Origin: an uncultured Dehalococcoidia bacterium
GTDB lineage: Bacteria > Chloroflexota > Dehalococcoidia > Lucifugimonadales > UBA3495
Direction: 5' to 3'
Length of the DNA: 64,000 nucleotides
Assembly (NCBI GenBank): GCA_951813535.1
Contig: OX638345.1
Span: 943,029-1,007,028 of the forward strand
The notes beneath the pieces were generated by a model, which was given only the letters and a program-made list of their open reading frames with translations, was not told the DNA's origin and ran no database searches. Positions 1-64,000 of this stretch are shown one piece after another. Numbering within the stretch: position 1 is the first letter of the stretch; each line of letters starts with the position of its first letter. The position numbers and the translations under genes are program-made.

Positions 1-273
1 GGCGAATGATCCTCCGAGGACGGTCAGGATCAGGTCTGCGGTCCGCCGCCCCTTGACCCTTTCGTGTAGGGTCGCCTGGAATTTGTAGATGTCTTTGAGC
101 ACGAGATCGGCCATACGTTCGTGCCCGATGAGTGGGTAGATGTGCTTCCGAGCGAGGCAGGAGTACCGCTCGTAAGTGGTAATTTCGTACGTAATTCGGA
201 CCACGGTTTCTAACCATTCGGTGGTGATGGCCGATACCGTTAGTTCTTCGGGTTTGGCGTTTCTTGGCGACAC
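1..273 (-). CDS. Tyrosine recombinase, N-terminal part (runs off left edge)
   Basis: Reading leftward from a GTG at 273, 91 codons stay open to the window edge. The start is chosen because AGGAGG lies 6 nt upstream of it. The peptide has the pattern of the phage-integrase SAM-like core-binding domain: a Trp-Leu-Glu near residue 21, a Tyr/Thr-Tyr-Glu-Arg-Tyr run near residue 34, an Ile-Tyr-Pro-Leu-Ile-Gly segment near residue 48, then Leu-Lys-Asp-Ile-Tyr. This domain grips core-type DNA sites. The catalytic domain lies outside the window, so activity cannot be judged. Its upstream region is the hairpin-dense stretch at 300-860. An integrase is likely; the subfamily is unknown. Confidence 0.7.
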   Translation of the reverse strand, partial: MSPRNAKPEELTVSAITTEWLETVVRITYEITTYERYSCLARKHIYPLIGHERMADLVLKDIYKFQATLHERVKGRRTADLILTVLGGSFA

Positions 274-299
274 GCTCAACCTCCTGTTCGACAGATTTA

Positions 300-860
300 G
301 TGCGGTGGGTTCTTCGTCCTCCGAAGAACTCGCCTGGCGGCAAGTCGCTTCGGGAACTGGCGCCACTTCGTGGAACCGGTAAGAACTTTGGTGCACAGAT
401 CTGTCGCACCGGTCAGGTTATGCCTGTCGCAGACAGCATTGCTCAGTTGTCTACGCTCGGTTATTAACCGATTGTAGGCAAAGGAAATCGCGCCGAACAT
501 TCGCCCGGACGCATCACCGGCCGTTTCGAAAACGGCCTCCAATGGCGAGCCCTAGGACCCGTACTACGGGTGCATCAACCTACTTCAGTAAACGCGCCGT
601 CCGGCGCGTGAACTGACCTCGAGGGTATGGAAAATCCGACGCTCTTCGCCGTCGGTCAAATTCCCCGCATGGCGGGGCTTATGCGGCGCAGGTCTGCGGG
701 CAAGAAAGGCTGCAAACGCCTTGATCGCGCCTGTGTTGGGCTACGACTTCGGACGGCTCCGCGTCCGGCAAATACCCCGTCTCTTCGGGGTCTAACCGCT
801 CCACTCGAACGGTGCAAAATAGGCGATCCTCGCCTCTACAGGCCCCAATCTGGGGCCGAA
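300..860. other. Gene-free stretch packed with short hairpins
   Basis: No convincing gene lies here. At least 16 small inverted repeats with unrelated stems follow one another about every 30 nt, most with 5-8 bp perfect stems and 2-8 nt loops. Examples: 309-329 (8-bp stem), 390-410 (ten paired bases with one bulge), 424-436 (CTGTC/GACAG), 457-471 with an outer CTAC/GTAG, 519-537 (GGCCGTTT/AAACGGCC), 557-571 (ACCCGT/ACGGGT), 592-609 (ACGCGCCG/CGGCGCGT), 636-655, 663-677 (CCCCGC/GCGGGG), 750-767, 774-791, 821-835 (AGGCGA/TCGCCT) and 841-857 (GGCCCCA/TGGGGCC). It may be a structured RNA, or recombination or regulatory DNA upstream of the integrase. Confidence 0.6.
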
Positions 861-926
861 CATCTTCAAACGTGCTCTCCACACTAACATCATTACGGGC
901 GCTTGTCAAACCTTGCCCTTGCGGGA

Positions 927-2159
927 CAGGGCAATCGCGTCTTAATATGATTTTTTGAAATGTGCTAATGTCCCATGATCCGGTAAAGGTCGGGGAGGTA
1001 GAAGGGCATAGCACAAGCACCCAAGGCAACAGTGCTCGATCATTTCGCTCAGTTGGACGACCCACGGGTGGAACGCACCCGGCGCCATAATCTGGTGGAC
1101 ATCCTGGCGATCGCCATCTGCGCCACCATCTGCGGAGCCGATTCCTGGGTGCATGTCGAGCTGTTCGGCAAGAGTAAGCTGGCCTGGTTTCAGAGTTTCC
1201 TGGAACTGCCTCACGGCATTCCGTCTCACGACACCTTCGGCGATGTCTTCGCCCGCCTCGACCCAGTGCAGTTGCAGAATTGCTTCGTGTCCTGGACCCA
1301 GGCCATCGCTGAGGTGCTGCCCGGCGAGGTGGTGGCCATTGACGGCAAGACCGCGCGGCGGTCCTATGACCGGGCGGGTAAGAAAGGGGCGATCCACATG
1401 GTCAGCGCCTGGGCCACCCAGCAGAGCCTGACCCTGGGCCAGGTCAAGACTGACGAGAAATCCAACGAGATCACCGCCATTCCTCAACTGCTGGAGTTGC
1501 TGAACCTGAATGGCTGCATCGTAACCATTGACGCCATGGGCTGCCAGCGGGAGATCGCTCAGAAGATCATAGAGGGCGGTGCCGACTACGTGCTGGCGGT
1601 CAAGGAAAACCAGGGTCGACTGCACGAGGGTATTCAAGACCTGTTCGAGGGCGCCGAGGCATTGGGCTTTGACGAGACACCCTATGACCACGCTGAGACG
1701 GTGGACAAGGGACACGGGCGGGTGGAACGCCGGGAATGCTGGGTCATCACCGATCAGGACTGCCTGGATTATCTGGACCCTCAGGGACAATGGCCCCAAC
1801 TGAAGGCCGCCGTCAGGGTGGTGGGCCATCGTCAAACGGCAGAAGGCGGTACCAGTCAACCCCGCTACTACATCAGCAGCCTCTCGGCCTCAGCGGAATA
1901 ACTGCTGGCCACCATCAGAAGCCACTGGAGCATCGAAAATTCGTTGCACTGGACCCTGGACGTGACCTTTCGGGAAGACCAGTGCCGAATACGCAAGGAC
2001 AATGGCCCTCAGAACATTAATACCCTGCGCCAGATCGGACACAACCTCCTGAAAAACGAGACAACCCTGAAAGTGGGCATCCAGGGCAAACGACTCAACG
2101 CCGGATGGGATGAGGACTACCTGCTCAAAGTCCTCCTCGGATAAGACGCGATTGCCCTG
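927..2159 (+). mobile_element. ISAs1-family insertion sequence, copy 1 (inactive)
   Basis: Perfect 18-bp terminal inverted repeats, CAGGGCAATCGCGTCTTA at 927-944 and its complement at 2142-2159, bound a 1,233-bp element. It is flanked by a 9-bp direct repeat CTTGCGGGA (918-926 and 2160-2168), which is the target duplication. The element has the same length as the intact copy at 47503-48735 and is nearly identical to it. Its transposase gene is dead in cis. Confidence 0.95.
1008..2144 (+). pseudogene. ISAs1-family transposase, inactivated by start loss and nonsense codon
   Basis: This is the counterpart of the intact 378-aa transposase at 47584-48720. The ATG of that copy is ATA here (1008-1010), and a CAA codon has become TAA at 1899-1901. 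Translation could only restart at a GTG (1032) and would end about 80 residues early, losing the conserved C-terminal part. The rest is well preserved, including the Ala-Ile-Asp-Gly-Lys-Thr-Ala-Arg motif and the Asp-Ala-Met-Gly-Cys-Gln region of the DDE fold. Decay is therefore recent. Confidence 0.95.
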
Positions 2160-2319
2160 CTTGCGGGATCGTGACTCTGTTTGAAATTGCCCATTGCAAA
2201 ACGCGACCGCCGCGAAATTTCGCCGAATCAACCCCTGGTGGTCCGGCAACCCGGGGCCACCGATGCCTCCCACACGGCGCCACCCGGTCCAACGGGTCTG
2301 ACGGCGCCTGGACTCCGGT

Positions 2320-2710
2320 ATCGCACCCATCATCGCCATACGCGGGCCCCGCCAAGTCGCCAAGACGACCATCCGGCCCCAGATCATCGATGACCTGCCT
2401 GCCGAGGGAGTGCTGCCCCAGAACATCACGCGGGGCCCAGTTCGACGACACTCCGGCAAAGGGTGACTGGTTGCAACCATCCTGCGGATCGCCACTGGCT
2501 GGGCCAACATTGCTACCGAGGCGTTCGACAACCTGGCCCACCAAGGCCAGACGGCGTACCCGTTCGTGGACGAGGTGCGGAACATTCCGGGCGGAGCAAC
2601 CAGCTCAAGTTCCTGGTGCACAGCACGGCGCTCAATATGCTGGCGACCGGCAGCGCTGCCCTCTGGACCGAACTGGGACGGCCTCGCAGGACGAATTAGG
2701 GGATGTCGTC
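2320..2710 (+). pseudogene. DUF4143/AAA_14-type ATPase remnant
   Basis: Pieces of one protein can be read by switching frames. Around 2335-2430: Ala-Ile-Arg-Gly-Pro-Arg-Gln-Val-Ala-Lys-Thr-Thr (degenerate Walker A) followed by a DDLPAEGVLPQNI-like segment. Around 2440-2480: a QFDD motif. Around 2500-2600: AHQGQTAYPFVDEVRNIPG, matching the Walker B region of this family. Around 2600-2690: QLKFLVHSTALNMLATGSAAL, then a DGLAGRI-like end. In this family the order is GPRQVGKTT, FDE-x-Q, TGSSA. At least three frameshifts are needed, so the gene is dead. Intact relatives are often mobile or toxin-like ATPases of unclear role. Confidence 0.6.
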
Positions 2711-2800
2711 AAAATGATCTGGCTCAGGTGGCCAGTGCTCGAATCTGAAAAATGCCGAGAAATGAGGCAGCTCTTTAGGTGTGCCGGGTTGCCACACCTA

Positions 2801-3959
2801 GTAGTCGGTCAACGTTGGAAGGGCATGGGTAAAAACGTTGAAGTTTGATCCTGGCGTCAATGGTTCCGAAGTGCCAGTTGATCGGGATGCGCGCGGCGTT
2901 GCGCCGGGTCTCGTAGGCCGTGATGGCGCGATGCAGGGCATCGGCGTCAGGGTTTCTCCCTTTGAGACAGGCGCGGCTCAACGCGCTGAACTCAATCTCC
3001 GACATGTTCAGCCAACTGGCGTGCTTGGGGTGTGGTGAAACTCGAGACGTTTCACGATGCGCCTGGCTTCGGCGGCAGGGAAGTCTCGTACAACGACGCC
3101 ATGCGGTGGGTGTTCAAGTTGTCCAGAACCACGCGGATGACGGTTGCGTGGGGATAGGCCACGTCTACGAGCCACTGCATCTGATAGGCGAAGTCCACCA
3201 TGGTGCGGCGTTCGGTAGTGGCAACGTGTCGCCAACCTGCCAGCGGCTCGCAGAACAGGAAGAGGTTGCGGGTGCCACCGCGTCGGTGCTCGTAGTCCTG
3301 CCGACGGGGTCGCCCCGGCTGGACGGGGAACCGCTCTCTGACATCAGACAACAGTTGAGTGGAGGTCTCGTGGAAGCACACCACCGGCCGGCTGGGGTCG
3401 TAGGGCTCGGCATACAGGTCCAGCACGTCCTCCATGGCCGCCACGAACTCCCCGTTCATCTGGGAGATGCACCACTGCCACTTTTGCCATGGCTTGAGGG
3501 TGTTTTTTTCAGCCGGAGCCTGACCGTTTCATACGACAGGCTCTCCACCACGCCCAACTCAACCACCTTGTCGGCCAACAGGCGCAGGGTCCAATGGTCG
3601 TGGCCTTCAGGAGCGTCGCTGATCGCCAGGGCGATCAGGTGGGCTTCGCCCCGATCATCCAGCTTGCGATACCGGTTGGCCTGGGGATGGTCGTGGAGCA
3701 CACCGTCCAATCCCTCCTCGGCGTACCGCCGCTTGGCGCGGAACACCGTGCGTTGCGACGTGTCCAGCGCCGCCGCCACCTGGGACGCGCTCCAGCCCTC
3801 ATCAGTCTTCAGCAGGATGCGCGCCCGATTGATGACCCGCGCCGAGCGTTGGCCGCTGCGGATCAACCCCTCCAGTTGGCTCCGATCTTCCTCTGACAAC
3901 CGTACTGCAAGTTTCTCCTGAGCCATGGCTGCCGCACCTCCCGCACCGCTGTTTGCCAC
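2801..3959 (-). pseudogene. IS630-family transposase with two frameshifts
   Basis: The N-terminal part (3456-3959) contains paired helix-turn-helix segments, with a WSASQVAAALDTSQRTVFR-like recognition region. A run of seven A residues (3504-3510 on the plus strand as T) marks the first frame change; the middle part (3052-3459) then has the DDE_3 region with VVLDNLNTH (second catalytic Asp). Near 3030 one base is missing; restoring it rejoins the text as HTPKHASWLNMSEIEF with the catalytic Glu. The first aspartate region reads CFHET rather than CFDE, a further sign of decay. The A7 run could be programmed slippage, but the second shift is a genuine lesion. Confidence 0.8.
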
Positions 3960-4020
3960 TCACGATAGCGACCATGGCCGATGCTTTCTTATCTAAGACG
4001 GTACAAGTTTGACCGAATAC
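2801..4020 (-). mobile_element. IS630-family insertion sequence (degenerate)
   Basis: The ends carry imperfect inverted repeats: GTAGTCGGTCAACGTTG at 2801 and, on the other strand at 4020, GTATTCGGTCAAACTTG. They are flanked by TA on both sides (2799-2800 and 4021-4022), the dinucleotide target IS630/Tc1-like elements duplicate. Its only gene is a frameshifted transposase on the minus strand. Confidence 0.8.
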
Positions 4021-4109
4021 TAGGTTTGCAGATTATTAGTAGCCTATGATAATAGGCAATGAACCTGTCACGCTGAGCTCGTGTGATCGCCGCGTCACCG
4101 TATCCAGCA

Positions 4110-5123
4110 TCAACCGTTGGCCCTCGCTTGGATGTCTGCGCACTGGTCCATGAGCAGGTCGAACTCCTCGGCGTCATCCGGAAGTATGCCGCCTTCAACC
4201 ATCCTTCCGTAATCTTCTGCGAGAGCCTCCCGAGCTTCCCCGTCCGGCACCAGTTGCAGATCGCCTGACACGGCCGCCTTGTAGTTGATTGGATTTCGGT
4301 CGACATCGTTCTCCCGGAAGAACATCGCCTTGTGATGTGCAACGGTAAGCGCGAGATCGTGGTCTCCCAGGGCCCGTGCGCCGTAGTCGGTTTGATTCAG
4401 TTGGACCAGGTCGTACCAGTGCCTGGAGAGGCGTTCTCCGCGGACCCGCTGCTGGCGGCAGAAGACGTGGGCGGCTGTCGCCTTTTCCCAGAAGGTGCGC
4501 TCAGCCAGCATGACTTGCGGTCGCGCCGAGGGAAAAGCGACGCCGAGGAGATGTGGAGCCGCATCGCATTGAATGAGGTGCTCTTCGCGGGGTTCTCCGG
4601 TCGCGCGGGCTCCAAATTCCACCAATACCTCAGGCCTTACGAAACCGTAGTCTGGGAATAACGGGCGGTAACTGATCAGCAACGCGTCATCGTCCGCCCT
4701 CACCTCGGCGATCAGACCCGCTTCCTCAAAGCCTGCCCGGATCGCTGGCAGGGCCCGATCGTTCACCCACTGTGCCAGGCTGACCCGGATCTCCTGCGAC
4801 CAGCGCTGTGCCTGGCTCCGGTTCGGCGGGATGTCGTTCCCGCCGTTACCAGCTATGAGATCCGGAGCGATAGTCCGTATGTCGTAGGTGATGTCCAGGT
4901 CCTCGGAGAATCGCCGGATGGCGTGATAGGCCTTGGACAGCGATGTGCCGCCTTTGAAGGTTAGATTCTGACCGAAATGAGCACCAGCCAAGGCGCGCAG
5001 GGTCCAGACCACCCAGATGTCCTTCTCCAGTAGGTACGCCGGTCGTCCGGCGGGACCTGCTGCGACCAGCAGCGCATCTCTGCGGTCATCGTTAGAGAGG
5101 TCCTGAAAAGGTTCTTCAGGCAT
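4110..5123 (-). CDS. AbiEii/AbiGii-type nucleotidyltransferase toxin
   Basis: This 337-aa protein matches the AbiEii toxin family (type IV toxin-antitoxin), whose members act as nucleotidyltransferases. Visible motifs are FKGGTSLSK near residue 58, the GG[ST]xLxK signature, and RFSEDLDITYD near residue 72, which carries the DxD-like metal-binding acids. Length is normal for the family. The start overlaps the end of the upstream antitoxin gene by 8 nt, so the two are translationally coupled. A small hairpin (GCCTAT/ATAGGC, 4042-4057) lies downstream. The gene looks intact. Toxin identity is well supported; the target in this host is unknown. Confidence 0.88.
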   Translation of the reverse strand: MPEEPFQDLSNDDRRDALLVAAGPAGRPAYLLEKDIWVVWTLRALAGAHFGQNLTFKGGTSLSKAYHAIRRFSEDLDITYDIRTIAPDLIAGNGGNDIPPNRSQAQRWSQEIRVSLAQWVNDRALPAIRAGFEEAGLIAEVRADDDALLISYRPLFPDYGFVRPEVLVEFGARATGEPREEHLIQCDAAPHLLGVAFPSARPQVMLAERTFWEKATAAHVFCRQQRVRGERLSRHWYDLVQLNQTDYGARALGDHDLALTVAHHKAMFFRENDVDRNPINYKAAVSGDLQLVPDGEAREALAEDYGRMVEGGILPDDAEEFDLLMDQCADIQARANG

Positions 5124-5712
5124 GGGTGGCTAATTCGCTGACCGGTTCGGCGAGCCACGCCGGCATTCTGGCGCGGTATGTGGCCATTTCCGCAAGGTCC
5201 TCGGTGCTGAGTTTCTGCCTGACTGCGCGGATATTTTCCGCTACATCTGACGGCCCCAGCCATTCCAGAGCGCGGATGGCGTCCCCCGCCGGACGGCTGG
5301 CTGCAACCAGCTGCCAAGCCGGCGCATGGCGCAACTCGACGGTCTGTTCGCCCAGCTTGATGTTCCGGCTGTTACCGGAGGTCAGATAAACCGGCTGGAT
5401 CGGCACCTGGGTTGTTAGGCCAAGGCTATTGGCCGCATGGCTGCCGCTGGGAACGATCGTCTCGTTCCATAGTTCCGAGAGGGCCGGTATGACTCTCTCT
5501 AGCGATGGTGGCCGGACTCCGAACCTCGTGGTCACTGGCTTCATATACACCCCTTGGCAGATTCGGAACAGTCGCCTGTTGCGGGCCAGGCGAGATAGAG
5601 CCTGATCCACAGCGGCCCGGTTGCCCAAGCCAAGGAGAGTGTTGCAGCATAAGGGCGTGCCCTCAGGCGAGTCCTCAGCGTGTTGCGTGATCAATTGAGG
5701 CAAACTTGACAT
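5116..5712 (-). CDS. AbiEi-like antitoxin / DUF6088 regulator
   Basis: This 198-aa protein lies directly upstream of the AbiEii-like toxin and overlaps it by 8 nt. Its first 65 residues form a winged-helix-like region (NRAAVDQALSRLARNRRLFRI, then a Gly-Val-Tyr turn). The C-terminal part matches the AbiEi antitoxin C-terminal or DUF6088 type. Such proteins repress their own operon and counter the toxin. The promoter 28 nt upstream contains a 28-bp imperfect palindrome, the expected autoregulatory operator. The gene is intact with no unusual features. Confidence 0.85.
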   Translation of the reverse strand: MSSLPQLITQHAEDSPEGTPLCCNTLLGLGNRAAVDQALSRLARNRRLFRICQGVYMKPVTTRFGVRPPSLERVIPALSELWNETIVPSGSHAANSLGLTTQVPIQPVYLTSGNSRNIKLGEQTVELRHAPAWQLVAASRPAGDAIRALEWLGPSDVAENIRAVRQKLSTEDLAEMATYRARMPAWLAEPVSELATHA

Positions 5713-5732
5713 AGTGGAGTCCTGAGAGGTGA

Positions 5733-5767
5733 TGTCAGAAATATAGCATATTTTCTGACAATGTAAA
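5733..5767 (-). promoter_or_regulatory. Promoter and palindromic operator of the AbiE-type operon
   Basis: On the minus strand TTTACA (5767-5762) and TATATT (5745-5740) are spaced 16 nt apart, a plausible sigma-70-type promoter. An inverted repeat at 5733-5760 has half sites TGTCAGAAA on each strand with an AT-rich centre and covers the spacer and the -10 box. A bound repressor would block RNA polymerase, which fits AbiEi autoregulation. Confidence 0.65.
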
Positions 5768-6010
5768 ATCGAACTCGAGGGAGTCTGATCTTCGGTTCAT
5801 CGATCCGGTCAGTCTGTGCCGGCCACCGACTATATTGGTCGTCAAAGCGGATATCGAGGACATACTGCCCGGGCGGATTGGTATTTAAGGTCGCTGAAAA
5901 TTGCTATTTACGGCTTTCCCACTACCTACCCTATGTGCGAAGTCGGCGTTACTGTAGATGGGCGATCAGGGTGTCGAGTTGCCGAACCGAACCGCCCATG
6001 TGAAACGATG

Positions 6011-6664
6011 TTAACGCCCTTGACGCCACGAGCCTCCAGGTTGCAATTCCGGCATGGAACTTGGTCTACGCAATTGCCCTTGTGCTGCTTCGGCAAACCA
6101 CTTGATCCATCGGTCGATAAAAATTTCCTCTTCTCCCTGGTCAATGGGCGTAAAAGGCCGAGCGACTCCAACCGTGTGTATCACGTTCCCGAGAGCAAAC
6201 TCGACGTCACGCCCTCCCGGAGGTAGAGCAAAAGGCTCTGACCCATCATTTCCGGATAGCACAATGTCCCAGAACGCGGTTTCGTACCACCGGTACACAC
6301 CCGATTCCTGAGCGTCGCAGTACCGCAGCGAGTGAGAGCGGCCCGCGTACCCATTTCTGTTACGTGGAATGGTAATGCTGACCTTCGTATGGGCTATCAC
6401 CTCAAAAGGCATACCACTGCTAGAGTTCGGACCAGGCATCACATGGTCAACTCGCAAGGTAGCGGAGTTCAAAGACCACGTTCGCAGGACTGAGTCGCCC
6501 GTTGATTGGATAGAGGGGGCGTTGTCTTTGATCTGACGGTCGAGCAAAGCCAGAATCCGCTCCAATGAATGGTTTGCCACTTCTCTGGCGGCTTGCCGGT
6601 GCTCGGCTTCAATCCGTGCTGCGGACTGTTGACGTTGTTCTTCGGCTTCTCTTTGAACTGACAC
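6011..6664 (-). CDS. C-terminal part of a coiled-coil protein, N-terminus cut by an IS1380 element
   Basis: The open frame encodes 217 aa. The first 50 residues are a charged helix rich in Gln, Glu, Arg and Ala (EAEEQRQQSAARIEAEHRQ). The rest is a mixed alpha/beta region with no recognised domain. Upstream coding ends exactly at the inverted repeat of the IS1380 element, and the only available start is a GTG at the junction, without a ribosome-binding site. The original N-terminus, which in proteins of this layout is often a membrane segment, is probably lost. Function unknown. Confidence 0.5.
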   Translation of the reverse strand: MSVQREAEEQRQQSAARIEAEHRQAAREVANHSLERILALLDRQIKDNAPSIQSTGDSVLRTWSLNSATLRVDHVMPGPNSSSGMPFEVIAHTKVSITIPRNRNGYAGRSHSLRYCDAQESGVYRWYETAFWDIVLSGNDGSEPFALPPGGRDVEFALGNVIHTVGVARPFTPIDQGEEEIFIDRWIKWFAEAAQGQLRRPSSMPELQPGGSWRQGR

Positions 6665-6936
6665 AGCGTTAGCCCGAATCCACCGAAGGGATACTGCGGC
6701 GGCGGTCAGACGAGAGATGAGGAGTCAAGGAACGGGCTGGCAGGGGCCTGATGTCGGTGAGATGGTCGATGCGGGGTGTGTGCCCCACGCCGGGGCGATG
6801 TTGACGGCCGGTGGTAGCGGCGTTGGGAGCGATTTTCAGCGCAGACCGCAGGCGGTGACCGTCGGGGGCCCAGCCTGGGTACTGATCGACCAAGCGTGGG
6901 GCGTCATGTTGGGCAGGTCAAAGGCCGCGGTCGGCG

Positions 6937-7248
6937 TCAGGAAGGGAGGGGCACAGCGCGCAGCTTCGCCAGGGCGGAGCAGAACTGGTTTTGCCAGGGC
7001 CAGCCCTGGGGGAGATGCAAAGTGAGGCGGCGGGCCTTGCGGGTGAGGCGTCCGGCCAGGGAGAAGAAGCGTCGCCGGAGGGTCTTGGTGGTCATCACCG
7101 GCTCGCCCAGGCCGATGCGCGTGGTCCAGCGGGCGAGATTGTGCGCGATGACCTGGACGGCCAGCCAGGCGGCGTTGGCGGGAAAGCGTCCCGATGGCAG
7201 GTGGTTGAGCCCCACGCCGTACTTGAGGTCGCGGATGGTGTTCTCGAT
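6937..7248 (-). pseudogene. IS1380-family transposase, C-terminal fragment
   Basis: This encodes the last hundred or so residues of the transposase (NTIRDLKYGVGLNHLPSGRF onward to a Pro-Leu-Pro-Ser end), matching the C-terminus of the intact copy at 15226-16551. The rest of the gene lies beyond the IS21 insertion at 9808-10825. It is non-functional alone. Confidence 0.9.
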
Positions 7249-7346
7249 TGTGAAACGCCGCGGACATTGAGCCAGTGATCGCCAAGGACTATGTACCACC
7301 CTGGGCGCGTGGCGATTTTGATAAATATCAGTTCGTAGTTTCTTGG

Positions 7347-8114
7347 TCAATCACCTCCTTGGTTGCTGAGCAGAGCGCGGTGTGGCGATAGTCGTTCACG
7401 GTAGCTGGTGCCTTCGATGACGATCTGGTAGCTGGCATTGGCCAGGCGGTCGAGCGCGCTGTTGCCGAGGATGGGATCGTCAAAGAGACTGAGCCATTCG
7501 TCGACGGCTCGGTTGCTGGTGATGACGAAGCTGGAAGACCGGTGCCGGTTGAGGATGAGCTCATACAGATCGGCGGACTGCTGAGCTGTGAGCCGATGCA
7601 GGCCGAGGTCGTCGAGGATGAGCAAATCGGGGGAAAGGAATGACCGAAAGCTACGGTCCGTCGAGTTGTCGACCCGAGCCTGGGCCATGGCCTTGAAGAA
7701 GTCGTCGGCGTGGCTGAAGCGCACGGTGTGTCCGGCGCGGACGGCCGAGTAGCCCAGGGCCTGAGCCAGAAAGCTCTTGCCGACGCCAGCGGGTCCCACC
7801 AGCAACACGTGCTCGTGCTTGTCCAGAAACTCCAGGGAAAAGACGGCGTCCAGCAATCGGCGGTCCAGAGTAATGGACGCCGACCAGTCGAAGTCCTCCA
7901 GCCGGCAGGTCTCCTCGAAACCGGCGCCCTGCAGCCGGAGTTCGATGCGGCGTTGGGCGCGACGGTTGACCTCGTCGCTGAGGATGATCTCCAGGAAGGA
8001 GGCATAGTCCAGCTGTTCCCTGCGGGCCAGGGCGATGCGTTCGGGCAGGGTGGCGGCCATGGGGCCCAGTTGGAGCCGCTTGAGCAGGGGTGTGAGTTCG
8101 GTGATGCGGGTCAT
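7347..8114 (-). CDS. istB: IS21-family helper ATPase IstB
   Basis: This 255-aa AAA+ protein has Walker A LLVGPAGVGKSFLAQ near residue 105 and Walker B LLILDDLG near residue 168, plus SNRAVDEW (sensor region). These are hallmarks of IstB, the DnaC-like ATPase that loads the IstA transposase at target DNA. Length is normal. It overlaps the end of istA by 4 nt, the usual coupling in this family. Belongs to the IS21 element inserted in IS1380 copy 1. Confidence 0.95.
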   Translation of the reverse strand: MTRITELTPLLKRLQLGPMAATLPERIALARREQLDYASFLEIILSDEVNRRAQRRIELRLQGAGFEETCRLEDFDWSASITLDRRLLDAVFSLEFLDKHEHVLLVGPAGVGKSFLAQALGYSAVRAGHTVRFSHADDFFKAMAQARVDNSTDRSFRSFLSPDLLILDDLGLHRLTAQQSADLYELILNRHRSSSFVITSNRAVDEWLSLFDDPILGNSALDRLANASYQIVIEGTSYRERLSPHRALLSNQGGD

Positions 8115-9673
8115 GATCGACCTCCAGCGGCAAGGGCGAAGACGGAGCCGGGTCGGGCGAAACGACCCGGCGGCAAAGCCAATGGCAATTGAGGCAGAGC
8201 ATCCTGCTCCAGGGCTTGCACCAGGATGCGTTCCACCCGGTTCACGTCGATGAGGTCGACAGCCAGGGCACGCTGGCAGGCGGCATCAAGACGCTCAGCG
8301 GTGTAGCGTTCCCCAAGACGGACGAGCTTGTGCCCCTGTCTGATCTTCGACCAGGGATGCTGGTCGTCGAAGAGACGTTCGGCGAATTCGGCCACCGACG
8401 GACCCAGCAGAGCGGCGCTGCGCTTGATGCGCTCGGGCGCTTTCATGGTGTAGGCGGTGAGTTCGGCCGGATAATCATCTGGGTCGGTGGCGCGGCCGCC
8501 CCTGGGCTGACGCTGGTGGACCTTGAGGAGCTTGCCCCGGTGGTAGATGCGCACCAGCTTGCTGTCCAGCCTGATTTCCACCTTCTGTCCCGGTGGGCAG
8601 GACGATGACGGCACTGAGTAAAGCGCGTACTGGCAGGCCACGTGATGATCGGGATGGACCTTGGCGGCGCGCCAGTGGGTGATCTCGTAGGGCTCGCCAT
8701 CCCAGGAGAGCAGGGTATGACGCTCCTCATCCTGGAAAACCACCAGGGGTTTCTTTCTGGTGGTGCCGTGGGTCCGCTGACCCGCCACCTGCAGGCACCA
8801 GCGCTGGGCCTCAGTGCGCAGATGAGCCAGTCCGTTGAAATCGCCGCCCTTGAAGAGGCGCTCCCTGACGTAGGGCACGCTCCGCTCTACCTTGGGTTTG
8901 TCCTTGGGATGACGGGCTCGGGCTGGATCGGCGACGAAACCGCGGTGCTGGGAGTATTCCAGAAATCCTCGGGTCAGGCGGGGATGCAATGGGTCTGATC
9001 CCGCCACCGCGGCGGGGAAATTGTCGATGACCAGATACTCGGGCACACCACCGAAGAACGCCCACGCCGCTTCCAGGCCGGCGATCACGTCCTCCAGCTT
9101 CTGGCTGTGCGTCGGCCACACGAAGCAATGCCGCGAGTACGACAGCACGATGATCAGCGCCCATACCACCCTGCGTTTGCCCGTGGCCGGATCGGTAATC
9201 ATCCCCAACCGGCCGAAGTCAGCCTCAGCCACCTCGCCGGGCTCAGTGTCGGCCATCCGCACCGTGCGGACACTGCGCCGTCCCCAGTTTCGTTTCCTGA
9301 TGAACCGCCGCAACGACGTGTACGACACCGTGCAGCCCCGCGCCGCCAACAACTCCTGGATGCGGGTCACCTTCAACCGGTCGCCGGTCAGCCACTGGTA
9401 AATCTGGTCGCCCCACGGAGCCAGGCTGTCCTCAACCGGCGTCTCTACTTGCCGCGGCCCAGCCCGGCTGATCCCAGCCAACCGGCTCAACTGCTCCTCA
9501 TTGGGAGCCAGACCGTCCTGGGCAATCCCTTCCGCTTTTGCCGCCGACAGGTACTTGCGGACCGTCGCCCGCGACAACCCGATCCCTTCTGCTATCTGAC
9601 GCTGGCTGCTTCCCGCCTGCCAGCGGCGAACTACTTCCTGTATTTCCACTCTGAGCACCTCCTTGTACGCCAT
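8111..9673 (-). CDS. istA: IS21-family transposase IstA
   Basis: The chosen ATG at 9673 begins MAYKEVLRVEIQEVVRRWQ; a longer frame runs to 9733 but covers the element end. The N-terminus holds a helix-turn-helix (SQRQIAEGIGLSRATVRKYL, about residues 21-40). The rve integrase core follows with ADTEPGEVAEADFG (first Asp), EYLVIDNFPAAV (second Asp) and KPKVERSVPYVRERL (Glu). The C-terminus carries the Mu-type beta-barrel-like region. Length is typical (520 aa). The gene appears functional. Confidence 0.93.
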   Translation of the reverse strand: MAYKEVLRVEIQEVVRRWQAGSSQRQIAEGIGLSRATVRKYLSAAKAEGIAQDGLAPNEEQLSRLAGISRAGPRQVETPVEDSLAPWGDQIYQWLTGDRLKVTRIQELLAARGCTVSYTSLRRFIRKRNWGRRSVRTVRMADTEPGEVAEADFGRLGMITDPATGKRRVVWALIIVLSYSRHCFVWPTHSQKLEDVIAGLEAAWAFFGGVPEYLVIDNFPAAVAGSDPLHPRLTRGFLEYSQHRGFVADPARARHPKDKPKVERSVPYVRERLFKGGDFNGLAHLRTEAQRWCLQVAGQRTHGTTRKKPLVVFQDEERHTLLSWDGEPYEITHWRAAKVHPDHHVACQYALYSVPSSSCPPGQKVEIRLDSKLVRIYHRGKLLKVHQRQPRGGRATDPDDYPAELTAYTMKAPERIKRSAALLGPSVAEFAERLFDDQHPWSKIRQGHKLVRLGERYTAERLDAACQRALAVDLIDVNRVERILVQALEQDALPQLPLALPPGRFARPGSVFALAAGGRS

Positions 9674-9807
9674 CGCTGCACCCTCAAAATAGAAGTGCTG
9701 CAATGGTCGCCTCAGTGGCGCCCAGGTGGTCACAGACCTTGGCGAACTGGTCTATAGTTCGCGGCGATTTTTGGGATTACTGGTACATAGTTCTTGGCGT
9801 TTTACAA

Positions 9808-10825
9808 CGATCTCAGCGTGGCGGCGATGGTCGGCCTCCAGGTCCAGGGTGTCCCCGTCTCGGTCGGTGATGAAGGCGTGATAGCTGTAGCCGGCAAGCA
9901 GCGCAAGTTGGGAGCCGGGCGTGGGCTGCACCCTTCGTACAATGAGACGCACCGCCACGGCATCAGGCTCATGCTGGAAAGGAACGTAGGTTGTCTCGGC
10001 CACGTCGGCAGCGCCCTCCATCCAGTACGGGATGGGCGTCCACTCCGCCTCGGGTATGGCTTCGATGATGCTGCGCACGTTCGGGTGCTGTCGGGCGGTG
10101 ATGGAGAAGCGGACCTTCGCCTTGCGACAGGCGGCGACGATGTCGTGGGTGTAGAAGCCGCTGTCGGCCCGCATGGTGAGTGGACCGGTGGCACCGGCAT
10201 GGCGCACTCGGCTCACCGTCTCCCGCAGGAAGTGGGCGGCGCCCCGGGCCGTGTTGGCCCGTCCCTTGCGCAGCCGTGCCATCAGCACCTCTCCGGTGCC
10301 CGCGGCGACGGCCAACAGCGGGTGATAGCCCCGCTGGCCGGCATAGTTGTGGCGCTGTGCGCCCTCCTTGGCAAGACCATAGGTCTCGCAGACCGTGGAG
10401 TCCAGGTCGATGGTCAACGGATCATCGCCAGGTCCGGCCCCAGCGGCCCAGGCTCGGGCCAGCGACTCCCGGCTCACCCGATCCAGTTGCCGGACGTGGC
10501 CCCACCGGAAACTCCTCAGGAAGGTTCCCAACGTGGACGGCGCCTTCACGGTACAGCCCAGCGCCTGCTCGGTTCCTCCAGCGCGTAGCGCATCGGCATC
10601 GTCGATGCAGTCGCCGCCGGCCAGCGCCGACGCTACCAGGGTCAGCAGCTTGTCTCCCCCATTGGCCCGACCCGGCGCGTCTCCCAAGTCGACGTGGTGG
10701 TCCACCAGCTGGCCCAGTCCCAGATGATGGGCCAGAGTGACCGGCAGCAACAATCCGGCATTGGCCACCAAGCGGTGGTCATCGAAGGCGATTTTGATGC
10801 GGTCGGGGTCGTTGCGTGATAGCAT
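9808..10825 (-). pseudogene. IS1380-family transposase, N-terminal fragment
   Basis: From an ATG at 10825 (GAGGAG about 10 nt upstream) the frame encodes the first 339 residues of the transposase, nearly identical to copy 2, with LTIDLDSTVCETYG (first catalytic Asp region) and LTMRADSGFYTHDIV (second Asp region). After about residue 339 the frame enters the IS21 end. The missing C-terminus is at 6937-7248. Confidence 0.92.
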
Positions 10826-10997
10826 CCGTTGGGTGCTCCTCGTTTCGGGCTGGTTTCGTGTGTCAGAAACCATTATCCCCGAAGCGCGGGAGCACTTTTT
10901 CATCCCCTCACCACGGCGCTGCACTCATCCTTTCGGTGGATTGGGGCTAAGACCGCACAGTCCAAACCAGGGTCGACGACCAACAGCTCCCGACTCC

Positions 10998-13900
10998 TTA
11001 GGTCTCAATCATAGTAATGAAATCAGTGGAAGCAGCCATGTTTCTAATGTCGTCGACGATGCGAGAACTGATGCCCTCCGGGTTGGTGGCGGTTACCGTG
11101 AACGAAATGTCTGAGCCGTCGCCCTCATTGGAAGATTGGCTAGGATTTGCCTCGCTGATGAGCCGGGTGATCAGCCCTTGTATCTCCCAATGGCTCGGAA
11201 TGTCTTGCAAGACCGTGCTCATCTGATATACGAAATTGATCTGCTTTTGCACTTGGTTCCCTTCGTTGGCCAAGGCAGTTGCCCACTGGTTCCCGAAGGC
11301 ATACGCCATGAAGTAATCGGTTTGGATCCTCGGGCGAAAATCGATCGAAATGGTCTTCGGGGTATCCACATCTTTTGTCCCCGGGTTTTCGCTCTTTGTT
11401 GGTGCAGCGGGAGCCACTTTCCCAAGTTCAGCCGCGGGCGCTTCTTCTTGGGTCTCCACTTGCTCGTCAGTGCTAGTCTGTGGTTCGGCTTGCGACTGTT
11501 CTCCGGGGACTTCTGCAACGTACTCGGCCACCGGCAGGTAGGATCCGGTTCGCTCGTCGATAATTACAACCTTCTCTTGGTTGGGCTCGGCGTCGCCCAC
11601 AATGACTGCGACCTGCCCTGACTCTGGCGCTGCGGGAGTGTCGCCCGTTCCACTGTGACCGTCAATAGCCACCATTGCTGGTTCAAGAAGCGCAGCATCA
11701 CCGTAGTCGCTGTCTAGAGTTTGTCCGGCCGATAAGTATAGATTGGCGGTGTCGCTGTCCAGCAGCAGGCCGCTGATGGATACCCTTTCCGACTCGCCGT
11801 CCGTGACGAAACCTGATTCCAGTAATTTACCCCCAATACTCAAGGACTGGAATTCGTCGCGTTCTTGGTCGTAGTTTTCAGCATAACCAAAAGCCGACTG
11901 ATCCAATCCTGTTCGAATCGCTTCCTCCACCGCTTCCCGATCTCGAGGACGTGGTACCTCGATGTCGGTAGTCATAATATGCCAGACGTCAGCGACGGAG
12001 GGAAATTGGTTCGATCCTTGTGTGTTCTGGCACCTTTCCAAAATAAACCGAATGTGGTCGGGGCTCAGTTGTCCTACACAATCCGCGTCCTGAAGCACTT
12101 CATCTATCCTTTGGTTGAGAGTGCTTTCACCTCTCGACAAAGTTTTCCACTTGACCACATTCGTGCCAACGAAAGGCGCCCCGACACGATTATATGACCT
12201 TTGCAACATCTGGTCCAAGTCATGTTCCGCATTGTTGATGCCTTCGCGAGCTTCCTGCAAACGTGGTTCAGATAGTTGTTCGAAACGCTTGTCTCCGTAA
12301 AGTACAGACTGCCATGCCAACAGGGTACGTATTGATTCGTCGAGGCGCTGACGCTGGTCGGTGTTGGCAGCCAGAAAGAGCAGGGCATTGCGATGTAATC
12401 GCGGCTCGTCTCCAAACGTGGCAATGATTTCCCGTGCCGCTTCGGTGCCTTTGTTGCTGTTCGGATTCTGATGGTAAGTGTCGCTAGGTTTCAAGATCAC
12501 CAATTGCAGTCGGTCCAAATCGGGGACTTCAAAGCTATCGTCCGGGCACGCCACGGCGATGGGGTGATCGCACCGATCCCGGATCATTCTGACCAGCTCT
12601 TCTTCCCGGTCCTCAGGGGTCAGCTGAGACTTGCGGTCGTTGACGACCCGAGTGAGGTTTACGTCGGAATTGAACCGATGCCTCCCCTGTTCACGATAAA
12701 GATGGTATAGGCGTTCGTCCATGGTCTTGAGGACACTGCTGTAGCTTCCGATCGGTGTACCGGGAACGAATGCCCCCAAGGTGGTGTTCTGATCCCGCAA
12801 GCCAGGGTTGTGTTGGTGAGGTGGGCTCCCCAAGAATATGGACCGAGCCACCCGCTTGGCGATTTTGTGATCCCTGAAGCTGGGGTTTCCACGGTCTATT
12901 TCGTCGGTTCGAGAGCCATCTTTGTCGACTTCGTCCAATACGGGGTTCCAGTTGGGGGTAAGTAGCCTGAGGAATTCGTTGCTAAGCTCCGTCTCGTTGA
13001 TGGGAAGGCTTCCCGGCGTGATGATCAGATCGTTGTCTTGGGCAACATACAGCAGATGGACACAGATGGCCATCAAACGTAGCACGCCTCGGGTTCGCTG
13101 AAAATTATGGAGAGTGGACCAATCATTGTAGAGGCGATCAAAGACTTCAGGGTGGATCGGGTAACACTGTTTCATACGATCCAGATATTCTGGCTGGCTG
13201 GCTTCGCTAGGGAACTTGGACCTCAGGTTCTTGCGCGTATAGGTGCTAAAGTAGTGCTCACAGGCTGCGTCCCTAGCCTCCACGTCGCAGGTTTCATCCC
13301 GAAACAACTGACGACGGACTACCTCGAAACCTTCTTGATCTTCAACCGGACGCCAAACCGTTTCCACTCTGCCGAGAATGGTTTCTAGGTGCCTCAGAAT
13401 CTCCACCGCACCTTCAGCACTGCCGAGTTCCACTTCGCTTTCGGGCAGTGAGATGACAACAACAACATTGCTGAGGCTTTTGACCGCTTCAGTTAGGTTC
13501 TGGAAGAAGGCGTAAACGCTTTCGAGTTGACGATAGTCGTTGATGTTACGAGCATAATTGACTATTTCGTCCATCAATATGATGCATGGTCCCACTTCCC
13601 CAAAGAGTTGCCGTAACTCGCGACCGCCAGGTGCCGTGCCCTCTCGTGCAGCACCGCCGATAATGTCATAAGCTACTTGCCCTCCGAGTTGGTGGGCCAT
13701 CACACCCCACAGGGTATTTAGAGGATCACCATTAGCGGTCAGAGTGGTTTCGGTTGGCGACAGATGATTGCCGTTTAGAACGGAAATTTTCGCATCAACA
13801 CCTTGGTCAATGGAAATCCCCGCATTCCGCATGATGTGACGTATGGATTCACGAGATTCCCTGTCACGCTCGTCCCAAGTGGCATTGGCGATTGTGCTGC

Positions 13901-14774
13901 CGCTGGTCACTAGATGATAGAGGGCAATAAGACTATGGGTTTTCCCGCCGCCAAAACCGGTCTTGGCCTGGATGACGGGATAACCACCGCTGCCAGCCAG
14001 ACGCCTCAGAGTGTTGGTAAGGAGATCGGTGATTCCTTTCGTCATATAGGTCTGCCGGAAGAACAGCAGCGGGTTCCCGTACATTTCGTCTTCCGCGTCG
14101 CCATCGTAGACTTTCTGTAGATCGGCGGCAAAATCTGCCTGCGTTAGGTTGCCGTCTATGACCCCATCATGAGGAGTTATCACATCACGCCATGGCTTGT
14201 AGCGAGTGCTAGGAGCGATCTGTGCATCTGCAATCGAAACGGTCCGTTGGTTTTCCCGGGCGGCCTGAACCGCTTCGGTTTGAGAACCGTCTAGGTTTGT
14301 GATTCGGTCGCGGAAAGCGAGAACGTCGTCGTTCGCACTACCTGCATTGATAGCCGCAAGCACGCCCGACATGACGTCTAGGTACTTGGTAGCTTGTTCG
14401 GGATTGAGATCTCGACTGGTGGGATGGCCAATCCCCTCGTTGCGATAAGTACGTAACTCCCAGAGCCAACTGCGAAAATGACGATTGGCCTCAGGATCGC
14501 GGATCCGATCCGACATAGTTTGATTCCAGTACCTGGAAACGATGCCGGGGAAATGGGTTTCATCGAAAGCATTCTCAACGGTCTCGCCAGTCGCAACCGA
14601 CTTCTGGAAATTTTCGGACTGGTGCTCTCGGAGCGCACGGACAATGTGCCCTTCAGGAGTATCACCGTGCATTGCTCTCAGCCCGCTCATTATGAAGGGG
14701 CGCATGGCATCCCGGTACCTGTTGAAGCACTCGTTGACGTTGTGTCGGATAGGGTAGCGGATTTCAGTAGTCAT
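10998..14774 (-). CDS. Swt1-type HEPN plus DUF499 ATPase, predicted defence protein
   Basis: The ATG at 14774 has GAGGAAG 6 nt upstream and gives 1,258 aa; longer frames would start inside the IS1380 end. Residues 10-140 form a Swt1-like HEPN domain with the R-x5-H ribonuclease motif RNEGIGH near residue 115. The ATPase follows, with Walker A TGFGGGKTHSL near residue 275 and Walker B ILMDEIVNYA near residue 395, the pattern of DUF499 (PglY-like) ATPases. An acidic Pro/Glu-rich linker (about residues 1050-1150) precedes a folded C-terminal domain. DUF499 proteins usually sit beside a DUF1156-type methyltransferase in phage-defence loci; none is present. The gene is alone between two IS1380 copies. 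Confidence 0.8.
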   Translation of the reverse strand: MTTEIRYPIRHNVNECFNRYRDAMRPFIMSGLRAMHGDTPEGHIVRALREHQSENFQKSVATGETVENAFDETHFPGIVSRYWNQTMSDRIRDPEANRHFRSWLWELRTYRNEGIGHPTSRDLNPEQATKYLDVMSGVLAAINAGSANDDVLAFRDRITNLDGSQTEAVQAARENQRTVSIADAQIAPSTRYKPWRDVITPHDGVIDGNLTQADFAADLQKVYDGDAEDEMYGNPLLFFRQTYMTKGITDLLTNTLRRLAGSGGYPVIQAKTGFGGGKTHSLIALYHLVTSGSTIANATWDERDRESRESIRHIMRNAGISIDQGVDAKISVLNGNHLSPTETTLTANGDPLNTLWGVMAHQLGGQVAYDIIGGAAREGTAPGGRELRQLFGEVGPCIILMDEIVNYARNINDYRQLESVYAFFQNLTEAVKSLSNVVVVISLPESEVELGSAEGAVEILRHLETILGRVETVWRPVEDQEGFEVVRRQLFRDETCDVEARDAACEHYFSTYTRKNLRSKFPSEASQPEYLDRMKQCYPIHPEVFDRLYNDWSTLHNFQRTRGVLRLMAICVHLLYVAQDNDLIITPGSLPINETELSNEFLRLLTPNWNPVLDEVDKDGSRTDEIDRGNPSFRDHKIAKRVARSIFLGSPPHQHNPGLRDQNTTLGAFVPGTPIGSYSSVLKTMDERLYHLYREQGRHRFNSDVNLTRVVNDRKSQLTPEDREEELVRMIRDRCDHPIAVACPDDSFEVPDLDRLQLVILKPSDTYHQNPNSNKGTEAAREIIATFGDEPRLHRNALLFLAANTDQRQRLDESIRTLLAWQSVLYGDKRFEQLSEPRLQEAREGINNAEHDLDQMLQRSYNRVGAPFVGTNVVKWKTLSRGESTLNQRIDEVLQDADCVGQLSPDHIRFILERCQNTQGSNQFPSVADVWHIMTTDIEVPRPRDREAVEEAIRTGLDQSAFGYAENYDQERDEFQSLSIGGKLLESGFVTDGESERVSISGLLLDSDTANLYLSAGQTLDSDYGDAALLEPAMVAIDGHSGTGDTPAAPESGQVAVIVGDAEPNQEKVVIIDERTGSYLPVAEYVAEVPGEQSQAEPQTSTDEQVETQEEAPAAELGKVAPAAPTKSENPGTKDVDTPKTISIDFRPRIQTDYFMAYAFGNQWATALANEGNQVQKQINFVYQMSTVLQDIPSHWEIQGLITRLISEANPSQSSNEGDGSDISFTVTATNPEGISSRIVDDIRNMAASTDFITMIET

Positions 14775-14964
14775 ACTCGTCTTCCTCGTGTTCAATTCTC
14801 GGCAACCGAACTTGGGGATTTGGAAGTCGTGCACAGCACGTTGGCAATTCGTGCCGGTCCAAGGGATGTTCTGACAATCCTGTCTTTTCGCCGTCCTCGG
14901 ATGGGACGAGAAACGCTTCGGTGGCACCATCCTATTACCGCATACAGGCGATGTCAAAAGCGCC

Positions 14965-16679
14965 GCGTTAGCCCGAATCCACCGAAGGGATGCGGTAGGG
15001 CTGGTCAGACGAGGTATGAAAGGTGAAGGGAAGGGCTGGCAGGGCGTTGGTCCGGACGGATTGGGAGGGGCGCTGAGTGTGTCAGCGACGCGAAGGGGAT
15101 TTTGACGGGCCACAGGGTCGGCGACGGCCGAGATCAGCGGGCAGATTGCGGCAGGAGACACTCTGGGTCGGCCCGGCGCAGTCCCGCGAGGCGATTGGGT
15201 AATGGGTGGAAGGATCAGGCGCGAATCAGGAAGGGAGCGGCAGGGCGCGCAGTCTGGAAAGGGCTCTGCCGAACTGGTTTTGCCAGGGCCAGCCCTGGGG
15301 GAGATGCAAAGTGAGGCGGCGGGCCTTGCGGGTGAGGCGTCCGGCCAGGGAGAAGAAGCGTCGCCGGAGGGTCTTGGTGGTCATCACCGGCTCGCCCAGG
15401 CCGATGCGCGTGGTCCAGCGGGCGAGATTGTGCGCGATGACCTGGACGGCCAGCCAGGCGGCGTTGGCGGGAAAGCGTCCCGATGGCAGGTGGTTGAGCC
15501 CCACGCCGTACTTGAGGTCGCGGATGGCGTTCTCGATCTCAGCGTGGCGGCGATGGTCGGCCTCCAGGTCCAGGGTGTCCCCGTCTCGGTCGGTGATGAA
15601 GGCGTGATAGCTGTAGCCGGCAAGCAGCGCAAGTTGGGAGCCGGGCGTGGGCTGCACCCTTCGTACAATGAGACGCACCGCCACGGCATCAGGCTCATGC
15701 TGGAAAGGAACGTAGGTTGTCTCGGCCACGTCGGCGGCGCCCTCCATCCAGTACGGGATGGGCGTCCACTCCGCCTCGGGTATGGCTTCGATGATGCTGC
15801 GCACGTTCGGGTGCTGTCGGGCGGTGATGGAGAAGCGGACCTTCGCCTTGCGACAGGCGGCGACGATGTCGTGGGTGTAGAAGCCGCTGTCGGCCCGCAT
15901 GGTGAGTGGACCGGTGGCACCGGCGTGGCGCGCTCGGCTCACCGTCTCGCGCAGGAAGTGGGCGGCGCCCCGGGCCGTGTTGGCCCGTCCCTTGCGCAGC
16001 CGTGCCATCAGCACCTCTCCGGTGCCCGCGGCGACGGCGATGAGCGGGTGATAGCCCCGCTGGCCGGCATAGTTGTGGCGCTGTGCGCCCTCCTTGGCAA
16101 GACCATAGGTCTCGCAGACCGTGGAGTCCAGGTCGATGGTCAACGGATCATCGCCAGGTCCGGCCCCAGCGGCCCAGGCTCGGGCCAGCGACTCCCGGCT
16201 CACCCGATCCAGTTGCCGAACATGGCCCCATCGGAAACTCCTCAGGAACGTACCCAACGTGGACGGCGCCTTCACGGTACAGCCCAGCGCCTGCTCGGTT
16301 CCTCCAGCCCGCAGCACGTCGGCATCGTCGATGCAGTCGCCGCCGGCCAGCGCCGACGCCACCAGGGTCAGCAGCTTGTCTCCCCCATTGGCCCGACCCG
16401 GCGCGTCTCCCAAGTCGACGTGGTGGTCCACCAGCTGGCCCAGTCCCAGATGATGGGCCAGAGTGACCGGCAGCAACAATCCGGCATTGGCCACCAAGCG
16501 GTGGTCATCGAAGGCGATTTTGATGCGGTCGGGGTCGTTGCGTGATAGCATCCGTTGGGTGCTCCTCGTTTCGGGCTGGTTTCGTGTGTCAGAAACCATT
16601 ATCCCCGAAGCGCGGGAGCACTTTCTCATCCCCTCACCACGACGCCACACTCACCCTTTCGGTGGATTGGGGCTAAGAC
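14965..16679 (-). mobile_element. IS1380-family element, copy 2 (intact)
   Basis: The same terminal sequences as copy 1 bound this copy (TTAGCCCGAATCCACCGAA inward from 14968, TTAGCCCCAATCCACCGAA inward from 16676 on the minus strand). It lies in the same orientation, 4 kb from copy 1, with the DUF499 gene between them. It cut an unknown gene whose end survives at 16680-17029. No target duplication is visible, so one boundary may have been remodelled. Confidence 0.88.
15226..16551 (-). CDS. IS1380-family transposase
   Basis: This is a 441-aa DDE transposase. The start ATG at 16551 has GAGGAG about 10 nt upstream. LTIDLDSTVCETYG and LTMRADSGFYTHDIV carry the first two acidic residues, and the C-terminal part has the NAIRDLKYGVGLNHLPSGRF stretch with the YREK-like end. 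Length is normal and there are no lesions. It is the probable source of activity for both IS1380 copies. Confidence 0.93.
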   Translation of the reverse strand: MLSRNDPDRIKIAFDDHRLVANAGLLLPVTLAHHLGLGQLVDHHVDLGDAPGRANGGDKLLTLVASALAGGDCIDDADVLRAGGTEQALGCTVKAPSTLGTFLRSFRWGHVRQLDRVSRESLARAWAAGAGPGDDPLTIDLDSTVCETYGLAKEGAQRHNYAGQRGYHPLIAVAAGTGEVLMARLRKGRANTARGAAHFLRETVSRARHAGATGPLTMRADSGFYTHDIVAACRKAKVRFSITARQHPNVRSIIEAIPEAEWTPIPYWMEGAADVAETTYVPFQHEPDAVAVRLIVRRVQPTPGSQLALLAGYSYHAFITDRDGDTLDLEADHRRHAEIENAIRDLKYGVGLNHLPSGRFPANAAWLAVQVIAHNLARWTTRIGLGEPVMTTKTLRRRFFSLAGRLTRKARRLTLHLPQGWPWQNQFGRALSRLRALPLPS

Positions 16680-17029
16680 GTCCAGATCCCCCCGACGCTC
16701 CCTACGACACCCGCGACGTCCGCGAGTTCCTCACCAACGGCGGCCTCTACCACCGGCGCATCAGCGACACCTTCCTCATCGCATACAACTTCCGGTTCCA
16801 CATCGACGCCCACAACCGCATCGGTGCCCAGGGCGTCGTCCACCCCGCCATCCAACGCCGCGACGATCACCACACCGATAAATCGGTCGTCCTCTCCTGG
16901 GCCAACGTCATCATCTCCCCCGTCGACCCCGATGCCGACCAGGCCTTCAGGTTTTACATCAGGGTCCACCACATGGACCGGCTGCCCCCCAGGCGCTGCG
17001 GCTTCCGCCAGACCGCCGACCAGGTCTGA
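16680..17029 (+). pseudogene. C-terminal fragment of an unknown protein, cut by IS1380
   Basis: A frame continuous from the IS end encodes about 115 residues (PPDAPYDTRDVREFLTNGG onward, ending ..QTADQV). Third-position GC and a sensible amino-acid mix suggest it was coding. No start or ribosome-binding site belongs to it, because the 5' part is gone. The family was not recognised. Confidence 0.45.
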
Positions 17030-17314
17030 CGCAGTTCCATCGCCCAGGACCTTGACCAACCCAAAGGCAGGGCGCCTGCCCAGTCGCCCAATACCCAGCC
17101 GTCCATTGCAGCTTCCGATTCCTCCGCAGGTCGAAGATCACCACCGGAGACCCTCTCCTGGATTCTCTCCCTTTCCTCTCACCCCAATTTCCCCGCGGTC
17201 CACACCGTCCCGCGCACCAGGCATCACCGCCACGACATGCCGATTTTCACCCCTCGTTTTCTCCACCATCGCAATCACCGATCGGTCCACGACCAACCAC
17301 CTTTCTAGCCCCAA

Positions 17315-17590
17315 CTCTGGACACTTGACCCTGTAAATTACATTTACACGCTTTATGCCTAAACAAACAGCGTTTGCTTAACAACCCCCACCCCCCAAGC
17401 GACACGCCAGAATCGGGGTTTTTTAAGATCGACAACTTTGTAAAACCGTTTGCCCGCATAGCCCTACTCAAGATCGCTTCCCACGCCGGCAAATACATTC
17501 CCACATCCAAGCGTCATTTCCGGCGCTTATTGCACATCTTTGCAGAAATGGTTTTACATTTCTTCTGTAGAGCACCGCCAAGCCTTGCTC
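17315..17590 (+). repeat. 276-bp direct repeat, copy 1
   Basis: This shares its beginning (CTCTGGACACTTGACC), an inverted repeat TGTAAAT-TAC-ATTTACA (17332-17348), a C-rich block, AACTTTGTAAAACCGTTTGC, a TTGCACATCTTTGCA block and its end (CACCGCCAAGCCTTGCTC) with 22693-22968. Both copies are exactly 276 bp. Copy 2 ends 38 bp before the replication-initiator gene, so the element is probably replication or promoter DNA. Copy 1 has no such gene after it. Confidence 0.8.
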
Positions 17591-18584
17591 GAAACGCGTT
17601 TTGGAGCCCTCAGCGACCACCCAACAGCCTCCGTGACGAGCGCTGTCAGGATCCGGATTCATCGCCCCTGGTCCTGATGGTCGGGATCGGAATCCGTGGC
17701 CAGCACCTCATGACCAAGGCAGTTGGATGCATTCTTTTTGTAGTTGAGCCAGGGCCCTATGGGACCGCTCCATTGCGAGCCGGCAATCAACGGCCGCAGA
17801 GCCTAACAACGAGCTTCGCCACTCTGACCACATCCTAAACCCAGTCTCCCCACACCGCGCAATCGGCGAACCCAGACCATAGCCGCCAGTAGCCGGCCCA
17901 GTGCCCAACCGGACAGCCAGGCTGGGACCCGCATCGGCCAACAACCTCAGGCTGACCCCTTCCCAGGAGCATCGGCCCGGCCCGGACCGTACAGCCAGAC
18001 CGCCCAGCGATGCCTGAAACCGTGTCCGTCGGCGTTGACGCTGCGAATGTTGCGTGAGCGCGCGCTTACATGTCGGCGGGAGGACACCCTGCGGCTTGGC
18101 GCGGTCGATGTGGCTATCGACCCGCATCCTCCTCTTGCCGAGGCCCGGATCAAGAAGTTCGGCCGCGGCCGCTAGTGGGTTGGGTTGGACGGTCAGGACG
18201 AGGCAGCGCCAGGCTGCCTGGTTCGACGTGGAGCTTGACCAAATTCCGGTGCAGACATAGCGGGTGACCTCCATGCCGGCGGTTTGCTTCGCTGACACCG
18301 AGACCGATGCCCGCATAGATGGCGGCGCTCACCGCAGCAGCGTGACCCTGATACGAGAATCGCAGAGGTACACCCGGCGCCTGGAGGACATCGCCGCAGC
18401 CGATCCGCCGATCAACCTTCCGTACACACGCCATGCCCTGGAGGAACCGCATGGCCTCACCAACATAGACGCCGCGCCCCGCAGCTGCCCTGACCTGGTC
18501 CGCTTCGCGCCGCTCGCGCCAGCCATTTCAACATCGCCAACAACGTCAACAACAATGTCATCCGACATCAAGGAGCATTCCAAC
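17591..18584. other. About 1 kb without a confident gene
   Basis: Frames exist on both strands but none has a good start or a known family. A short plus-strand frame at about 18031-18174 (MLRERALTCRREDTLRLGAV, ending in KFGRGR) could be a gene scrap. The frame of the following NERD gene is open back to about 18264, so an N-terminal extension cannot be excluded, but the ribosome-binding site points to 18585. Confidence 0.4.
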
Positions 18585-19445
18585 ATGAGCATCACGATCC
18601 ATCCCAGCCCGCTGCCCGAAGAGCGGCGCAACGACCCCAGGCGCCGCGCCGAGATGTCGGTGCTGGACCACCTGGCCAACAGCCACCTGCAGGGCACCGC
18701 AATCTACGAATGGAAAGCCGGCGCCGACACGCAGGAGGTGGACATCCAGCTGTGGGTGGAACATCTGGGCCGTTTTGCCATCCAGGTCAAGGGCGGCCAA
18801 TACGTCATCCAGAACCACGACTGGCGCCTCGTCGCGCCGGACGGGTCCCTGGAAGAACGGCCCTCACCGGTGGTCCAGACCTGGGACGGCGCCCTGTCCG
18901 TCCACGACGTGCTGGAATCCGTGCTGGATTTCTACATCTACACCATCCCGGTGCTGATCTTCCCCGACATGGACCGGGATCCCCAGATCGAAGCCCTGGC
19001 CAGAGTGAAGGGCGTGCACCTGGTGTGCCGCGGCGAGGACCCGAGCGTCCGGCTGGAACAGATAGCGGCAACCCAGGTCGTCCGTCACCCGCCGACCGGG
19101 GCCCACATCGAGAACGAGGTCCACGCCATGCTGTACCGGGAGCCGCTGTCTCCGTATCCGTCCGCCCGGCGGGGATCTCCTGAGCCCGGGGCATCCGGCG
19201 TTCCCTCCCAGATGGAGATGGGCGCCGCCTCCGTGGTGATCCACAACTACGGTCCCCTGATCCTGAACTTCAACTCCACGGAGGACCTGCCGGCCATCAT
19301 CGCGTCGCTGTCGCCGACGTCGCCCGCCAATCCGTGCCAGCACTCGTCGACGGAGACGATGCCGGCCCGGGAGCCCTCAGCGCCCTTTGGCGAAACGGGC
19401 GCGCCGCACCAGCTTCCGCATCCGCCCACCGCAGAGCGGGACTGA
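18585..19445 (+). CDS. NERD-domain nuclease-like protein
   Basis: The ATG at 18585 has AAGGAG 8 nt upstream and gives 286 aa. Residues 25-75 show a nuclease-related (NERD) pattern: SVLDHLANSHLQGTAIYEWKAG, then EVDIQLWVEHLGRFAIQVKGG, in which the acidic residue and the Gln-Val-Lys-Gly strand correspond to the PD-(D/E)XK-like core. The C-terminal third is Pro/Ser-rich and probably flexible. A UvrD-like helicase follows after 97 nt on the same strand. NERD domains are often fused or linked to helicases in phage defence (for example Nhi) and on plasmids, so the two probably act together. Confidence 0.7.
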   Translation: MSITIHPSPLPEERRNDPRRRAEMSVLDHLANSHLQGTAIYEWKAGADTQEVDIQLWVEHLGRFAIQVKGGQYVIQNHDWRLVAPDGSLEERPSPVVQTWDGALSVHDVLESVLDFYIYTIPVLIFPDMDRDPQIEALARVKGVHLVCRGEDPSVRLEQIAATQVVRHPPTGAHIENEVHAMLYREPLSPYPSARRGSPEPGASGVPSQMEMGAASVVIHNYGPLILNFNSTEDLPAIIASLSPTSPANPCQHSSTETMPAREPSAPFGETGAPHQLPHPPTAERD

Positions 19446-19542
19446 CGGCGGCCCGCCGCAAGCGCGATCGCGCCAACGGGCGCCCTCTGCTCGCTCGCCC
19501 AGGCAACTCGTCGTAGCGTTCTGCAACATCCCGACCGCCGAA

Positions 19543-21303
19543 ATGGAACCACAGCCAATGGTCAGTCCCATCATCAGCCGACTGCACCCCGAACTAGATC
19601 TCCAGCAGCTGGAGGTCATCGCCCACGGCGACGGTCCGCTGCAGGTCGTCGCCGGTCCCGGTTCCGGCAAGACCACCTGCATCGCCGACCGGGCCGCCAA
19701 CCTGGTCCTCACGGACCGGGCCAAGCCCCACGAACTGGCGCTCTGCACCTTCACCAGGGAGGCGGCCCGGGAGATGCGCAACCGGTTCACCGCCACGCTG
19801 CGGGCCTCCGGACACTCCGGCGACCTGTCCCGGGTCATCGTGTCCACCATCCACAGCCTGTGCCACCGACTGCTCACTCAGCACGGAAACGCCATCGGGC
19901 TCAGGCCCGGTTATCGGCTCCTGAACACGGCCGACCAGCTGGACCTCATGGAGACCCACTACCATGATATCTTCGGGGCTGACCATGCCGTCCTTGCCCG
20001 GGGGAACGACCGGTGGAGCGATCCGGAGCGCCCGGTGGACGAGGCGCGCCGCTACTTTGACCGCATCTCCGACGACCTGATCGATCACCGCCGGCTGACC
20101 GCGTCGGGCCTGCCCTTCCCGGCGGCCCTGGGCCGGTGTCATCAACGCTACGGTCAGCTCCTCTGGGAACGACGCGCCGTGGACTTCGCGCACCTGCAGA
20201 CCTGGGCGTTGGCTTTGCTGGAAAACCCACAGGTGCGCGCCGACGCCAGCGCCCGCATGCGCCACCTGCTGGTGGACGAGTACCAGGACACCAGCTTCGT
20301 CCAGGAGCGACTGCTCCGGCGCCTGGCGTCGGCCCACGGCAACATCTGCGTGGTGGGCGACGACGACCAGGCCATCTACCGCTTCCGCGGCGCACGGGTG
20401 GACAACATGACGCGGTTTCGGGCCCGTCTTCCCGGTTGCCGATTGCTGTACCTCACCAACAACTACCGCTCCCACCGGCGCATCGTGGCCGCGTTCAACG
20501 ACTGGATGGCCTCGGGCGACTGGAGCAATCCAGCGGGCGTCGATTACCGCTTCGACAAGACCATCGCCCCCAGGGCCGCCCATGCCAACGACGATCATCC
20601 CGCGGTGGTGTCCATTGTGGGGACCGACCGGCGGGACGAGGCCGGCCAGTTGGCGGCGATGCTGGTGTCGCTCCGGGGGCGCGGGTTTATCACCGACTAC
20701 AACCAGGCCGCCGTCCTGCTGCCCAGCGTGAAATGGAGGCACTCCCAGCCCTACGTGGACGCCTTCCGCAGCGCCGGCATACCGGTGCACCTCGTCCGCG
20801 GCCGCGACGGACCGGATGATGACGAAACGGTGTCCGGAAAGCAGCAGCCGCGGGACCATGTGCTGCTCACCACCATCCACCAGGCCAAGGGCCGGGAGTG
20901 GCCGGTGGTGGCGGTGGGTCTGCCGCGCCGGTTCCGGCAGTGGCCGGACCGCCTGGATCGGGACCTGGGGCAATTTCGCCCCGAACCCGAAGCCGAACCT
21001 CCGGACCGGGTCGACGGATTCGACCTCAGGCGCCAGTATTACGTGGCCTTCTCCCGGGCCCGGCGTCTCCTGGCGCTCACCGCCTCCCATCCCGACCCGG
21101 CGTTCCTGCCGGCGCTGGCCGGCGCGCCCGTCTGGACCGATGTGAGCCAGGACCGATTTCCTGGAAACGCCGCTCGTCCCCAGCCTGTTCTAGCCAGCGG
21201 CGGGCACAACACCGACATCACCCACCTGGGCCCATTGGGGCTGGCGGTTGCGGCCGGTGGCGGCGTCCGCATCATCCTCGGCGGCGACGTGTCGTGCCTT
21301 TGA
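19543..21303 (+). CDS. UvrD/PcrA-type superfamily 1 helicase
   Basis: This protein has about 586 aa from the ATG at 19543 (a second ATG is at 19558; neither has a strong ribosome-binding site). Helicase motifs are in order: VVAGPGSGKTTCI (motif I, near residue 35), LCTFTREAAREMRNR (Ia), LLVDEYQDTS (II, near 245), VVGDDDQAIYRFRGA (III), NYRSHRRIV (IV), TTIHQAKGREWPVV (V, near 443) and YYVAFSRARRLL (VI, near 499). The protein is shorter than cellular UvrD (about 720 aa), as in plasmid or defence-associated versions. The last 60 residues are low complexity. Its partner is the NERD gene upstream. Confidence 0.9.
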   Translation: MEPQPMVSPIISRLHPELDLQQLEVIAHGDGPLQVVAGPGSGKTTCIADRAANLVLTDRAKPHELALCTFTREAAREMRNRFTATLRASGHSGDLSRVIVSTIHSLCHRLLTQHGNAIGLRPGYRLLNTADQLDLMETHYHDIFGADHAVLARGNDRWSDPERPVDEARRYFDRISDDLIDHRRLTASGLPFPAALGRCHQRYGQLLWERRAVDFAHLQTWALALLENPQVRADASARMRHLLVDEYQDTSFVQERLLRRLASAHGNICVVGDDDQAIYRFRGARVDNMTRFRARLPGCRLLYLTNNYRSHRRIVAAFNDWMASGDWSNPAGVDYRFDKTIAPRAAHANDDHPAVVSIVGTDRRDEAGQLAAMLVSLRGRGFITDYNQAAVLLPSVKWRHSQPYVDAFRSAGIPVHLVRGRDGPDDDETVSGKQQPRDHVLLTTIHQAKGREWPVVAVGLPRRFRQWPDRLDRDLGQFRPEPEAEPPDRVDGFDLRRQYYVAFSRARRLLALTASHPDPAFLPALAGAPVWTDVSQDRFPGNAARPQPVLASGGHNTDITHLGPLGLAVAAGGGVRIILGGDVSCL

Positions 21304-21399
21304 GGCGCGGTGGTTATTTTGATCCAGCCCGCAATCCTGCCCCTGCTCATTTCTGCAGCACCAGTCAGCGGCAGTCGTTGATGAACAACCTGGGACGCC

Positions 21400-22452
21400 G
21401 TGGACGCCAGGATCGCGCGGGCCAGGCTCAAGTTGCGCCGCCTCAGGACCGACATCGTCGAACTCTGCTCCGAACTCGCCCGCCGCATCGTGCCCGAGGA
21501 GCGTGAGGACCACCACCATTGGGTCTACCGCGGCACCGAGCCCAGAGCATCCCGGGACTGATCCAGCCTGGCGTAGCACCCGCGCCAGGAGCCCAGGCCC
21601 ATCGACATCAGCCCCGGCTCGATCCCCGTCGCCGTCGACAGCACCCCGCCCCGGGCCACCGCCTGCTCCATCGCCCACGCCCTTTTTAGCAAGCCCGCTT
21701 ACCGCATGGTCCCCGTCGATCCCATCTTCACCCCCCAGGACCAGCGCATCACCGTATCCGCATCCACCGCCACCGTCTCGGTGGACGGACACCCGCCCTT
21801 CTCGTTCAAGGTCTCCGACCAGGATTCCATCGAACTCCCGGACTACGCCCGTCACTCTTCACCCAACGCCGCCCAGGCGTCGGCCATCACTTTCCAGCTC
21901 CTGGTATCCCAGCCCGGCAAACCACGCTATACCCTGGATATCTCCGCCGATTACCTCCTCACCGGCGCCATCGATGACGAGCAGATCTTCATCACCCCGG
22001 CCTTCACTCTCAACGAAGCCAGCCTCACCGACATCCTGTTCGACGGCTACTGGACCAGCAACGACCCCGACTACCCGGACGACCCCGCCGCCCAGTACTT
22101 CTACGAACACGTCCACGCCATCGCAACCGGCATCACCGCCGGCCCTCACCAGGAACTCATCACCCGGCTGAATTACGCCACCGGCCATCTCCACGACCCG
22201 TACCCCGACCTGCCCGGCCCAGTCTTCTCCCACAATGACCGCTTCATCTTCGTGGCCGTCCCCACGTCCGGTTCCACCAGCCGCGATGCTCTCAACGCCC
22301 TCGCCTACCTCTACGCAGCCCAGGTCCTCCCCCACCTCGATCAAACCAAAACCGGCAAGGCCGCCGCAGAGGCAGCAGCGGCCCTGCAGCACGACCCCGA
22401 GATCTTCCGCATCTTCGCCGACGCCCTAACCTCCTCCAGCGACGCCGGATAA
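21400..22452 (+). pseudogene. Unknown protein gene broken by two in-frame stops
   Basis: One reading frame from a GTG at 21400 to a stop at 22452 (about 350 codons) is interrupted only by TGA at 21559 and TAG at about 21577. Before the stops it encodes a charged helix (ARIARARLKLRRLRTDIVEL); after them a 248-residue stretch can start at ATG 21706. Composition stays coding-like through the stops (HPRQEPRPIDISPGSIPVAV), which suggests nonsense decay of one gene rather than two genes. No family was recognised; the C-terminal part is acidic and rich in Ala, Asp and Pro. The terminator at 22496 ends it. Confidence 0.5.
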
Positions 22453-22495
22453 AACGTCAGCGCACCTCCCTTGCGGCCAAGCCCCGCGGAGCGAC

Positions 22496-22517
22496 ACCCG
22501 TCTGCGGGTTTTTCTTT
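22496..22517 (+). terminator. Rho-independent terminator candidate
   Basis: Hairpin ACCCG-TCTG-CGGGT followed by TTTTCTTT, 44 bp after the stop of the 21400-22452 gene. Confidence 0.6.
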
Positions 22518-22692
22518 CACCGCACACGACTTTTATCAGCAGTCGCGCCGACTGCATCTGCGCCTCCGTCACCCTCTTTCCTCGTTCCCTCCTCATCCCT
22601 AACCGTGACCCCACGACATGCCCCTGGCCTTGCCACACGACATGACCGACATCATTTCACCTACCCCCGATACCGGCCAACCGAGGCCCTCG

Positions 22693-22968
22693 CTCTGGAC
22701 ACTTGACCCTGTAAATTACATTTACACGCTTTATGCCTAAATAAGTAGCATTCCCTTAACAACCCCCACCCCCCAAGCGACGCGCCAGAATCGGAGTTTT
22801 TAAGATCGGCAACTTTGTAAAACCGTTTGCCCGCACGACCATGCTCAGCAACGCCTCAAACGCCGGCAAATACATTCCCATTTTTCCCGAATGACGACCC
22901 CGGCCTATTGCACATCTTTGCACAATTCCGGTTACAATTCTTCTGAATACCACCGCCAAGCCTTGCTC
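22693..22968 (+). repeat. 276-bp direct repeat, copy 2, upstream of the replication initiator gene
   Basis: Same organisation and exact length as 17315-17590. The inverted repeat TGTAAAT-TAC-ATTTACA is at 22710-22726 and a GTAAAACCG block follows. It ends 38 bp before the ATG of the initiator-like gene. Promoter, repressor-site or replication-control DNA is the likeliest role. The minus strand of both copies can be read as similar short peptides, but the mismatch pattern does not clearly favour coding. Confidence 0.8.
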
Positions 22969-23006
22969 AAAAGCCCAAATCGACGGGCCACACCCATGAT
23001 TTTCAC

Positions 23007-24146
23007 ATGGACGCAAACCCCCGCCGGCTCAACGGCAGACAGGCCAAGGCCTTAACAACGCTATCTCGCCTCTCTGCGATCGCGCCCGCAGATCAGTCGC
23101 CATTCACCGTCAAACCCGGGGTCCTCGCCGAGCACCTCGGCGCCCACAGGCGCACCGTCTCACGCCGGCTCGACACCCTGCGCGACGCCAGCATCATCGA
23201 ATTCCAGCGCCGGCGCCACGGCTACACCATCCCCTCTGCTGCCCCTGGCAACCGCCATCCTCGACGGCGACGCCGACCCCCAGAGCGACTCCAGCTACCG
23301 CGCTCCAAGCGTGCACCCGGCTCAGACCGCGCTCCCTACAACACCGAGGGCATATCTGCCTTCCACAGCAAGCTTGCCGAGCTCGCCGACGACGACAACT
23401 GCGTCCGCATCAAGCAGCCCGAGCTCGCCCAAAAGTGCCAGGCCAGCGTCCGCTCCGTCCGCCGTTAGGCTGACCGCCTCAGCGCCGACGGCGCCATCAC
23501 CGTCAGCCGCGGCCCACCACGTGGTCTATTACCTCACGCCCTGGTGGCCCACCGCGGACCAAACCCCACTGGACCCAGTACGGCCAGCGGATGTCTGCCC
23601 ACAGCACCAGCTCGCGTCTCCCCTCTCCGGAATCGTCACCCACACCGGCGCCCGCGTCATCGAGTGCCCGGCCGAGACCGCCGGCATTCCATGCTCCTGG
23701 ACCCACGTCGAAGGCAACGGAACCATCATCGAGCACGGCGGCCGAAAACCCCTGCCCCATGAACTTCTCGACCTGATACGTTCCCACGACCAGCAGACGC
23801 CCGACAGCGTTCCCGCATGCGTAAACGGCGCCCTCACCACCGCCCAGACCAGCCTCGACCTCTACGACCCCGAGGACCCGGCCCAGATCTGGCGCCGCGT
23901 ACTCCTCGAGCTCGGCGCCGAAATGCCTTCCTCTACATCCGCACCCACTTTCTCCAGGCGACCCCCGTCTCCTGGGACAACCCCATCCTGACCATCCAGG
24001 CCCAGCACCATTCAACAATCGCCCTGGCCGATGACCCCATGTACGCCGAGCCCCTCAACGATTCCCTGACCCGCGTCATCGGACACCCATCGACCGTGAC
24101 CCTCACGCCTCCCCTGGAACCACCCAACGACGAGATTTCCGGGTAA
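23007..24146 (+). pseudogene. Plasmid-type replication initiator remnant (HTH plus DnaA-N-like end)
   Basis: From ATG 23007 the first 150 codons contain two helix-turn-helix segments: VLAEHLGAHRRTVSRRLDTL (about residues 37-56) and ELAQKCQASVRSVRR followed, after an in-frame TAG at 23466, by ADRLSADGAITVSR. A frameshift near 23525 leads into a second frame that ends with DPAQIWRRVLLELGAEMP. A further shift near 23925 gives a segment resembling the DnaA N-terminal domain (LYIRTHFLQATPV, then an ILTIQAQHHSTIAL strand and a VIGHPSTVTL strand). A DNA-binding initiator with a helicase-loading end is inferred. An iteron field follows at once, supporting replication. The gene is dead. Confidence 0.55.
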
Positions 24147-24264
24147 ACCGGTCCGGCCCGCCGAAAATCCCCAAATCCGCTTCCGGGATTATCGGAAAAT
24201 CCCGCATTTATTTTTCCGGGGTCACAGTCTTTCCCGCCATTTATCGCCTCCGGATCCCCCCGGA

Positions 24265-24732
24265 GTGTTCGGCCAAATGGCCCGTTTCCCCCTCGCCTGA
24301 TCGGCCATTTCGGACAGAATATGCCCCTGTGTTCGGCCATTTTGGACACATTAAGCCACTTTTTTGCCCAGTGTTCGGCCAGATTTCTGTCCACTTCGCC
24401 ACCCGGATCCTGGCCCCTTAAACCCTCATTTAATGTCGTTTTTGGCTGATCACTCTGTCCTTTTTGGCCGAACACTGGTGACATTTGGCCGAACACTTTT
24501 GTCCAAATGGCCGAACACTCCTTAGCCCTTTTTCAGATCTTCAGTTCGGTTTCGCTCGGGCCATTCGCCTCCCCAGGCCAAACCTTCCCGCGAACTCCCG
24601 TTCGTTTAACCCCATTTTTGTCCATTTGGCCGAACTCACGCGAAAAACGCCCCTCTCTTCTCTCTTAACGGTTTAAATATTTAAACGTTAACCGGGAGAG
24701 AGAGCGATCAGTTTTGTCCATCTTGGCCGAAC
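24265..24732 (+). other. Iteron cluster, probable plasmid replication origin
   Basis: Nine copies of a roughly 20-bp word with consensus TGTCCAAATGGCCGAACAC occur in a gene-free, AT-richer stretch. Four read as the complement (24265, 24301, 24329, 24371) and five read directly (24456, 24481, 24500, 24619, 24715). Between the last two is a perfect 16-bp palindrome GTTTAAATATTTAAAC (24671-24686), a good candidate for the unwinding element. The position between the initiator remnant and a DnaC-like gene fits an iteron-controlled origin. Confidence 0.7.
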
Positions 24733-24924
24733 GGACAACTTTTTTCCCCTGCCGCGACCGGGAAAAATCTCCAAAAAAGATGGAATACCCGTTCGCCCAA
24801 CCTTGACACCGTGCGCCCGGCAACCTAACCTGCTAACCGACCACACCGCGCTGGCCTAGCGATCCGGCACCCCCAACAGACGGGCACCTCCCGCTCGTCG
24901 CCTTCAGACCCACAGGGAGTACAG

Positions 24925-25640
24925 CACCGATTTCACAATTCATCCAGCTGCCACACCGTCCAACACTCGACTACCAACCTCAACCCCGCTACCAATGCCA
25001 TATCTGCTAGGACACCGGTCAGATCTGGGATAAATACACCATCAAACCCTGCGATTGCAGCCCCGCTCCCTCGCTACCGATCATCAACCCCATACCGGGA
25101 TACCGTGACCGCACCTTCGACACCTGTTGCCTCTCGGAGCCGCCCCTCGCCCACCGCGACTCATACCAGCAAGCGTTGCGGCTGGCCATCATCTGGGCCC
25201 AGAATCCGTCTCCGTTGCTAACCATCGCCGGCCCGCCCGGCACTGGCAAGACCAGCACCGCAGCCTGCATTGCCAATTATTACGCGGCCTCCGGCCTCCT
25301 TCATTCCTGGGCGGAACCGGGGAACCTGGCGCCCAACGGACCCGACGTGGCCACCGCCCGCAACGCGCCGCTCCTCACCATCGACGATTTGCCCAACGCG
25401 CAGATACTCTCCCCACAGATCTCGGAGAACATCCTGCGCGTCATCGAAGGCCGCCGGGCTCTCAACCTGCCCACCGTGGTGACCCTGCGCAACCACAGCG
25501 TTGCCTACGATCCGGCGTTTCGCGCCAAGCCCGCTTCCGCCAATCTCCGCCTCACCTTGGCCTTGGCAGAGGATAACGAAGACGAGCCATTCCACCTCAC
25601 CGATGATGCGTCTCCCTGGCACGGTCTCATCCCCCAACCC
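24925..25640 (+). pseudogene. DnaC/DnaI-like helicase loader, broken
   Basis: One frame contains YQCHIC, then TAG (about 25009), then DTGQIWDKYTIKPCDC: a Cys4 zinc-binding knuckle as in DnaI/DnaC-type loaders, with one nonsense codon in it. Downstream (25176 on) is the AAA+ core: LLTIAGPPGTGKTSTAACIA (Walker A), APLLTIDDLPNA (Walker B) and PTVVTLRNHS (sensor I). The 3' end runs into a serine-recombinase fragment near 25640. Such loaders bring the replicative helicase to plasmid or phage origins, which fits the adjacent iterons. Confidence 0.65.
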
Positions 25641-25644
25641 ACGT

Positions 25645-25890
25645 GTCAAGGGCGGCGGAAAACTGGCCCTCGTCCGCACGCTCTACGACCCGGACGATCC
25701 CATGGGCAAGATGTTCTTCAATATCCTCGCCACCTTCGCCGAGTTCGAGGCCGATCTCATCCGCCTGCGCACCCGCGAGGGCATGGCCATCACCCGCGCC
25801 AGGGGAAACTGCGCGACAAGCAGCCCAAATTGTCCGACCGTCAGCAGCGGGAACTCTGCCGCATGCACGTCACCGGTGAGTATTCCATCA
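25645..25890 (+). pseudogene. Serine recombinase (resolvase) fragment
   Basis: Two frames together give DDPMGKMFFNILATFAEFEA, then DLIRLRTREGMAITRARG, then KLRDKQPKLSDRQQRELCRM and TGEYSI. This is the central helix of the catalytic domain and the start of the DNA-binding part of resolvases. A frameshift lies near 25800. The N-terminal catalytic serine and the HTH end are missing. Confidence 0.75.
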
Positions 25891-25923
25891 TACTTTTTAC
25901 GAACATTCCTACTCAGGATCCAG

Positions 25924-26400
25924 CTATTTCAACCCTCCGTTCCCCGTTTTTGCCCACTCCGCAAAGGTCATAACCTCGACGTCATCGTCGTCCTCTTGCA
26001 GCCAGCATTTCGGCGACACCGCCGTCGTTCCATCGATCCGTGCGACTCCATCTGGAGCCGCAACCACCAACATCTCCCGCAGCTCCTTCGCCCCACGCTT
26101 ATCCAAGCCCGAAGCGACGCACCGCACTACGTAGTACATCTGCCGACAGTGTTCGACCACGAAGGAGCCGGACCTCACTTCGAGTGATCCGTTTGACAGC
26201 TCCCCCAAACGCTGAAACACGCCTGTTTTTGTGAAGCCGAAATATCGACATCCGTCCTCGTATAGGACCTCGAACACCGTCAGCCCGTCGCCCTCACCAG
26301 GCAGCAGACGCCCGCCGTTTTCTCGCCACCAGTCCGTGGCGACCAGACCGATATCCACGGTTTTCGCTGTCAGGGACTCGTCCATACCCCCATTTTGCAT
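25924..26400 (-). CDS. Hypothetical protein, 158 aa
   Basis: An acidic alpha/beta protein with a DGCRYFGFTKTGVFQRLGEL segment and an acidic C-terminal run of four Asp (QEDDDDVEVM). No family was recognised and there is no signal peptide or membrane segment. A second ATG six codons in follows a G-rich stretch and may be the true start. It lies 104 bp downstream of the integrase remnant on the same strand, so it may be passenger cargo of that element. Confidence 0.5.
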   Translation of the reverse strand: MQNGGMDESLTAKTVDIGLVATDWWRENGGRLLPGEGDGLTVFEVLYEDGCRYFGFTKTGVFQRLGELSNGSLEVRSGSFVVEHCRQMYYVVRCVASGLDKRGAKELREMLVVAAPDGVARIDGTTAVSPKCWLQEDDDDVEVMTFAEWAKTGNGGLK

Positions 26401-26504
26401 TCCGACCCTTCGCCCGGTTTACCGATAACGCGGGCAGCCTCTGGAAAACAAAACCCCCGCGCGCAACTGTGCGCAGGGCCACCGTCGAACGATGTCGACC
26501 CAAA

Positions 26505-27058
26505 TCACGGCACTGCTTCCATCCCGTAGTCGGTCCCGACGATCGGTAAGTAAATCCGGAGCGTAACCTGCACGTTCGCGTGCCCCAGCCAGGCGCTGAC
26601 CACGTTAAACGGACCTTCCCCACCATCAGCCAGTGCCGCGCTGCGCTGTGGCGCAGACTATGCGCCCCAGGGCGCCGTTTCCCGGTCCCTGGCGATTCAT
26701 CAGCAAGGCCGCTGGCCACCACGGCGTCGGCAATGTGCCGCAAGACGGTCCGCATGCTGATCGCCACCACCTTGTCCCGCGGCGACCGGTTCGACGGCCA
26801 GTTGGTGAACAGCTGCACCAACTCCGGGTGCAGCCGCACCGTCCGCGGCTTCCGCGTCTTCGACTGGCGAACCAGCAGCGTCGCCGGATCCCCGGCGTAG
26901 TTCAAGTCACGCCACTCGAGCTCCAGGACCTCCGACACCCGCAGGCCGGTGCGCCACATGATCAGCGCCGCGGTGCGCGCCTGGTGCCGGTTCCGGGACG
27001 CCAACTCGTCCAGCAGACGCTGGACCTGATCGGCCGTCCAATAATGCGGAACATCCAT
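26505..27058 (-). pseudogene. XerC/D-like tyrosine recombinase, frameshifted
   Basis: From ATG 27058 the frame holds the catalytic domain only: WRTGLRVSEVLELEW (catalytic Arg) and GAHSLRHSAARHWLM (HxxR). A missing base near 26605 then breaks the frame. In the next frame the text resumes as FNVVSAWLGHANVQVTLRIY with the conserved His and the nucleophile Tyr, ending MEAVP at 26505. All five catalytic residues survive across the two frames. The core-binding N-terminal domain is absent. Confidence 0.8.
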
Positions 27059-27148
27059 GGTGGCAGACTACACTAGACGAACTCTGCCAGACAGGGGCCA
27101 GCCGTCACCAACTTCCCCGAACGGCGTTAACAGCCAACGGGCCAGAAT

Positions 27149-27175
27149 TGGCAGAGTTTGATCCAAACTCTGCCA
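27149..27175. promoter_or_regulatory. Perfect 12-bp inverted repeat upstream of the integrase remnant
   Basis: TGGCAGAGTTTG-ATC-CAAACTCTGCCA. A further half-site, GAACTCTGCCA, occurs at about 27079-27089, 20 bp from the integrase start. It could be a recombinase core/arm site or an operator. Confidence 0.55.
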
Positions 27176-27811
27176 TCACATCATTCTCACCAGCGAATAC
27201 CGGTGGCCAAAGCGGCGTTAGCGTACGATTCTGCCCCTTACCGGAGTCGACCAGAAGGTCGCGGCGTGGGACTCCAGGACCTGTCCCAGCTCCTCCTGCG
27301 TCTCATCGACCAGCTCCGTCACCTGCTCTGCCACCAAGCATGGACGACAAGATTGCAAACGAACCTTTCTGTTCGTGGTAAACGCACGTCCCTCGCGCCG
27401 TTCCAATCCCTGACCACGCCGGTTCAAACCGGTGAATGGCAATCCAGGCCCTCAATTTCAGCCACCGGCGGCCCCAATCGTTCCGGCCATGGGGTCGCTC
27501 CGGCAAGAAGACCAGGTCGGGTCGAGCCCAGGGTCGCGCGTTACCGCCAAGACTGTGCGTAACAAACGGCAACGCACGGAACGGTCATTGCGAAGCGTGT
27601 TGTAGAATGTTAGAAATATCAGTCGATAATCGGGCGTGGCGTGGTTACCAGACGGAAACTCACCGAGACATCGGGCAGGGTGAGCATGGCTGATTCTTCC
27701 GTGAGAAGTGGGGTCAGACCAGATTACCCCGCCTTTATAATTTTCTAACAATGCGCAAAGTCTAGACCAGAGCCCAGCCGTAGGCGATCCCGACACCATC
27801 AAGTAACAACC
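27176..27811. other. Gene-free interval before the secreted-protein operon
   Basis: No gene is supported in these 636 bp. A TATAAT box lies at 27736-27741, about 70 bp before the first secreted-protein gene, with only a weak -35 candidate. An inverted pair TGTTAGAAAT (about 27607) and ATTTTCTAACA (about 27740) brackets the -10 region and the 120 bp before it and could be an operator. A weak minus-strand frame near 27218-27330 reads as a helix but has no support. Confidence 0.4.
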
Positions 27812-29863
27812 ATGCGAATCAAAACAGTCATCAGAAGCCTAGTCGGCAGACGGCACCAGTCAATTCTCGCCGCCATGCTGCTCACCGCCACCATCGCATG
27901 GTCCAACAGCTTCGTCATCCCCACCGCACCGGCACAGCACGACGGAGACAGCCCCAAACTGGCCACGAGCATCACAGACGGCAACGTCACACTGAACTGG
28001 TCACTCCAGCAAACCGGAAAGGCGACGCCCACCGGCTACCGGATCTTCCGCCGCCTGCCGGCACGCGACCCGGAAGGCCAGTACGAGACCATCGTCGCCG
28101 ACACTGGCAGCACGACCACCGTCTTCGTCGACCACTGCGCCAACCAAGCCGGCACCACGTACCAATACCAAGTCGCCGTCCTCCATGACGGCAACACCAG
28201 CCCAAGGTCGAACCCTTCACAGATAGCCCTCAAGAGCGACCACCAGGCGCCCAACCCCAGTTCGTGCAGCGCAACCATCGTTGGGCCATACATCGTGCCA
28301 GACGGCGTCCGGATCTTCGACGCTTACGGCGACACCCAGGAGACACCTACCAAGCACACGGCAGACGACACCTACGGGCACGGTGAACTCATCGTCGTCG
28401 CCGTCGAGTTCAACGAGCCAGTCGACACCAGCGCCGCCACCCTCAAGCTCAACATCGGCCCTCACGTCGAAACCCTGACGCCAGTCGATCAAGATGGCAA
28501 CGTCGCCTACTTCGCCACCACCGTCGCAGATGAACACATCGACAACGACGGTGTACACATCGGCGACTACACCGAGACCTTTGGGCACAACCCCACCGGC
28601 GCAATTTACAGCAAAGCGACCTCACGCCGCACGAACCTCTACCACCCCGCCCTGGGCACCCTGGCCAATCACAAGGTGAAAGGCTACGCCCAACGGCCAC
28701 GGATCACCGAAGTACGCATACTCCCACCGGCACACCCGGACCACGGGTATCTGCGCGGCGAGACCATCCATATCCAAGTCCACTTCAGCCAGCCGGTAGT
28801 GGTCACAGACCCAGTCCACGCCACCCTCCGCATGGGCGCCGACGCCACGGCGACCCCACGCACCGCCGCCTACGAACGCGGCACCACCACCGCTACGCTG
28901 GGCTTCAGCTACCTGGTCACCGACGCCGACCAAGACGCCGACGGAATCACCGTCAGCATCCACGACCAAGGCCACATCGTCGGCAAAACCGCCGGTCTCC
29001 TCAGCGACATGAGTAACCACCCGGCACCGCTGGAAGAAAGCCTAAAGGTCAACGGCAACCTGGTAAACGTACCCGAGGTCATGGCGGAAGCAGCATGGAA
29101 CTGGCAATCCCAGTCACCAGGCAGCGACACCGTCGAAATCGACTTCACGATCCGCGCTGACCCCGGCCACTTCTCCGAAGACGACGCCCTCGTCGTCGAC
29201 CTCGGCTGGAGCAACATGAACGCCTACCCGCTTGCCTTCGGCCTCAGCACCGACGTTGACCAGCCGGGCACCGACGGCTCACAAGGCAAAGGCGTGTTCT
29301 TCAGCATGTGGGATACCCACGAGCACGAACGACACGTCGAAGCCGCCGCCGGCGGCTGGGCCGAAACCGACACCATCACCCTGCACGGCATCGACCAAAC
29401 TCGCGTCTCCGCCGTCATGCCCTACGAGTGGACCACCGGAGACTACTCGGCACGTCTCACCCGCGACGGCCCGGCCACGGACCACGGCCGCTACTACAGC
29501 CTCTGGATCACCGACCAAGCCACTAATGTCGAGACCAAGGTCGGCTCCATCCTCTTCCCCGACGAGTTCGGTGACCCAGCCATCCTGGCCACAACCAAAT
29601 TCTCCACTAGGGTCATCCTCACCGGAGACGAGGTCACCAACATCGAGGCAATCCCCCAGCTGCAGATCAGCCTGAACCCGCCCCAAGTGTCGGGACACTC
29701 GCACCCGCATACGGTCGGAACCGCCTACTCACCAGTGCATCAGGTCATCACCAACTCCAACGTCGAGTACGACCCGCAGCAGCGGGAAATCATCATCACG
29801 GCCGGTGGAGACACCCAAAGAACCACGGCCGACCTCCAAGTCCTCGACCTGCAAGCCCAGTGA
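27812..29863 (+). CDS. Secreted FnIII-containing protein, 683 aa
   Basis: The N-terminus has a basic head (MRIKTVIRSLVGRRHQS), a hydrophobic core (ILAAMLLTATIAW) and a cleavage-like PTAPAQ near residue 42, a typical Sec signal. Residues 48-140 form a fibronectin type III domain (GNVTLNWSLQQTG, TGYRIFRRL, TTYQYQVAVLHDG). The remaining 500 residues are beta-rich with Ig-like or cadherin-like wording (GELIVVAVEFNEPV, DADQDADGITV) and share blocks with the next gene (IVPDGVR, TETFGHNP, FGLSTDVDQP, GSQGKGVFF). Probably an exported surface or matrix protein. The downstream gene begins 48 bp later. Confidence 0.75.
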   Translation: MRIKTVIRSLVGRRHQSILAAMLLTATIAWSNSFVIPTAPAQHDGDSPKLATSITDGNVTLNWSLQQTGKATPTGYRIFRRLPARDPEGQYETIVADTGSTTTVFVDHCANQAGTTYQYQVAVLHDGNTSPRSNPSQIALKSDHQAPNPSSCSATIVGPYIVPDGVRIFDAYGDTQETPTKHTADDTYGHGELIVVAVEFNEPVDTSAATLKLNIGPHVETLTPVDQDGNVAYFATTVADEHIDNDGVHIGDYTETFGHNPTGAIYSKATSRRTNLYHPALGTLANHKVKGYAQRPRITEVRILPPAHPDHGYLRGETIHIQVHFSQPVVVTDPVHATLRMGADATATPRTAAYERGTTTATLGFSYLVTDADQDADGITVSIHDQGHIVGKTAGLLSDMSNHPAPLEESLKVNGNLVNVPEVMAEAAWNWQSQSPGSDTVEIDFTIRADPGHFSEDDALVVDLGWSNMNAYPLAFGLSTDVDQPGTDGSQGKGVFFSMWDTHEHERHVEAAAGGWAETDTITLHGIDQTRVSAVMPYEWTTGDYSARLTRDGPATDHGRYYSLWITDQATNVETKVGSILFPDEFGDPAILATTKFSTRVILTGDEVTNIEAIPQLQISLNPPQVSGHSHPHTVGTAYSPVHQVITNSNVEYDPQQREIIITAGGDTQRTTADLQVLDLQAQ

Positions 29864-29910
29864 AACCGGCCACGCTCACGGCCACCCAGTCGCTGCCAAA
29901 GAGAAACAAG

Positions 29911-31785
29911 ATGACCACAGCAACGTCCAACACACACCCGCTGACGAGACGGAACGCCGTCGCCAAGGCGATGGCCGCAGCTCTCATAATCGCAGCGCTG
30001 GCCACCACCGCGGCACTGGCGCCTCAGACGGCGCTCGCCAAATCCGGACCAGCTCCCCAGACCACAAAGCTCCAAGCCGCAAACGCCGCACCAACACCGG
30101 GCACACAGCCAGCCATAGGCAACGACGCATGCGGGCCCACCGGCCCAGGTCCCTACATCGTCCCAGACGGCGTGCGCATGTACGAAGCGTACGGACACCC
30201 CGGCGGCTGGAAGGCACGCATCTTCGGCGACGACACCCACGGCAACGGCGAGCTCATGGTCGTCACCGTCGAGTTCAACGAACCCGTCATCGTCAGCGAA
30301 GCCACCTTCAAGATCCAAATCGGCGACGTCAAGCGAACCTTCGCGCCCATGGCCCTCCAGGACAACATCGTTTACTTCGGCGCACTCGTCGAAAGCTCCA
30401 ACCTCGACACCGACGGCATCTACATCGGCAACCACACCGAGACCTTCGGCCACAACCCGCCCGGCGCCATCTACAGCGAGGAAACCGGCCGCGCCGCCAA
30501 CCTCGAGCACCCGCGCATCGGCGTCCTGCCCAACCACAAGGTAGACGGCCGCCACACCAGAGCCAAGGTAACCGGAGTCTGGCTCGCCTCCGCACCGCAG
30601 ACCGGAAACGAATACCGGTCTGGCGAAACAATCGAGGTCGCCGTCGCCGTCAGCCAAAACGCCGCCGTCAGAGGCATCGTCCACGCCGGAGTACGCGTGG
30701 ACACCAACGACGGACACAACATCCGCGACGCAATCTACTCCCGAGGCAGCGGCACCAACCGGCTCAGATTCCTGTACCGCGTCCAGCCAGACGACCTCGA
30801 CCAGAACGGCGTTGCGCTCCCCGACAACCTCCTGGCCAAGCAGAACGACCTCCCCCTGGGCAACAACGGCGGCGGTCACATAGTCGGGCCAGGCGGGTTG
30901 CTCGTGGATACCGCCAGCCGAGCGAAGCAACCCGACTCCGGACACCAGGTGGACGGCAGCATCGCAACGGTGCCCGAAATCATGGCCGACGTCAGATGGC
31001 AATGGCAACAGGATGTCCCCGACAGCGAGACCCTGAGCATCGACTTTGACGTCACCGAGGACCCGGGACACTTCTCGGAGACCGAATCCCTGGTGGCCGC
31101 CATCGGCGTGACCAACATCAGCGGCCAGCAAGTCGCCTTCGGCCTCAGCACCGATGTTGACCAGCCTGACACTGACGGCTCACAGGGCAAGGGCGTCTTC
31201 TTCACCAAGTGGGGCCCCGACGACACCGAACAGAACTCAGCGCAGCCCAGCGACAACGGCTGGACCCAGCACGGCGCCAACCAGCTCGTCAACTCCGAAG
31301 ACGACGCCACCAGCGTCGTCGTGCCCTACGACTGGGGAGCCGGCGAATACTCCCTCGAGCTCCGACACGACGGCGCGGCCAAAACTGACGGCCGGTACTA
31401 CGGCGTGTGGATCACCAACAAGGCCACCAGCGTCGAGACCAAGGCCGGCTCCCTGTTCTTCGCGGCGGAAGGGGGCAACCCCCAAATCGCCGCCCGCGCC
31501 GGACTGCACTCACGAATCATGTTCACCAGCAGCAGCGATGAAACACCCATCAGCAGCATGCCGACCATGGAAGTACGCCTCAGCCGACCCGACGCATCAG
31601 TGACCGCAGACTACGACGAAGAATCTCCCGTTGCCATCAACATCAGGTACGCGACCATACACGGCCACCTGTTGAACTCCGACGTCGTCTACCTGCCCAA
31701 CGACGACCAGGTGAAGATCACCGCCGGCGGCAGAACCGTGCGGATTACACCAAACCGCACGACGCGGCAACTCACCAACCAATAG
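29911..31785 (+). CDS. Secreted paralogue of the preceding protein, no FnIII domain
   Basis: The ATG at 29911 (AGAGA upstream) is preferred over a GTG at 29860 that overlaps the previous stop but lacks a ribosome-binding site. The protein has 624 aa with a Sec signal: Thr-Arg-Arg head, AMAAALIIAALATTAALA core, cut after ALA-K-like residues. The body aligns with residues 150-680 of the upstream protein: YIVPDGVRMYEAYG, GELMVVTVEFNEPV, TETFGHNPPGAIYS, VAFGLSTDVDQPDTDG. The pair therefore arose by tandem duplication, with the FnIII domain gained or lost. Function unknown; a surface role is inferred. Confidence 0.75.
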   Translation: MTTATSNTHPLTRRNAVAKAMAAALIIAALATTAALAPQTALAKSGPAPQTTKLQAANAAPTPGTQPAIGNDACGPTGPGPYIVPDGVRMYEAYGHPGGWKARIFGDDTHGNGELMVVTVEFNEPVIVSEATFKIQIGDVKRTFAPMALQDNIVYFGALVESSNLDTDGIYIGNHTETFGHNPPGAIYSEETGRAANLEHPRIGVLPNHKVDGRHTRAKVTGVWLASAPQTGNEYRSGETIEVAVAVSQNAAVRGIVHAGVRVDTNDGHNIRDAIYSRGSGTNRLRFLYRVQPDDLDQNGVALPDNLLAKQNDLPLGNNGGGHIVGPGGLLVDTASRAKQPDSGHQVDGSIATVPEIMADVRWQWQQDVPDSETLSIDFDVTEDPGHFSETESLVAAIGVTNISGQQVAFGLSTDVDQPDTDGSQGKGVFFTKWGPDDTEQNSAQPSDNGWTQHGANQLVNSEDDATSVVVPYDWGAGEYSLELRHDGAAKTDGRYYGVWITNKATSVETKAGSLFFAAEGGNPQIAARAGLHSRIMFTSSSDETPISSMPTMEVRLSRPDASVTADYDEESPVAINIRYATIHGHLLNSDVVYLPNDDQVKITAGGRTVRITPNRTTRQLTNQ

Positions 31786-31854
31786 CCAGCCCAAGCGGAC
31801 CGGCGGATCCAACCCCGATGGCAGCACGCCGCCGTGCAGCGGCGCGACAGAACC

Positions 31855-34800
31855 ATGACGCTACTACCAAAGATGCAAAGCACAGCCATCCTCAGGGCGA
31901 CCAAGGTGGCCATCGTCACCACCATCGCATGCGCCCTGCTCTACGCCGGCCAGACCGCAAGCGCCCAAGAAGGAGCCCCGGCCCAGCCCACCGGCCTGAC
32001 CTACCTCACCGTCGCATCAGACCACGTGACCCTGAAGTGGGACGACGTACGCGACGACTCCATCACCGGATACCGGATCCTGCGACGGGAGATACCTCTA
32101 CAAGCGGCCGGCACGTTCACGACCGTCGAGGACAACACCAATAACCCTGAGACCACCTATACCGACCACACCGTCAACCCTGCCACCGAATACGTCTACC
32201 GCATCAAGGCCATCAACGAACACGGCACATCGCCTCAGTCCCCCTACGTAAACGTCACCACTCCACAGAGCACGGACGAAGTGCCCAGAACCCAGGCCAA
32301 CCTCCGGCCCACCAGTCTCACCGCCACGCTGCAAGACAACTGGGTAATCATCAGCTGGAACCCGCCCGCCGCCGCGGCAGACGAAGTCACCGGATACGAA
32401 ATCCTGCGCCGCCAGCCCAGCAATACCCAAGAGGCCTCACCCAACCTGGTCAACAACACCGGCAACGCCAACACCTCCTACGTGGACCCCACCGCCAACA
32501 CCCCTGGCGAACACTACGTCTACTGGGTCAAGGCCATCCGAGGCGACGAAAAGAGCAGCTGGTCCAACCAAATCGCCATCACCCTGCCCGACAACTACCT
32601 GCAGGGCTCCAGCTACCTGGCAGTCAACACCGCCGGCCGAGACTCCGCCACCGCTACCTACACCGTCACCGCCGCCGGCACCTACAGCCTGCGCTACGCG
32701 CATTACGGCACCACAGATTGGATGCAAACCCTCACCAGGACCGCCGATGACACCACCACCGCCCTGCAGTTCAACATCGACGACCTGACGCCAAACCAGT
32801 CGTACGTGGTCCAAGCCTCCTCCAACACCGCCTTCAGCGACGGAGCCACCCAGCAGAAGACCTTCACCAACCGCCCGGCACAACGGGACATCATCCTGGC
32901 CGCCCGCAACCTCAACCCCAACGGTGCAACCACACCCGACGGCAAAACCGTCTGGATAGCCGACGCCACCCCGCTGACCAACCGCATATTCGCCTACGAC
33001 ATCAGCACCGGGCAGCACCTCCCCGAAAAGAGCTTCGACACGCCCTACAGCCACCGGCCCAGCGCGGCCTTCGCACGGGGCGACACCCTCTGGGTGGCCG
33101 GCCAACTCAGCCGACGGGTCCGCGCCTACAACATCTCCAGCACCGGCACCATCGGCGAACTGCTCACCGAACGCGAGATCAGTCTCGTCCTATCCAACGC
33201 ATCGTCCCGCGGCATGTGGGGCAACAACGACACCATCTGGCTCGCCGACGTGAGCGCCGACCAGATCTACGCCTACAGCACCCAGGACAACGCCCGGCTG
33301 CCCTGCCACGATTTCCACCACGCCGACTTCGCCGAAGAGATACAGGGCCTCTGGTCCGACGGCGTCATGATGTTCGCCGTGGACGGAAAGACCAAACGCG
33401 TCATCGCGTTTGACACCGTCTCATCACAGCGGTGGACCAAGCCCGAGTTCGCCCTCGACCCAAACAACAACCGGCCCAGGGGCATCTGGGGCAACGACGA
33501 CACCATCTGGGTACTCCAGGACGGAGACATCAAAGACCAAGCCTTCGCCTACTACGCGCCACATCCCGAGGCTGCACTCTCCGGCATCAGCGCCATCGCC
33601 AACTCATACTCCTCGGCACGCGTCATCACCCACATCGCCTACTACGACGGCGCCGCCCATACCATCAACCTGCGATACCGCAGAGCCGACCAAAACACCT
33701 GGTCAAACCCACAGACGAAAGACGCCACCCGAGCCCACCACAGCTTCGACCTCGACGGCCTCCTCGTCGACCACGCCTACATCGTCCAGGCCTCCACCGA
33801 CAGCAGCTTTCCCCCGGACCAGACCCTGGAGACTGAACTGGTCCTCCGCCCCAAGACACACGACATAGACCTCACAACGCCAAACGGCGACGCTCGCGGC
33901 ATCTGGGCCGACGGTGAAACCCTCTGGGTCGCCAACGACGGCTACGGCGACAACAACCGCATGTACGCCTACGACCTCGACACCGGCCAGCAGGTCTCGC
34001 GGAAAACCTTCGACCTCAACAAGGTCACCAACGGCGAACCCAGCGGCGTCATGGGGCACAACGGCAACGCACTCGTCACCAACAAGAGCGACGACAAGGT
34101 GTTTGCCTACTCGCTCAGCCCCGGCCAGAACTACGGCCAGATGCAGGCCGACAAGAACTTCAGCATCAACCACCCGACGAAGCTCGCCGAGCTCCGTATG
34201 CCCCACGGCATCTGGGCCAACGACAACACCGCGTGGCTCGCCGGCAACGTCCACGAGCAGGTCTACGCCCACAACATCAGCTCCAACGGCGACTACGGAG
34301 CTCGGCTTACCGACCGGGAGTGTGACCTCTTCACCCACTACTCCCAGCCCAACGGCATGTGGTCCGACGGACACACCCTCTGGATCGCTGACTCCCACGA
34401 AGACCGCATCTTCGCCTACGCCATGTCCGACTCGGGTTGCGGAGCACGGCAGCCGCTGCGCGAAATCCGCCTGGCTCCCGAAAATAACAGCCCATGGGGC
34501 ATCTGGTCCGACGGTCACCTCATGTGGGTCGCCGACCCCCGCGCCGACAAGATCTACGCCTACTACCTGCCACCCGAACCCGCCGGAAACCTCGCCAACG
34601 TAACGTTCGACCACTACGACCGGCACAAGACCCGAATCACCGTCCACATCAAGAACCCCGACGCGGCAAGCAACACCGTTCGCCTGACCTACTCACCCGT
34701 CTCAGCGGACAGCGAGAGCACCGTCACCAACACCACCACCGGCGCCTCCACAACGTTCGACATCACGGACCTCGAGAAGGGCACCAGTTACCTGGCCACA

Positions 34801-36117
34801 ATCCAGCTCAACGACGAACAACCGGCGCCCACCGGCTTCCGAACCTTCTCCCAGGACGACGGCATCCAGGACATCCTGCTCGACTTTGTAGAAGATAACG
34901 AGGCCGAGCAGCCCTGGACGCGCGAGACCTACAACTTCATGCGCAGAGAGGCCGTCCCGGTCAAATCCAACCCGGCCAGCGCCAGCCACGTCACCTACGT
35001 CTGCTACTCCGACGGTTGCAACATCGCGGACTACAACATCGGCTGGTATGTCCGCCACAACACCGGCGTCACCGCCCACGAGCTGGCCCACGTCTACACC
35101 GCCAGCAAACACCTCGACGACGAGAGCAACATCTACGTCGGCATCGGATGGATATACCACAGCTTGCTCGCCGCAGGCGGCTCCGGCTGCGACGTCGCCG
35201 AACTCTACGCCGACACCATCTCCCACGTCGAGCAGAACGGCGGCTCCGGTTACTTCGTCAACTGCTCCAACACACCCTCCAGCCCATCAGCCGAAACCGA
35301 AGAGGTTATCTCCGACACCCTCGACTACATCTACCCGAACTGGTTCATCGACCGCTACGAGGCTGACAACCTGCCCTACGCCACCTCCGACGACGCGCGC
35401 TACGACCACGACTACGACCTGGAGAAACTCTACGCCGATCTCAGGGCAACCACGGGATACCCCCGCACCATCGCGACCAACAACTTCAAGAACGAGTTCG
35501 GAGGCTACTGCAAACAGGGCCGGACCAGCGCCACCAGGAACCCCTGGCAGGCCGGCGGATGCGTGCCCCAAGCACCGGGACTAGCCGCCGAGGGCGGCAA
35601 CACCGGCGCCGTGTCCCTGACGTGGAGCGTCCCTGCATACGACGGCGGTTCCCCCATCACCTCCTACCAGCTCCAGTGGAAAGGCCCCAACCAGGAGTTC
35701 CACATCGCGCGCTCCATCATGATCGACAAGAACGCCGTCCGGCAACAGACCCTCCCGAACATCCAACCAGGGTCGTCCATACGCCTGACCGCCCACAACC
35801 AAAACGGGGCCGGCCAAAGCGCCACCCTGAACGACAGCGGACACGTCCCGCCGCCAACCAACCTCATCGTCACACGCGGCGCCTCCAGCATTGCCGTCCG
35901 ATGGATGGCGCCCAGCATCCTGCCCGCCAAGTTCCGCATCCAATGGAAGACGACGAACCAGACCTGGCAGGACGCCCGAAGCCTCGTCGTAGACAACTCG
36001 AAACAGCAAGCCGTCATCACCGGCGCGAACCCCCAGACCACGTATCAGGTCAGGGTGATAGCCGAAACCATCCTCGGCTTCCAGACCGCATCCCAAGAAC
36101 ACCAAAGCGCGCCTTAG
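31855..36117 (+). CDS. Large secreted FnIII, beta-propeller and HExxH metalloprotease protein
   Basis: From ATG 31855 there are 1,420 aa with a signal peptide (VAIVTTIACALLYAGQTASA). Two FnIII domains follow (about residues 35-125 and 140-240). Two sets of five repeats come next, of the form GIW-[AGS]-[DN]-x-[DE]-T-[LI]-W-[VL]-A-D...AY (about residues 340-580 and 670-920), resembling NHL/YVTN propeller blades and separated by FnIII-like segments. Near residue 1074, VTAHELAHVYTAS is a zinc-protease HExxH; AELYADTI 45 residues later may supply the third ligand. Two further FnIII domains close the protein. An extracellular or surface metalloprotease is inferred. It is the third gene of the secreted cluster. 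Confidence 0.75.
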   Translation: MTLLPKMQSTAILRATKVAIVTTIACALLYAGQTASAQEGAPAQPTGLTYLTVASDHVTLKWDDVRDDSITGYRILRREIPLQAAGTFTTVEDNTNNPETTYTDHTVNPATEYVYRIKAINEHGTSPQSPYVNVTTPQSTDEVPRTQANLRPTSLTATLQDNWVIISWNPPAAAADEVTGYEILRRQPSNTQEASPNLVNNTGNANTSYVDPTANTPGEHYVYWVKAIRGDEKSSWSNQIAITLPDNYLQGSSYLAVNTAGRDSATATYTVTAAGTYSLRYAHYGTTDWMQTLTRTADDTTTALQFNIDDLTPNQSYVVQASSNTAFSDGATQQKTFTNRPAQRDIILAARNLNPNGATTPDGKTVWIADATPLTNRIFAYDISTGQHLPEKSFDTPYSHRPSAAFARGDTLWVAGQLSRRVRAYNISSTGTIGELLTEREISLVLSNASSRGMWGNNDTIWLADVSADQIYAYSTQDNARLPCHDFHHADFAEEIQGLWSDGVMMFAVDGKTKRVIAFDTVSSQRWTKPEFALDPNNNRPRGIWGNDDTIWVLQDGDIKDQAFAYYAPHPEAALSGISAIANSYSSARVITHIAYYDGAAHTINLRYRRADQNTWSNPQTKDATRAHHSFDLDGLLVDHAYIVQASTDSSFPPDQTLETELVLRPKTHDIDLTTPNGDARGIWADGETLWVANDGYGDNNRMYAYDLDTGQQVSRKTFDLNKVTNGEPSGVMGHNGNALVTNKSDDKVFAYSLSPGQNYGQMQADKNFSINHPTKLAELRMPHGIWANDNTAWLAGNVHEQVYAHNISSNGDYGARLTDRECDLFTHYSQPNGMWSDGHTLWIADSHEDRIFAYAMSDSGCGARQPLREIRLAPENNSPWGIWSDGHLMWVADPRADKIYAYYLPPEPAGNLANVTFDHYDRHKTRITVHIKNPDAASNTVRLTYSPVSADSESTVTNTTTGASTTFDITDLEKGTSYLATIQLNDEQPAPTGFRTFSQDDGIQDILLDFVEDNEAEQPWTRETYNFMRREAVPVKSNPASASHVTYVCYSDGCNIADYNIGWYVRHNTGVTAHELAHVYTASKHLDDESNIYVGIGWIYHSLLAAGGSGCDVAELYADTISHVEQNGGSGYFVNCSNTPSSPSAETEEVISDTLDYIYPNWFIDRYEADNLPYATSDDARYDHDYDLEKLYADLRATTGYPRTIATNNFKNEFGGYCKQGRTSATRNPWQAGGCVPQAPGLAAEGGNTGAVSLTWSVPAYDGGSPITSYQLQWKGPNQEFHIARSIMIDKNAVRQQTLPNIQPGSSIRLTAHNQNGAGQSATLNDSGHVPPPTNLIVTRGASSIAVRWMAPSILPAKFRIQWKTTNQTWQDARSLVVDNSKQQAVITGANPQTTYQVRVIAETILGFQTASQEHQSAP

Positions 36118-36122
36118 TCAAC

Positions 36123-36148
36123 CCGCTGGTCCCCAAATAAACCAGCGG
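36123..36148 (+). terminator. Hairpin after the secreted-protein cluster
   Basis: CCGCTGGT-10 nt-ACCAGCGG directly after the stop at 36117. There is no T-run, so it is a terminator-like or mRNA 3'-end hairpin. Confidence 0.45.
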
Positions 36149-36297
36149 CAGACTGCGCAGACGACGGCGCCATCTGCACCTCCGATGGCCGCATGCTCTC
36201 CCACGCGACCAGCATCATGATCCCCGGGCCCGGCTGAACCTGCCCAACGATGCGAGATCCTGACCGCGGACGGTCGGAATACGCAGGTACCATGATG

Positions 36298-36321
36298 GTG
36301 GTCAGCGTTTTTGCTGACCAC
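36298..36321 (+). promoter_or_regulatory. Perfect 9-bp hairpin in the leader of a truncated secreted-protein gene
   Basis: GTGGTCAGC-GTTTTT-GCTGACCAC lies 39 bp before the ATG at 36360. It could end upstream transcription or act in the leader RNA. Confidence 0.4.
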
Positions 36322-36359
36322 TGGTCTGCTCCACCCTGCTTCAAGGAGAGAACATCAGC

Positions 36360-36594
36360 ATGGGCATCAAAACGAACACCGCCAAGCCGGGCAACACGGC
36401 AGCCAAAGCCACGACGCTGCTTGCAGCGGCAATCCTGATCGCAGTCCTGTCCCTGGGCTCGCCAACGCCGACCCAAGGAGCGTCGGGTAGAGAATTGATC
36501 TGGTCCTCAACCATGACGGTGGGCAGCACAGGCAACGCCAAGGGATACGCAAAACCCAGCGTGGGAGCGCTGCCCAACCCGAGCTTCACCTCGG
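36360..36594 (+). pseudogene. N-terminal stub of a secreted protein
   Basis: The ATG at 36360 has AAGGAG upstream. A Sec signal (TTLLAAAILIAVLSLGSPTP, cut near TQGAS) is followed by RELIWSSTMTVGSTGNAKGY and GALPNPSF, a wording I associate with large secreted beta-sandwich proteins. Around 36594 this text stops and the frame runs antisense through the Cys-rich gene remnant to a stop at 36644. The gene was cut by the arrival of module A. Confidence 0.55.
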
Positions 36595-36741
36595 CAATGA
36601 CGCCGGCGGCCACGGCGGCCCTGATGATGTGGTGGCGGCAGTAGTCCTGGCCGCCAATCCGGTAGAGCGTCTTGACGTAGACCGTGGGGGGAGCGCGGAC
36701 GGGCGGCTCCAGTTCCGCGCCGCAGGCAATGCATTGGGCAT
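36595..36741 (-). pseudogene. Cys-rich (zinc-ribbon-like) small protein gene, module A copy
   Basis: The start ATG at 36741 has GGAGGTGAAG just upstream. After two codons a missing base breaks the frame; restored, it reads CIACGAELEPPVRAPPTVYV then LYRIGGQDYCRHHIIRAA. The C-x2-C...C-x2-H pattern suggests a small zinc-binding fold. The equivalent gene of module B begins MSKCVAGC at 53692 with the same ribosome-binding site and is cut by IS1182 after nine codons. The 3' end here is truncated near 36595. Confidence 0.5.
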
Positions 36742-37110
36742 GGTCTTCACCTCCGGGTGATTGGTGGTATTGACCGGATTGTAGTGAAAACCGCCCGCGC
36801 CCCTTTGCGTTTATCCCGGGAGGGTGCCCGGCCGCGCAATCCCACCCAATGGAATCCAACGCATTGGATTCCAATCCATTCCATAGCCGTCCATTCTATT
36901 GGATAGGTATGGATACCATTGCAATGGATGCCTATCCATTCGTCGCCGGCGCCGCCCGGGCGGTTGACGACGTGTTCACGCGGCAGGATCCAGCGCTCCG
37001 CCGAGGGCGGACAGCGGCGGTCCTCCGCGACGAGCGGTTTTCCGGCCCGCGGTGGTCAGGCAAACGACGGTGAAAAGGGCCACTTGCGCCCGCTTGCGCC
37101 CGTCCATTCG
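36741..37110 (+). repeat. Module A: diverged direct repeat with TGGA/TCCA array
   Basis: This aligns with 53692-54075 from the Cys-rich gene start (TCACCTCCGG), through GGATTGTAGTGA, a 95-bp array packed with TGGA/TCCA words (36846-36945), CACGCGG, GGCAAACGACGGTGAAAA, CGCTTGCGC, to CGCCGCGCGATAATTA. Both copies have the same orientation, 17 kb apart. Copy B precedes an intact tyrosine recombinase; here the recombinase is missing and a MazF-like gene lies convergently to the right. Confidence 0.7.
36849..37073 (+). CDS. Conserved 74-aa ORF over the TGGA array (module A)
   Basis: ATG 36849 to TGA 37073 encodes a peptide beginning MESNALDSNPFH and ending GPRWSGKRR. The module B frame (53811-54023) begins MDSNALDINPLH and ends GPQWPGKRR, with the same start and stop positions in the alignment. 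Shared residues include SNALD, NP, DTI, PFV and GKRR. No clear ribosome-binding site precedes it. Either a small protein is encoded or the array is DNA/RNA structure and the frame is incidental. Confidence 0.35.
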   Translation: MESNALDSNPFHSRPFYWIGMDTIAMDAYPFVAGAARAVDDVFTRQDPALRRGRTAAVLRDERFSGPRWSGKRR

Positions 37111-37153
37111 CCGCGCGATAATTAGGCCACTCGGTGCCGGCGCGTGTCGTCAA

Positions 37154-37855
37154 CTAGGCTTCTGGGTGTTGGATCATGGAGAGCAGCCTGCTGATTCCGG
37201 CCTCCACTCCCTCCGAACCCGCCAGGCCAGCGGCGGTCAGGTTACGTTCAACGGCGTCTATGGTCCGCACTCGCTGAACCAGCGCCGTCGCCGCGACGTT
37301 CGAGTCCAGCACGGTTATGAGCACATCTCCCGGCGCACCGTGTCTCGCTTCCCGCTCCTCAACCTCCACTGCGATCGCCAGGTTGTTTCCGGCGTTGTAA
37401 TCGATGACCAGCACGGTGGTCAGAAATGCCGCGCCACCCGATCCGGTCACGGGAAGCCGCCAGAGGGTACCTGCGTCTATGGGTATGATCCCTTCGGGCG
37501 TGGCCACTTCGCCGGGACGGTGCCGCGTGGTGAAGCGTCGGGCCAGCGACTCGATGGCGTCGTCCAATTCATCGGGTGATGCCCGTCCCATGATCGCGCC
37601 CAACCGCCGTTGCTGCACCGTCTTCACCTGCCTGGTCGACGCCCATGAATCGGTGTCGGCTATGTGCACGTGCTGGCGGGTGCGGTACCTCTCGGCCGGC
37701 ATGGTCGTCGACATCGGCAGCGCGATCGCGGTGCGGTAGCTCCCGTTGAACTCATCGGTGCTGATGATCAGCGCCGGTCGCCTGCCCGAAAGTTCGGCCC
37801 CGATGACGGGGCCAAAATCGTAATCGAAGATGTCGCCTTGCCGGATCCTCGGCAT
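37154..37855 (-). CDS. MazF/PemK-like toxin with a C-terminal extension
   Basis: Residues 1-115 read as a MazF/PemK fold: GDIFDYDFGPVIGAELSGRR, PALIISTDEFNGSYRTAIAL, VKTVQQRRLGAIMGRAS. Family members are mRNA interferases of about 110 aa; this protein has 233 aa. The extra half (AGTLWRLPVTGSGGAAFLTT onward) is unrecognised and may be a cis-acting regulatory or second domain. It starts 12 nt after the stop of 37868-38413 on the same strand, as toxins follow antitoxins. Confidence 0.7.
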   Translation of the reverse strand: MPRIRQGDIFDYDFGPVIGAELSGRRPALIISTDEFNGSYRTAIALPMSTTMPAERYRTRQHVHIADTDSWASTRQVKTVQQRRLGAIMGRASPDELDDAIESLARRFTTRHRPGEVATPEGIIPIDAGTLWRLPVTGSGGAAFLTTVLVIDYNAGNNLAIAVEVEEREARHGAPGDVLITVLDSNVAATALVQRVRTIDAVERNLTAAGLAGSEGVEAGISRLLSMIQHPEA

Positions 37856-37867
37856 GGTTGTCTTTGA

Positions 37868-38413
37868 TCACACAGCGTCAACGGAGCGTAGGTCTCCCTC
37901 GATCTCCCCGGGCGTCTGACTGAAGTTGCTGAAATCCGGCTGCGGCAACCTCCGGTTCTGCGACAGCAGGTACGCCGCCTGGGCCAGTTCATGGACCTCC
38001 AGCCACGCGTAACAGGCCACCAGGAGCTGGTCGGGCACTTCCGTGGCGTCGAGCAGCTCGCGGAGACGGTCGTATCTCTCTTCCGTGAACCACTGACTGG
38101 CCACGTTGTGCGGCGACCCGTCCTCGTCCAGACACTTGACCGCAAGCCGTCTCACCGCCCGCCGCGACGGCGCGTCCAGAAACACCTCCATCACGCTGTT
38201 CACCTGTCCCAGGTGGTCGATGCTGAAACTCCACTCCGGCGACTCCAGGTACGCGAGACGTTCGTCTGGATCCGTGCGCAAGAGAGCCTCGGCCCGGTGG
38301 CGGGCGGCGGCTATGGCCGCTGCCCTGGTGACCGGCGCTCCGTCGGATGGGTGGAACTTCTCCGCCCAACTGAGCGAGGCGCTCGGTTCGAGCATTGTTG
38401 AGGGTATGGTCAT
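37868..38413 (-). CDS. Unknown protein upstream of the MazF-like gene, possible antitoxin
   Basis: A 181-aa helical protein from ATG 38413 (a later ATG at 38395 is possible; an upstream extension to 38497 lacks support). Sequence features: AEKFHPSDG, a repeated Ala/Arg-rich helix (RAAAIAAARHRAEALL), and LLVACYAWLEVHELAQAAYL. No DNA-binding motif of the MazE/PemI type is visible. Its position fits an antitoxin, but its size and content do not match known MazF antitoxins. Confidence 0.55.
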   Translation of the reverse strand: MTIPSTMLEPSASLSWAEKFHPSDGAPVTRAAAIAAARHRAEALLRTDPDERLAYLESPEWSFSIDHLGQVNSVMEVFLDAPSRRAVRRLAVKCLDEDGSPHNVASQWFTEERYDRLRELLDATEVPDQLLVACYAWLEVHELAQAAYLLSQNRRLPQPDFSNFSQTPGEIEGDLRSVDAV

Positions 38414-38696
38414 GGCGTTCTTTTGGGAACCTGCCTCATGAAGGCAGCGTCGGCTCTCACGGTGACTATTATGAAGTTCCGACCAGACCGTGTCCATTCC
38501 CGGTCTGTCTGGGGTTGGTCATTGCCCCAACCGGCGGCTCGTAGACACGTCGCCCAACGTAATGGATGTTGGGCGAACCAAATTGGGTATCAGGTCTTGA
38601 GACCTCCGGCGGGTCTCCAGGCGCGGTTTCCCACCGTACCTCGCCGTCCGGCGACCGCGCGCATCGTTCTCGATCCGACAGCCGCCGATCTCCCGG

Positions 38697-39461
38697 TCAT
38701 TGGTCGTCAAGCCGTGCCAGCAGCGGCCGTACCGCCCGGTCGCGGACCTCCGCGAACGCATGATTCTTGAGGTGGTCGACGTCGGGAACCCGCACCACGC
38801 CCGTAAAGCGGGCTGACGGGTCGCCGCCCGGGCCGCCGATGGCTCCCGCCGCCGCCAAAGCGCCCAGCCCATCGGCCACCGCGGAACGGGACATGGTGGT
38901 CAGGCGGACCAGGTCCTTCTGCCTGATTTCGATGGTCCGGTCCTGGCCGTAGTCGTCGCCAATGAGGGCGAGCCGGGAAACGAGGGCCGCCGCCACGCGG
39001 GAGGAGGGGGTGCCACTGGTCGCCAGCGACGTCCAGTAGAACCGCGCCAGGCGCCGCATCACCAGCTGTTGCATCCGTTCTCTAACGCCGGTGATACGGT
39101 CCAGGGTGAGCTTCATGACGGCCACGGGGATGTCGACCACGATGGCCTCGGTCACGGCCGAGTAACTGGCGACCCACCGTTCGGCGTCGGTCAGGAACTC
39201 GTGCTCACCGATGAGGAAGGGGGCGGCCAGCTCGGAATGGGGATACTGCCACGGGACCACCGTGCCATGCTGGACGAAAACCAGGTGGGTGAAAGGTGAG
39301 CCGGACCGGATCAGCGGCGGATCCGCCGACGGTTCAACGAACCGCAACTCGAGGGGTTCGGCCGCATCCGAGAGGACCCGCTCCAGGTCCGCCGGCTCCA
39401 CCGCCTCAAAATCCAGGCAACGGGCGAGGGCCTGAGCGAAGCCGACGATCTCGACGGGCAT
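38697..39461 (-). CDS. Crp/Fnr-family transcription regulator
   Basis: 254 aa with GGAGG 10 nt before the ATG. Residues 40-140 have the cyclic-nucleotide-binding beta-roll pattern (DPPLIRSGSPFTHLVFVQHG, then FLIGEHEFL). A long dimer helix follows, then a Crp-type winged helix near residues 170-215 (IEIRQKDLVRLTTMSRSAVA). No Fnr-type Cys cluster is visible, so the signal is probably a small molecule. It is divergent from the nine-gene operon at 39778-46115, whose promoter contains a GACAAT/ATTGTC palindrome, so it is the likely regulator of that operon. Confidence 0.8.
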   Translation of the reverse strand: MPVEIVGFAQALARCLDFEAVEPADLERVLSDAAEPLELRFVEPSADPPLIRSGSPFTHLVFVQHGTVVPWQYPHSELAAPFLIGEHEFLTDAERWVASYSAVTEAIVVDIPVAVMKLTLDRITGVRERMQQLVMRRLARFYWTSLATSGTPSSRVAAALVSRLALIGDDYGQDRTIEIRQKDLVRLTTMSRSAVADGLGALAAAGAIGGPGGDPSARFTGVVRVPDVDHLKNHAFAEVRDRAVRPLLARLDDQ

Positions 39462-39493
39462 GGTGGTTCGACCTCCGAGGGGAATGCGGGTTC

Positions 39494-39522
39494 ATTATAG
39501 CGTTTGGCACGCCATTGCATAA
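39494..39522 (-). promoter_or_regulatory. Promoter of the Crp/Fnr-like gene
   Basis: On the minus strand TTATGC (39522-39517) and a perfect TATAAT (39499-39494) are 17 nt apart, 33 nt before the ATG at 39461. Confidence 0.6.
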
Positions 39523-39573
39523 GCGGTTGGGCATACAAGCCATCAACGGACTGGCACCGTCGTGATATGGCGC

Positions 39574-39602
39574 TTGACAATCGTCAGTATTGTCGTTATA
39601 AC
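39574..39602 (+). promoter_or_regulatory. Strong promoter with operator, TerY-P operon
   Basis: TTGACA (39574-39579), a 17-nt spacer and TATAAC (39597-39602) form a near-consensus sigma-70 promoter. The palindrome GACAAT-N7-ATTGTC (39576-39594) overlaps the -35 box and spacer, an ideal repressor position. It lies 176 bp before the first gene, so a long leader is expected. Confidence 0.7.
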
Positions 39603-39777
39603 TACATTATCAATGCCGGTCAGCCTACGATACCAGCAGAGCCATCCGTGACCGGCATCGCGCGGCGCCGCAGTTGGGCGGCATTCTACGTCGTATCGCG
39701 GCTGTCTGGCCACAGACGGCGGCCCAGCCGAGGTCTCTGTCGAGCAACTCAACCGCTCTCAAAACGGAGGAAACACG

Positions 39778-39909
39778 ATGGCCAATCGCAGACCCGGACG
39801 CGGAGTTCCCCATGTGCCCAGCAAGGGCGGGGCGCAACCTCGGGCCCGCAACCAGGACGGCGCGTGGCGCAGGAAGCGCTCCGACGCCGGGAAGCCCCGA
39901 AAGGCGTGA
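39778..39909 (+). CDS. 43-aa basic peptide, first gene of the TerY-P operon
   Basis: A clear GGAGG 7 nt before the ATG supports translation. The peptide MANRRPGRGVPHVPSKGG onward to KPRKA is about 30 percent Arg and Lys with many Gly and Pro, so it is probably disordered and nucleic-acid binding. Family unknown. Confidence 0.55.
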   Translation: MANRRPGRGVPHVPSKGGAQPRARNQDGAWRRKRSDAGKPRKA

Positions 39910-39983
39910 ATGCCACGGCGCGGCGTGAGAGCCGGCGGCGGTCCGTCATCTGACGACGGATCCAAAGCGGTGGAGGTGCAGAC

Positions 39984-40760
39984 ATGAGCGTACTGGGGAT
40001 CGGGGCACTGGTGGCGGCGAGCCTCGTCGTTGGCTCGGTGCTGCTGCCGGTGGCAACCGAACGGCACGACGCGGGCGAAGACCTGACCGCAGCCGCCGAC
40101 GCCACCGTGCGCAAAGCCGGCGAGCTGGCCGACCGTTTCGGCGAGATCGTTCCCAACCGCGCCGAGGCGGCCGCCCCGGAGGATACTTCGGGAGACTCGG
40201 CGCCGGGCGCAGTTTCCGCACTCGGCGATGACGCCAGCGACCACCCGGTCGTCGGCGCGCTCCAGGAGCTGGCGGACCTGGATGACCAGGCGGGCGGCAT
40301 CCACGGCAACGAGCGTGTCATCGCCGTGGAGAACCTGCGGGACGTCTGGGCTCCCCGCTACCTGCAGGCGGAGGAGCAACACCGGCGGCTCACCCTGCGC
40401 GTGGAACACGCCGACCGGGCCGCCGGACGCTATTTCGAAACCCAGGAAGAGCTCACCCGGCAGATCAGCAATCCCGAGGACCGGCTCCGGGCGGAGCGGG
40501 GAGACCGGGCGGAGCGGGAGATCTATCGCCGGTGGCGGGAGCAGGCCGGCCGCACCGTGGCCCGGTCCGACCGGATCATGGTCGACCTCCGGGACATGGA
40601 CATCAGGATCACCAAGCAACTGCTCAGCGCCAACTTCGCCGCGGTGTACCACGATTTCCAGGAGGTGCCAGTCGCAATTGATGCCCTTCACCGGGACCTG
40701 GAACGCTTCCGCGCCCGCTCTGAGGAGATCAGCGCCACCTTCGATGGCAGCGCCCGCTGA
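39984..40760 (+). CDS. Membrane-anchored coiled-coil protein
   Basis: 258 aa with GGAGG 7 nt upstream. The first 25 residues (LGIGALVAASLVVGSVLLPV) are a signal anchor. The remainder is Ala/Asp/Glu-rich, and from residue 120 a long heptad-like helix (YLQAEEQHRRLTLRVEHADR, NPEDRLRAERGDRAEREIYR). No family was recognised. It lies between the 43-aa gene and a four-TM protein in the TerY-P operon, suggesting a membrane-linked assembly. Confidence 0.6.
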   Translation: MSVLGIGALVAASLVVGSVLLPVATERHDAGEDLTAAADATVRKAGELADRFGEIVPNRAEAAAPEDTSGDSAPGAVSALGDDASDHPVVGALQELADLDDQAGGIHGNERVIAVENLRDVWAPRYLQAEEQHRRLTLRVEHADRAAGRYFETQEELTRQISNPEDRLRAERGDRAEREIYRRWREQAGRTVARSDRIMVDLRDMDIRITKQLLSANFAAVYHDFQEVPVAIDALHRDLERFRARSEEISATFDGSAR

Positions 40761-40791
40761 TCCCATGCGACACCAAAGGAGACGGCCGGCC

Positions 40792-41370
40792 ATGGACAAC
40801 GCCAAAAACCGCATCCTCTCATTGTTTCCATACCGGAGTTGGTGGGCAGCCTTTCGCAGCTCCCGTCTGCTCGCTCTTTGGCCAGCCCTGCTGCCGGTCC
40901 CTGCGCCGAACGCCCGGACCGTCGTGATCCTGGCCGCCCTCATGGGCCCGGTGGCGCTCCTCGTCCCCTGGCTGACCCTGGACGGGCATGCCGGTCCCCT
41001 GTCGGGCACAGACCTGATGGCTTACGCGTTCCACGGCAACGACCGCATGGTGATGTGGGGGATCTCGCCGCTGGCCACCGCCGCGCTGCTGGTCCTGCCC
41101 TTCGCCATCACCGCCGGCGTCTCCATCACCGCTGTGAACGTCCTCAGGCGGGATTATCGCCTGGACGCTCCCGTATTCACGGTGGCGGCCGTCCTGCTGC
41201 TGCTGCGGTTCACGCCGCCGGTCCTCGCCGGCCAGATGCACGTGGTGGGACAGTTCGCCGTGCCGGGTTGGGGACTGGCCTTCCTGCTGGCGGCGGCCCT
41301 CACGGTGACCGCCCTCAGCGTCGCCGGATGGCTCGCGCGGTGGCGCGCACCGACGCAGCCTTCCCCATAG
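40792..41370 (+). CDS. Four-segment membrane protein
   Basis: 192 aa from the ATG at 40792 (AGGAG 11 nt upstream). Hydrophobic segments near residues 40-60 (VVILAALMGPVALLVPWL), 90-115 (LATAALLVLPFAITAGVSI), 128-150 (VFTVAAVLLLLRFTPPVL) and 160-182 (WGLAFLLAAALTVTALSVAG). The function is unknown. It follows the coiled-coil gene by 31 nt in the same operon. Confidence 0.6.
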   Translation: MDNAKNRILSLFPYRSWWAAFRSSRLLALWPALLPVPAPNARTVVILAALMGPVALLVPWLTLDGHAGPLSGTDLMAYAFHGNDRMVMWGISPLATAALLVLPFAITAGVSITAVNVLRRDYRLDAPVFTVAAVLLLLRFTPPVLAGQMHVVGQFAVPGWGLAFLLAAALTVTALSVAGWLARWRAPTQPSP

Positions 41371-41419
41371 GGTCTGGATAGGGTCTGGAATCAAAGCCGG
41401 CGCGGCAGGAGATAAAACC

Positions 41420-42169
41420 ATGTCAGAAGTCGAAAAGGTTGCCGTGGGACTCAGGATGCCGGGACGGGAGGCCATTGAGTACGTCGTCATGGAGGCGCGG
41501 AACGCCGACTGTCTCCTGGACACGCTCGTCCGGGACCACAGCGATCATCCCTTCCAGGCCATCCACTCGTTGGCCAATGGGCGGCGCACGGTCCGGGTGG
41601 AGGACAGCGTCCAGTTCCACGACTGGGCCCGCCGGGGCGGCGCCAACCGCTGGTTTCTCCACCAGGGCGTCCGGTGGCAGGGCGGCATGGAGAAGCGCCG
41701 CGGCGGAGCCTCCCTGGCGTCCCGCTGGCACGATGCCGCGGTCGCCTTCGGCGGGGACCGGTTCCACCCGGGCCGCTTCACCCTCAACGATGACCGGTCG
41801 GGACTGAGACGCCACTGCATCCTGGGCGTGCTGGTGGAGCTGTTCCGGGACGATTACCCCACCGCTCTGAACCTGATCACATCCCCCGAGGGCCTGCCCA
41901 ACGGCTATGTGGAGCACGGCGGCAGCGAGATCTACATGCACGGCCTGCCGCCGGTGGTGCAGAGAGCGGTGGGACTGACCACCTGCCTGGCGGCCTTCCG
42001 GTTCGATTACAGCGTGTCCTTCGCCCTGGAGCGCCACTACGGCGCCACCGCCGGGCAGATCGGCGCCGCCATTCCCGCCTGGGACCTGATGGCGCTGAAC
42101 GACTTCGCCCTGAACTGGCCGGCCTCCGCTGAACTGATCGCCATGCCCGCGCCGGGCCTCTTCACCTGA
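41420..42169 (+). CDS. Unknown 249-aa protein of the TerY-P operon
   Basis: AGGAG lies 8-9 nt before the ATG. A soluble alpha/beta protein with no signal peptide. Distinctive words: NADCLLDTLVRDHSDHPFQA, SLASRWHDAAVAFGGDRFHP, RHCILGVLVELFRDDYPTAL. His, Asp and Arg are frequent, but no catalytic motif could be named. The coding quality is high. Intact. Confidence 0.6.
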   Translation: MSEVEKVAVGLRMPGREAIEYVVMEARNADCLLDTLVRDHSDHPFQAIHSLANGRRTVRVEDSVQFHDWARRGGANRWFLHQGVRWQGGMEKRRGGASLASRWHDAAVAFGGDRFHPGRFTLNDDRSGLRRHCILGVLVELFRDDYPTALNLITSPEGLPNGYVEHGGSEIYMHGLPPVVQRAVGLTTCLAAFRFDYSVSFALERHYGATAGQIGAAIPAWDLMALNDFALNWPASAELIAMPAPGLFT

Positions 42170-42201
42170 TCGGCGCCACACGATACCGGAGGACCTCGAT
42201 C

Positions 42202-42375
42202 ATGGAATGCGAATTCGCGCCCCGGGGCGCATACGTCTGCGACGGACGGACGGCGGCGCGTTGCCAGGGTTGCCACGGAGCCTTCTGCCGCCGGCACATC
42301 CGCCGCTGCCTGGTCTGCTTCACCGACATCTGCGCCACGTGCGCCGAAGGGCACGTCTGCAACCTCGGCTTCTGA
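42202..42375 (+). CDS. 57-aa Cys/His-rich zinc-finger peptide
   Basis: ATG 42202 with GGAGG 8 nt upstream. The peptide carries nine Cys and three His, in the order C-x9-C-x7-C-x2-C-x4-C-x3-H...C-x2-C-x5-C-x2-C-x4-H-x-C, resembling a double B-box or AN1-like zinc fold. It could bind nucleic acid or protein. Located between the unknown 249-aa protein and the HNH nuclease. Confidence 0.6.
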   Translation: MECEFAPRGAYVCDGRTAARCQGCHGAFCRRHIRRCLVCFTDICATCAEGHVCNLGF

Positions 42376-42450
42376 AGTCGTCAACCCACATCACGCGCGG
42401 GCTGCCTCCGTCGGTCACGCCGGGGGGAACAGCCACGAGAGGAGACAACC

Positions 42451-42867
42451 ATGGTTTTTGACCTGTTCACCGCACCCCGATCCAGCCGGATCAGGTTCGG
42501 CCCAGAGGTCCGTAAAGAGCTCTACCGCCGCCAGCAGGGTCGCTGCGTCTACTGCGGGAGCCGCCAGCGGATGGACCTCATGGACATCGACCACAGGACC
42601 CCCCTGGCCCGGGGCGGTTCCAATGACCGCAGGAACCTGCAGCTGCTGTGTCGCACCTGCAACCTGCGCAAGAGAACCAAAACCGACCGGGAGTTTCGGC
42701 AGGCCTACCGCAGCGCCGGCGTCTCCCAGACCCGCGGCGCCCCGCAACGGACCATCCGACAATCGTCGATCGCGGCGGCCGGCAAAGGGACCGAAGCCGC
42801 TAGGCGCAAGAACCGGCGCGCCGCCCGCAACCGCGACCCCCTGGAGGGCTGGCGGCGCTGGTTCTAG
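42451..42867 (+). CDS. HNH endonuclease
   Basis: 138 aa with AGGAG 8 nt upstream. CVYCG (residues 27-31), DIDHRTPLARGGSNDRRNL (about 41-59) and LLCRTCNLRKRTKTDREF give the HNH fold with its two CxxC zinc pairs. The catalytic His is in DIDH and the central Asn in RRNL. The C-terminal 55 residues are strongly basic (RRKNRRAARNRDP), good for DNA contact. Sits directly before the TerY-P triad, so it is a candidate DNA-cleaving effector. Confidence 0.8.
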   Translation: MVFDLFTAPRSSRIRFGPEVRKELYRRQQGRCVYCGSRQRMDLMDIDHRTPLARGGSNDRRNLQLLCRTCNLRKRTKTDREFRQAYRSAGVSQTRGAPQRTIRQSSIAAAGKGTEAARRKNRRAARNRDPLEGWRRWF

Positions 42868-43026
42868 GCCATCCGCCCGAGCCGGGCCGCCCAGGCCAGC
42901 ACACGAGGCGCCAACGTACCGGGACGGTCCGGCTCTCCATACCGACCCAATGTCAACAGTCGCCCACATCACACTCTCCGCCCGCCGCACCAGGCGGCGG
43001 AGCTGACGCCCCAGGAGGAAATCGAA

Positions 43027-43887
43027 ATGTCCTACACCGCCGAAATCAGCCGCATCAACCCGGGTTGCTTCCTCTTCCTGGTTGACCAGTCCGGTTCCAT
43101 GTCCGGGGCCCTGGGAGGTCAGCCGGGCTGCTACAAGCACGAGCAGGCCGCCGACGCCCTAAACCGGACCGTCAGCAACATCATCCAGCGCTGCTCCCAG
43201 GGCGAGGAGGTCCGCGACTACTTCCACGTCGGCATCATCACGTACGGAACCAACGCCATGGGCGGCTCCGTGGTCACCACGCCCTTTGTGGGGGTCGACC
43301 CGGAGGCTCCCTTCCGGTTGGCCAGCGAAGTCGAGCAGGCTGCCGAGATCAGCCGGCGGCCGGTCAAGGAGAGCGACGGCAAGGGCGGTCTCATCGAGAT
43401 CATGGAGGAGATACCCGAGTGGCTGACCCCCGAAGCCCGGGGCGGCACGCCCATGTGCGAAGCCCTCACCCGGGCCGCCCGGGCCCTCCGGCAGTGGGTG
43501 AACGAACACCCCCAATCCTTCCCGCCCATCGTGATCAACATCACCGACGGCGTCGCCACCGACGGCGATCCGGTCCACATCGCCGGGGACATCACCGGCA
43601 TCGCCACCCAGGACGGGAACGCGCTCCTGTTCAACATTCACCTCTCGGACGTGTCCGCCGCGCCCATCACGTATCCCGCCGACGAGGATGATCTGCCCCG
43701 GGACGACGACTACGCCGCGGACCTGTTCCGGATGTCCTCGGTGCTGCCCGAAGCCAGTCGCAAGCAGGCCGTCAGCCAGGGCATATCGGCGTCCGAACAG
43801 TCCCGGGGCTACGTCTTCAACAGCGACCTGGCCGCGCTGGTCCAGTTCCTGGACATCGGCACCCGGACCGCCCTGGACCTGCACTGA
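43027..43887 (+). CDS. TerY-like von Willebrand A domain protein
   Basis: 286 aa; AGGAGG 7 nt upstream. The MIDAS metal site is complete: LVDQSGSMSG (DxSxS, residues 19-28), RGGTPMCEAL (Thr) and VINITDGVATDG (Asp). Length and motifs fit TerY-type vWA proteins. The order vWA, PP2C, kinase, each on the same strand with gaps of 25 and 19 nt, is the TerY-P triad described for ter-linked stress and conflict systems. Confidence 0.85.
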   Translation: MSYTAEISRINPGCFLFLVDQSGSMSGALGGQPGCYKHEQAADALNRTVSNIIQRCSQGEEVRDYFHVGIITYGTNAMGGSVVTTPFVGVDPEAPFRLASEVEQAAEISRRPVKESDGKGGLIEIMEEIPEWLTPEARGGTPMCEALTRAARALRQWVNEHPQSFPPIVINITDGVATDGDPVHIAGDITGIATQDGNALLFNIHLSDVSAAPITYPADEDDLPRDDDYAADLFRMSSVLPEASRKQAVSQGISASEQSRGYVFNSDLAALVQFLDIGTRTALDLH

Positions 43888-43912
43888 CGCTGCGGCGCCG
43901 GGAGGGCTTCCC

Positions 43913-44686
43913 ATGAAGGTGCAACCCTACCGCTCGTTCTCCGTCGCCAAACTGGGCAACGGGCCCGACGAGAACGAGGACGCCTGCCGGGTCGCCATTC
44001 CGGAACCGGCCGACTGTCGGGAGCGACCCGCGCGCCTGGCCATCGCCGACGGCGCCACCGAGGCCGCGTTCTCCAGGGAGTGGGCCAATCTCCTGGTGGA
44101 CCGGTTCGTGGACCAGGAACCGCTGGACCCGCAGAACCCGTCGGAGGCAACCCTCGCCGCGTGGCTGGAACCATGCCGCACGGAATGGAACGAAAGCGTG
44201 CGACGGCGGAGCATTCCCTGGCACGGGCGCGCCAAGGTCAGGGCCGGCGCCATGGCGACCTTCCTGGGGGTCAACCTCCAGGGGAATGCCGGCGGCGAAC
44301 TCCGGTGGAAGGCGGTGGCGGTGGGCGACTGCTGCCTCTTCGTCGTCAGGGAGGGTTGTCTCCACACCGCCTTCCCGGTCGATGACCCCAGCGATTTCGG
44401 CAACACGCCGCACCTGCTCTGCAGCAATCCCGATAGCGACCTCGCGACCGGGCATATCAGCACGTCGGGGGGCATCTGCCAACGGGGAGACGTCATCATC
44501 CTGGCCACGGACGCCGTCGCCTGCTGGGCCCTGACCCAGCGCCGGCGGGGTGCGGATCCATGGTCAGCCCTCGCCGGACTCCACAACGGCTCCAATGCGG
44601 ACCGCGAGCGCTGGGTCGCGGAGCGCCGGGCGGACCGCAGCATGAGAAACGACGACGCCACCCTGCTGGCGGTCCGCATCGCATAG
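43913..44686 (+). CDS. PP2C-type Ser/Thr phosphatase of the TerY-P triad
   Basis: 257 aa from ATG 43913 (GGAGG 8 nt upstream). PP2C motifs: GPDENEDACRV near residue 17, RLAIADGATEAAF near residue 41 (metal-binding Asp-Gly), RAGAMATFLGVNL, KAVAVGDCCLFVV, and NDDATLLAVRI at the end (last metal Asp). Likely opposes the kinase that follows. Complete. Confidence 0.85.
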   Translation: MKVQPYRSFSVAKLGNGPDENEDACRVAIPEPADCRERPARLAIADGATEAAFSREWANLLVDRFVDQEPLDPQNPSEATLAAWLEPCRTEWNESVRRRSIPWHGRAKVRAGAMATFLGVNLQGNAGGELRWKAVAVGDCCLFVVREGCLHTAFPVDDPSDFGNTPHLLCSNPDSDLATGHISTSGGICQRGDVIILATDAVACWALTQRRRGADPWSALAGLHNGSNADRERWVAERRADRSMRNDDATLLAVRIA

Positions 44687-44705
44687 ACGCCGGAGATTGT
44701 CCGCC

Positions 44706-46115
44706 GTGCCGACCAGAGACGCCTACACCGCCGCCATGCAGAACCCAGGGCACCGCTTCCGCGATCCGGAACTTGCCAACGGGACGACGGTGAAGAAGGC
44801 TTCAGGACAGCCCATCGTCTATTCGGGGCAGTTCGCCAGCGTGTACCGGATGTCAGGTCCGGGCCGGGACCACGCCGTGCGCTGCTTCGTCAGCGAGGCG
44901 CCCAACCGCCAGCAGCGCTACCGCGCCCTCAGCGACCACCTCAGCATTGTGCGACCTCCCGGGTTCGTATCCTTCACGTACCTGGACCGGGAACTGCTGA
45001 TCCGAGGCGAGCGCCATCCCGTGCTCAAGATGGACTGGGTGGAGGGTCAGACCCTCGACCGGTACATCGCTGCCAACCTGGCCAATCCCAGCGCGCTCAG
45101 GGATCTGGCCGCTGAATGGTTGAGGTTGATGAAAGACCTCCAGAGCATGCCCATGGCGCACAACGACCTGCAGCACGGCAACATCATCGTCAGGCCGACG
45201 GGCGACCTCCGATTGGTCGACTACGACGGTGTTTTCCTGGCTCCGTTCAACGGGGAGCGCAGCCCCGAGTTGGGTCATCGCAACTACCAGCACCCGTCGA
45301 GGACCGCCCGGGACTACCACGAGAACATCGACAACTTCCCGGCGCTGGTCATCCACCTCAGCCTGCTGGCCATCGCGCGCGACCCGTCCCTGTGGGACCG
45401 CTTCCACGACGGCGACAACCTGCTGTTCACCAGAGCGGACCTGGCCCATCCGGGCGCCACTCCGGTTTGGTCCGAACTGAACCGCTGTCCCGATCCGGAG
45501 GTGCGCGGACTGACCGCCGAACTGGAACGCTGCTGCCGGCTGCCGGTTGCCCAGGCGCCCAAGCTGGAAGCGGTCCTGACGGCGAAGACTACAGCCGGCA
45601 GTACGTCGCAGCAAACCGGCGGGCCGAACCGGCTGGTCCTCAAGACCGCCGCCGCTCAACATCGGCGATCCCCTGGTCCAACGTCAGCGCCAAGAAGACC
45701 GGCCCGTCCTTCCGGTCAATCCCGCGTCTCTCTGCCAAACGCCGCCGCGGGCATCAGCGCCCCCGGAACCGGTGCTGCGAGCAGAAACTCGCCCATAACT
45801 CAGCCCAGAACCCGGTCGGGCCAGCTGGCCCATTTCGCGCGCAAGGCCATGACTGTCACCGCCGGCGCCATCGGCGTGACGAGAAAAGCCATCCGCCGAG
45901 CCACGCTCGCATGGCGCGACATCGACCTCGCCGCGCGCCACAATGGAGACCGGTTTGTGACCGCCCTGTACCTCCTGGCCATGCTGGCCCTTCCCGCATT
46001 CGGCGTATTTGCCATCTACTACCTGACGGGCAACGCCACGGTTACGCTGGTCACATTCCTGGTGGGCGCTGGCGTGGCCGCAATGCTGTACGCCTTCTGT
46101 GTGGATCGCTACTGA
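44706..46115 (+). CDS. TerY-P kinase with C-terminal membrane helices
   Basis: GTG 44706 is chosen because GGAG lies 10 nt upstream. About 469 aa. Kinase features: SGQFASVYRM (glycine loop), HAVRCFV (Arg where the usual Lys stands), LKMDWVEGQTLDRYI (hinge), HNDLQHGNIIV near residue 160 (catalytic loop) and RLVDYDGVFLAPF (DxD-G instead of DFG). Residues 300-375 are a Pro/Ser/Arg linker. Two hydrophobic segments near the end (FVTALYLLAMLALPAFGVFA and ATVTLVTFLVGAGVAAMLYA) anchor it to the membrane. Third gene of the triad. Confidence 0.82.
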   Translation: MPTRDAYTAAMQNPGHRFRDPELANGTTVKKASGQPIVYSGQFASVYRMSGPGRDHAVRCFVSEAPNRQQRYRALSDHLSIVRPPGFVSFTYLDRELLIRGERHPVLKMDWVEGQTLDRYIAANLANPSALRDLAAEWLRLMKDLQSMPMAHNDLQHGNIIVRPTGDLRLVDYDGVFLAPFNGERSPELGHRNYQHPSRTARDYHENIDNFPALVIHLSLLAIARDPSLWDRFHDGDNLLFTRADLAHPGATPVWSELNRCPDPEVRGLTAELERCCRLPVAQAPKLEAVLTAKTTAGSTSQQTGGPNRLVLKTAAAQHRRSPGPTSAPRRPARPSGQSRVSLPNAAAGISAPGTGAASRNSPITQPRTRSGQLAHFARKAMTVTAGAIGVTRKAIRRATLAWRDIDLAARHNGDRFVTALYLLAMLALPAFGVFAIYYLTGNATVTLVTFLVGAGVAAMLYAFCVDRY

Positions 46116-46932
46116 GCGAGAATGACGGGAGCAGTACCGGATTATCCGTCAAATATCGGCCCTTGGCATCTTGGCCATGATCCCGCAGGGAGTTGCCACG
46201 GGAAGACACTTTCACATCGGAGCGACCCACGGCCGGGAGATCAACCCACTGGTCAACGGGTTGCCGGACCGGAACATCCCTCGCCGCGGTGCCGACGTGT
46301 ACCTGACCGAAGCGGCAAATCATGCCGCCATGCTCGTGGGTTCAAACCTCCTCCTGCGCGCTTTGGGCATCGGAGGGTCCGCCCAGCCAGCCATGGGTCG
46401 TCAATCTGCGTAACCCATAGCGGAGGGGCGATCTCTACGCCACGTCTGCAGTTGAAGGTGAGAAACGGGACGCTACTGAACCACGGCTCCGGCTGGGCAA
46501 TTTTGCGCGCGGATCAACGACCGCCGCACTCAACGCCGTCGATATGGCTCACGAAGTAATCCACGGATCGGTCTCACCTGTCGCACCGTCAAATGCGCCA
46601 TTCTGCGAAATCGAGAACCGAGCCTGAGGGCCGCGCAGATTCTGGTCATGGTAGCGGCCGTGCTCGGCGGCGGGGTTGCCATCTACATCATCATCGACGG
46701 GCTGTTGCACAGCTTTTCCGTAGGACGCTACTGAACGGAAGCGGGGAAAAGTCCTTGCAGCGCACCCTGAATCCGGGTGAGAATGGATTGCCCGGGGAAA
46801 TGGAAACCCCTCCTGCGGGCAAGACATACAACTTGATCCATCTTTTCCTCCAGCCAGACCAACGCTATAGTATGCATCTCTTTCGGACTTGGGATCGCCT
46901 CAGCTACTGAGCTGAGCAGAGGGGTGTTGATA
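46116..46932. other. 817 bp with only possible peptide fragments
   Basis: No confident gene. A frame at 46171-46413 (80 codons, starting MAMIPQGVATGRHF) has no ribosome-binding site. A frame ending 46734 contains AQILVMVAAVLGGGVAIYII and ends FSVGRY, similar to the last membrane helix and VDRY end of the preceding kinase, so part of this stretch may be a decayed duplicate of that tail. Confidence 0.4.
46648..46734 (+). CDS. Possible 28-aa membrane peptide or kinase-tail relic
   Basis: ATG 46648 to TGA 46734: MVAAVLGGGVAIYIIIDGLL then HSFSVGRY. A single hydrophobic helix. No clear ribosome-binding site. Resembles the kinase C-terminus, so a relic is more likely than a gene. Confidence 0.25.
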   Translation: MVAAVLGGGVAIYIIIDGLLHSFSVGRY

Positions 46933-47502
46933 ATGGTTGAGCTGTACCCGTTTCAGCAGGAACTGTTGGAGAGATTGCTCTCAGCCCTTACCCCGGCCAA
47001 AGTCAGGGTGATGATGCAGTTGCCCACCGGCGCCGGCAAAACGGAGATAGCTGGAGCCTTGCTGAAAGAAACGCTGTCCGTTTGGACTAAAGCCGCTTGG
47101 CTGACCCATCGTGAGGAACTTGCCGATCAAACTGTAGCGCGACTGCATAAAAATTGGATGATTGGCACCAAGTCTCTCACTGAAGGCTGGTATACCGAGA
47201 CACCAGCACCCCACATTCCAGAAGGCGTTGCAGTCCTGAAAGCCCAAACCGTGACTCGGCGGAATAAACATTACTCGGGAGTGTGGCGGAACTACAGCGA
47301 TCGTGACCTGCTGGTGATCGACGAAGCGCACCATGCGCCGGCCAGCGGCTGGGAAAGAGCACTAGAACAATGGCCAGGCCGCGTGCTGGGTCTAACTGCA
47401 ACTCCATGGCGGTTGGAAAAGGACAAAGGCTTCAACCACCTCTTCGATACCCTGATCACGGGTCCACAAACCGAAGGTTTGCAGAAGTGCGGTTTTTTGG
47501 CG

Positions 47503-48735
47503 CAGGGCAATCGCGTCTTAATATGATTTTTAGAAATGTGCTAATGTCCCATGATCTGGTAAAAGTCGTGGAGGTAGGAGGGCATGGCACAACCACCAAA
47601 GCCAACAGTGCTCGATCATTTCGCTCAGTTGGACGATCCCCGAGTAGAACGTACGCGACGCCACAAACTGGTGGACATCCTGGCCATCGCCATCTGCGCC
47701 ACCATCTGCGGAGCCGATTCCTGGGTCCATATCGAGCTCTTCGGCAGGAGCAAGCTGACCTGGTTTCAGAGTTTCCTGGAACTGCCCCACGGCATTCCGT
47801 CCCACGACACCTTCGGCGATGTCTTCGCCCGCCTCGACCCAGTGCAGTTGCAGAATTGCTTCGTGTCCTGGACCCAGGCTATCGCTGAGTTGCTGCCCGG
47901 CGAGGTGGTGGCCATTGACGGCAAGACCGCGCGACGCTCCTACGACCGGGCGGGTAAGAAAGGAGCGATCCACATGGTCAGCGCCTGGGCCACCCAGCAG
48001 AGCCTGACCCTGGGTCAGGTCAAGACTGACGAGAAATCCAACGAGATCACCGCGATTCCTCAACTGCTGGAGTTGCTGGACCTGAATGGCTGCATCGTCA
48101 CCATTGACGCCATGGGCTGCCAGCGGGAGATCGCTCAGCAGATCACAGAGGGCGGCGCCGATTACGTGCTGGCGGTGAAGGAGAACCAGGGTAGACTGCA
48201 CGAGGGTATTCAAGACCTGTTCGAGGGCGCCGCGGCATTGGGCTTTGACGGAGTGCCCCATGACCACGCTGAGACGGTGGACAAGGGACACGGGCGGGTG
48301 GAACGCCGGGAATGCTGGGTAATCACCGATCCGGACTGCCTGGATTACCTGGACCCCCAGGGACAATGGCCACAACTGAAGGCCGCCGTCAGGGTGGTGG
48401 GCCACCGGACCACCGAAGCCGGCGACACCCGCCAGCCTCGCTACTACATCAGCAGCCTGGCCGGCTCAGCGGAACAACTGCTGGCCGCCATCAGAAGCCA
48501 CTGGGGCATCGAAAACTCATTGCACTGGACCCTGGACGTGACCTTTCGAGAAGACCATTGCCGAATCCGCAAGGATCACGGGCCACAGAATATCAACACC
48601 CTGCGCCAGATCGGACACAACCTCCTGAAAAACGAGACAACCCTGAAAGTGGGCATCCAGGGCAAACGGCTCAACGCCGGTTGGGACGAGGACTACCTCC
48701 TCAAAGTCCTCCTCGGATAAGACGCGATTGCCCTG
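47503..48735 (+). mobile_element. ISAs1-family insertion sequence, copy 2 (intact)
   Basis: 18-bp perfect terminal inverted repeats (CAGGGCAATCGCGTCTTA) bound 1,233 bp. A 10-bp direct repeat TTTTTTGGCG flanks it (47493-47502 and 48736-48745). It sits inside the helicase-LRR gene. Confidence 0.96.
47584..48720 (+). CDS. ISAs1-family transposase
   Basis: 378 aa, intact. N-terminal MAQPPKPTVLDHFAQLDDPR matches the DDE_Tnp_1-associated domain typical of ISAs1 (H-repeat) transposases; EVVAIDGKTARRSY carries the first catalytic Asp and IVTIDAMGCQREIA the second; HWGIENSLHWTLDVTFRED near the end carries the Glu region. Its stop codon is formed by the right inverted repeat. Confidence 0.95.
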   Translation: MAQPPKPTVLDHFAQLDDPRVERTRRHKLVDILAIAICATICGADSWVHIELFGRSKLTWFQSFLELPHGIPSHDTFGDVFARLDPVQLQNCFVSWTQAIAELLPGEVVAIDGKTARRSYDRAGKKGAIHMVSAWATQQSLTLGQVKTDEKSNEITAIPQLLELLDLNGCIVTIDAMGCQREIAQQITEGGADYVLAVKENQGRLHEGIQDLFEGAAALGFDGVPHDHAETVDKGHGRVERRECWVITDPDCLDYLDPQGQWPQLKAAVRVVGHRTTEAGDTRQPRYYISSLAGSAEQLLAAIRSHWGIENSLHWTLDVTFREDHCRIRKDHGPQNINTLRQIGHNLLKNETTLKVGIQGKRLNAGWDEDYLLKVLLG

Positions 48736-50767
48736 TTTTTTGGCGCCTTCGAGAGTATTCGCCCCTTCACCCGATGAGAGAATACGTGGCGATGATAAAT
48801 CCCTCAGACGCGGCGAATACCGGCCTGATGTCATTGAAAAGGCTGCGAACAATGAAATCATGACGACGCGAGCGGTGTTGTACTGGGAGGAAAAGGCCAG
48901 AGGCCGCCCGACCATAGCGTACGCCGTCTCCGTTGATCACGCTAACAATCTCGCCTGCCAGTTCAATAGGAAGGACGTCCGAGCCGCGGTCATACTGGGC
49001 AACACCAAACACGGAGCGCGCGAAGAGACCATCAGAAGATTCCGCGACGGCGATCTTGAGGTTTTGGTCAACGTGGCAGTGGCTACCGAGGGATTTGACC
49101 TGCCCGACGCATCATGCGTCTTGATTACTCGTCCTACTAAAAGTCTCGCCTTGTATCTGCAAATGGTGGGGCGAGGATTGCGACCTAAGGCAGGCGGTGG
49201 AGATTGCCTGATTCTAGATTTGGCTGACAACGCCGAAGAGCACGGTCTACCAGAGACAATTCGCCGATGGTCACTATATTCCCGCAGCGAACAGCCGGCG
49301 GGTGATCCGCCCGTGTCCTACTGTCCCGCATGCGGGTTTACAACACATCCGGCGAATCACGAGTGTCCCAATTGCCACGCTCCACTGATGAAAAAATGCG
49401 GAAGGTGCGGAGTGCACCGCCCGTGGAGCGCTTGGTCAAGCACAAGTCAATGCCCGGTAGATCATGAGGCCGTATGCGACCGTTGCCATGATGACAAGCA
49501 CGTCGAATTGGAGTTGTACCGAGGCAACAGCCGCAGCCCTGAACGAGATGCCCTGGTGGCACTTTATGAAAACACCGGCGGAAAGACTTGGGAGCACAAC
49601 AGCAACTGGATGACTGAGGCTCCTCTAAGTGAATGGCACGGAATCACGACTGATCACAATGGTCGCGTGACTGAGGTTGATCTAAAATTAAACCAGCTTA
49701 CCGGGCCGATCCCCACTGAGTTAGCCGACTTGGATAACCTGCGAACCCTGCAACTCATGGGTAATGAGCTTACCGGACGGATCCCCGCAGAATTGGCCCA
49801 ACTCACCAACTTAGAGGGGTTAGACCTCGCTTACAATCGGCTTATCGGGCCGATCCCCGTTGAGTTAGCCACCTTGTATAACCTGCGAACCCTAAGCCTC
49901 AGCAGTAAATTGTTGGGTGTGTTGCGCGAAACCAATCGGTTCGAAGGACCAATCCCTGCTGAGTTGGCTACCCTTACCAACTTAGAGAGATTAAACCTCG
50001 ACGGCAACCAGTTGACCGGCAGTATCCCTCCGGAACTGGCCCAGCTCGCCCGCCTGGAGATGCTGTGCCTCGGCGCCAATCATCTCACTGGACCGATCCC
50101 AGTCGGGCTGGCCCAACTAACTAAATTGCAGACACTGGCCCTCAATGGCAAGACACGGAATTGGTTTCGGCCGGAGAGACAGTTAACTGGCTCAATCCCT
50201 GCGGAACTGGCTCAACTCACTAACTTAGAAACTTTATGCCTCGACCACAACCAGTTGGCCGGTCCAATCCCTATCGGACTGGGTCGCCTCACCAAATTGC
50301 GTACCCTTGACCTTGGCAACAACCAGTTAACCGGTCCAATCCCTGTAGAACTGGCCAGTCTCACCGGGCTACAGTATTTGGGCCTAGGCAGTAATCGACT
50401 GTCTGGTGCGATCCCTGGCGATCTAGCCCAGATCGACGGATTACAATACTTGCAGCTCTGCTGCAACCAAATCAGCGGCAGCATCCCATGGGAACTCGGG
50501 CGCTTGTCCGACCTGACGCACTTGATGCTCGGCAGCAACCATTTATCTGGCGAAATCCCTTGGGCTTTTGGCCTTTTGACCAATTTGCAATATTTGTGGC
50601 TCAGCGACAATCAGCTGAGCGGGAAAATACCCAGCCAACTAGGTCAGCTGTACAGTCTCACAGAGGCCTACCTTTGCGGAAGCAATCAACTCACCGGTCC
50701 TGTACCTGCGGGTTTATTGGCTGTAGCCAGCAACGATTTTGACGAGTTGGAATCGTCTTTTGCTTGA

Positions 50768-51019
50768 ACAAATCGCAAAGGAATCAACAAGCAACAGCTG
50801 ACCTGCCCCGGTGGTGGTACCATTCGCTACGTTAGTCCGGCCATTACTGGTCTTGCCCCATTTTGCGCCAGCCATGGTGTTAGTTTGGCGGGTCAACCCC
50901 ATGATTCCGTTAGCACGGCAAACTCCGCAGTGGTCTGGTTTTCCAAGGCACTGTGGGGCTTCTCTCCATTGCAGTGGTTGCGTGTCCCGCGTCAACCAGA
51001 TTTGCCGAATTGTCGTCGA
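50768..51019. other. End of an IS21-type element
   Basis: No gene. Four copies of a GTTAGTNNGGC-like word occur (near 50831, 50879, 50909 and 51020), like the multiple end repeats of IS21 elements. The exact outer end was not found. Confidence 0.5.
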
Positions 51020-51733
51020 TTAGTTTTGCCGGTTCACCTCCTCGGCCGCGGCAGTCTCGCCGCGTTGCTGGGCTGCGTCAGTCCGGTAGCTGGGGACGTC
51101 AAACTCCAGGATGACGGCGTGGTGGACTACCCGGTCGATGGCCGCAGCGGTGGCCATGGGGTTGGCGAAGATGCGCTCCCACTCAGAGAAGACCAGGTTG
51201 GACGTGATGCCCAGGGACCGGCGCTCGTAGCGTTCGGCGATGAGGGTGAAGAGGACCTCGGACTCTTCGTTGCCCTGGGGCAGGTAGCCGAGATCGTCCA
51301 GGAGCAGGAAGTCGAAGTTGTCCAGCTTGCGCAGTTGTCGGGGCAGGTCGAAGTCGCGCTTGGCGGCGAGCAGGTCCTGCACCAAGCGGTAGGCCGGTGC
51401 GAAGAGGACGGAGTGTCCGGCTTCCACCAGGCGGTGTCCCAGGGCGCATAGGGCGTGGGTCTTACCGGTGCCGGGCAGTCCGAAGGCCAGCACGTTGACG
51501 CCGTGACCCACGAAGCTGCCTCGGGCCAGGTGGTCCAGTTGCTGCCGTAGAGCGAGCGGCATCCGGTGATGCTCGGTTTCTTGCTCCAGCACCTCCAGGA
51601 AGGTGGACAGGGCGTCGCCGTGGCCAGCTTCGGTGAAACGCGCCACCGACTGGGCGCCCATGGTGGGCAGCTTGAATTCGCGGCACAGCTGGCCGATGCG
51701 TTCCTGCATGACGCTGGTGTCGGTTTCCATCAT
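51020..51733 (-). CDS. istB: IS21-family helper ATPase IstB (second, different type)
   Basis: 237 aa from the ATG that overlaps the istA stop as ATGA. Walker A AFGLPGTGKTHALCA near residue 86, Walker B FLLLDDLGYLPQG near residue 145, then the SNLVFSEWERIF sensor region. It is only distantly similar to the IstB at 7347-8114. Its istA is reduced to a C-terminal stub, so the element cannot move by itself. Confidence 0.9.
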   Translation of the reverse strand: MMETDTSVMQERIGQLCREFKLPTMGAQSVARFTEAGHGDALSTFLEVLEQETEHHRMPLALRQQLDHLARGSFVGHGVNVLAFGLPGTGKTHALCALGHRLVEAGHSVLFAPAYRLVQDLLAAKRDFDLPRQLRKLDNFDFLLLDDLGYLPQGNEESEVLFTLIAERYERRSLGITSNLVFSEWERIFANPMATAAAIDRVVHHAVILEFDVPSYRTDAAQQRGETAAAEEVNRQN

Positions 51734-51960
51734 CCGCACACACCCGCCGTAGCCAGACTGACGGTGAGCAGACCGTCGTATACCTTCAGGTCCGGCTTTC
51801 CGGACAGCACCAGCGCTGGGGCTTCGGGCGGTTTGGGCTCGGCCAGTTCCCGCACCTCGCCGTAGTCAAAGGGCTGACCGGCCTCCAGCAGCAGCGACAA
51901 CGCGCTGTCCACCATGGCCTCCATGGTTTGCGCCGCATTGTCGTTAATCATCCCGTGAAT
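51730..51960 (-). pseudogene. istA: IstA C-terminal fragment
   Basis: AMVDSALSLLLEAGQPFDYG and EVRELAEPKPPEAPALVLSG, ending in the ATGA overlap with istB, match the usual C-terminus of IS21 IstA. The rest was removed when the IS1182 element was placed at 52023. Confidence 0.75.
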
Positions 51961-52022
51961 GTGAGATGGTAGCCATGCTGCTGCTGTGGATCGGCGATCC
52001 CCAAAATGGCGGCTACTGTGAA

Positions 52023-53665
52023 TTTTCACCGTCGGAAGTGTTGAGAAAGTCGGTGAATGGGAGCAGGTCTACCGTGGAAGCGGTCTGAGGTAGATAACCA
52101 ACCAACTCACCAAGAAGGAATATCGCGCGGGAGCGGTCGGATCCATCGCCCCATTGATCATGATGTTCTCGTATCCTGCGATAATCCCAGCGTCGGGCGA
52201 GGCTGGGTCGGGAGGCCCGATACCGCGTCCCAGTCTGCGCACCATCTTCTTCACGTTGTGAGCCAGCACGGCCATGTAGCCTTCGCAGTCCACCTTCCAC
52301 AGGCCTCGCAAGCGAGACTTCTCCCATCCCAGGCGGTCCAGGGAGGCGAAGATCCCTTCCACAACGGTGTGACGTCGGCGACGCTCTCTCTACGGTAAGC
52401 AGCAGTCCGGTTCCGTTCCCTGGCGCGCAGGTAAATTGGATGGTACATCGTCAGGGTGAAGAAGCGTCGTTTCTGCCGCGGCGGGAGGCAGCTCTCCTTG
52501 ATGGGACAGGACTGACAATCTCGAGTCCGAGCCACGTACTGGTAGGCGCCAGTCCGTGTTGGAAAGCACTTCGACGCAGGACCTTGCCTTGCGGACAGAC
52601 CAAGTGGTCGCCGTGATAGACGAAATCGCCCTTGGCCACCATGCTGTTTTCCTGCTTGGTGTGGATGGGAATGTAAGCCGTGATGTTCCGCTCCTCCAGC
52701 AGCTCGCGCAGTGAGCCCTCGCTGTAACCGGTATCCCCAGCCAAGGACACCGGCGTTAACGGTAGCCGTTCCAGCAAATCGGGAACCGCTTTTGATTCCC
52801 GCTCCGAGGCGTGGGTTACCCCTCGGGAGAGGATGAACCCACCCAGGTCAACGATGACGTTCTCCTGGTACTGCAATCCCGACGCCTGGCGTGCTCTGGT
52901 GGTCTTCCAGCGAGCATCGGTGTCCACTGGGTTCAGCGGCAACCGGCCTTCCGGACTCTGGAAGTACCTGACATTCTCCTGCTCAACGCCGTCGTCATCC
53001 ACGGTGGTCGTGGTGAGAACGAAGAGGCCGTTTTCCTCGACGGCCTGTTCCTTGAACTCCGCCACGGTCATACCACTGGGCTGTAGTCCATACCCGCTCA
53101 CGTTGGCCTTGACCAGGCTGGCATCGACGTACATCTCCGGCGACAGCATCCCCCAGCGCAGCAACTCGTCGTTTAGACCGTCGAAGATCGTCGCGAAGCT
53201 GTCCCGCCCGATCCGGTCGATGAAGTGGCTGATGATGGAATGGTCAAACACCGGATCGTCGATGGTCAGGAAACAAAACCAGCGATAAGTAAGGTTCTCG
53301 GAGATGGCTGAGCACAGCCTCCGGAAGGACGCGATGTTGTACAGAGAGCAGATCAGCAGCGCCCTCACCATCACCTCGGGATGGATGGCCGGTCTGCCGA
53401 AGTCGGGACAGTAGCAGTCTTCCAGGGGCTCCACCAGCTTGGCGAAGTCCAGTTGCTCATCGTCCGAATCAAAAGGTGGTTGGGGTCGATGAAATCCCGC
53501 AGCTACTTGGTAGTGAACTGGAACAGGGTGGAGTCGCGGCGGCTTCGGTCCATAGGCTCGATCATCAGCACCCTCGGTAATGATGGACTGTCCCAGCATT
53601 GTAGTCGAACGCTGCGTCGGCAACGACTTCTGTGCCGACTTTTTCAACAGACCCGTCGATGAAAA
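52023..53665 (-). mobile_element. IS1182-family element (decayed)
   Basis: The ends match as imperfect inverted repeats of about 32 bp (inward from 52023: TTTTCACCGTCGG; inward from 53665 on the minus strand: TTTTCATCGACGG; both then reach AAAGTCGG). The right end lies inside the Cys-rich gene of module B; the left abuts IS21 debris, so the original target duplication is lost. Confidence 0.75.
52069..53599 (-). pseudogene. IS1182-family transposase, two frameshifts
   Basis: ATG 53599 begins MLGQSIITEGADD. The frame includes RPAIHPEVMVRALLICSLYN, EMYVDASLVKANVSGYG (first Asp) and SLAGDTGYSEGSLRELL (second Asp). Near 52560 a frame change is needed to reach ARTRDCQSCPIKESCLPP (the Cys cluster typical of the family), and near 52390 another to reach EGIFASLDRLGWEKSRLRGL with the Glu region. 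Non-functional. Confidence 0.85.
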
Positions 53666-53810
53666 TCGACAGCCGGCAACGCACTTGGACATGGTTCTCA
53701 CCTCCGGAGATCTGATTCGTTGCCGGAATTGTAGTGAGCGCGCCCCGAGCTCGTTTTGTCCCCTTCCCCTGACCGCTGCCGGGCCGTGGACTGGTCTCCA
53801 TCGTTATGCA

Positions 53811-54023
53811 ATGGATTCCAATGCATTGGATATCAATCCATTGCATCGCTGTTCATTCCAATGGACAGGTATCGATACCATTGGAATGAATATCAATCCA
53901 TTCGTGGACGCGCCCGTGGACGTGATCACGCGGTACGACCTACGCCCCCGGCAGGCCGGTGGAAGCGCAACTCGTCTCAGGAGGCGGGTTGCCGGCCCTC
54001 AGTGGCCAGGCAAACGACGGTGA
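53811..54023 (+). CDS. Conserved 70-aa ORF over the TGGA array (module B)
   Basis: ATG 53811 to TGA 54023, beginning MDSNALDINPLH and ending GPQWPGKRR. It is the counterpart of 36849-37073, with aligned start and stop and about 40 percent identical residues. No ribosome-binding site is evident, so coding is unproven. Confidence 0.35.
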   Translation: MDSNALDINPLHRCSFQWTGIDTIGMNINPFVDAPVDVITRYDLRPRQAGGSATRLRRRVAGPQWPGKRR

Positions 54024-54062
54024 AAACGCCGTCTCGCATCCGCTTGCGCACGCCCGTTCGCC

Positions 54063-54086
54063 GCGCGATAATTACAGTTATCGCGC
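54063..54086. promoter_or_regulatory. Inverted repeat upstream of the integrase
   Basis: GCGCGATAA-6 nt-TTATCGCGC, 51 bp before the integrase start; only the left half exists in module A. Candidate operator or recombinase site. Confidence 0.5.
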
Positions 54087-54137
54087 ATCTTTTGTCCGCC
54101 AAAAACGCCCCATAATCCCGCCTCCGGAGACCTGACC

Positions 54138-55103
54138 ATGACCACCGCCGCCGGCGCCCACGTCGTCCCCAATCAGCCCGCGCCACTCCCCGAGCTGCGC
54201 GCCGCCGACCGGGGCGTCGCGGAATCGCTGGAGTCGGTCCTCGCCGACAACACCCGCCGGACCTACACGACCCAGTGGCAGATATTCGAAGGCTGGTGCG
54301 ATGAGGTGGGCCTCGCGTCCCTGCCGGCCGAGCCCCTCGCCGTGGCCCGCTACCTGGCCGCCCGGGCGAACTCCGGCGCTTCGATCGCCACCCTGCGCCT
54401 AGCCACCAGCGCGATTTCGAAGGCCCACGAGTGGGCCAAGCTGGAGTCGCCCTGCCGGGACCCGGGCGTGCGCGCCTCTCTGAAGGGATGGGGACGTAGG
54501 CTTGCCAGGCCCCAGCGCCAGTCCGGCGCCCTCACCGCCGACGTCCTCGCCGTGATACGCCTCACCGCCATCCAGCCCCGCCGGCGAGGCCGCGGCTTCG
54601 AGACGCCTGATCAGGCTGCGGAGCGGGGGAAGTTTGACCTGGCCCTGGTGGCCGTGCTCTCTGACGCGGGACTGCGCCGCAGCGAGGCGGTCGCGCTGAC
54701 CTGGGGCGATGTGCAGCGCTGGGACGACGGTTCCGGCCGCATCACCGTGGTCCGTTCGAAGACCGACGCCGAGGCCCAGGGCGCGGTGGTGGCCGTCACC
54801 CCCGCCGCCATGGACGCACTCTCCGCCATCCGGCCGGCGGGGGTTAGTGGCGAGGCGAAAGTCTTCGGGCTGTCGGAGTCCCAGATCGCCCGGCGGGTGA
54901 AGGTGATCGCCCGGGCCGCGGGGCTGGAGGACTGGGAGTTCTTCAGCGGCCACAGCGGGCGCGTCGGCATGGCCCGGCGCATGGCTCAGAACGGCGCCCC
55001 CACCCACGAGATCGAGCGCCAGGGCCGCTGGAAGCAGGGCGGCGGCATGGTCGGACGCTACACTCGTGGCGAGTCCGCAGGGTCGGCGCTCAGGTATTTG
55101 TGA
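54138..55103 (+). CDS. Tyrosine recombinase / integrase
   Basis: 321 aa. GGAG lies about 12 nt before the ATG. The SAM-like core-binding domain occupies residues 25-125 (NTRRTYTTQWQIFEGWCDEV). The catalytic domain has LSDAGLRRSEAVALTW (Arg), VVRSKTDAEAQG (Lys), FFSGHSGRVGMA (HxGR) and GRWKQGGGMVGRYTRGES (Trp in place of the second His, then the nucleophile Tyr). It appears complete. It is the likely mover of the island to its left or right. A related fragment lies at 56246. Confidence 0.9.
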   Translation: MTTAAGAHVVPNQPAPLPELRAADRGVAESLESVLADNTRRTYTTQWQIFEGWCDEVGLASLPAEPLAVARYLAARANSGASIATLRLATSAISKAHEWAKLESPCRDPGVRASLKGWGRRLARPQRQSGALTADVLAVIRLTAIQPRRRGRGFETPDQAAERGKFDLALVAVLSDAGLRRSEAVALTWGDVQRWDDGSGRITVVRSKTDAEAQGAVVAVTPAAMDALSAIRPAGVSGEAKVFGLSESQIARRVKVIARAAGLEDWEFFSGHSGRVGMARRMAQNGAPTHEIERQGRWKQGGGMVGRYTRGESAGSALRYL

Positions 55104-55136
55104 CGAGGTTGACGTACGCATTCGAAGTATCGACGT

Positions 55137-56093
55137 TCAGGCCATCACATCATCCAATCGGGGCTGCACAGCCATCCGGAGCTTGGTTAGGCCGTCAAAC
55201 ATCCAGGATCTGGTTGCCTCCAGGTTCTCTTCCGCATCGTCGATTGTCGCATCTGTCGACATCCCAACCCAAGAGAACCCCTCCTCTTCGCTGGTCTCCC
55301 ACTCCAGCGTATGACCTACGACCTCCTGGGCAATCGCGGACCGATGTTCGCTCAACGCGTTGTAGATTGTCTGGTGGTGGTCGTTGCGGATGTGGAGCCA
55401 GATCCACGACTTTCCGTCTTGGTCTCCAATTTGCAGCGCATAATAAATGCCATCTTGCTCGTAACCGGTGCGAAAGGATCTGCCGCTGCCCGTAAATCCT
55501 CCCCAACGTCCGCCGAGAGATTGGATGCCTTCTCCATGGAGGTTTGTGGTCAGTGGTCGGTAGTAGCGCCCGTAAGCCCGGTGGCCTGTTGCCGGTTCAT
55601 CATCTGATGGATCAGAGACAGCGGGCCTTTCCGATACGTCCGCTCCGGCGACCAACTCAAAATAGTGGGCTATGGCGTCGCCGATGCGCCAAGTGCTCAC
55701 CTCAACGCCATAGACCTCGATAGCGTATGAAGTATTCAGCCAGTCCAGGATGCCGCTATGCCAGTCCCAAAACCCGGTGGTGACCCAGATGAGAATGCCA
55801 GCCTCGCGACTCGCAGCATAGCCCATCAACCTGGCGAAGTGGTCGTCGTCGGAATATTCCAACTGGTTCTCGATCACCACGGTAGCGCCGCTGGTCGCAT
55901 CCTTGGCCAGGATATCAACCCGCCCGGCATCGGGCATTTCAGCTTCCACCTGGATCAGTTCCAGTTTCAGTTCAAGGAGATTCCCGAGCAGGTAGAGGTT
56001 GTCCGCCAGCCAAGGCGTGAAGTCGTTTTCCTCATAGGGCCAGATTTCTCGTACCGGCACCTGCTCCAAAGTTCCCAAGTCTCGAGTCCCCAT
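55137..56093 (-). CDS. DUF4268-type protein with PD-(D/E)XK nuclease-like core
   Basis: 318 aa from the ATG at 56093 (GGAGA 8 nt upstream; the longer frame to 56201 lacks one). The N-terminal half reads EIWPYEENDFTPWLADNLYL, then GRVDILAKDATSGATVVIEN, the D...E-x-Q arrangement of PD-(D/E)XK folds (D near 52, E-N-Q near 66). WLNTSYAIEVYGVEVSTWRI follows. The C-terminal half fits DUF4268. Such proteins commonly occur beside restriction systems; an MmeI-like enzyme is next on the same strand. Confidence 0.75.
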   Translation of the reverse strand: MGTRDLGTLEQVPVREIWPYEENDFTPWLADNLYLLGNLLELKLELIQVEAEMPDAGRVDILAKDATSGATVVIENQLEYSDDDHFARLMGYAASREAGILIWVTTGFWDWHSGILDWLNTSYAIEVYGVEVSTWRIGDAIAHYFELVAGADVSERPAVSDPSDDEPATGHRAYGRYYRPLTTNLHGEGIQSLGGRWGGFTGSGRSFRTGYEQDGIYYALQIGDQDGKSWIWLHIRNDHHQTIYNALSEHRSAIAQEVVGHTLEWETSEEEGFSWVGMSTDATIDDAEENLEATRSWMFDGLTKLRMAVQPRLDDVMA

Positions 56094-56245
56094 GATCGTT
56101 GTCTCCGATTGCAGTGGCTGGAATGAAGTGACGGCCGGCGCGAGCCTATAGCACACAAACGAGAGCGACTTTGACAGGTTGGCTGGCGTCGGAAGCATCA
56201 TAGCATTGGTTACAGCAGCAGGACTGAATGAGACTCTGAAAGGAG

Positions 56246-56390
56246 GGAGTCGACGGCAGCGGCCGCATCACCGTCATTCGCTCCAAGACCGACGTCTATG
56301 CCAAAGCCGTCGCGGTGGTCATCACTCCCGCCGCCATGCGGTCCTTGGACTCCATCCGGAAAGGCAATGGGCGGTGCCGATGGTTCACCG
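56246..56390 (+). pseudogene. Tyrosine recombinase fragment
   Basis: DGSGRITVIRSKTDVYAKAV and VVITPAAMRSLDSI match the central part of the recombinase at 54138-55103 (GSGRITVVRSKTDAE, VTPAAMDALSAI). Only about 45 codons remain, without start or catalytic Tyr. Confidence 0.75.
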
Positions 56391-56413
56391 TCAAACGTGG
56401 TGAAAGGTCTACC

Positions 56414-56773
56414 TCAGCTGTCCAACGGGATCTCGCTGCCCATCAGGTGAATCGGACTGCCGGCAGACATCTGCATCCCCATCGCGATGCTTCCGATTTT
56501 AAGGATTATCTCGCCATTGTCTGAAAGCAATGATATGGTCACACCGTCCAGGCGGAGTCTCCGTTCGAAGAATTGTGGTATTGGAATCCCGAACAGCCGC
56601 CATTCAGGTGGGCGATCGTCTGGAGTCCATGGCCACTCTTCGGCTGTGGTGTCGGAGTATTCTTCAACTTTCCCGTCTGTGTGCTGTATTCGGGCTCGAG
56701 CGGCTTCAATCGTTCGCATTTTTCGCACACGCCCATCAAGGTCGGTGAATTCCTCTTCGGTTATTCGTACCAT
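56414..56773 (-). CDS. Hypothetical protein downstream of the MmeI-like gene
   Basis: 119 aa, MVRITEEEFTDLDGRVRKMR at the start, IPIPQFFERRLRLDGVTISL in the middle. Acidic, soluble, no recognised family. Same strand and 87 bp after the restriction-modification gene, so possibly co-transcribed. Intact. Confidence 0.5.
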   Translation of the reverse strand: MVRITEEEFTDLDGRVRKMRTIEAARARIQHTDGKVEEYSDTTAEEWPWTPDDRPPEWRLFGIPIPQFFERRLRLDGVTISLLSDNGEIILKIGSIAMGMQMSAGSPIHLMGSEIPLDS

Positions 56774-56860
56774 GCATTGTTCCTTGATTTGGGGGAGCCC
56801 TCTGATCTGGTCCGCATGCGGACGGGAGCCGCGCGCCAGCAGCCGTTGATCGGGCTACCG

Positions 56861-59602
56861 TTACTCTGAATTAGTTGCTGCTCCCGCCCGCTCCAGGTTC
56901 AGCGCCAGTAGCCGCTCCAGGATTTCGGCGTCAGGCAGGTCCGCCGGCCACCCGTAGGCGTCGGCCACCGCCGCGTCGAGACGGACGTGGATGTTCTCCA
57001 GCCACGTCGGCCGCTGGTTGTACAGGTTCGTCAGCGTCCGCTTCCGCAGCTCCGCAGCGCTGACCCCCTCCGGATTCAGCCAGCCCTCCCGCAGCCGGTT
57101 CAACTCCGCAGCGATTGCGCCGATGGCCTCCCGCTGCTCCTCCGTGGGACGCGGAAACGGAAACGTCTCAAAGCATGTGGTGGGCGTGTAGCGAAACCCC
57201 GACTCCACTTCGCGCAACTGCGTTCCCATGCCCCTTGCCCAAAGCTCGTGAAAACGCGAGTGCAATACGCCGAACGTGTAGTCATCTTCTCTGGCAACGG
57301 CGATTATCGCGCTGTCGGAAAGTGTGTCGCTTCCGATCCATGCAAAAAGCCTGTGCTTGGTAACTCTGGGCGTGGCGATGTAGCGGGTCAAACCACTGAG
57401 CGCACTCCTCATTCCGGGACGTGGCTCCATGTGCCACCACCAATTGTTGGCATACAAGGCGCGGCGGTTGTTAATCCTCGTCGGCCTTACGTGAGTATTC
57501 ACGAACTCAAACGGTGCTTCGTACAACATAGCTTGGTCTATGGGCATATCTCCGAAGTCGATTATCCACATCCCTCTGGACCGGTCCGTTATGTCCCGAC
57601 CATTAACCCATGGCCGAACCACGTCCTCGTTCCCTTTGCCGTGAGGATTCGGACTGCTGAGCATCTGCCTCGCCAGTTTGTCGGGAATATCAAACGATCC
57701 CCCCTTGGTGTCGCCCATAAAAGCGATACCAAGGTTTTCTTCCACGCGTTTGGCAGCCGTCAGGTCAACGCCTACCGTGAGGTTGGCGTTTATTGCGGGC
57801 ACCGACTGGCCGTCCAGTTCCCGCTTCCCCTCGGAACCATCGTCAAACCCAACGATTGAGATGTGCACCGCCGCACCTTCCAGCACCCACGGATGGTCTG
57901 ACCACGCCATGAAAATATCGCCAGTCGCCTTGATTCGTTGTAATACCCTGCGGTTTGCGCCGCCCCGTATTCCTTGGGTCGCCAACAGGCCCGCCCGTTT
58001 GACCTGACCCGTTTCGATCGCCCTCTGCGCTTTCTCGAACCAGTAGCACGCCAAGTCTGCTTCGGCCGGCACCTTGCCGTTGTACTGCTTGAACAGCGCA
58101 TCCACGTATTCGTTGCCCAGCCCTTTACGAAGCAGCTTGCCGCCCAAGAACGGCGGGTTGCCCACGATGAACTCGGCCGCCGGCCATTCCGATTCCGCCG
58201 GATGCTCCGGGTCGCTCAGGTCCAGTAGCGCATCCGTCTGCCGTATCGTGTCCAGCGGTGTCAGGACCGGCCGCTGCGTGTACGGGAAGCCGTTGGCCTG
58301 GTGCCACTGGATGTAGCCGATCCACAGCGCCGTCCGCGCCAGTTCCGCCGCGTAGTGGTTGACCTCCAGCCCCAGCATCTGGTCCGGTTGCACCCTGGGC
58401 TTCAGCCCGTACCAACCCTGCACGTCGGCGAAGTCGGTCACTTCCCGCTCCAGGTCCAGCAGCGACCGAAGGGCGATGTAAAGGAAGTTCCCGCTGCCGC
58501 ACGCCGGGTCCAGCACCCGCACCGACGCCAGCCGCCGCCGAAACGCATCCAGCCGCTCTCGCGCCGCATCGCCATCATCCTCATCCAGCAGGTCGATGAC
58601 TTCCTGGCGAGCCGCCTCCCACTCCCGGCACAGCGGTGTGATCACCACCGGCTCTACCACCAGTTCGATATCGTCGGCGCCGGTGTAGTGCGCACCCGTC
58701 TGGGCCCGTTTGGATGCGTCCAGCGCCCGTTCGAATAGAGTTCCAAATATCGACGGCTCGATGTCCCGCCAGTTCCGCTCGCAAGCCTCTCCCAGCCGCT
58801 GCAGGGCAACCGTGCTCAGCTCCACGGTATCCACCACGTTGAACAGGTCACCGTTGAAGTGGGCGATTTGGTCCGCGCCGGCATGCCCGCCGGTCGCCAT
58901 CAGCGTGAACAGGCTGCGTATTGCCTCGTCGAAGGTCGCCGGGTCGCGGTAGTGCTGGCCGACGATGCGGGTGAACAGCCCCTCGGGCAGGAGGCCCGCA
59001 TCCTCCGAGTACAGGCAGAAGACCAGCTGGTTCAGGTACCGCGCCAGCCGTTCGGGATCCTCATTGCGCGCCTCCATGTCCATCACAATGGACTGGAATA
59101 GCGCCGCTGTGTCCCGGGTGACTGCGTCCACCGAGCGCAGGCGTTCGCGGAACCGGTGCGGTGCGAAGAACACGTCCCGCACCAGGCCCAGCCGTTCCGG
59201 CTGCTCGAACTCCCCGATGCCCAGGTCGTACCGAGCCGTCTCCATCCCCGGGAAGTTGGTCTGGATCCGTATCGTCTCGAAGGACGACACGATGAGCAGC
59301 GGCGGCGTCTTCAGGTGCACCTGGTAGCGCAGCAGTTGGTCAAAGGCCCCGTCCAGCTGCGCGTCCTGCCCCTTGAACTCCCAGCCGAAATGCTCCTCGA
59401 AGTAGGCATCGGCGAAGCCGCCCGGCACCCACTTCTCGAAGGTGAAGGCCTCCGGATCACCGTACCCCGCCGGCGTGGCGTGACCCACCAGCCCACACAG
59501 ATCGTTGAAAAACGACTGCGCCCCCTGCCGTTCGCCGAAGCCGGCGTCCCGCCAACGAGCGACAAACTCCTGTGGCGTCATTGTAGGCAGTTGCGGTGTC
59601 AT
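56861..59602 (-). CDS. MmeI-like type IIL restriction-modification enzyme
   Basis: 913 aa, the usual size of MmeI-type single-chain enzymes. The N-terminal nuclease domain carries EEHFGWEFKGQ (ExK, near residue 74). A helical linker is followed by the N6-adenine methyltransferase: RVLDPACGSGNFLYIALRSL (motif I, near 363) and FIVGNPPFLGGKLL (motif IV NPPF, near 480). Then a target-recognition region (NWWWHMEPRPGMRSALSGL, RYIATPRVTKHRLF) and a helical C-terminus with TPTTCFETFPFPRPT. One protein thus binds, methylates one strand and cuts about 20 bp away, as known for this family. No lesions. Confidence 0.88.
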   Translation of the reverse strand: MTPQLPTMTPQEFVARWRDAGFGERQGAQSFFNDLCGLVGHATPAGYGDPEAFTFEKWVPGGFADAYFEEHFGWEFKGQDAQLDGAFDQLLRYQVHLKTPPLLIVSSFETIRIQTNFPGMETARYDLGIGEFEQPERLGLVRDVFFAPHRFRERLRSVDAVTRDTAALFQSIVMDMEARNEDPERLARYLNQLVFCLYSEDAGLLPEGLFTRIVGQHYRDPATFDEAIRSLFTLMATGGHAGADQIAHFNGDLFNVVDTVELSTVALQRLGEACERNWRDIEPSIFGTLFERALDASKRAQTGAHYTGADDIELVVEPVVITPLCREWEAARQEVIDLLDEDDGDAARERLDAFRRRLASVRVLDPACGSGNFLYIALRSLLDLEREVTDFADVQGWYGLKPRVQPDQMLGLEVNHYAAELARTALWIGYIQWHQANGFPYTQRPVLTPLDTIRQTDALLDLSDPEHPAESEWPAAEFIVGNPPFLGGKLLRKGLGNEYVDALFKQYNGKVPAEADLACYWFEKAQRAIETGQVKRAGLLATQGIRGGANRRVLQRIKATGDIFMAWSDHPWVLEGAAVHISIVGFDDGSEGKRELDGQSVPAINANLTVGVDLTAAKRVEENLGIAFMGDTKGGSFDIPDKLARQMLSSPNPHGKGNEDVVRPWVNGRDITDRSRGMWIIDFGDMPIDQAMLYEAPFEFVNTHVRPTRINNRRALYANNWWWHMEPRPGMRSALSGLTRYIATPRVTKHRLFAWIGSDTLSDSAIIAVAREDDYTFGVLHSRFHELWARGMGTQLREVESGFRYTPTTCFETFPFPRPTEEQREAIGAIAAELNRLREGWLNPEGVSAAELRKRTLTNLYNQRPTWLENIHVRLDAAVADAYGWPADLPDAEILERLLALNLERAGAATNSE

Positions 59603-59868
59603 CTCGTCCCTGCTGCCTCATCGGGAAATGTTACCGACACTTTAGCATTTGGATCCGCCCCAACCAGCCAGTTAGATCCTTCGTGGGTGGTCCCAAAGGG
59701 ACTGTACTGCGAACTTTCCACTGGGAGGTATCCATACCAGTGTGGAGCGGAGTAGCGCGAACCTCACGGACTGAAGTTCCATCAGCCTTCAGCTTGCCAA
59801 GATGGCAGGCCAATATGTCCCGCCGCAAGGCATCCCTTTTATCGTACGGGATGAGGCGTATCCGAACC

Positions 59869-62800
59869 CTACTCGGTAGCCTCGCTCAAATCTTCGGACT
59901 GTCCCTCCGATGCCGGCTCAGCGTCCTGGCGTTCGATGCCAAGGGCAGCTCCAATCCTCTTTAGGTTGGGAAGCGTCGGGTCATCGTCTACAGCTGCGTT
60001 GAGGCTCTGTTGGATCCGTTCCTTGAAATCGTTGGCGGCAGCACGGTCACGATGCCTGGTAAACAGCCTAGGGTGGGAGTCTGCGATATCAGCCACCCAC
60101 TCGATGCCACTTGCATTTCCCTTGACTAAGATGGGCCTACAAACTTGGTCGATAAACCTCCGGTCATTGGATAACAGGTTAGAGCCTGATAGCAAGCCGC
60201 CGAGGATTTCAATGAATTCTGCGCTTGCTTCGCCGTTCGACTCCACGAGTATTTCGTAAGCTCGACGGGACAAGATCTCCCGTTGGTTAGCGCTGAGCAA
60301 ACTGACGATCTCTCGCCAGTATACGTTTGAGCGCACGCTGCTTGCGCCTGCGGCCACTGTCCTAGCGTATTCGATGAGAGCATCAAGAAAAGCAACACCA
60401 AGGGTCACATCGGCCCCACTGGCTTTCGATTCGATCACAAGGTCCACCAAGTCGTCTTGCGACGCCATCGCTCTAGACCACGTGTCCTGATCCACACTAG
60501 GCAGGTGGACTGCACACCAATTCACCAACTTCCGGTCACCGATACCTTTCAGGAGGGCAACGTAAAGGCCGCTTTCGCTGACGTCAAAGGCGCCATCGAC
60601 GACTCCATCAACTAGACTGTCGCGCCCGGGCAACTCTTTCAGGAATGTTTCGAGGTCTTGAGAGTCCTCCTCTCGCAGGACTTCGCGGATAACATCCCAA
60701 TTCGCCCTCACTAGCTCAACTGGCTTGCAAACGTCCTCCGACCTTAGCAGCGTTCTCAAGACGTTCGCTAAAAATGGGGGGACAGTCTGCCATACAGTTG
60801 CCATTTCGAAGACGACCGGAAGCTGTTGAGTTTCCCTTACTAACGCCGCGAAGTGTTCCGCCGCGCCGGCCACCATGTCCGGGTTTTGGAGCATCTGAGT
60901 CAGATATTGGTAACCTGCGTGGGAATTTCCGACTTGGGCAGGTTCCTCTGGATCGGGGACGGCCCGCAGAAAACCGAACATGCACTCCCCTACCGCCTCT
61001 ATATGGCTTTCTGACACTGCCTGATGCAAGTGGTGAAGATAATTGCCGCTGGCAGCAAACTCTGCATACTGGTTCCGTGGGATGATGCCCGCAGCTTCTG
61101 AAATACGAAGCGTCCTCAGCATAAAGTGCAGATAGGCAGGTTGGATAGTCTCCTCCGGTTGGAGGCGAGCGAACACGCTGCTTGCCGCGTTGTTCAGGCC
61201 ATTGTGGGAGGTGGTCATCATTGCAGCGCGCACTGCTAAAAAAGTGTTTCCTTCGATTTGATCATCTGCGATTTGCTCGGCCAGCAGCTGGTCGAGCTCT
61301 ACGATTGCTTGGAGATCGAAATACTGGAGAAGCCGGCCATCAGGGTCTTTCCCCACCACCTCGCGGGACACCTCGAGCCATTGTTCGGCACTCAGTGGAA
61401 CTTTGAAACCGGTACCCAAATGTTGGTCTAAGCCAAGCTCTACCAAGCCTTCTATGAGCGTGAGCGCGGCAGCCATCCATGCTCTTGCTGTTACTCGCTC
61501 TCTAGCAGTCCCTGAGTCTCCTTCTTGTTCAGCCCCTCCGGGATTTCCAACGACCGTGTTTGAGGCGCCCATCAAGAGGGCAGGGATCGTCTTTTCTGAG
61601 TCGCTCACCAATTTCACGATAGCGACCATTCCGTTCGCATTTGCAACATTGAAAGGGTTCCAAGCCTGAACACCGGCCGCGGCTATTTGGATGCTCGATC
61701 GGACGGCTGTTGCTTCAGGTCGACTATCGGTGAGTTCAAGCACCCCACTATTTTCAAGAGCGATGGCTGCCTTCGCCAGCTCAGCAGGGGCTACTGCACT
61801 CCAATCCTGCGAGCCTGCCGGAACAGTATCCTCAAGCACAGACCAGAACCCCGAGGGGTGGACCGACGCGAGTTCCGATAATGTGGCCCCATCTCCGTCG
61901 GCGAGGGCAGCCTCGATCGGGCCCCTGAGAAGCAGTTGACTCGCCTCCTGACTTGAAACACCAAAGTGGAGTGCCGAGATAATTTCTCTCCACTGATCCC
62001 CGATGATCCGCCTTGGAAAATCCAGGTCATCCTTCGCCAGCAGGACGTCGCGTATACTTTCGCTGCCTTTCTGAAGAAGTACATAGCAGGCAAGATGGGA
62101 AAGCGCGAATTCGTCCTGCCATGTCCTGTGGAGGGTTCCTATTTGGTTCACAAAAATTTTCAGATCCCGCGGAGTGGGTGCCGACGTCTCGAGCCCGCCT
62201 TCCGCAGCAAAGGCTCTGTATACGTCGTGAAAGTCTTCTTCCCGGTGATTCGGGAGCGCCTGTTGGAGAGCATCCTGAAGGAATTCACGCCAGTTAGTAA
62301 GCAAGAGCGGCGGAACTCTAAAGCGTAACTGGAAGGTCTTGTCAAGAAATGAGGCGGCCAGCGTCGGGTTCGTGGCCTCGATGTTATCACTATCCGACTG
62401 GTCCCAAAGACGAAGGATGGCATTCCCGTCATACGGAATGAGAACCCAGAGGCGGTCGATCCAATCGGCCTGCCGATAGTCGCTGTACCCAAGGAACGTC
62501 TGCAAGGTTGACCAAATCGACAAGGCATCCGACGGTTGTACTCGATCCAGGTTGTCCACAACCAGGAGCAGCTTGCGATTCTTTGACCCTAAGGCTTCAC
62601 CGAGGAGTTCACGGAACACCTCCTCAAATTCGACTGACGTGGGGTCCGGAGTCTGGGTCACAATGGTGTGGGACTCGGTTGAAGCCTGCCCTGTGACCAG
62701 GGCAGGAAAGTCGCTCAGACCCCGGTCCTCGCTCCTTCCATTTCCCCTTGACTTTCTCCGCCATTGTGGAAACGCCACCACAAAAGCATAGAAAATTGCT

Positions 62801-63378
62801 GGTAAGAGTACTCCGATCAAGCCGACTAGCAAAAGCGCGGCAGCCAACTTCTCCGAGGGATTGTCGGAGGCCCAGAGTGTAGCGCCGGCCGAAATTAGGG
62901 CTGCACCCACGGGAATAGCAAGTAGCGTGAGCGCGAACCAAATGCCGGCACCGGTCAGCTTGGGAATCACCTTGGTGGTGTCCTCGCGACGGCGCATCGT
63001 CAGCTCAGATAGGCGGCGGTCCCACTGGTCCTTGTTGACCCAACCGAACCCCTGGACGCGTGTGATGAGGTTTTCCAGGAACGTGCGGCGAAGCGGGTCA
63101 TCCTGGTGGGCCCAGATATCGAACACAGCAATCCTGTGGTCGCAATCTTTCGTTTGAGCCAGTTCTTTGGCCGTGAGCCCAACTATCGTGGATTTACCAG
63201 CTCCCCATCCTCCCTCAAGCCCGATGGCTCTGCCACCGCTTTCCGTCTGCACCACTTCACTGATCGCGCGGGCGACCCGCTCGTGACTCCCGAATGAGTC
63301 CGTCTCGGAGGGCGTATCGGCGAGAAGTCTGGTAAGACAGCGTTCCTCTGTAGCCAAAGCAGTTCCCCTAAGTGTCAT
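59869..63378 (-). CDS. KAP-family P-loop NTPase, membrane-spanning
   Basis: 1,169 aa. Walker A AIGLEGGWGAGKSTIVGL near residue 55; two membrane segments in the middle of the NTPase domain (GIWFALTLLAIPVGAALISA about 145-165 and ALLLVGLIGVLLPAIFYAFV about 180-200), the KAP signature; Walker B KLLLVVDNLDRVQPSD near residue 270. The C-terminal 700 residues are helical and unrecognised. KAP NTPases are often found in phage-defence islands. It lies upstream of the MmeI-like gene on the same strand (266 bp gap). Confidence 0.82.
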   Translation of the reverse strand: MTLRGTALATEERCLTRLLADTPSETDSFGSHERVARAISEVVQTESGGRAIGLEGGWGAGKSTIVGLTAKELAQTKDCDHRIAVFDIWAHQDDPLRRTFLENLITRVQGFGWVNKDQWDRRLSELTMRRREDTTKVIPKLTGAGIWFALTLLAIPVGAALISAGATLWASDNPSEKLAAALLLVGLIGVLLPAIFYAFVVAFPQWRRKSRGNGRSEDRGLSDFPALVTGQASTESHTIVTQTPDPTSVEFEEVFRELLGEALGSKNRKLLLVVDNLDRVQPSDALSIWSTLQTFLGYSDYRQADWIDRLWVLIPYDGNAILRLWDQSDSDNIEATNPTLAASFLDKTFQLRFRVPPLLLTNWREFLQDALQQALPNHREEDFHDVYRAFAAEGGLETSAPTPRDLKIFVNQIGTLHRTWQDEFALSHLACYVLLQKGSESIRDVLLAKDDLDFPRRIIGDQWREIISALHFGVSSQEASQLLLRGPIEAALADGDGATLSELASVHPSGFWSVLEDTVPAGSQDWSAVAPAELAKAAIALENSGVLELTDSRPEATAVRSSIQIAAAGVQAWNPFNVANANGMVAIVKLVSDSEKTIPALLMGASNTVVGNPGGAEQEGDSGTARERVTARAWMAAALTLIEGLVELGLDQHLGTGFKVPLSAEQWLEVSREVVGKDPDGRLLQYFDLQAIVELDQLLAEQIADDQIEGNTFLAVRAAMMTTSHNGLNNAASSVFARLQPEETIQPAYLHFMLRTLRISEAAGIIPRNQYAEFAASGNYLHHLHQAVSESHIEAVGECMFGFLRAVPDPEEPAQVGNSHAGYQYLTQMLQNPDMVAGAAEHFAALVRETQQLPVVFEMATVWQTVPPFLANVLRTLLRSEDVCKPVELVRANWDVIREVLREEDSQDLETFLKELPGRDSLVDGVVDGAFDVSESGLYVALLKGIGDRKLVNWCAVHLPSVDQDTWSRAMASQDDLVDLVIESKASGADVTLGVAFLDALIEYARTVAAGASSVRSNVYWREIVSLLSANQREILSRRAYEILVESNGEASAEFIEILGGLLSGSNLLSNDRRFIDQVCRPILVKGNASGIEWVADIADSHPRLFTRHRDRAAANDFKERIQQSLNAAVDDDPTLPNLKRIGAALGIERQDAEPASEGQSEDLSEATE

Positions 63379-63911
63379 GGATAGAGCGCATCCAGCACGA
63401 GAGTGAGGCCGAACGATGCTGTGCTGCGCACTTCTGAGTTCTTTGTGTCATTGTAAGGGGGTTCGTTACGCCCTCGACACCCCCGTATGGCGCGCCGATT
63501 CCGTCTCTCGCTCCGGCCGTTGGCGCCAATCGGGGAAATGCCGTCGGACCAGTGGGCAGCCCAAGCAAGGAAAGGTCAAATCGCACAGGTAATGGCGACG
63601 TTCCTAGCACTGCGGCCGACGTGGGCGTAGTCCAGTTCGTTGCCAGGTGGCGAGCCGCGGCGGGTTGGTTTCCAAAGCTTGGCGAATGCTCAGGAGAGGG
63701 TCGGAACCCTCCTCATGCTTTGCCAAATTGCTCGTGGTCAGACTGAAGGCCAGTTTGTACAGGCACCTCAGCGTCTCCATGACAATTTTGGACCGACCGT
63801 GTGGATCTGCCGTTCCGGACCTCCCCCGATACCCATGACTTACGGCGCCCATTGTACGCCGGCCTCGTGTGTCTAAACGGCGGACGGTTCTGCAATCCAC
63901 GCACGCCGCTG
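63379..63911. other. 533 bp without a supported gene
   Basis: Frames on both strands are short and lack ribosome-binding sites. A minus-strand frame near 63640-63790 (ETLRCLYKLAFSLTTSNLAK) could be a scrap but has no family. The promoter of the KAP gene should lie in the first 100 bp. Confidence 0.4.
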
Positions 63912-63998
63912 GATCAACCTGCCTGCGCTGCCAGCAGCTTGTCGACCTCCCCCTTGTGGCAATGCCGGTATTTGCGGCCGTTCCGGCACGGGCAGGGC
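63912..63998 (-). CDS. C-terminal end of a SEC-C motif protein (runs off right edge)
   Basis: Reading inward from the right edge: KPCPCRNGRKYRHCHKGEVD then KLLAAQAG and TGA. CPC-x8-CH matches the SEC-C zinc motif found at the end of SecA, YecA-like and many accessory proteins. The body of the protein is outside the window, so the type cannot be stated. Confidence 0.75.
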
Positions 63999-64000
63999 TT

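Follow-up and report, generated by a model that had tools for sequence, protein, structure and literature searches.

A putative decayed plasmid-like replication module, with iterons and a DnaA-domain-I-like initiator tail, in a SAR202 chromosome

A broken initiator gene, an iteron array and a broken loader gene

The window, that is, the whole 64-kb stretch of DNA analysed here, corresponds to bases 943029-1007028 of a single-contig 4.38-Mb genome and holds the following features around the locus of interest.

17308-17594: leader of about 290 bp, copy 1, 83-91% identical to copy 2
19387-21303, plus strand: UvrD-type helicase (PF00580, 1.7e-63), in a flanking block common to a sister element
22686-22972, plus strand: leader of about 290 bp, copy 2, upstream of the initiator gene; 83-91% identical direct repeat
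23007-24146, plus strand: initiator pseudogene, with an in-frame TAG at 23466-23468 and at least two frame changes (three-frame translation, ORFs)
23103-23234, plus strand: winged helix 1 (HTH_Crp_2, 33.9 bits, cut-off 27)
23397-23516, plus strand: winged helix 2, the second HTH_Crp_2 stretch of the read-through protein; it crosses the TAG
23596-23697, plus strand: zinc-like motif CPxH...C...CS; the same motif class is found in the relatives L073 and L140 and in both L076 ORFs
23878-24101, plus strand: DnaA-domain-I-like domain, split by a frame change near 23922 and aligned with three relatives
24264-24381, minus strand: four reverse iterons (24266, 24298, 24330, 24372), spacings 32, 32 and 42
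24434-24452, plus strand: weaker sixth forward iteron, three mismatches
24456-24733, plus strand: five forward iterons (24465, 24486, 24508, 24627, 24724), spacings 21, 22, 119 and 97
24653-24704: 52-bp inverted repeat around the AT palindrome, 81% self-complementary; candidate unwinding element
24671-24686: perfect 16-bp AT palindrome GTTTAAATATTTAAAC (GTTTAAAT/ATTTAAAC), 100% self-complementary
24935-25646, plus strand: DnaI/DnaC-like helicase loader pseudogene, with a Cys-rich start, a TAG at 25008-25010 and one AAA domain, then cut off; start uncertain
25672-25809, plus strand: serine resolvase fragment (PF00239, 37.1 bits), fused after the broken loader
26294-27058, minus strand: partial tyrosine integrase (PF00589, 66 bits), common to the sister element

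Because the initiator gene is broken, we read its domain order across frames joined in silico. In a search with 15 Pfam families at E ≤ 10, Rep_3 gave no match to the read-through protein, and residues 135-173, at winged helix 2, matched phrog_7498, a family of DnaD-like helicase loaders (1.4e-6). The CPxH...C...CS motif may bind zinc. Pfam DnaA_N gave no match to the tail at E ≤ 10, and with a four-sequence DnaA_N profile the tail ranked fifth, at 5.9 bits, and was not separated from shuffles. When the profile was built from 53 SAR202 DnaA_N domains together with four relatives (see below), the tail scored 21.5 bits (E 5.9e-5), above all 5000 same-residue shuffles; the only other window frame with E < 1 in this search was, by position, the same tail unjoined. 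The structure predicted for the first 153 residues of the window protein alone was too poor for use (mean pLDDT 60, pTM 0.23). The leader upstream of the gene contains the dyad TGTAAATTACATTTACA and occurs twice in the whole genome, both times inside the window.

Downstream of the initiator gene lies an array of iterons that is real and beyond chance. Allowing one mismatch at most, TGGCCGAACA occurs 18 times in the window, against 5.85 expected and with none of 100 shuffles reaching 18. Half of these copies (9 of 18) cluster at 24264-24733, four in reverse and then five in forward orientation. Positions 24250-24749 thus hold nine, compared with a mean of 0.046 in 500 bp and a maximum of two in 2000 dinucleotide shuffles, and every other 500 bp of the window holds two at most. 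Six of the ten exact copies of the 11-mer TGGCCGAACAC in the 4.38-Mb genome lie in the array, so that the iterons are not scattered genome-wide, a possibility that the initial annotation had raised against its own reading. Spacings of 32, 32, 42, 21 and 22 correspond to about 3, 3, 4, 2 and 2 helical turns. The outer half of the iteron, TGTCC, is less constant than the rest: the fixed-gap pattern TGTCCNNNTGG... was not clearly above chance (its count was reached by 7 of 100 shuffles), but the form with a gap one base longer was (0 of 100 shuffles).

The nine iterons span 468 bp beside the initiator gene and are thus the clustered repeats by which an iteron (theta) plasmid origin is recognized. 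The AT palindrome sits between the last two forward iterons (24627 and 24724), and the lowest-GC 30-mers of the 3.5 kb at 22500-26000 fall inside its 52-bp inverted repeat. This region supplies the AT-rich element of an iteron (theta) origin, its unwinding being a prediction. DnaA boxes are present in many, not all, such origins; none of the eight window matches to TTATCCACA, a box not derived from SAR202, falls within 22500-26000 (one mismatch at most).

The array was also sought elsewhere. DNA from 24150-24860 matched two of 247 order genomes, namely the genome itself and, over 32 bp, G014. The iteron pair pattern occurred in 51 viral-contig stretches and in five of 250 order genomes, one of them the genome itself, and none was accepted as the same array. 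Three of these matches were inspected, the others being screened for clusters only: that of L136 (G007) consists of repeats within coding sequence, that of L125 looks like repeats in coding DNA, and that of viral contig L112 (1260-1410) is a 25-bp tandem repeat, GGCCGAACACGGTT..., apparently intergenic, whose resemblance to the iterons looks fortuitous.

The gene behind the array matched phrog_50, a family of DnaC-like helicase loaders (1.2e-5), and had matches in 90 of the 99 genomes searched, its own included, and no relative in viral contigs. Its AAA domain and loader relatives make it, as judged from sequence, a loader of the DnaI/DnaC type. Other long ORFs of the window are open (e.g. 1427, 1387 and 1169 aa), which makes poor sequence quality an unlikely cause of the gene breaks. 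With initiator and loader both evidently pseudogenes, the module appears as a decayed copy within a 4.38-Mb chromosome, no longer a plasmid, and since both genes are broken it should be incapable of initiation in its present state and is most likely dead. Among the window ORFs scanned, we saw no ParA or ParB and, by Pfam, no capsid, terminase or portal protein. The window also lacks a tRNA as insertion site, no RNA family was found in 16000-27500 at E ≤ 1, and the ends of the element (att sites) were not found.

The initial annotation had described most of this layout, and its description held: nine iteron-like words in two opposed groups with a perfect AT palindrome, a neighbouring gene unlike Rep_3 with tandem HTH segments and a DnaA-domain-I-like end, and a helicase loader behind it. 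The in silico frame repair and profile search that it proposed recovered both HTH_Crp_2 stretches, and DnaA_N with the 53-plus-four profile, not with Pfam. Its limits, 23007-24732, rightly take in the initiator and the iterons; they leave out the loader and the flanking element, and the two genes turned out to be pseudogenes.

Relatives in the same SAR202 genus and a sister element

We found no intact sequence-level homologue of the window initiator, nor the intact homologue beside the same iterons that the initial annotation had suggested looking for, in plasmids, phages (tblastn, 50,697 phage records) or viral contigs; searches of 99 relatives and of 294 class genomes each returned the genome itself and one weak match only. 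Matches in G041 (E 8e-4, 38% over 71 residues) and G174 (E 7e-4, 28%, three internal stops) were not taken as initiator homologues.

When related genomes were searched with DnaA_N and the loader, four more loci emerged, all in two genomes that belong to the same SAR202 (Chloroflexota) genus: L073, L074/L140 and L075/L141 (G001), and L076 (the window's own genome). G001 is SAR202 cluster bacterium bin87 (MPNC01), described in PMC5649159 as a bin of the SAR202 clade from the Aplysina aerophoba sponge microbiome. The DnaA-I part is present in all four relatives, with a Pfam DnaA_N score over the cut-off in L076 and under it in the other three, and the winged helix in three, none being seen in L075/L141. 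A profile of the relatives' C-terminal halves had matches in 212 of 247 order genomes. Among the matches listed, near-full-length ones lay at four places only (three in G001, one in G000), with a C-terminal part in G001; the others covered little beyond the DnaA_N end, as expected of chromosomal DnaA.

L073 parallels the window in gene order: its protein has the winged helix, DnaA_N and the Cys motif, and a tandem AAA loader gene starts 115 bp downstream. The window's read-through protein matched it by blastp from winged helix 2 through the DnaA-I tail (E 8e-5 in a five-protein database). The L073 protein had no match in plasmids and a single one in phages, over 75 residues of a Listeria phage record (E 1e-2). 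ParA-type genes lie about 0.9 to 1.1 kb from the L140 and L076 initiators. L076 splits these parts between two overlapping ORFs: the first, beginning with a DNA methylase, contains the winged helix, and the second contains the DnaA_N part. This region (L076:4571-9382) is a second wHTH/DnaA_N locus on the window's own chromosome, and also has an HNH gene. L075/L141 starts beside a transposase-like ORF, and L140 and L141 are near a sigma-factor-like ORF (all named by eye), making a regulatory role possible for some relatives. Overall, the homologues were not found to be unrelated to replication, as the initial annotation had allowed for; their settings are those of replication and partition, though several are near the sigma-factor-like gene.

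AlphaFold2 modelling of the protein of L139 (4200-5357), an intact bin87 relative on the same contig as L073, together with two relatives gave two usable domains only (overall mean pLDDT 46.8). Residues ~25-96 of the model match winged helices, and residues 202-286 match 4tps_D, domain I of B. subtilis DnaA (Z 12.2, rmsd 1.4, 83 aligned).

Origin-like DNA accompanies the relatives as well. In L073, L140, L141 and L076, GC-rich palindromic arms enclose 35-40 bp of DNA that is 60-86% AT; the structure is located right behind the gene in the first three and inside the methylase-HTH ORF in L076. Under a strict inverted-repeat rule, which found nothing in 281 kb of SAR202 loci used as background, the loci that score are L140 and L141, not L073, L076 or the window. 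An 11-bp period runs through the linker that joins winged helix and tail in L073, with lags 11, 22, 33 and 44 reached by none of 5000 codon shuffles. The period of L140 is weaker (of 5000 shuffles, lag 11 was reached by one, lag 22 by none and the best lag by 218), and the one clear repeat of L076 is 66 bp long. From these few cases one may speculate that a period of 11 bp goes with one winged helix (L073, partly L140) and one of about 21-22 bp with two (the window).

SAR202 chromosomes carry in a row a DnaB_C gene, a gene for a protein with DnaB_2, a DnaD/DnaB-type domain, and a tandem AAA loader gene. The helicase loader of the SAR202 order is about 465 aa long and has two AAA copies per chain (two stretches each in L015 and L073), with one AAA domain each in DnaC and DnaI. 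This description draws on L014, on L015, where the loader adjoins the DnaB_C and DnaB_2 genes, on L073:5476-6870 and on the chromosomal loader matches.

A sister element, L184 (contig C52 of G002), shows about 91% identity to window positions 16756-16986 and 17192-21564, 81.5% DNA identity to the integrase block 26507-27175, and no match to 22973-26506. Leader copy 1 (17308-17594) lies within the common block, and the UvrD-type helicase has a counterpart in G002 with 93% identity across its full length (638 of 638 residues). Between the common blocks, one ORF of L184 matches the PF03090 replicase (27.2 bits against a cut-off of 26) and is apparently interrupted by a stop. This ORF is at about the position of the window's origin and initiator, and the arrangement looks like one replication module in place of another, with the cautions that L184 is a 16.8-kb contig, that its integrase pieces are not in simple order and that the UvrD helicase has relatives in other settings too.

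The UvrD helicase recurs in three versions in G002 (93%, 67% and 66%) and more distantly in other SAR202 genomes. It is paired with a gene of unknown family (18264-21303), and the pair looks like portable cargo, perhaps for defence. Elsewhere in the window, 27812-36117, where GC and AT skew are strong, encodes a run of large proteins (683, 641 and 1427 aa), with FN3 in the first and third and repeated DNA common to the first two. At 43027-46115, VWA, PP2C-type phosphatase and kinase-like genes follow one another, and a single ORF at 48728-50767 combines a Helicase_C domain with leucine-rich repeats. AbiEii, DUF499, MmeI-type and KAP NTPase genes amid transposases give 4110-15161 and 56861-63378 a defence-rich appearance.

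Interpretation and alternatives

These features, read from sequence, probably represent the decayed replication module of a plasmid-like element integrated in the SAR202 chromosome, with initiator, iterons, palindrome, DnaA-I tail and loader in the roles proposed here. The plasmid type that the initial annotation had put forward survives in part: ParA and loader genes near relatives and the PF03090 sister element give a replicon-like setting, while what is left in the window is a decayed chromosomal copy. In the intact ancestor, the initiator would have used both of its winged helices to bind the iterons, adjacent copies lying on one face of the DNA helix, and the resulting complex would have melted the AT palindrome that separates the last two of them. 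The DnaA-domain-I module at the C end may then have recruited the host replicative helicase, either directly or via a DnaD-like protein of the host, and the loader encoded by the element itself would have placed the helicase on the single strand. We infer binding, unwinding and recruitment from known families. According to PMC4980987, iteron initiators bind repeats via winged helices and melt an AT-rich element where the helicase loads; according to PMC10201431, helicase recruitment by DnaA domain I is direct in E. coli and indirect, via DnaD binding, in B. subtilis. The proposed order of steps follows from this behaviour and from the DnaB_C - DnaB_2 - AAA run of SAR202 chromosomes.

The same initiator and loader might have belonged to an integrated prophage or phage satellite with an origin of the lambda O/P kind. 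An integrase is nearby, PHROG families of DnaD-like loaders and O-like replication-initiation proteins matched in the window protein and L073, and the origin-in-gene layout of L073 resembles that of lambda O. We nevertheless consider a phage origin unlikely, because the Pfam-scanned window ORFs include no capsid, terminase or portal protein, PHROG tail and head families matched only weakly, and to the FN3 proteins, tblastn found nothing in 50,697 phage records, and ParA lies near two relatives. Still less probable is that the winged-helix protein was a transcription regulator that controlled its neighbours from an operator array, the DnaA-like tail being an interaction domain unrelated to replication. 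Its helices are indeed of HTH_Crp_2 type, the leader of 290 bp occurs twice in the element and L140 and L141 are near the sigma-factor-like ORF (named by eye); however, the array is opposed, helically spaced and accompanied by an AT palindrome, a helicase loader is directly downstream, ParA is near relatives, and a class of plasmid replicases has the same domains.

That class, the DnaA-like replicases of Rhodobacterales, also raises the question of whether a true member of it moved into SAR202. The domain order, wHTH then DnaA_N, is the same, but hhalign of the SAR202 family against the Phaeobacter protein described below gave a probability of 2.1 (E 0.023) and the SAR202 DnaA_N profile scored that protein at 5.9 bits (E 4.3). 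Moreover, the Phaeobacter protein finds 289 plasmid records, whereas the window protein and L073 find none, and such a transfer seems very improbable.

Beyond the decayed plasmid-like module itself, we suggest tentatively, and with somewhat less than even confidence, that SAR202 elements have their own initiator class, with DnaA domain I as a helicase-recruiting tail, their own loader, an origin in or just behind the initiator gene and a repeat period tracking how many winged helices the protein has. The wHTH - DnaA-I plan would then have been used a second time, independently or on a far wider scale than in Rhodobacterales plasmids. In the literature searched we found no plasmid type of SAR202, a large uncultured group of Chloroflexota. 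If correct, DnaA domain I would be a reusable helicase-recruiting part for mobile replicons, and the plan would not be limited to Rhodobacteraceae, contrary to PMC6052148, where DnaA-like plasmids are stated to be "exclusively found" in that family. It would also provide a marker with which to look for intact replicons among the metagenomes of sponge symbionts, and such replicons might be developed into genetic tools for hosts not in culture.

Comparison with known systems

The initial annotation had suggested an undescribed replicon family, which goes too far, because plasmid replicases with a winged helix and a C-terminal DnaA_N are already known as the DnaA-like type of Rhodobacterales. Petersen et al. 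are said to have described this plasmid type in 2011. What is new here is that the hosts belong to another phylum, that a loader is paired with the initiator, that the winged helix is doubled and that one relative, L073, has an iteron-like array within its initiator gene.

Plasmid pPGA1_262 of Phaeobacter inhibens encodes WP_027246467.1, a "DnaA N-terminal domain-containing protein" of 227 aa that combines a winged helix (HTH_Crp_2, 20.0 bits, under the cut-off) and a C-terminal DnaA_N (29.2 bits, over the cut-off). We infer that it is the replicase of pPGA1_262 from these domains and from PMC4148982, which presents the 262-kb replicon of DSM 17395 as the equivalent of the DnaA-like-I replicon pGal_A255. 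Relatives of this protein were found in 289 of 72,556 plasmid records, with rhodobacterial names among the matches listed.

The SAR202 proteins resemble these replicases in having a winged helix on the N side and DnaA_N at the C end, as seen in the relatives and, by profile, in the window protein. The Phaeobacter gene itself is plasmid-borne. Across the record start of pPGA1_262 it has a ParB-family gene and a gene for an AAA-ATPase and, unlike the window initiator, it has no loader among the annotated neighbours in the stretches examined. The Rhodobacterales replicase also differs in having one winged helix, where the window protein has two, and in that the zinc-like motif was not found in the Phaeobacter protein; the window's host genus is that of SAR202 bin87, in Chloroflexota and not in Rhodobacteraceae. 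Because sequence comparison (hhalign; DnaA_N profile) gave no significant link between the SAR202 family and the Phaeobacter replicase that would point to common descent, we liken the window gene to the DnaA-like type and do not assign it to it.

With the iteron plasmids F (RepE), R6K, pPS10 and RK2, as described in PMC4980987, the window has in common repeats of about 17-22 bp, an AT-rich unwinding element and an initiator with two winged helices; unlike theirs, its initiator has no Rep_3 match and ends in a DnaA-I-like tail, and the element has its own loader gene. Phage lambda O/P likewise has an initiator gene followed by a helicase-loader gene, and the iteron-like array of L073 is inside the initiator gene; the window differs in having a DnaA-I-like tail instead of the O C-terminal domain, an AAA loader and no phage structural genes seen. 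Finally, the predicted fold of L139 residues 202-286 is like that of B. subtilis DnaA domain I (4tps), which in the SAR202 proteins would stand on the C side of a winged-helix protein without the AAA+ domain of DnaA.
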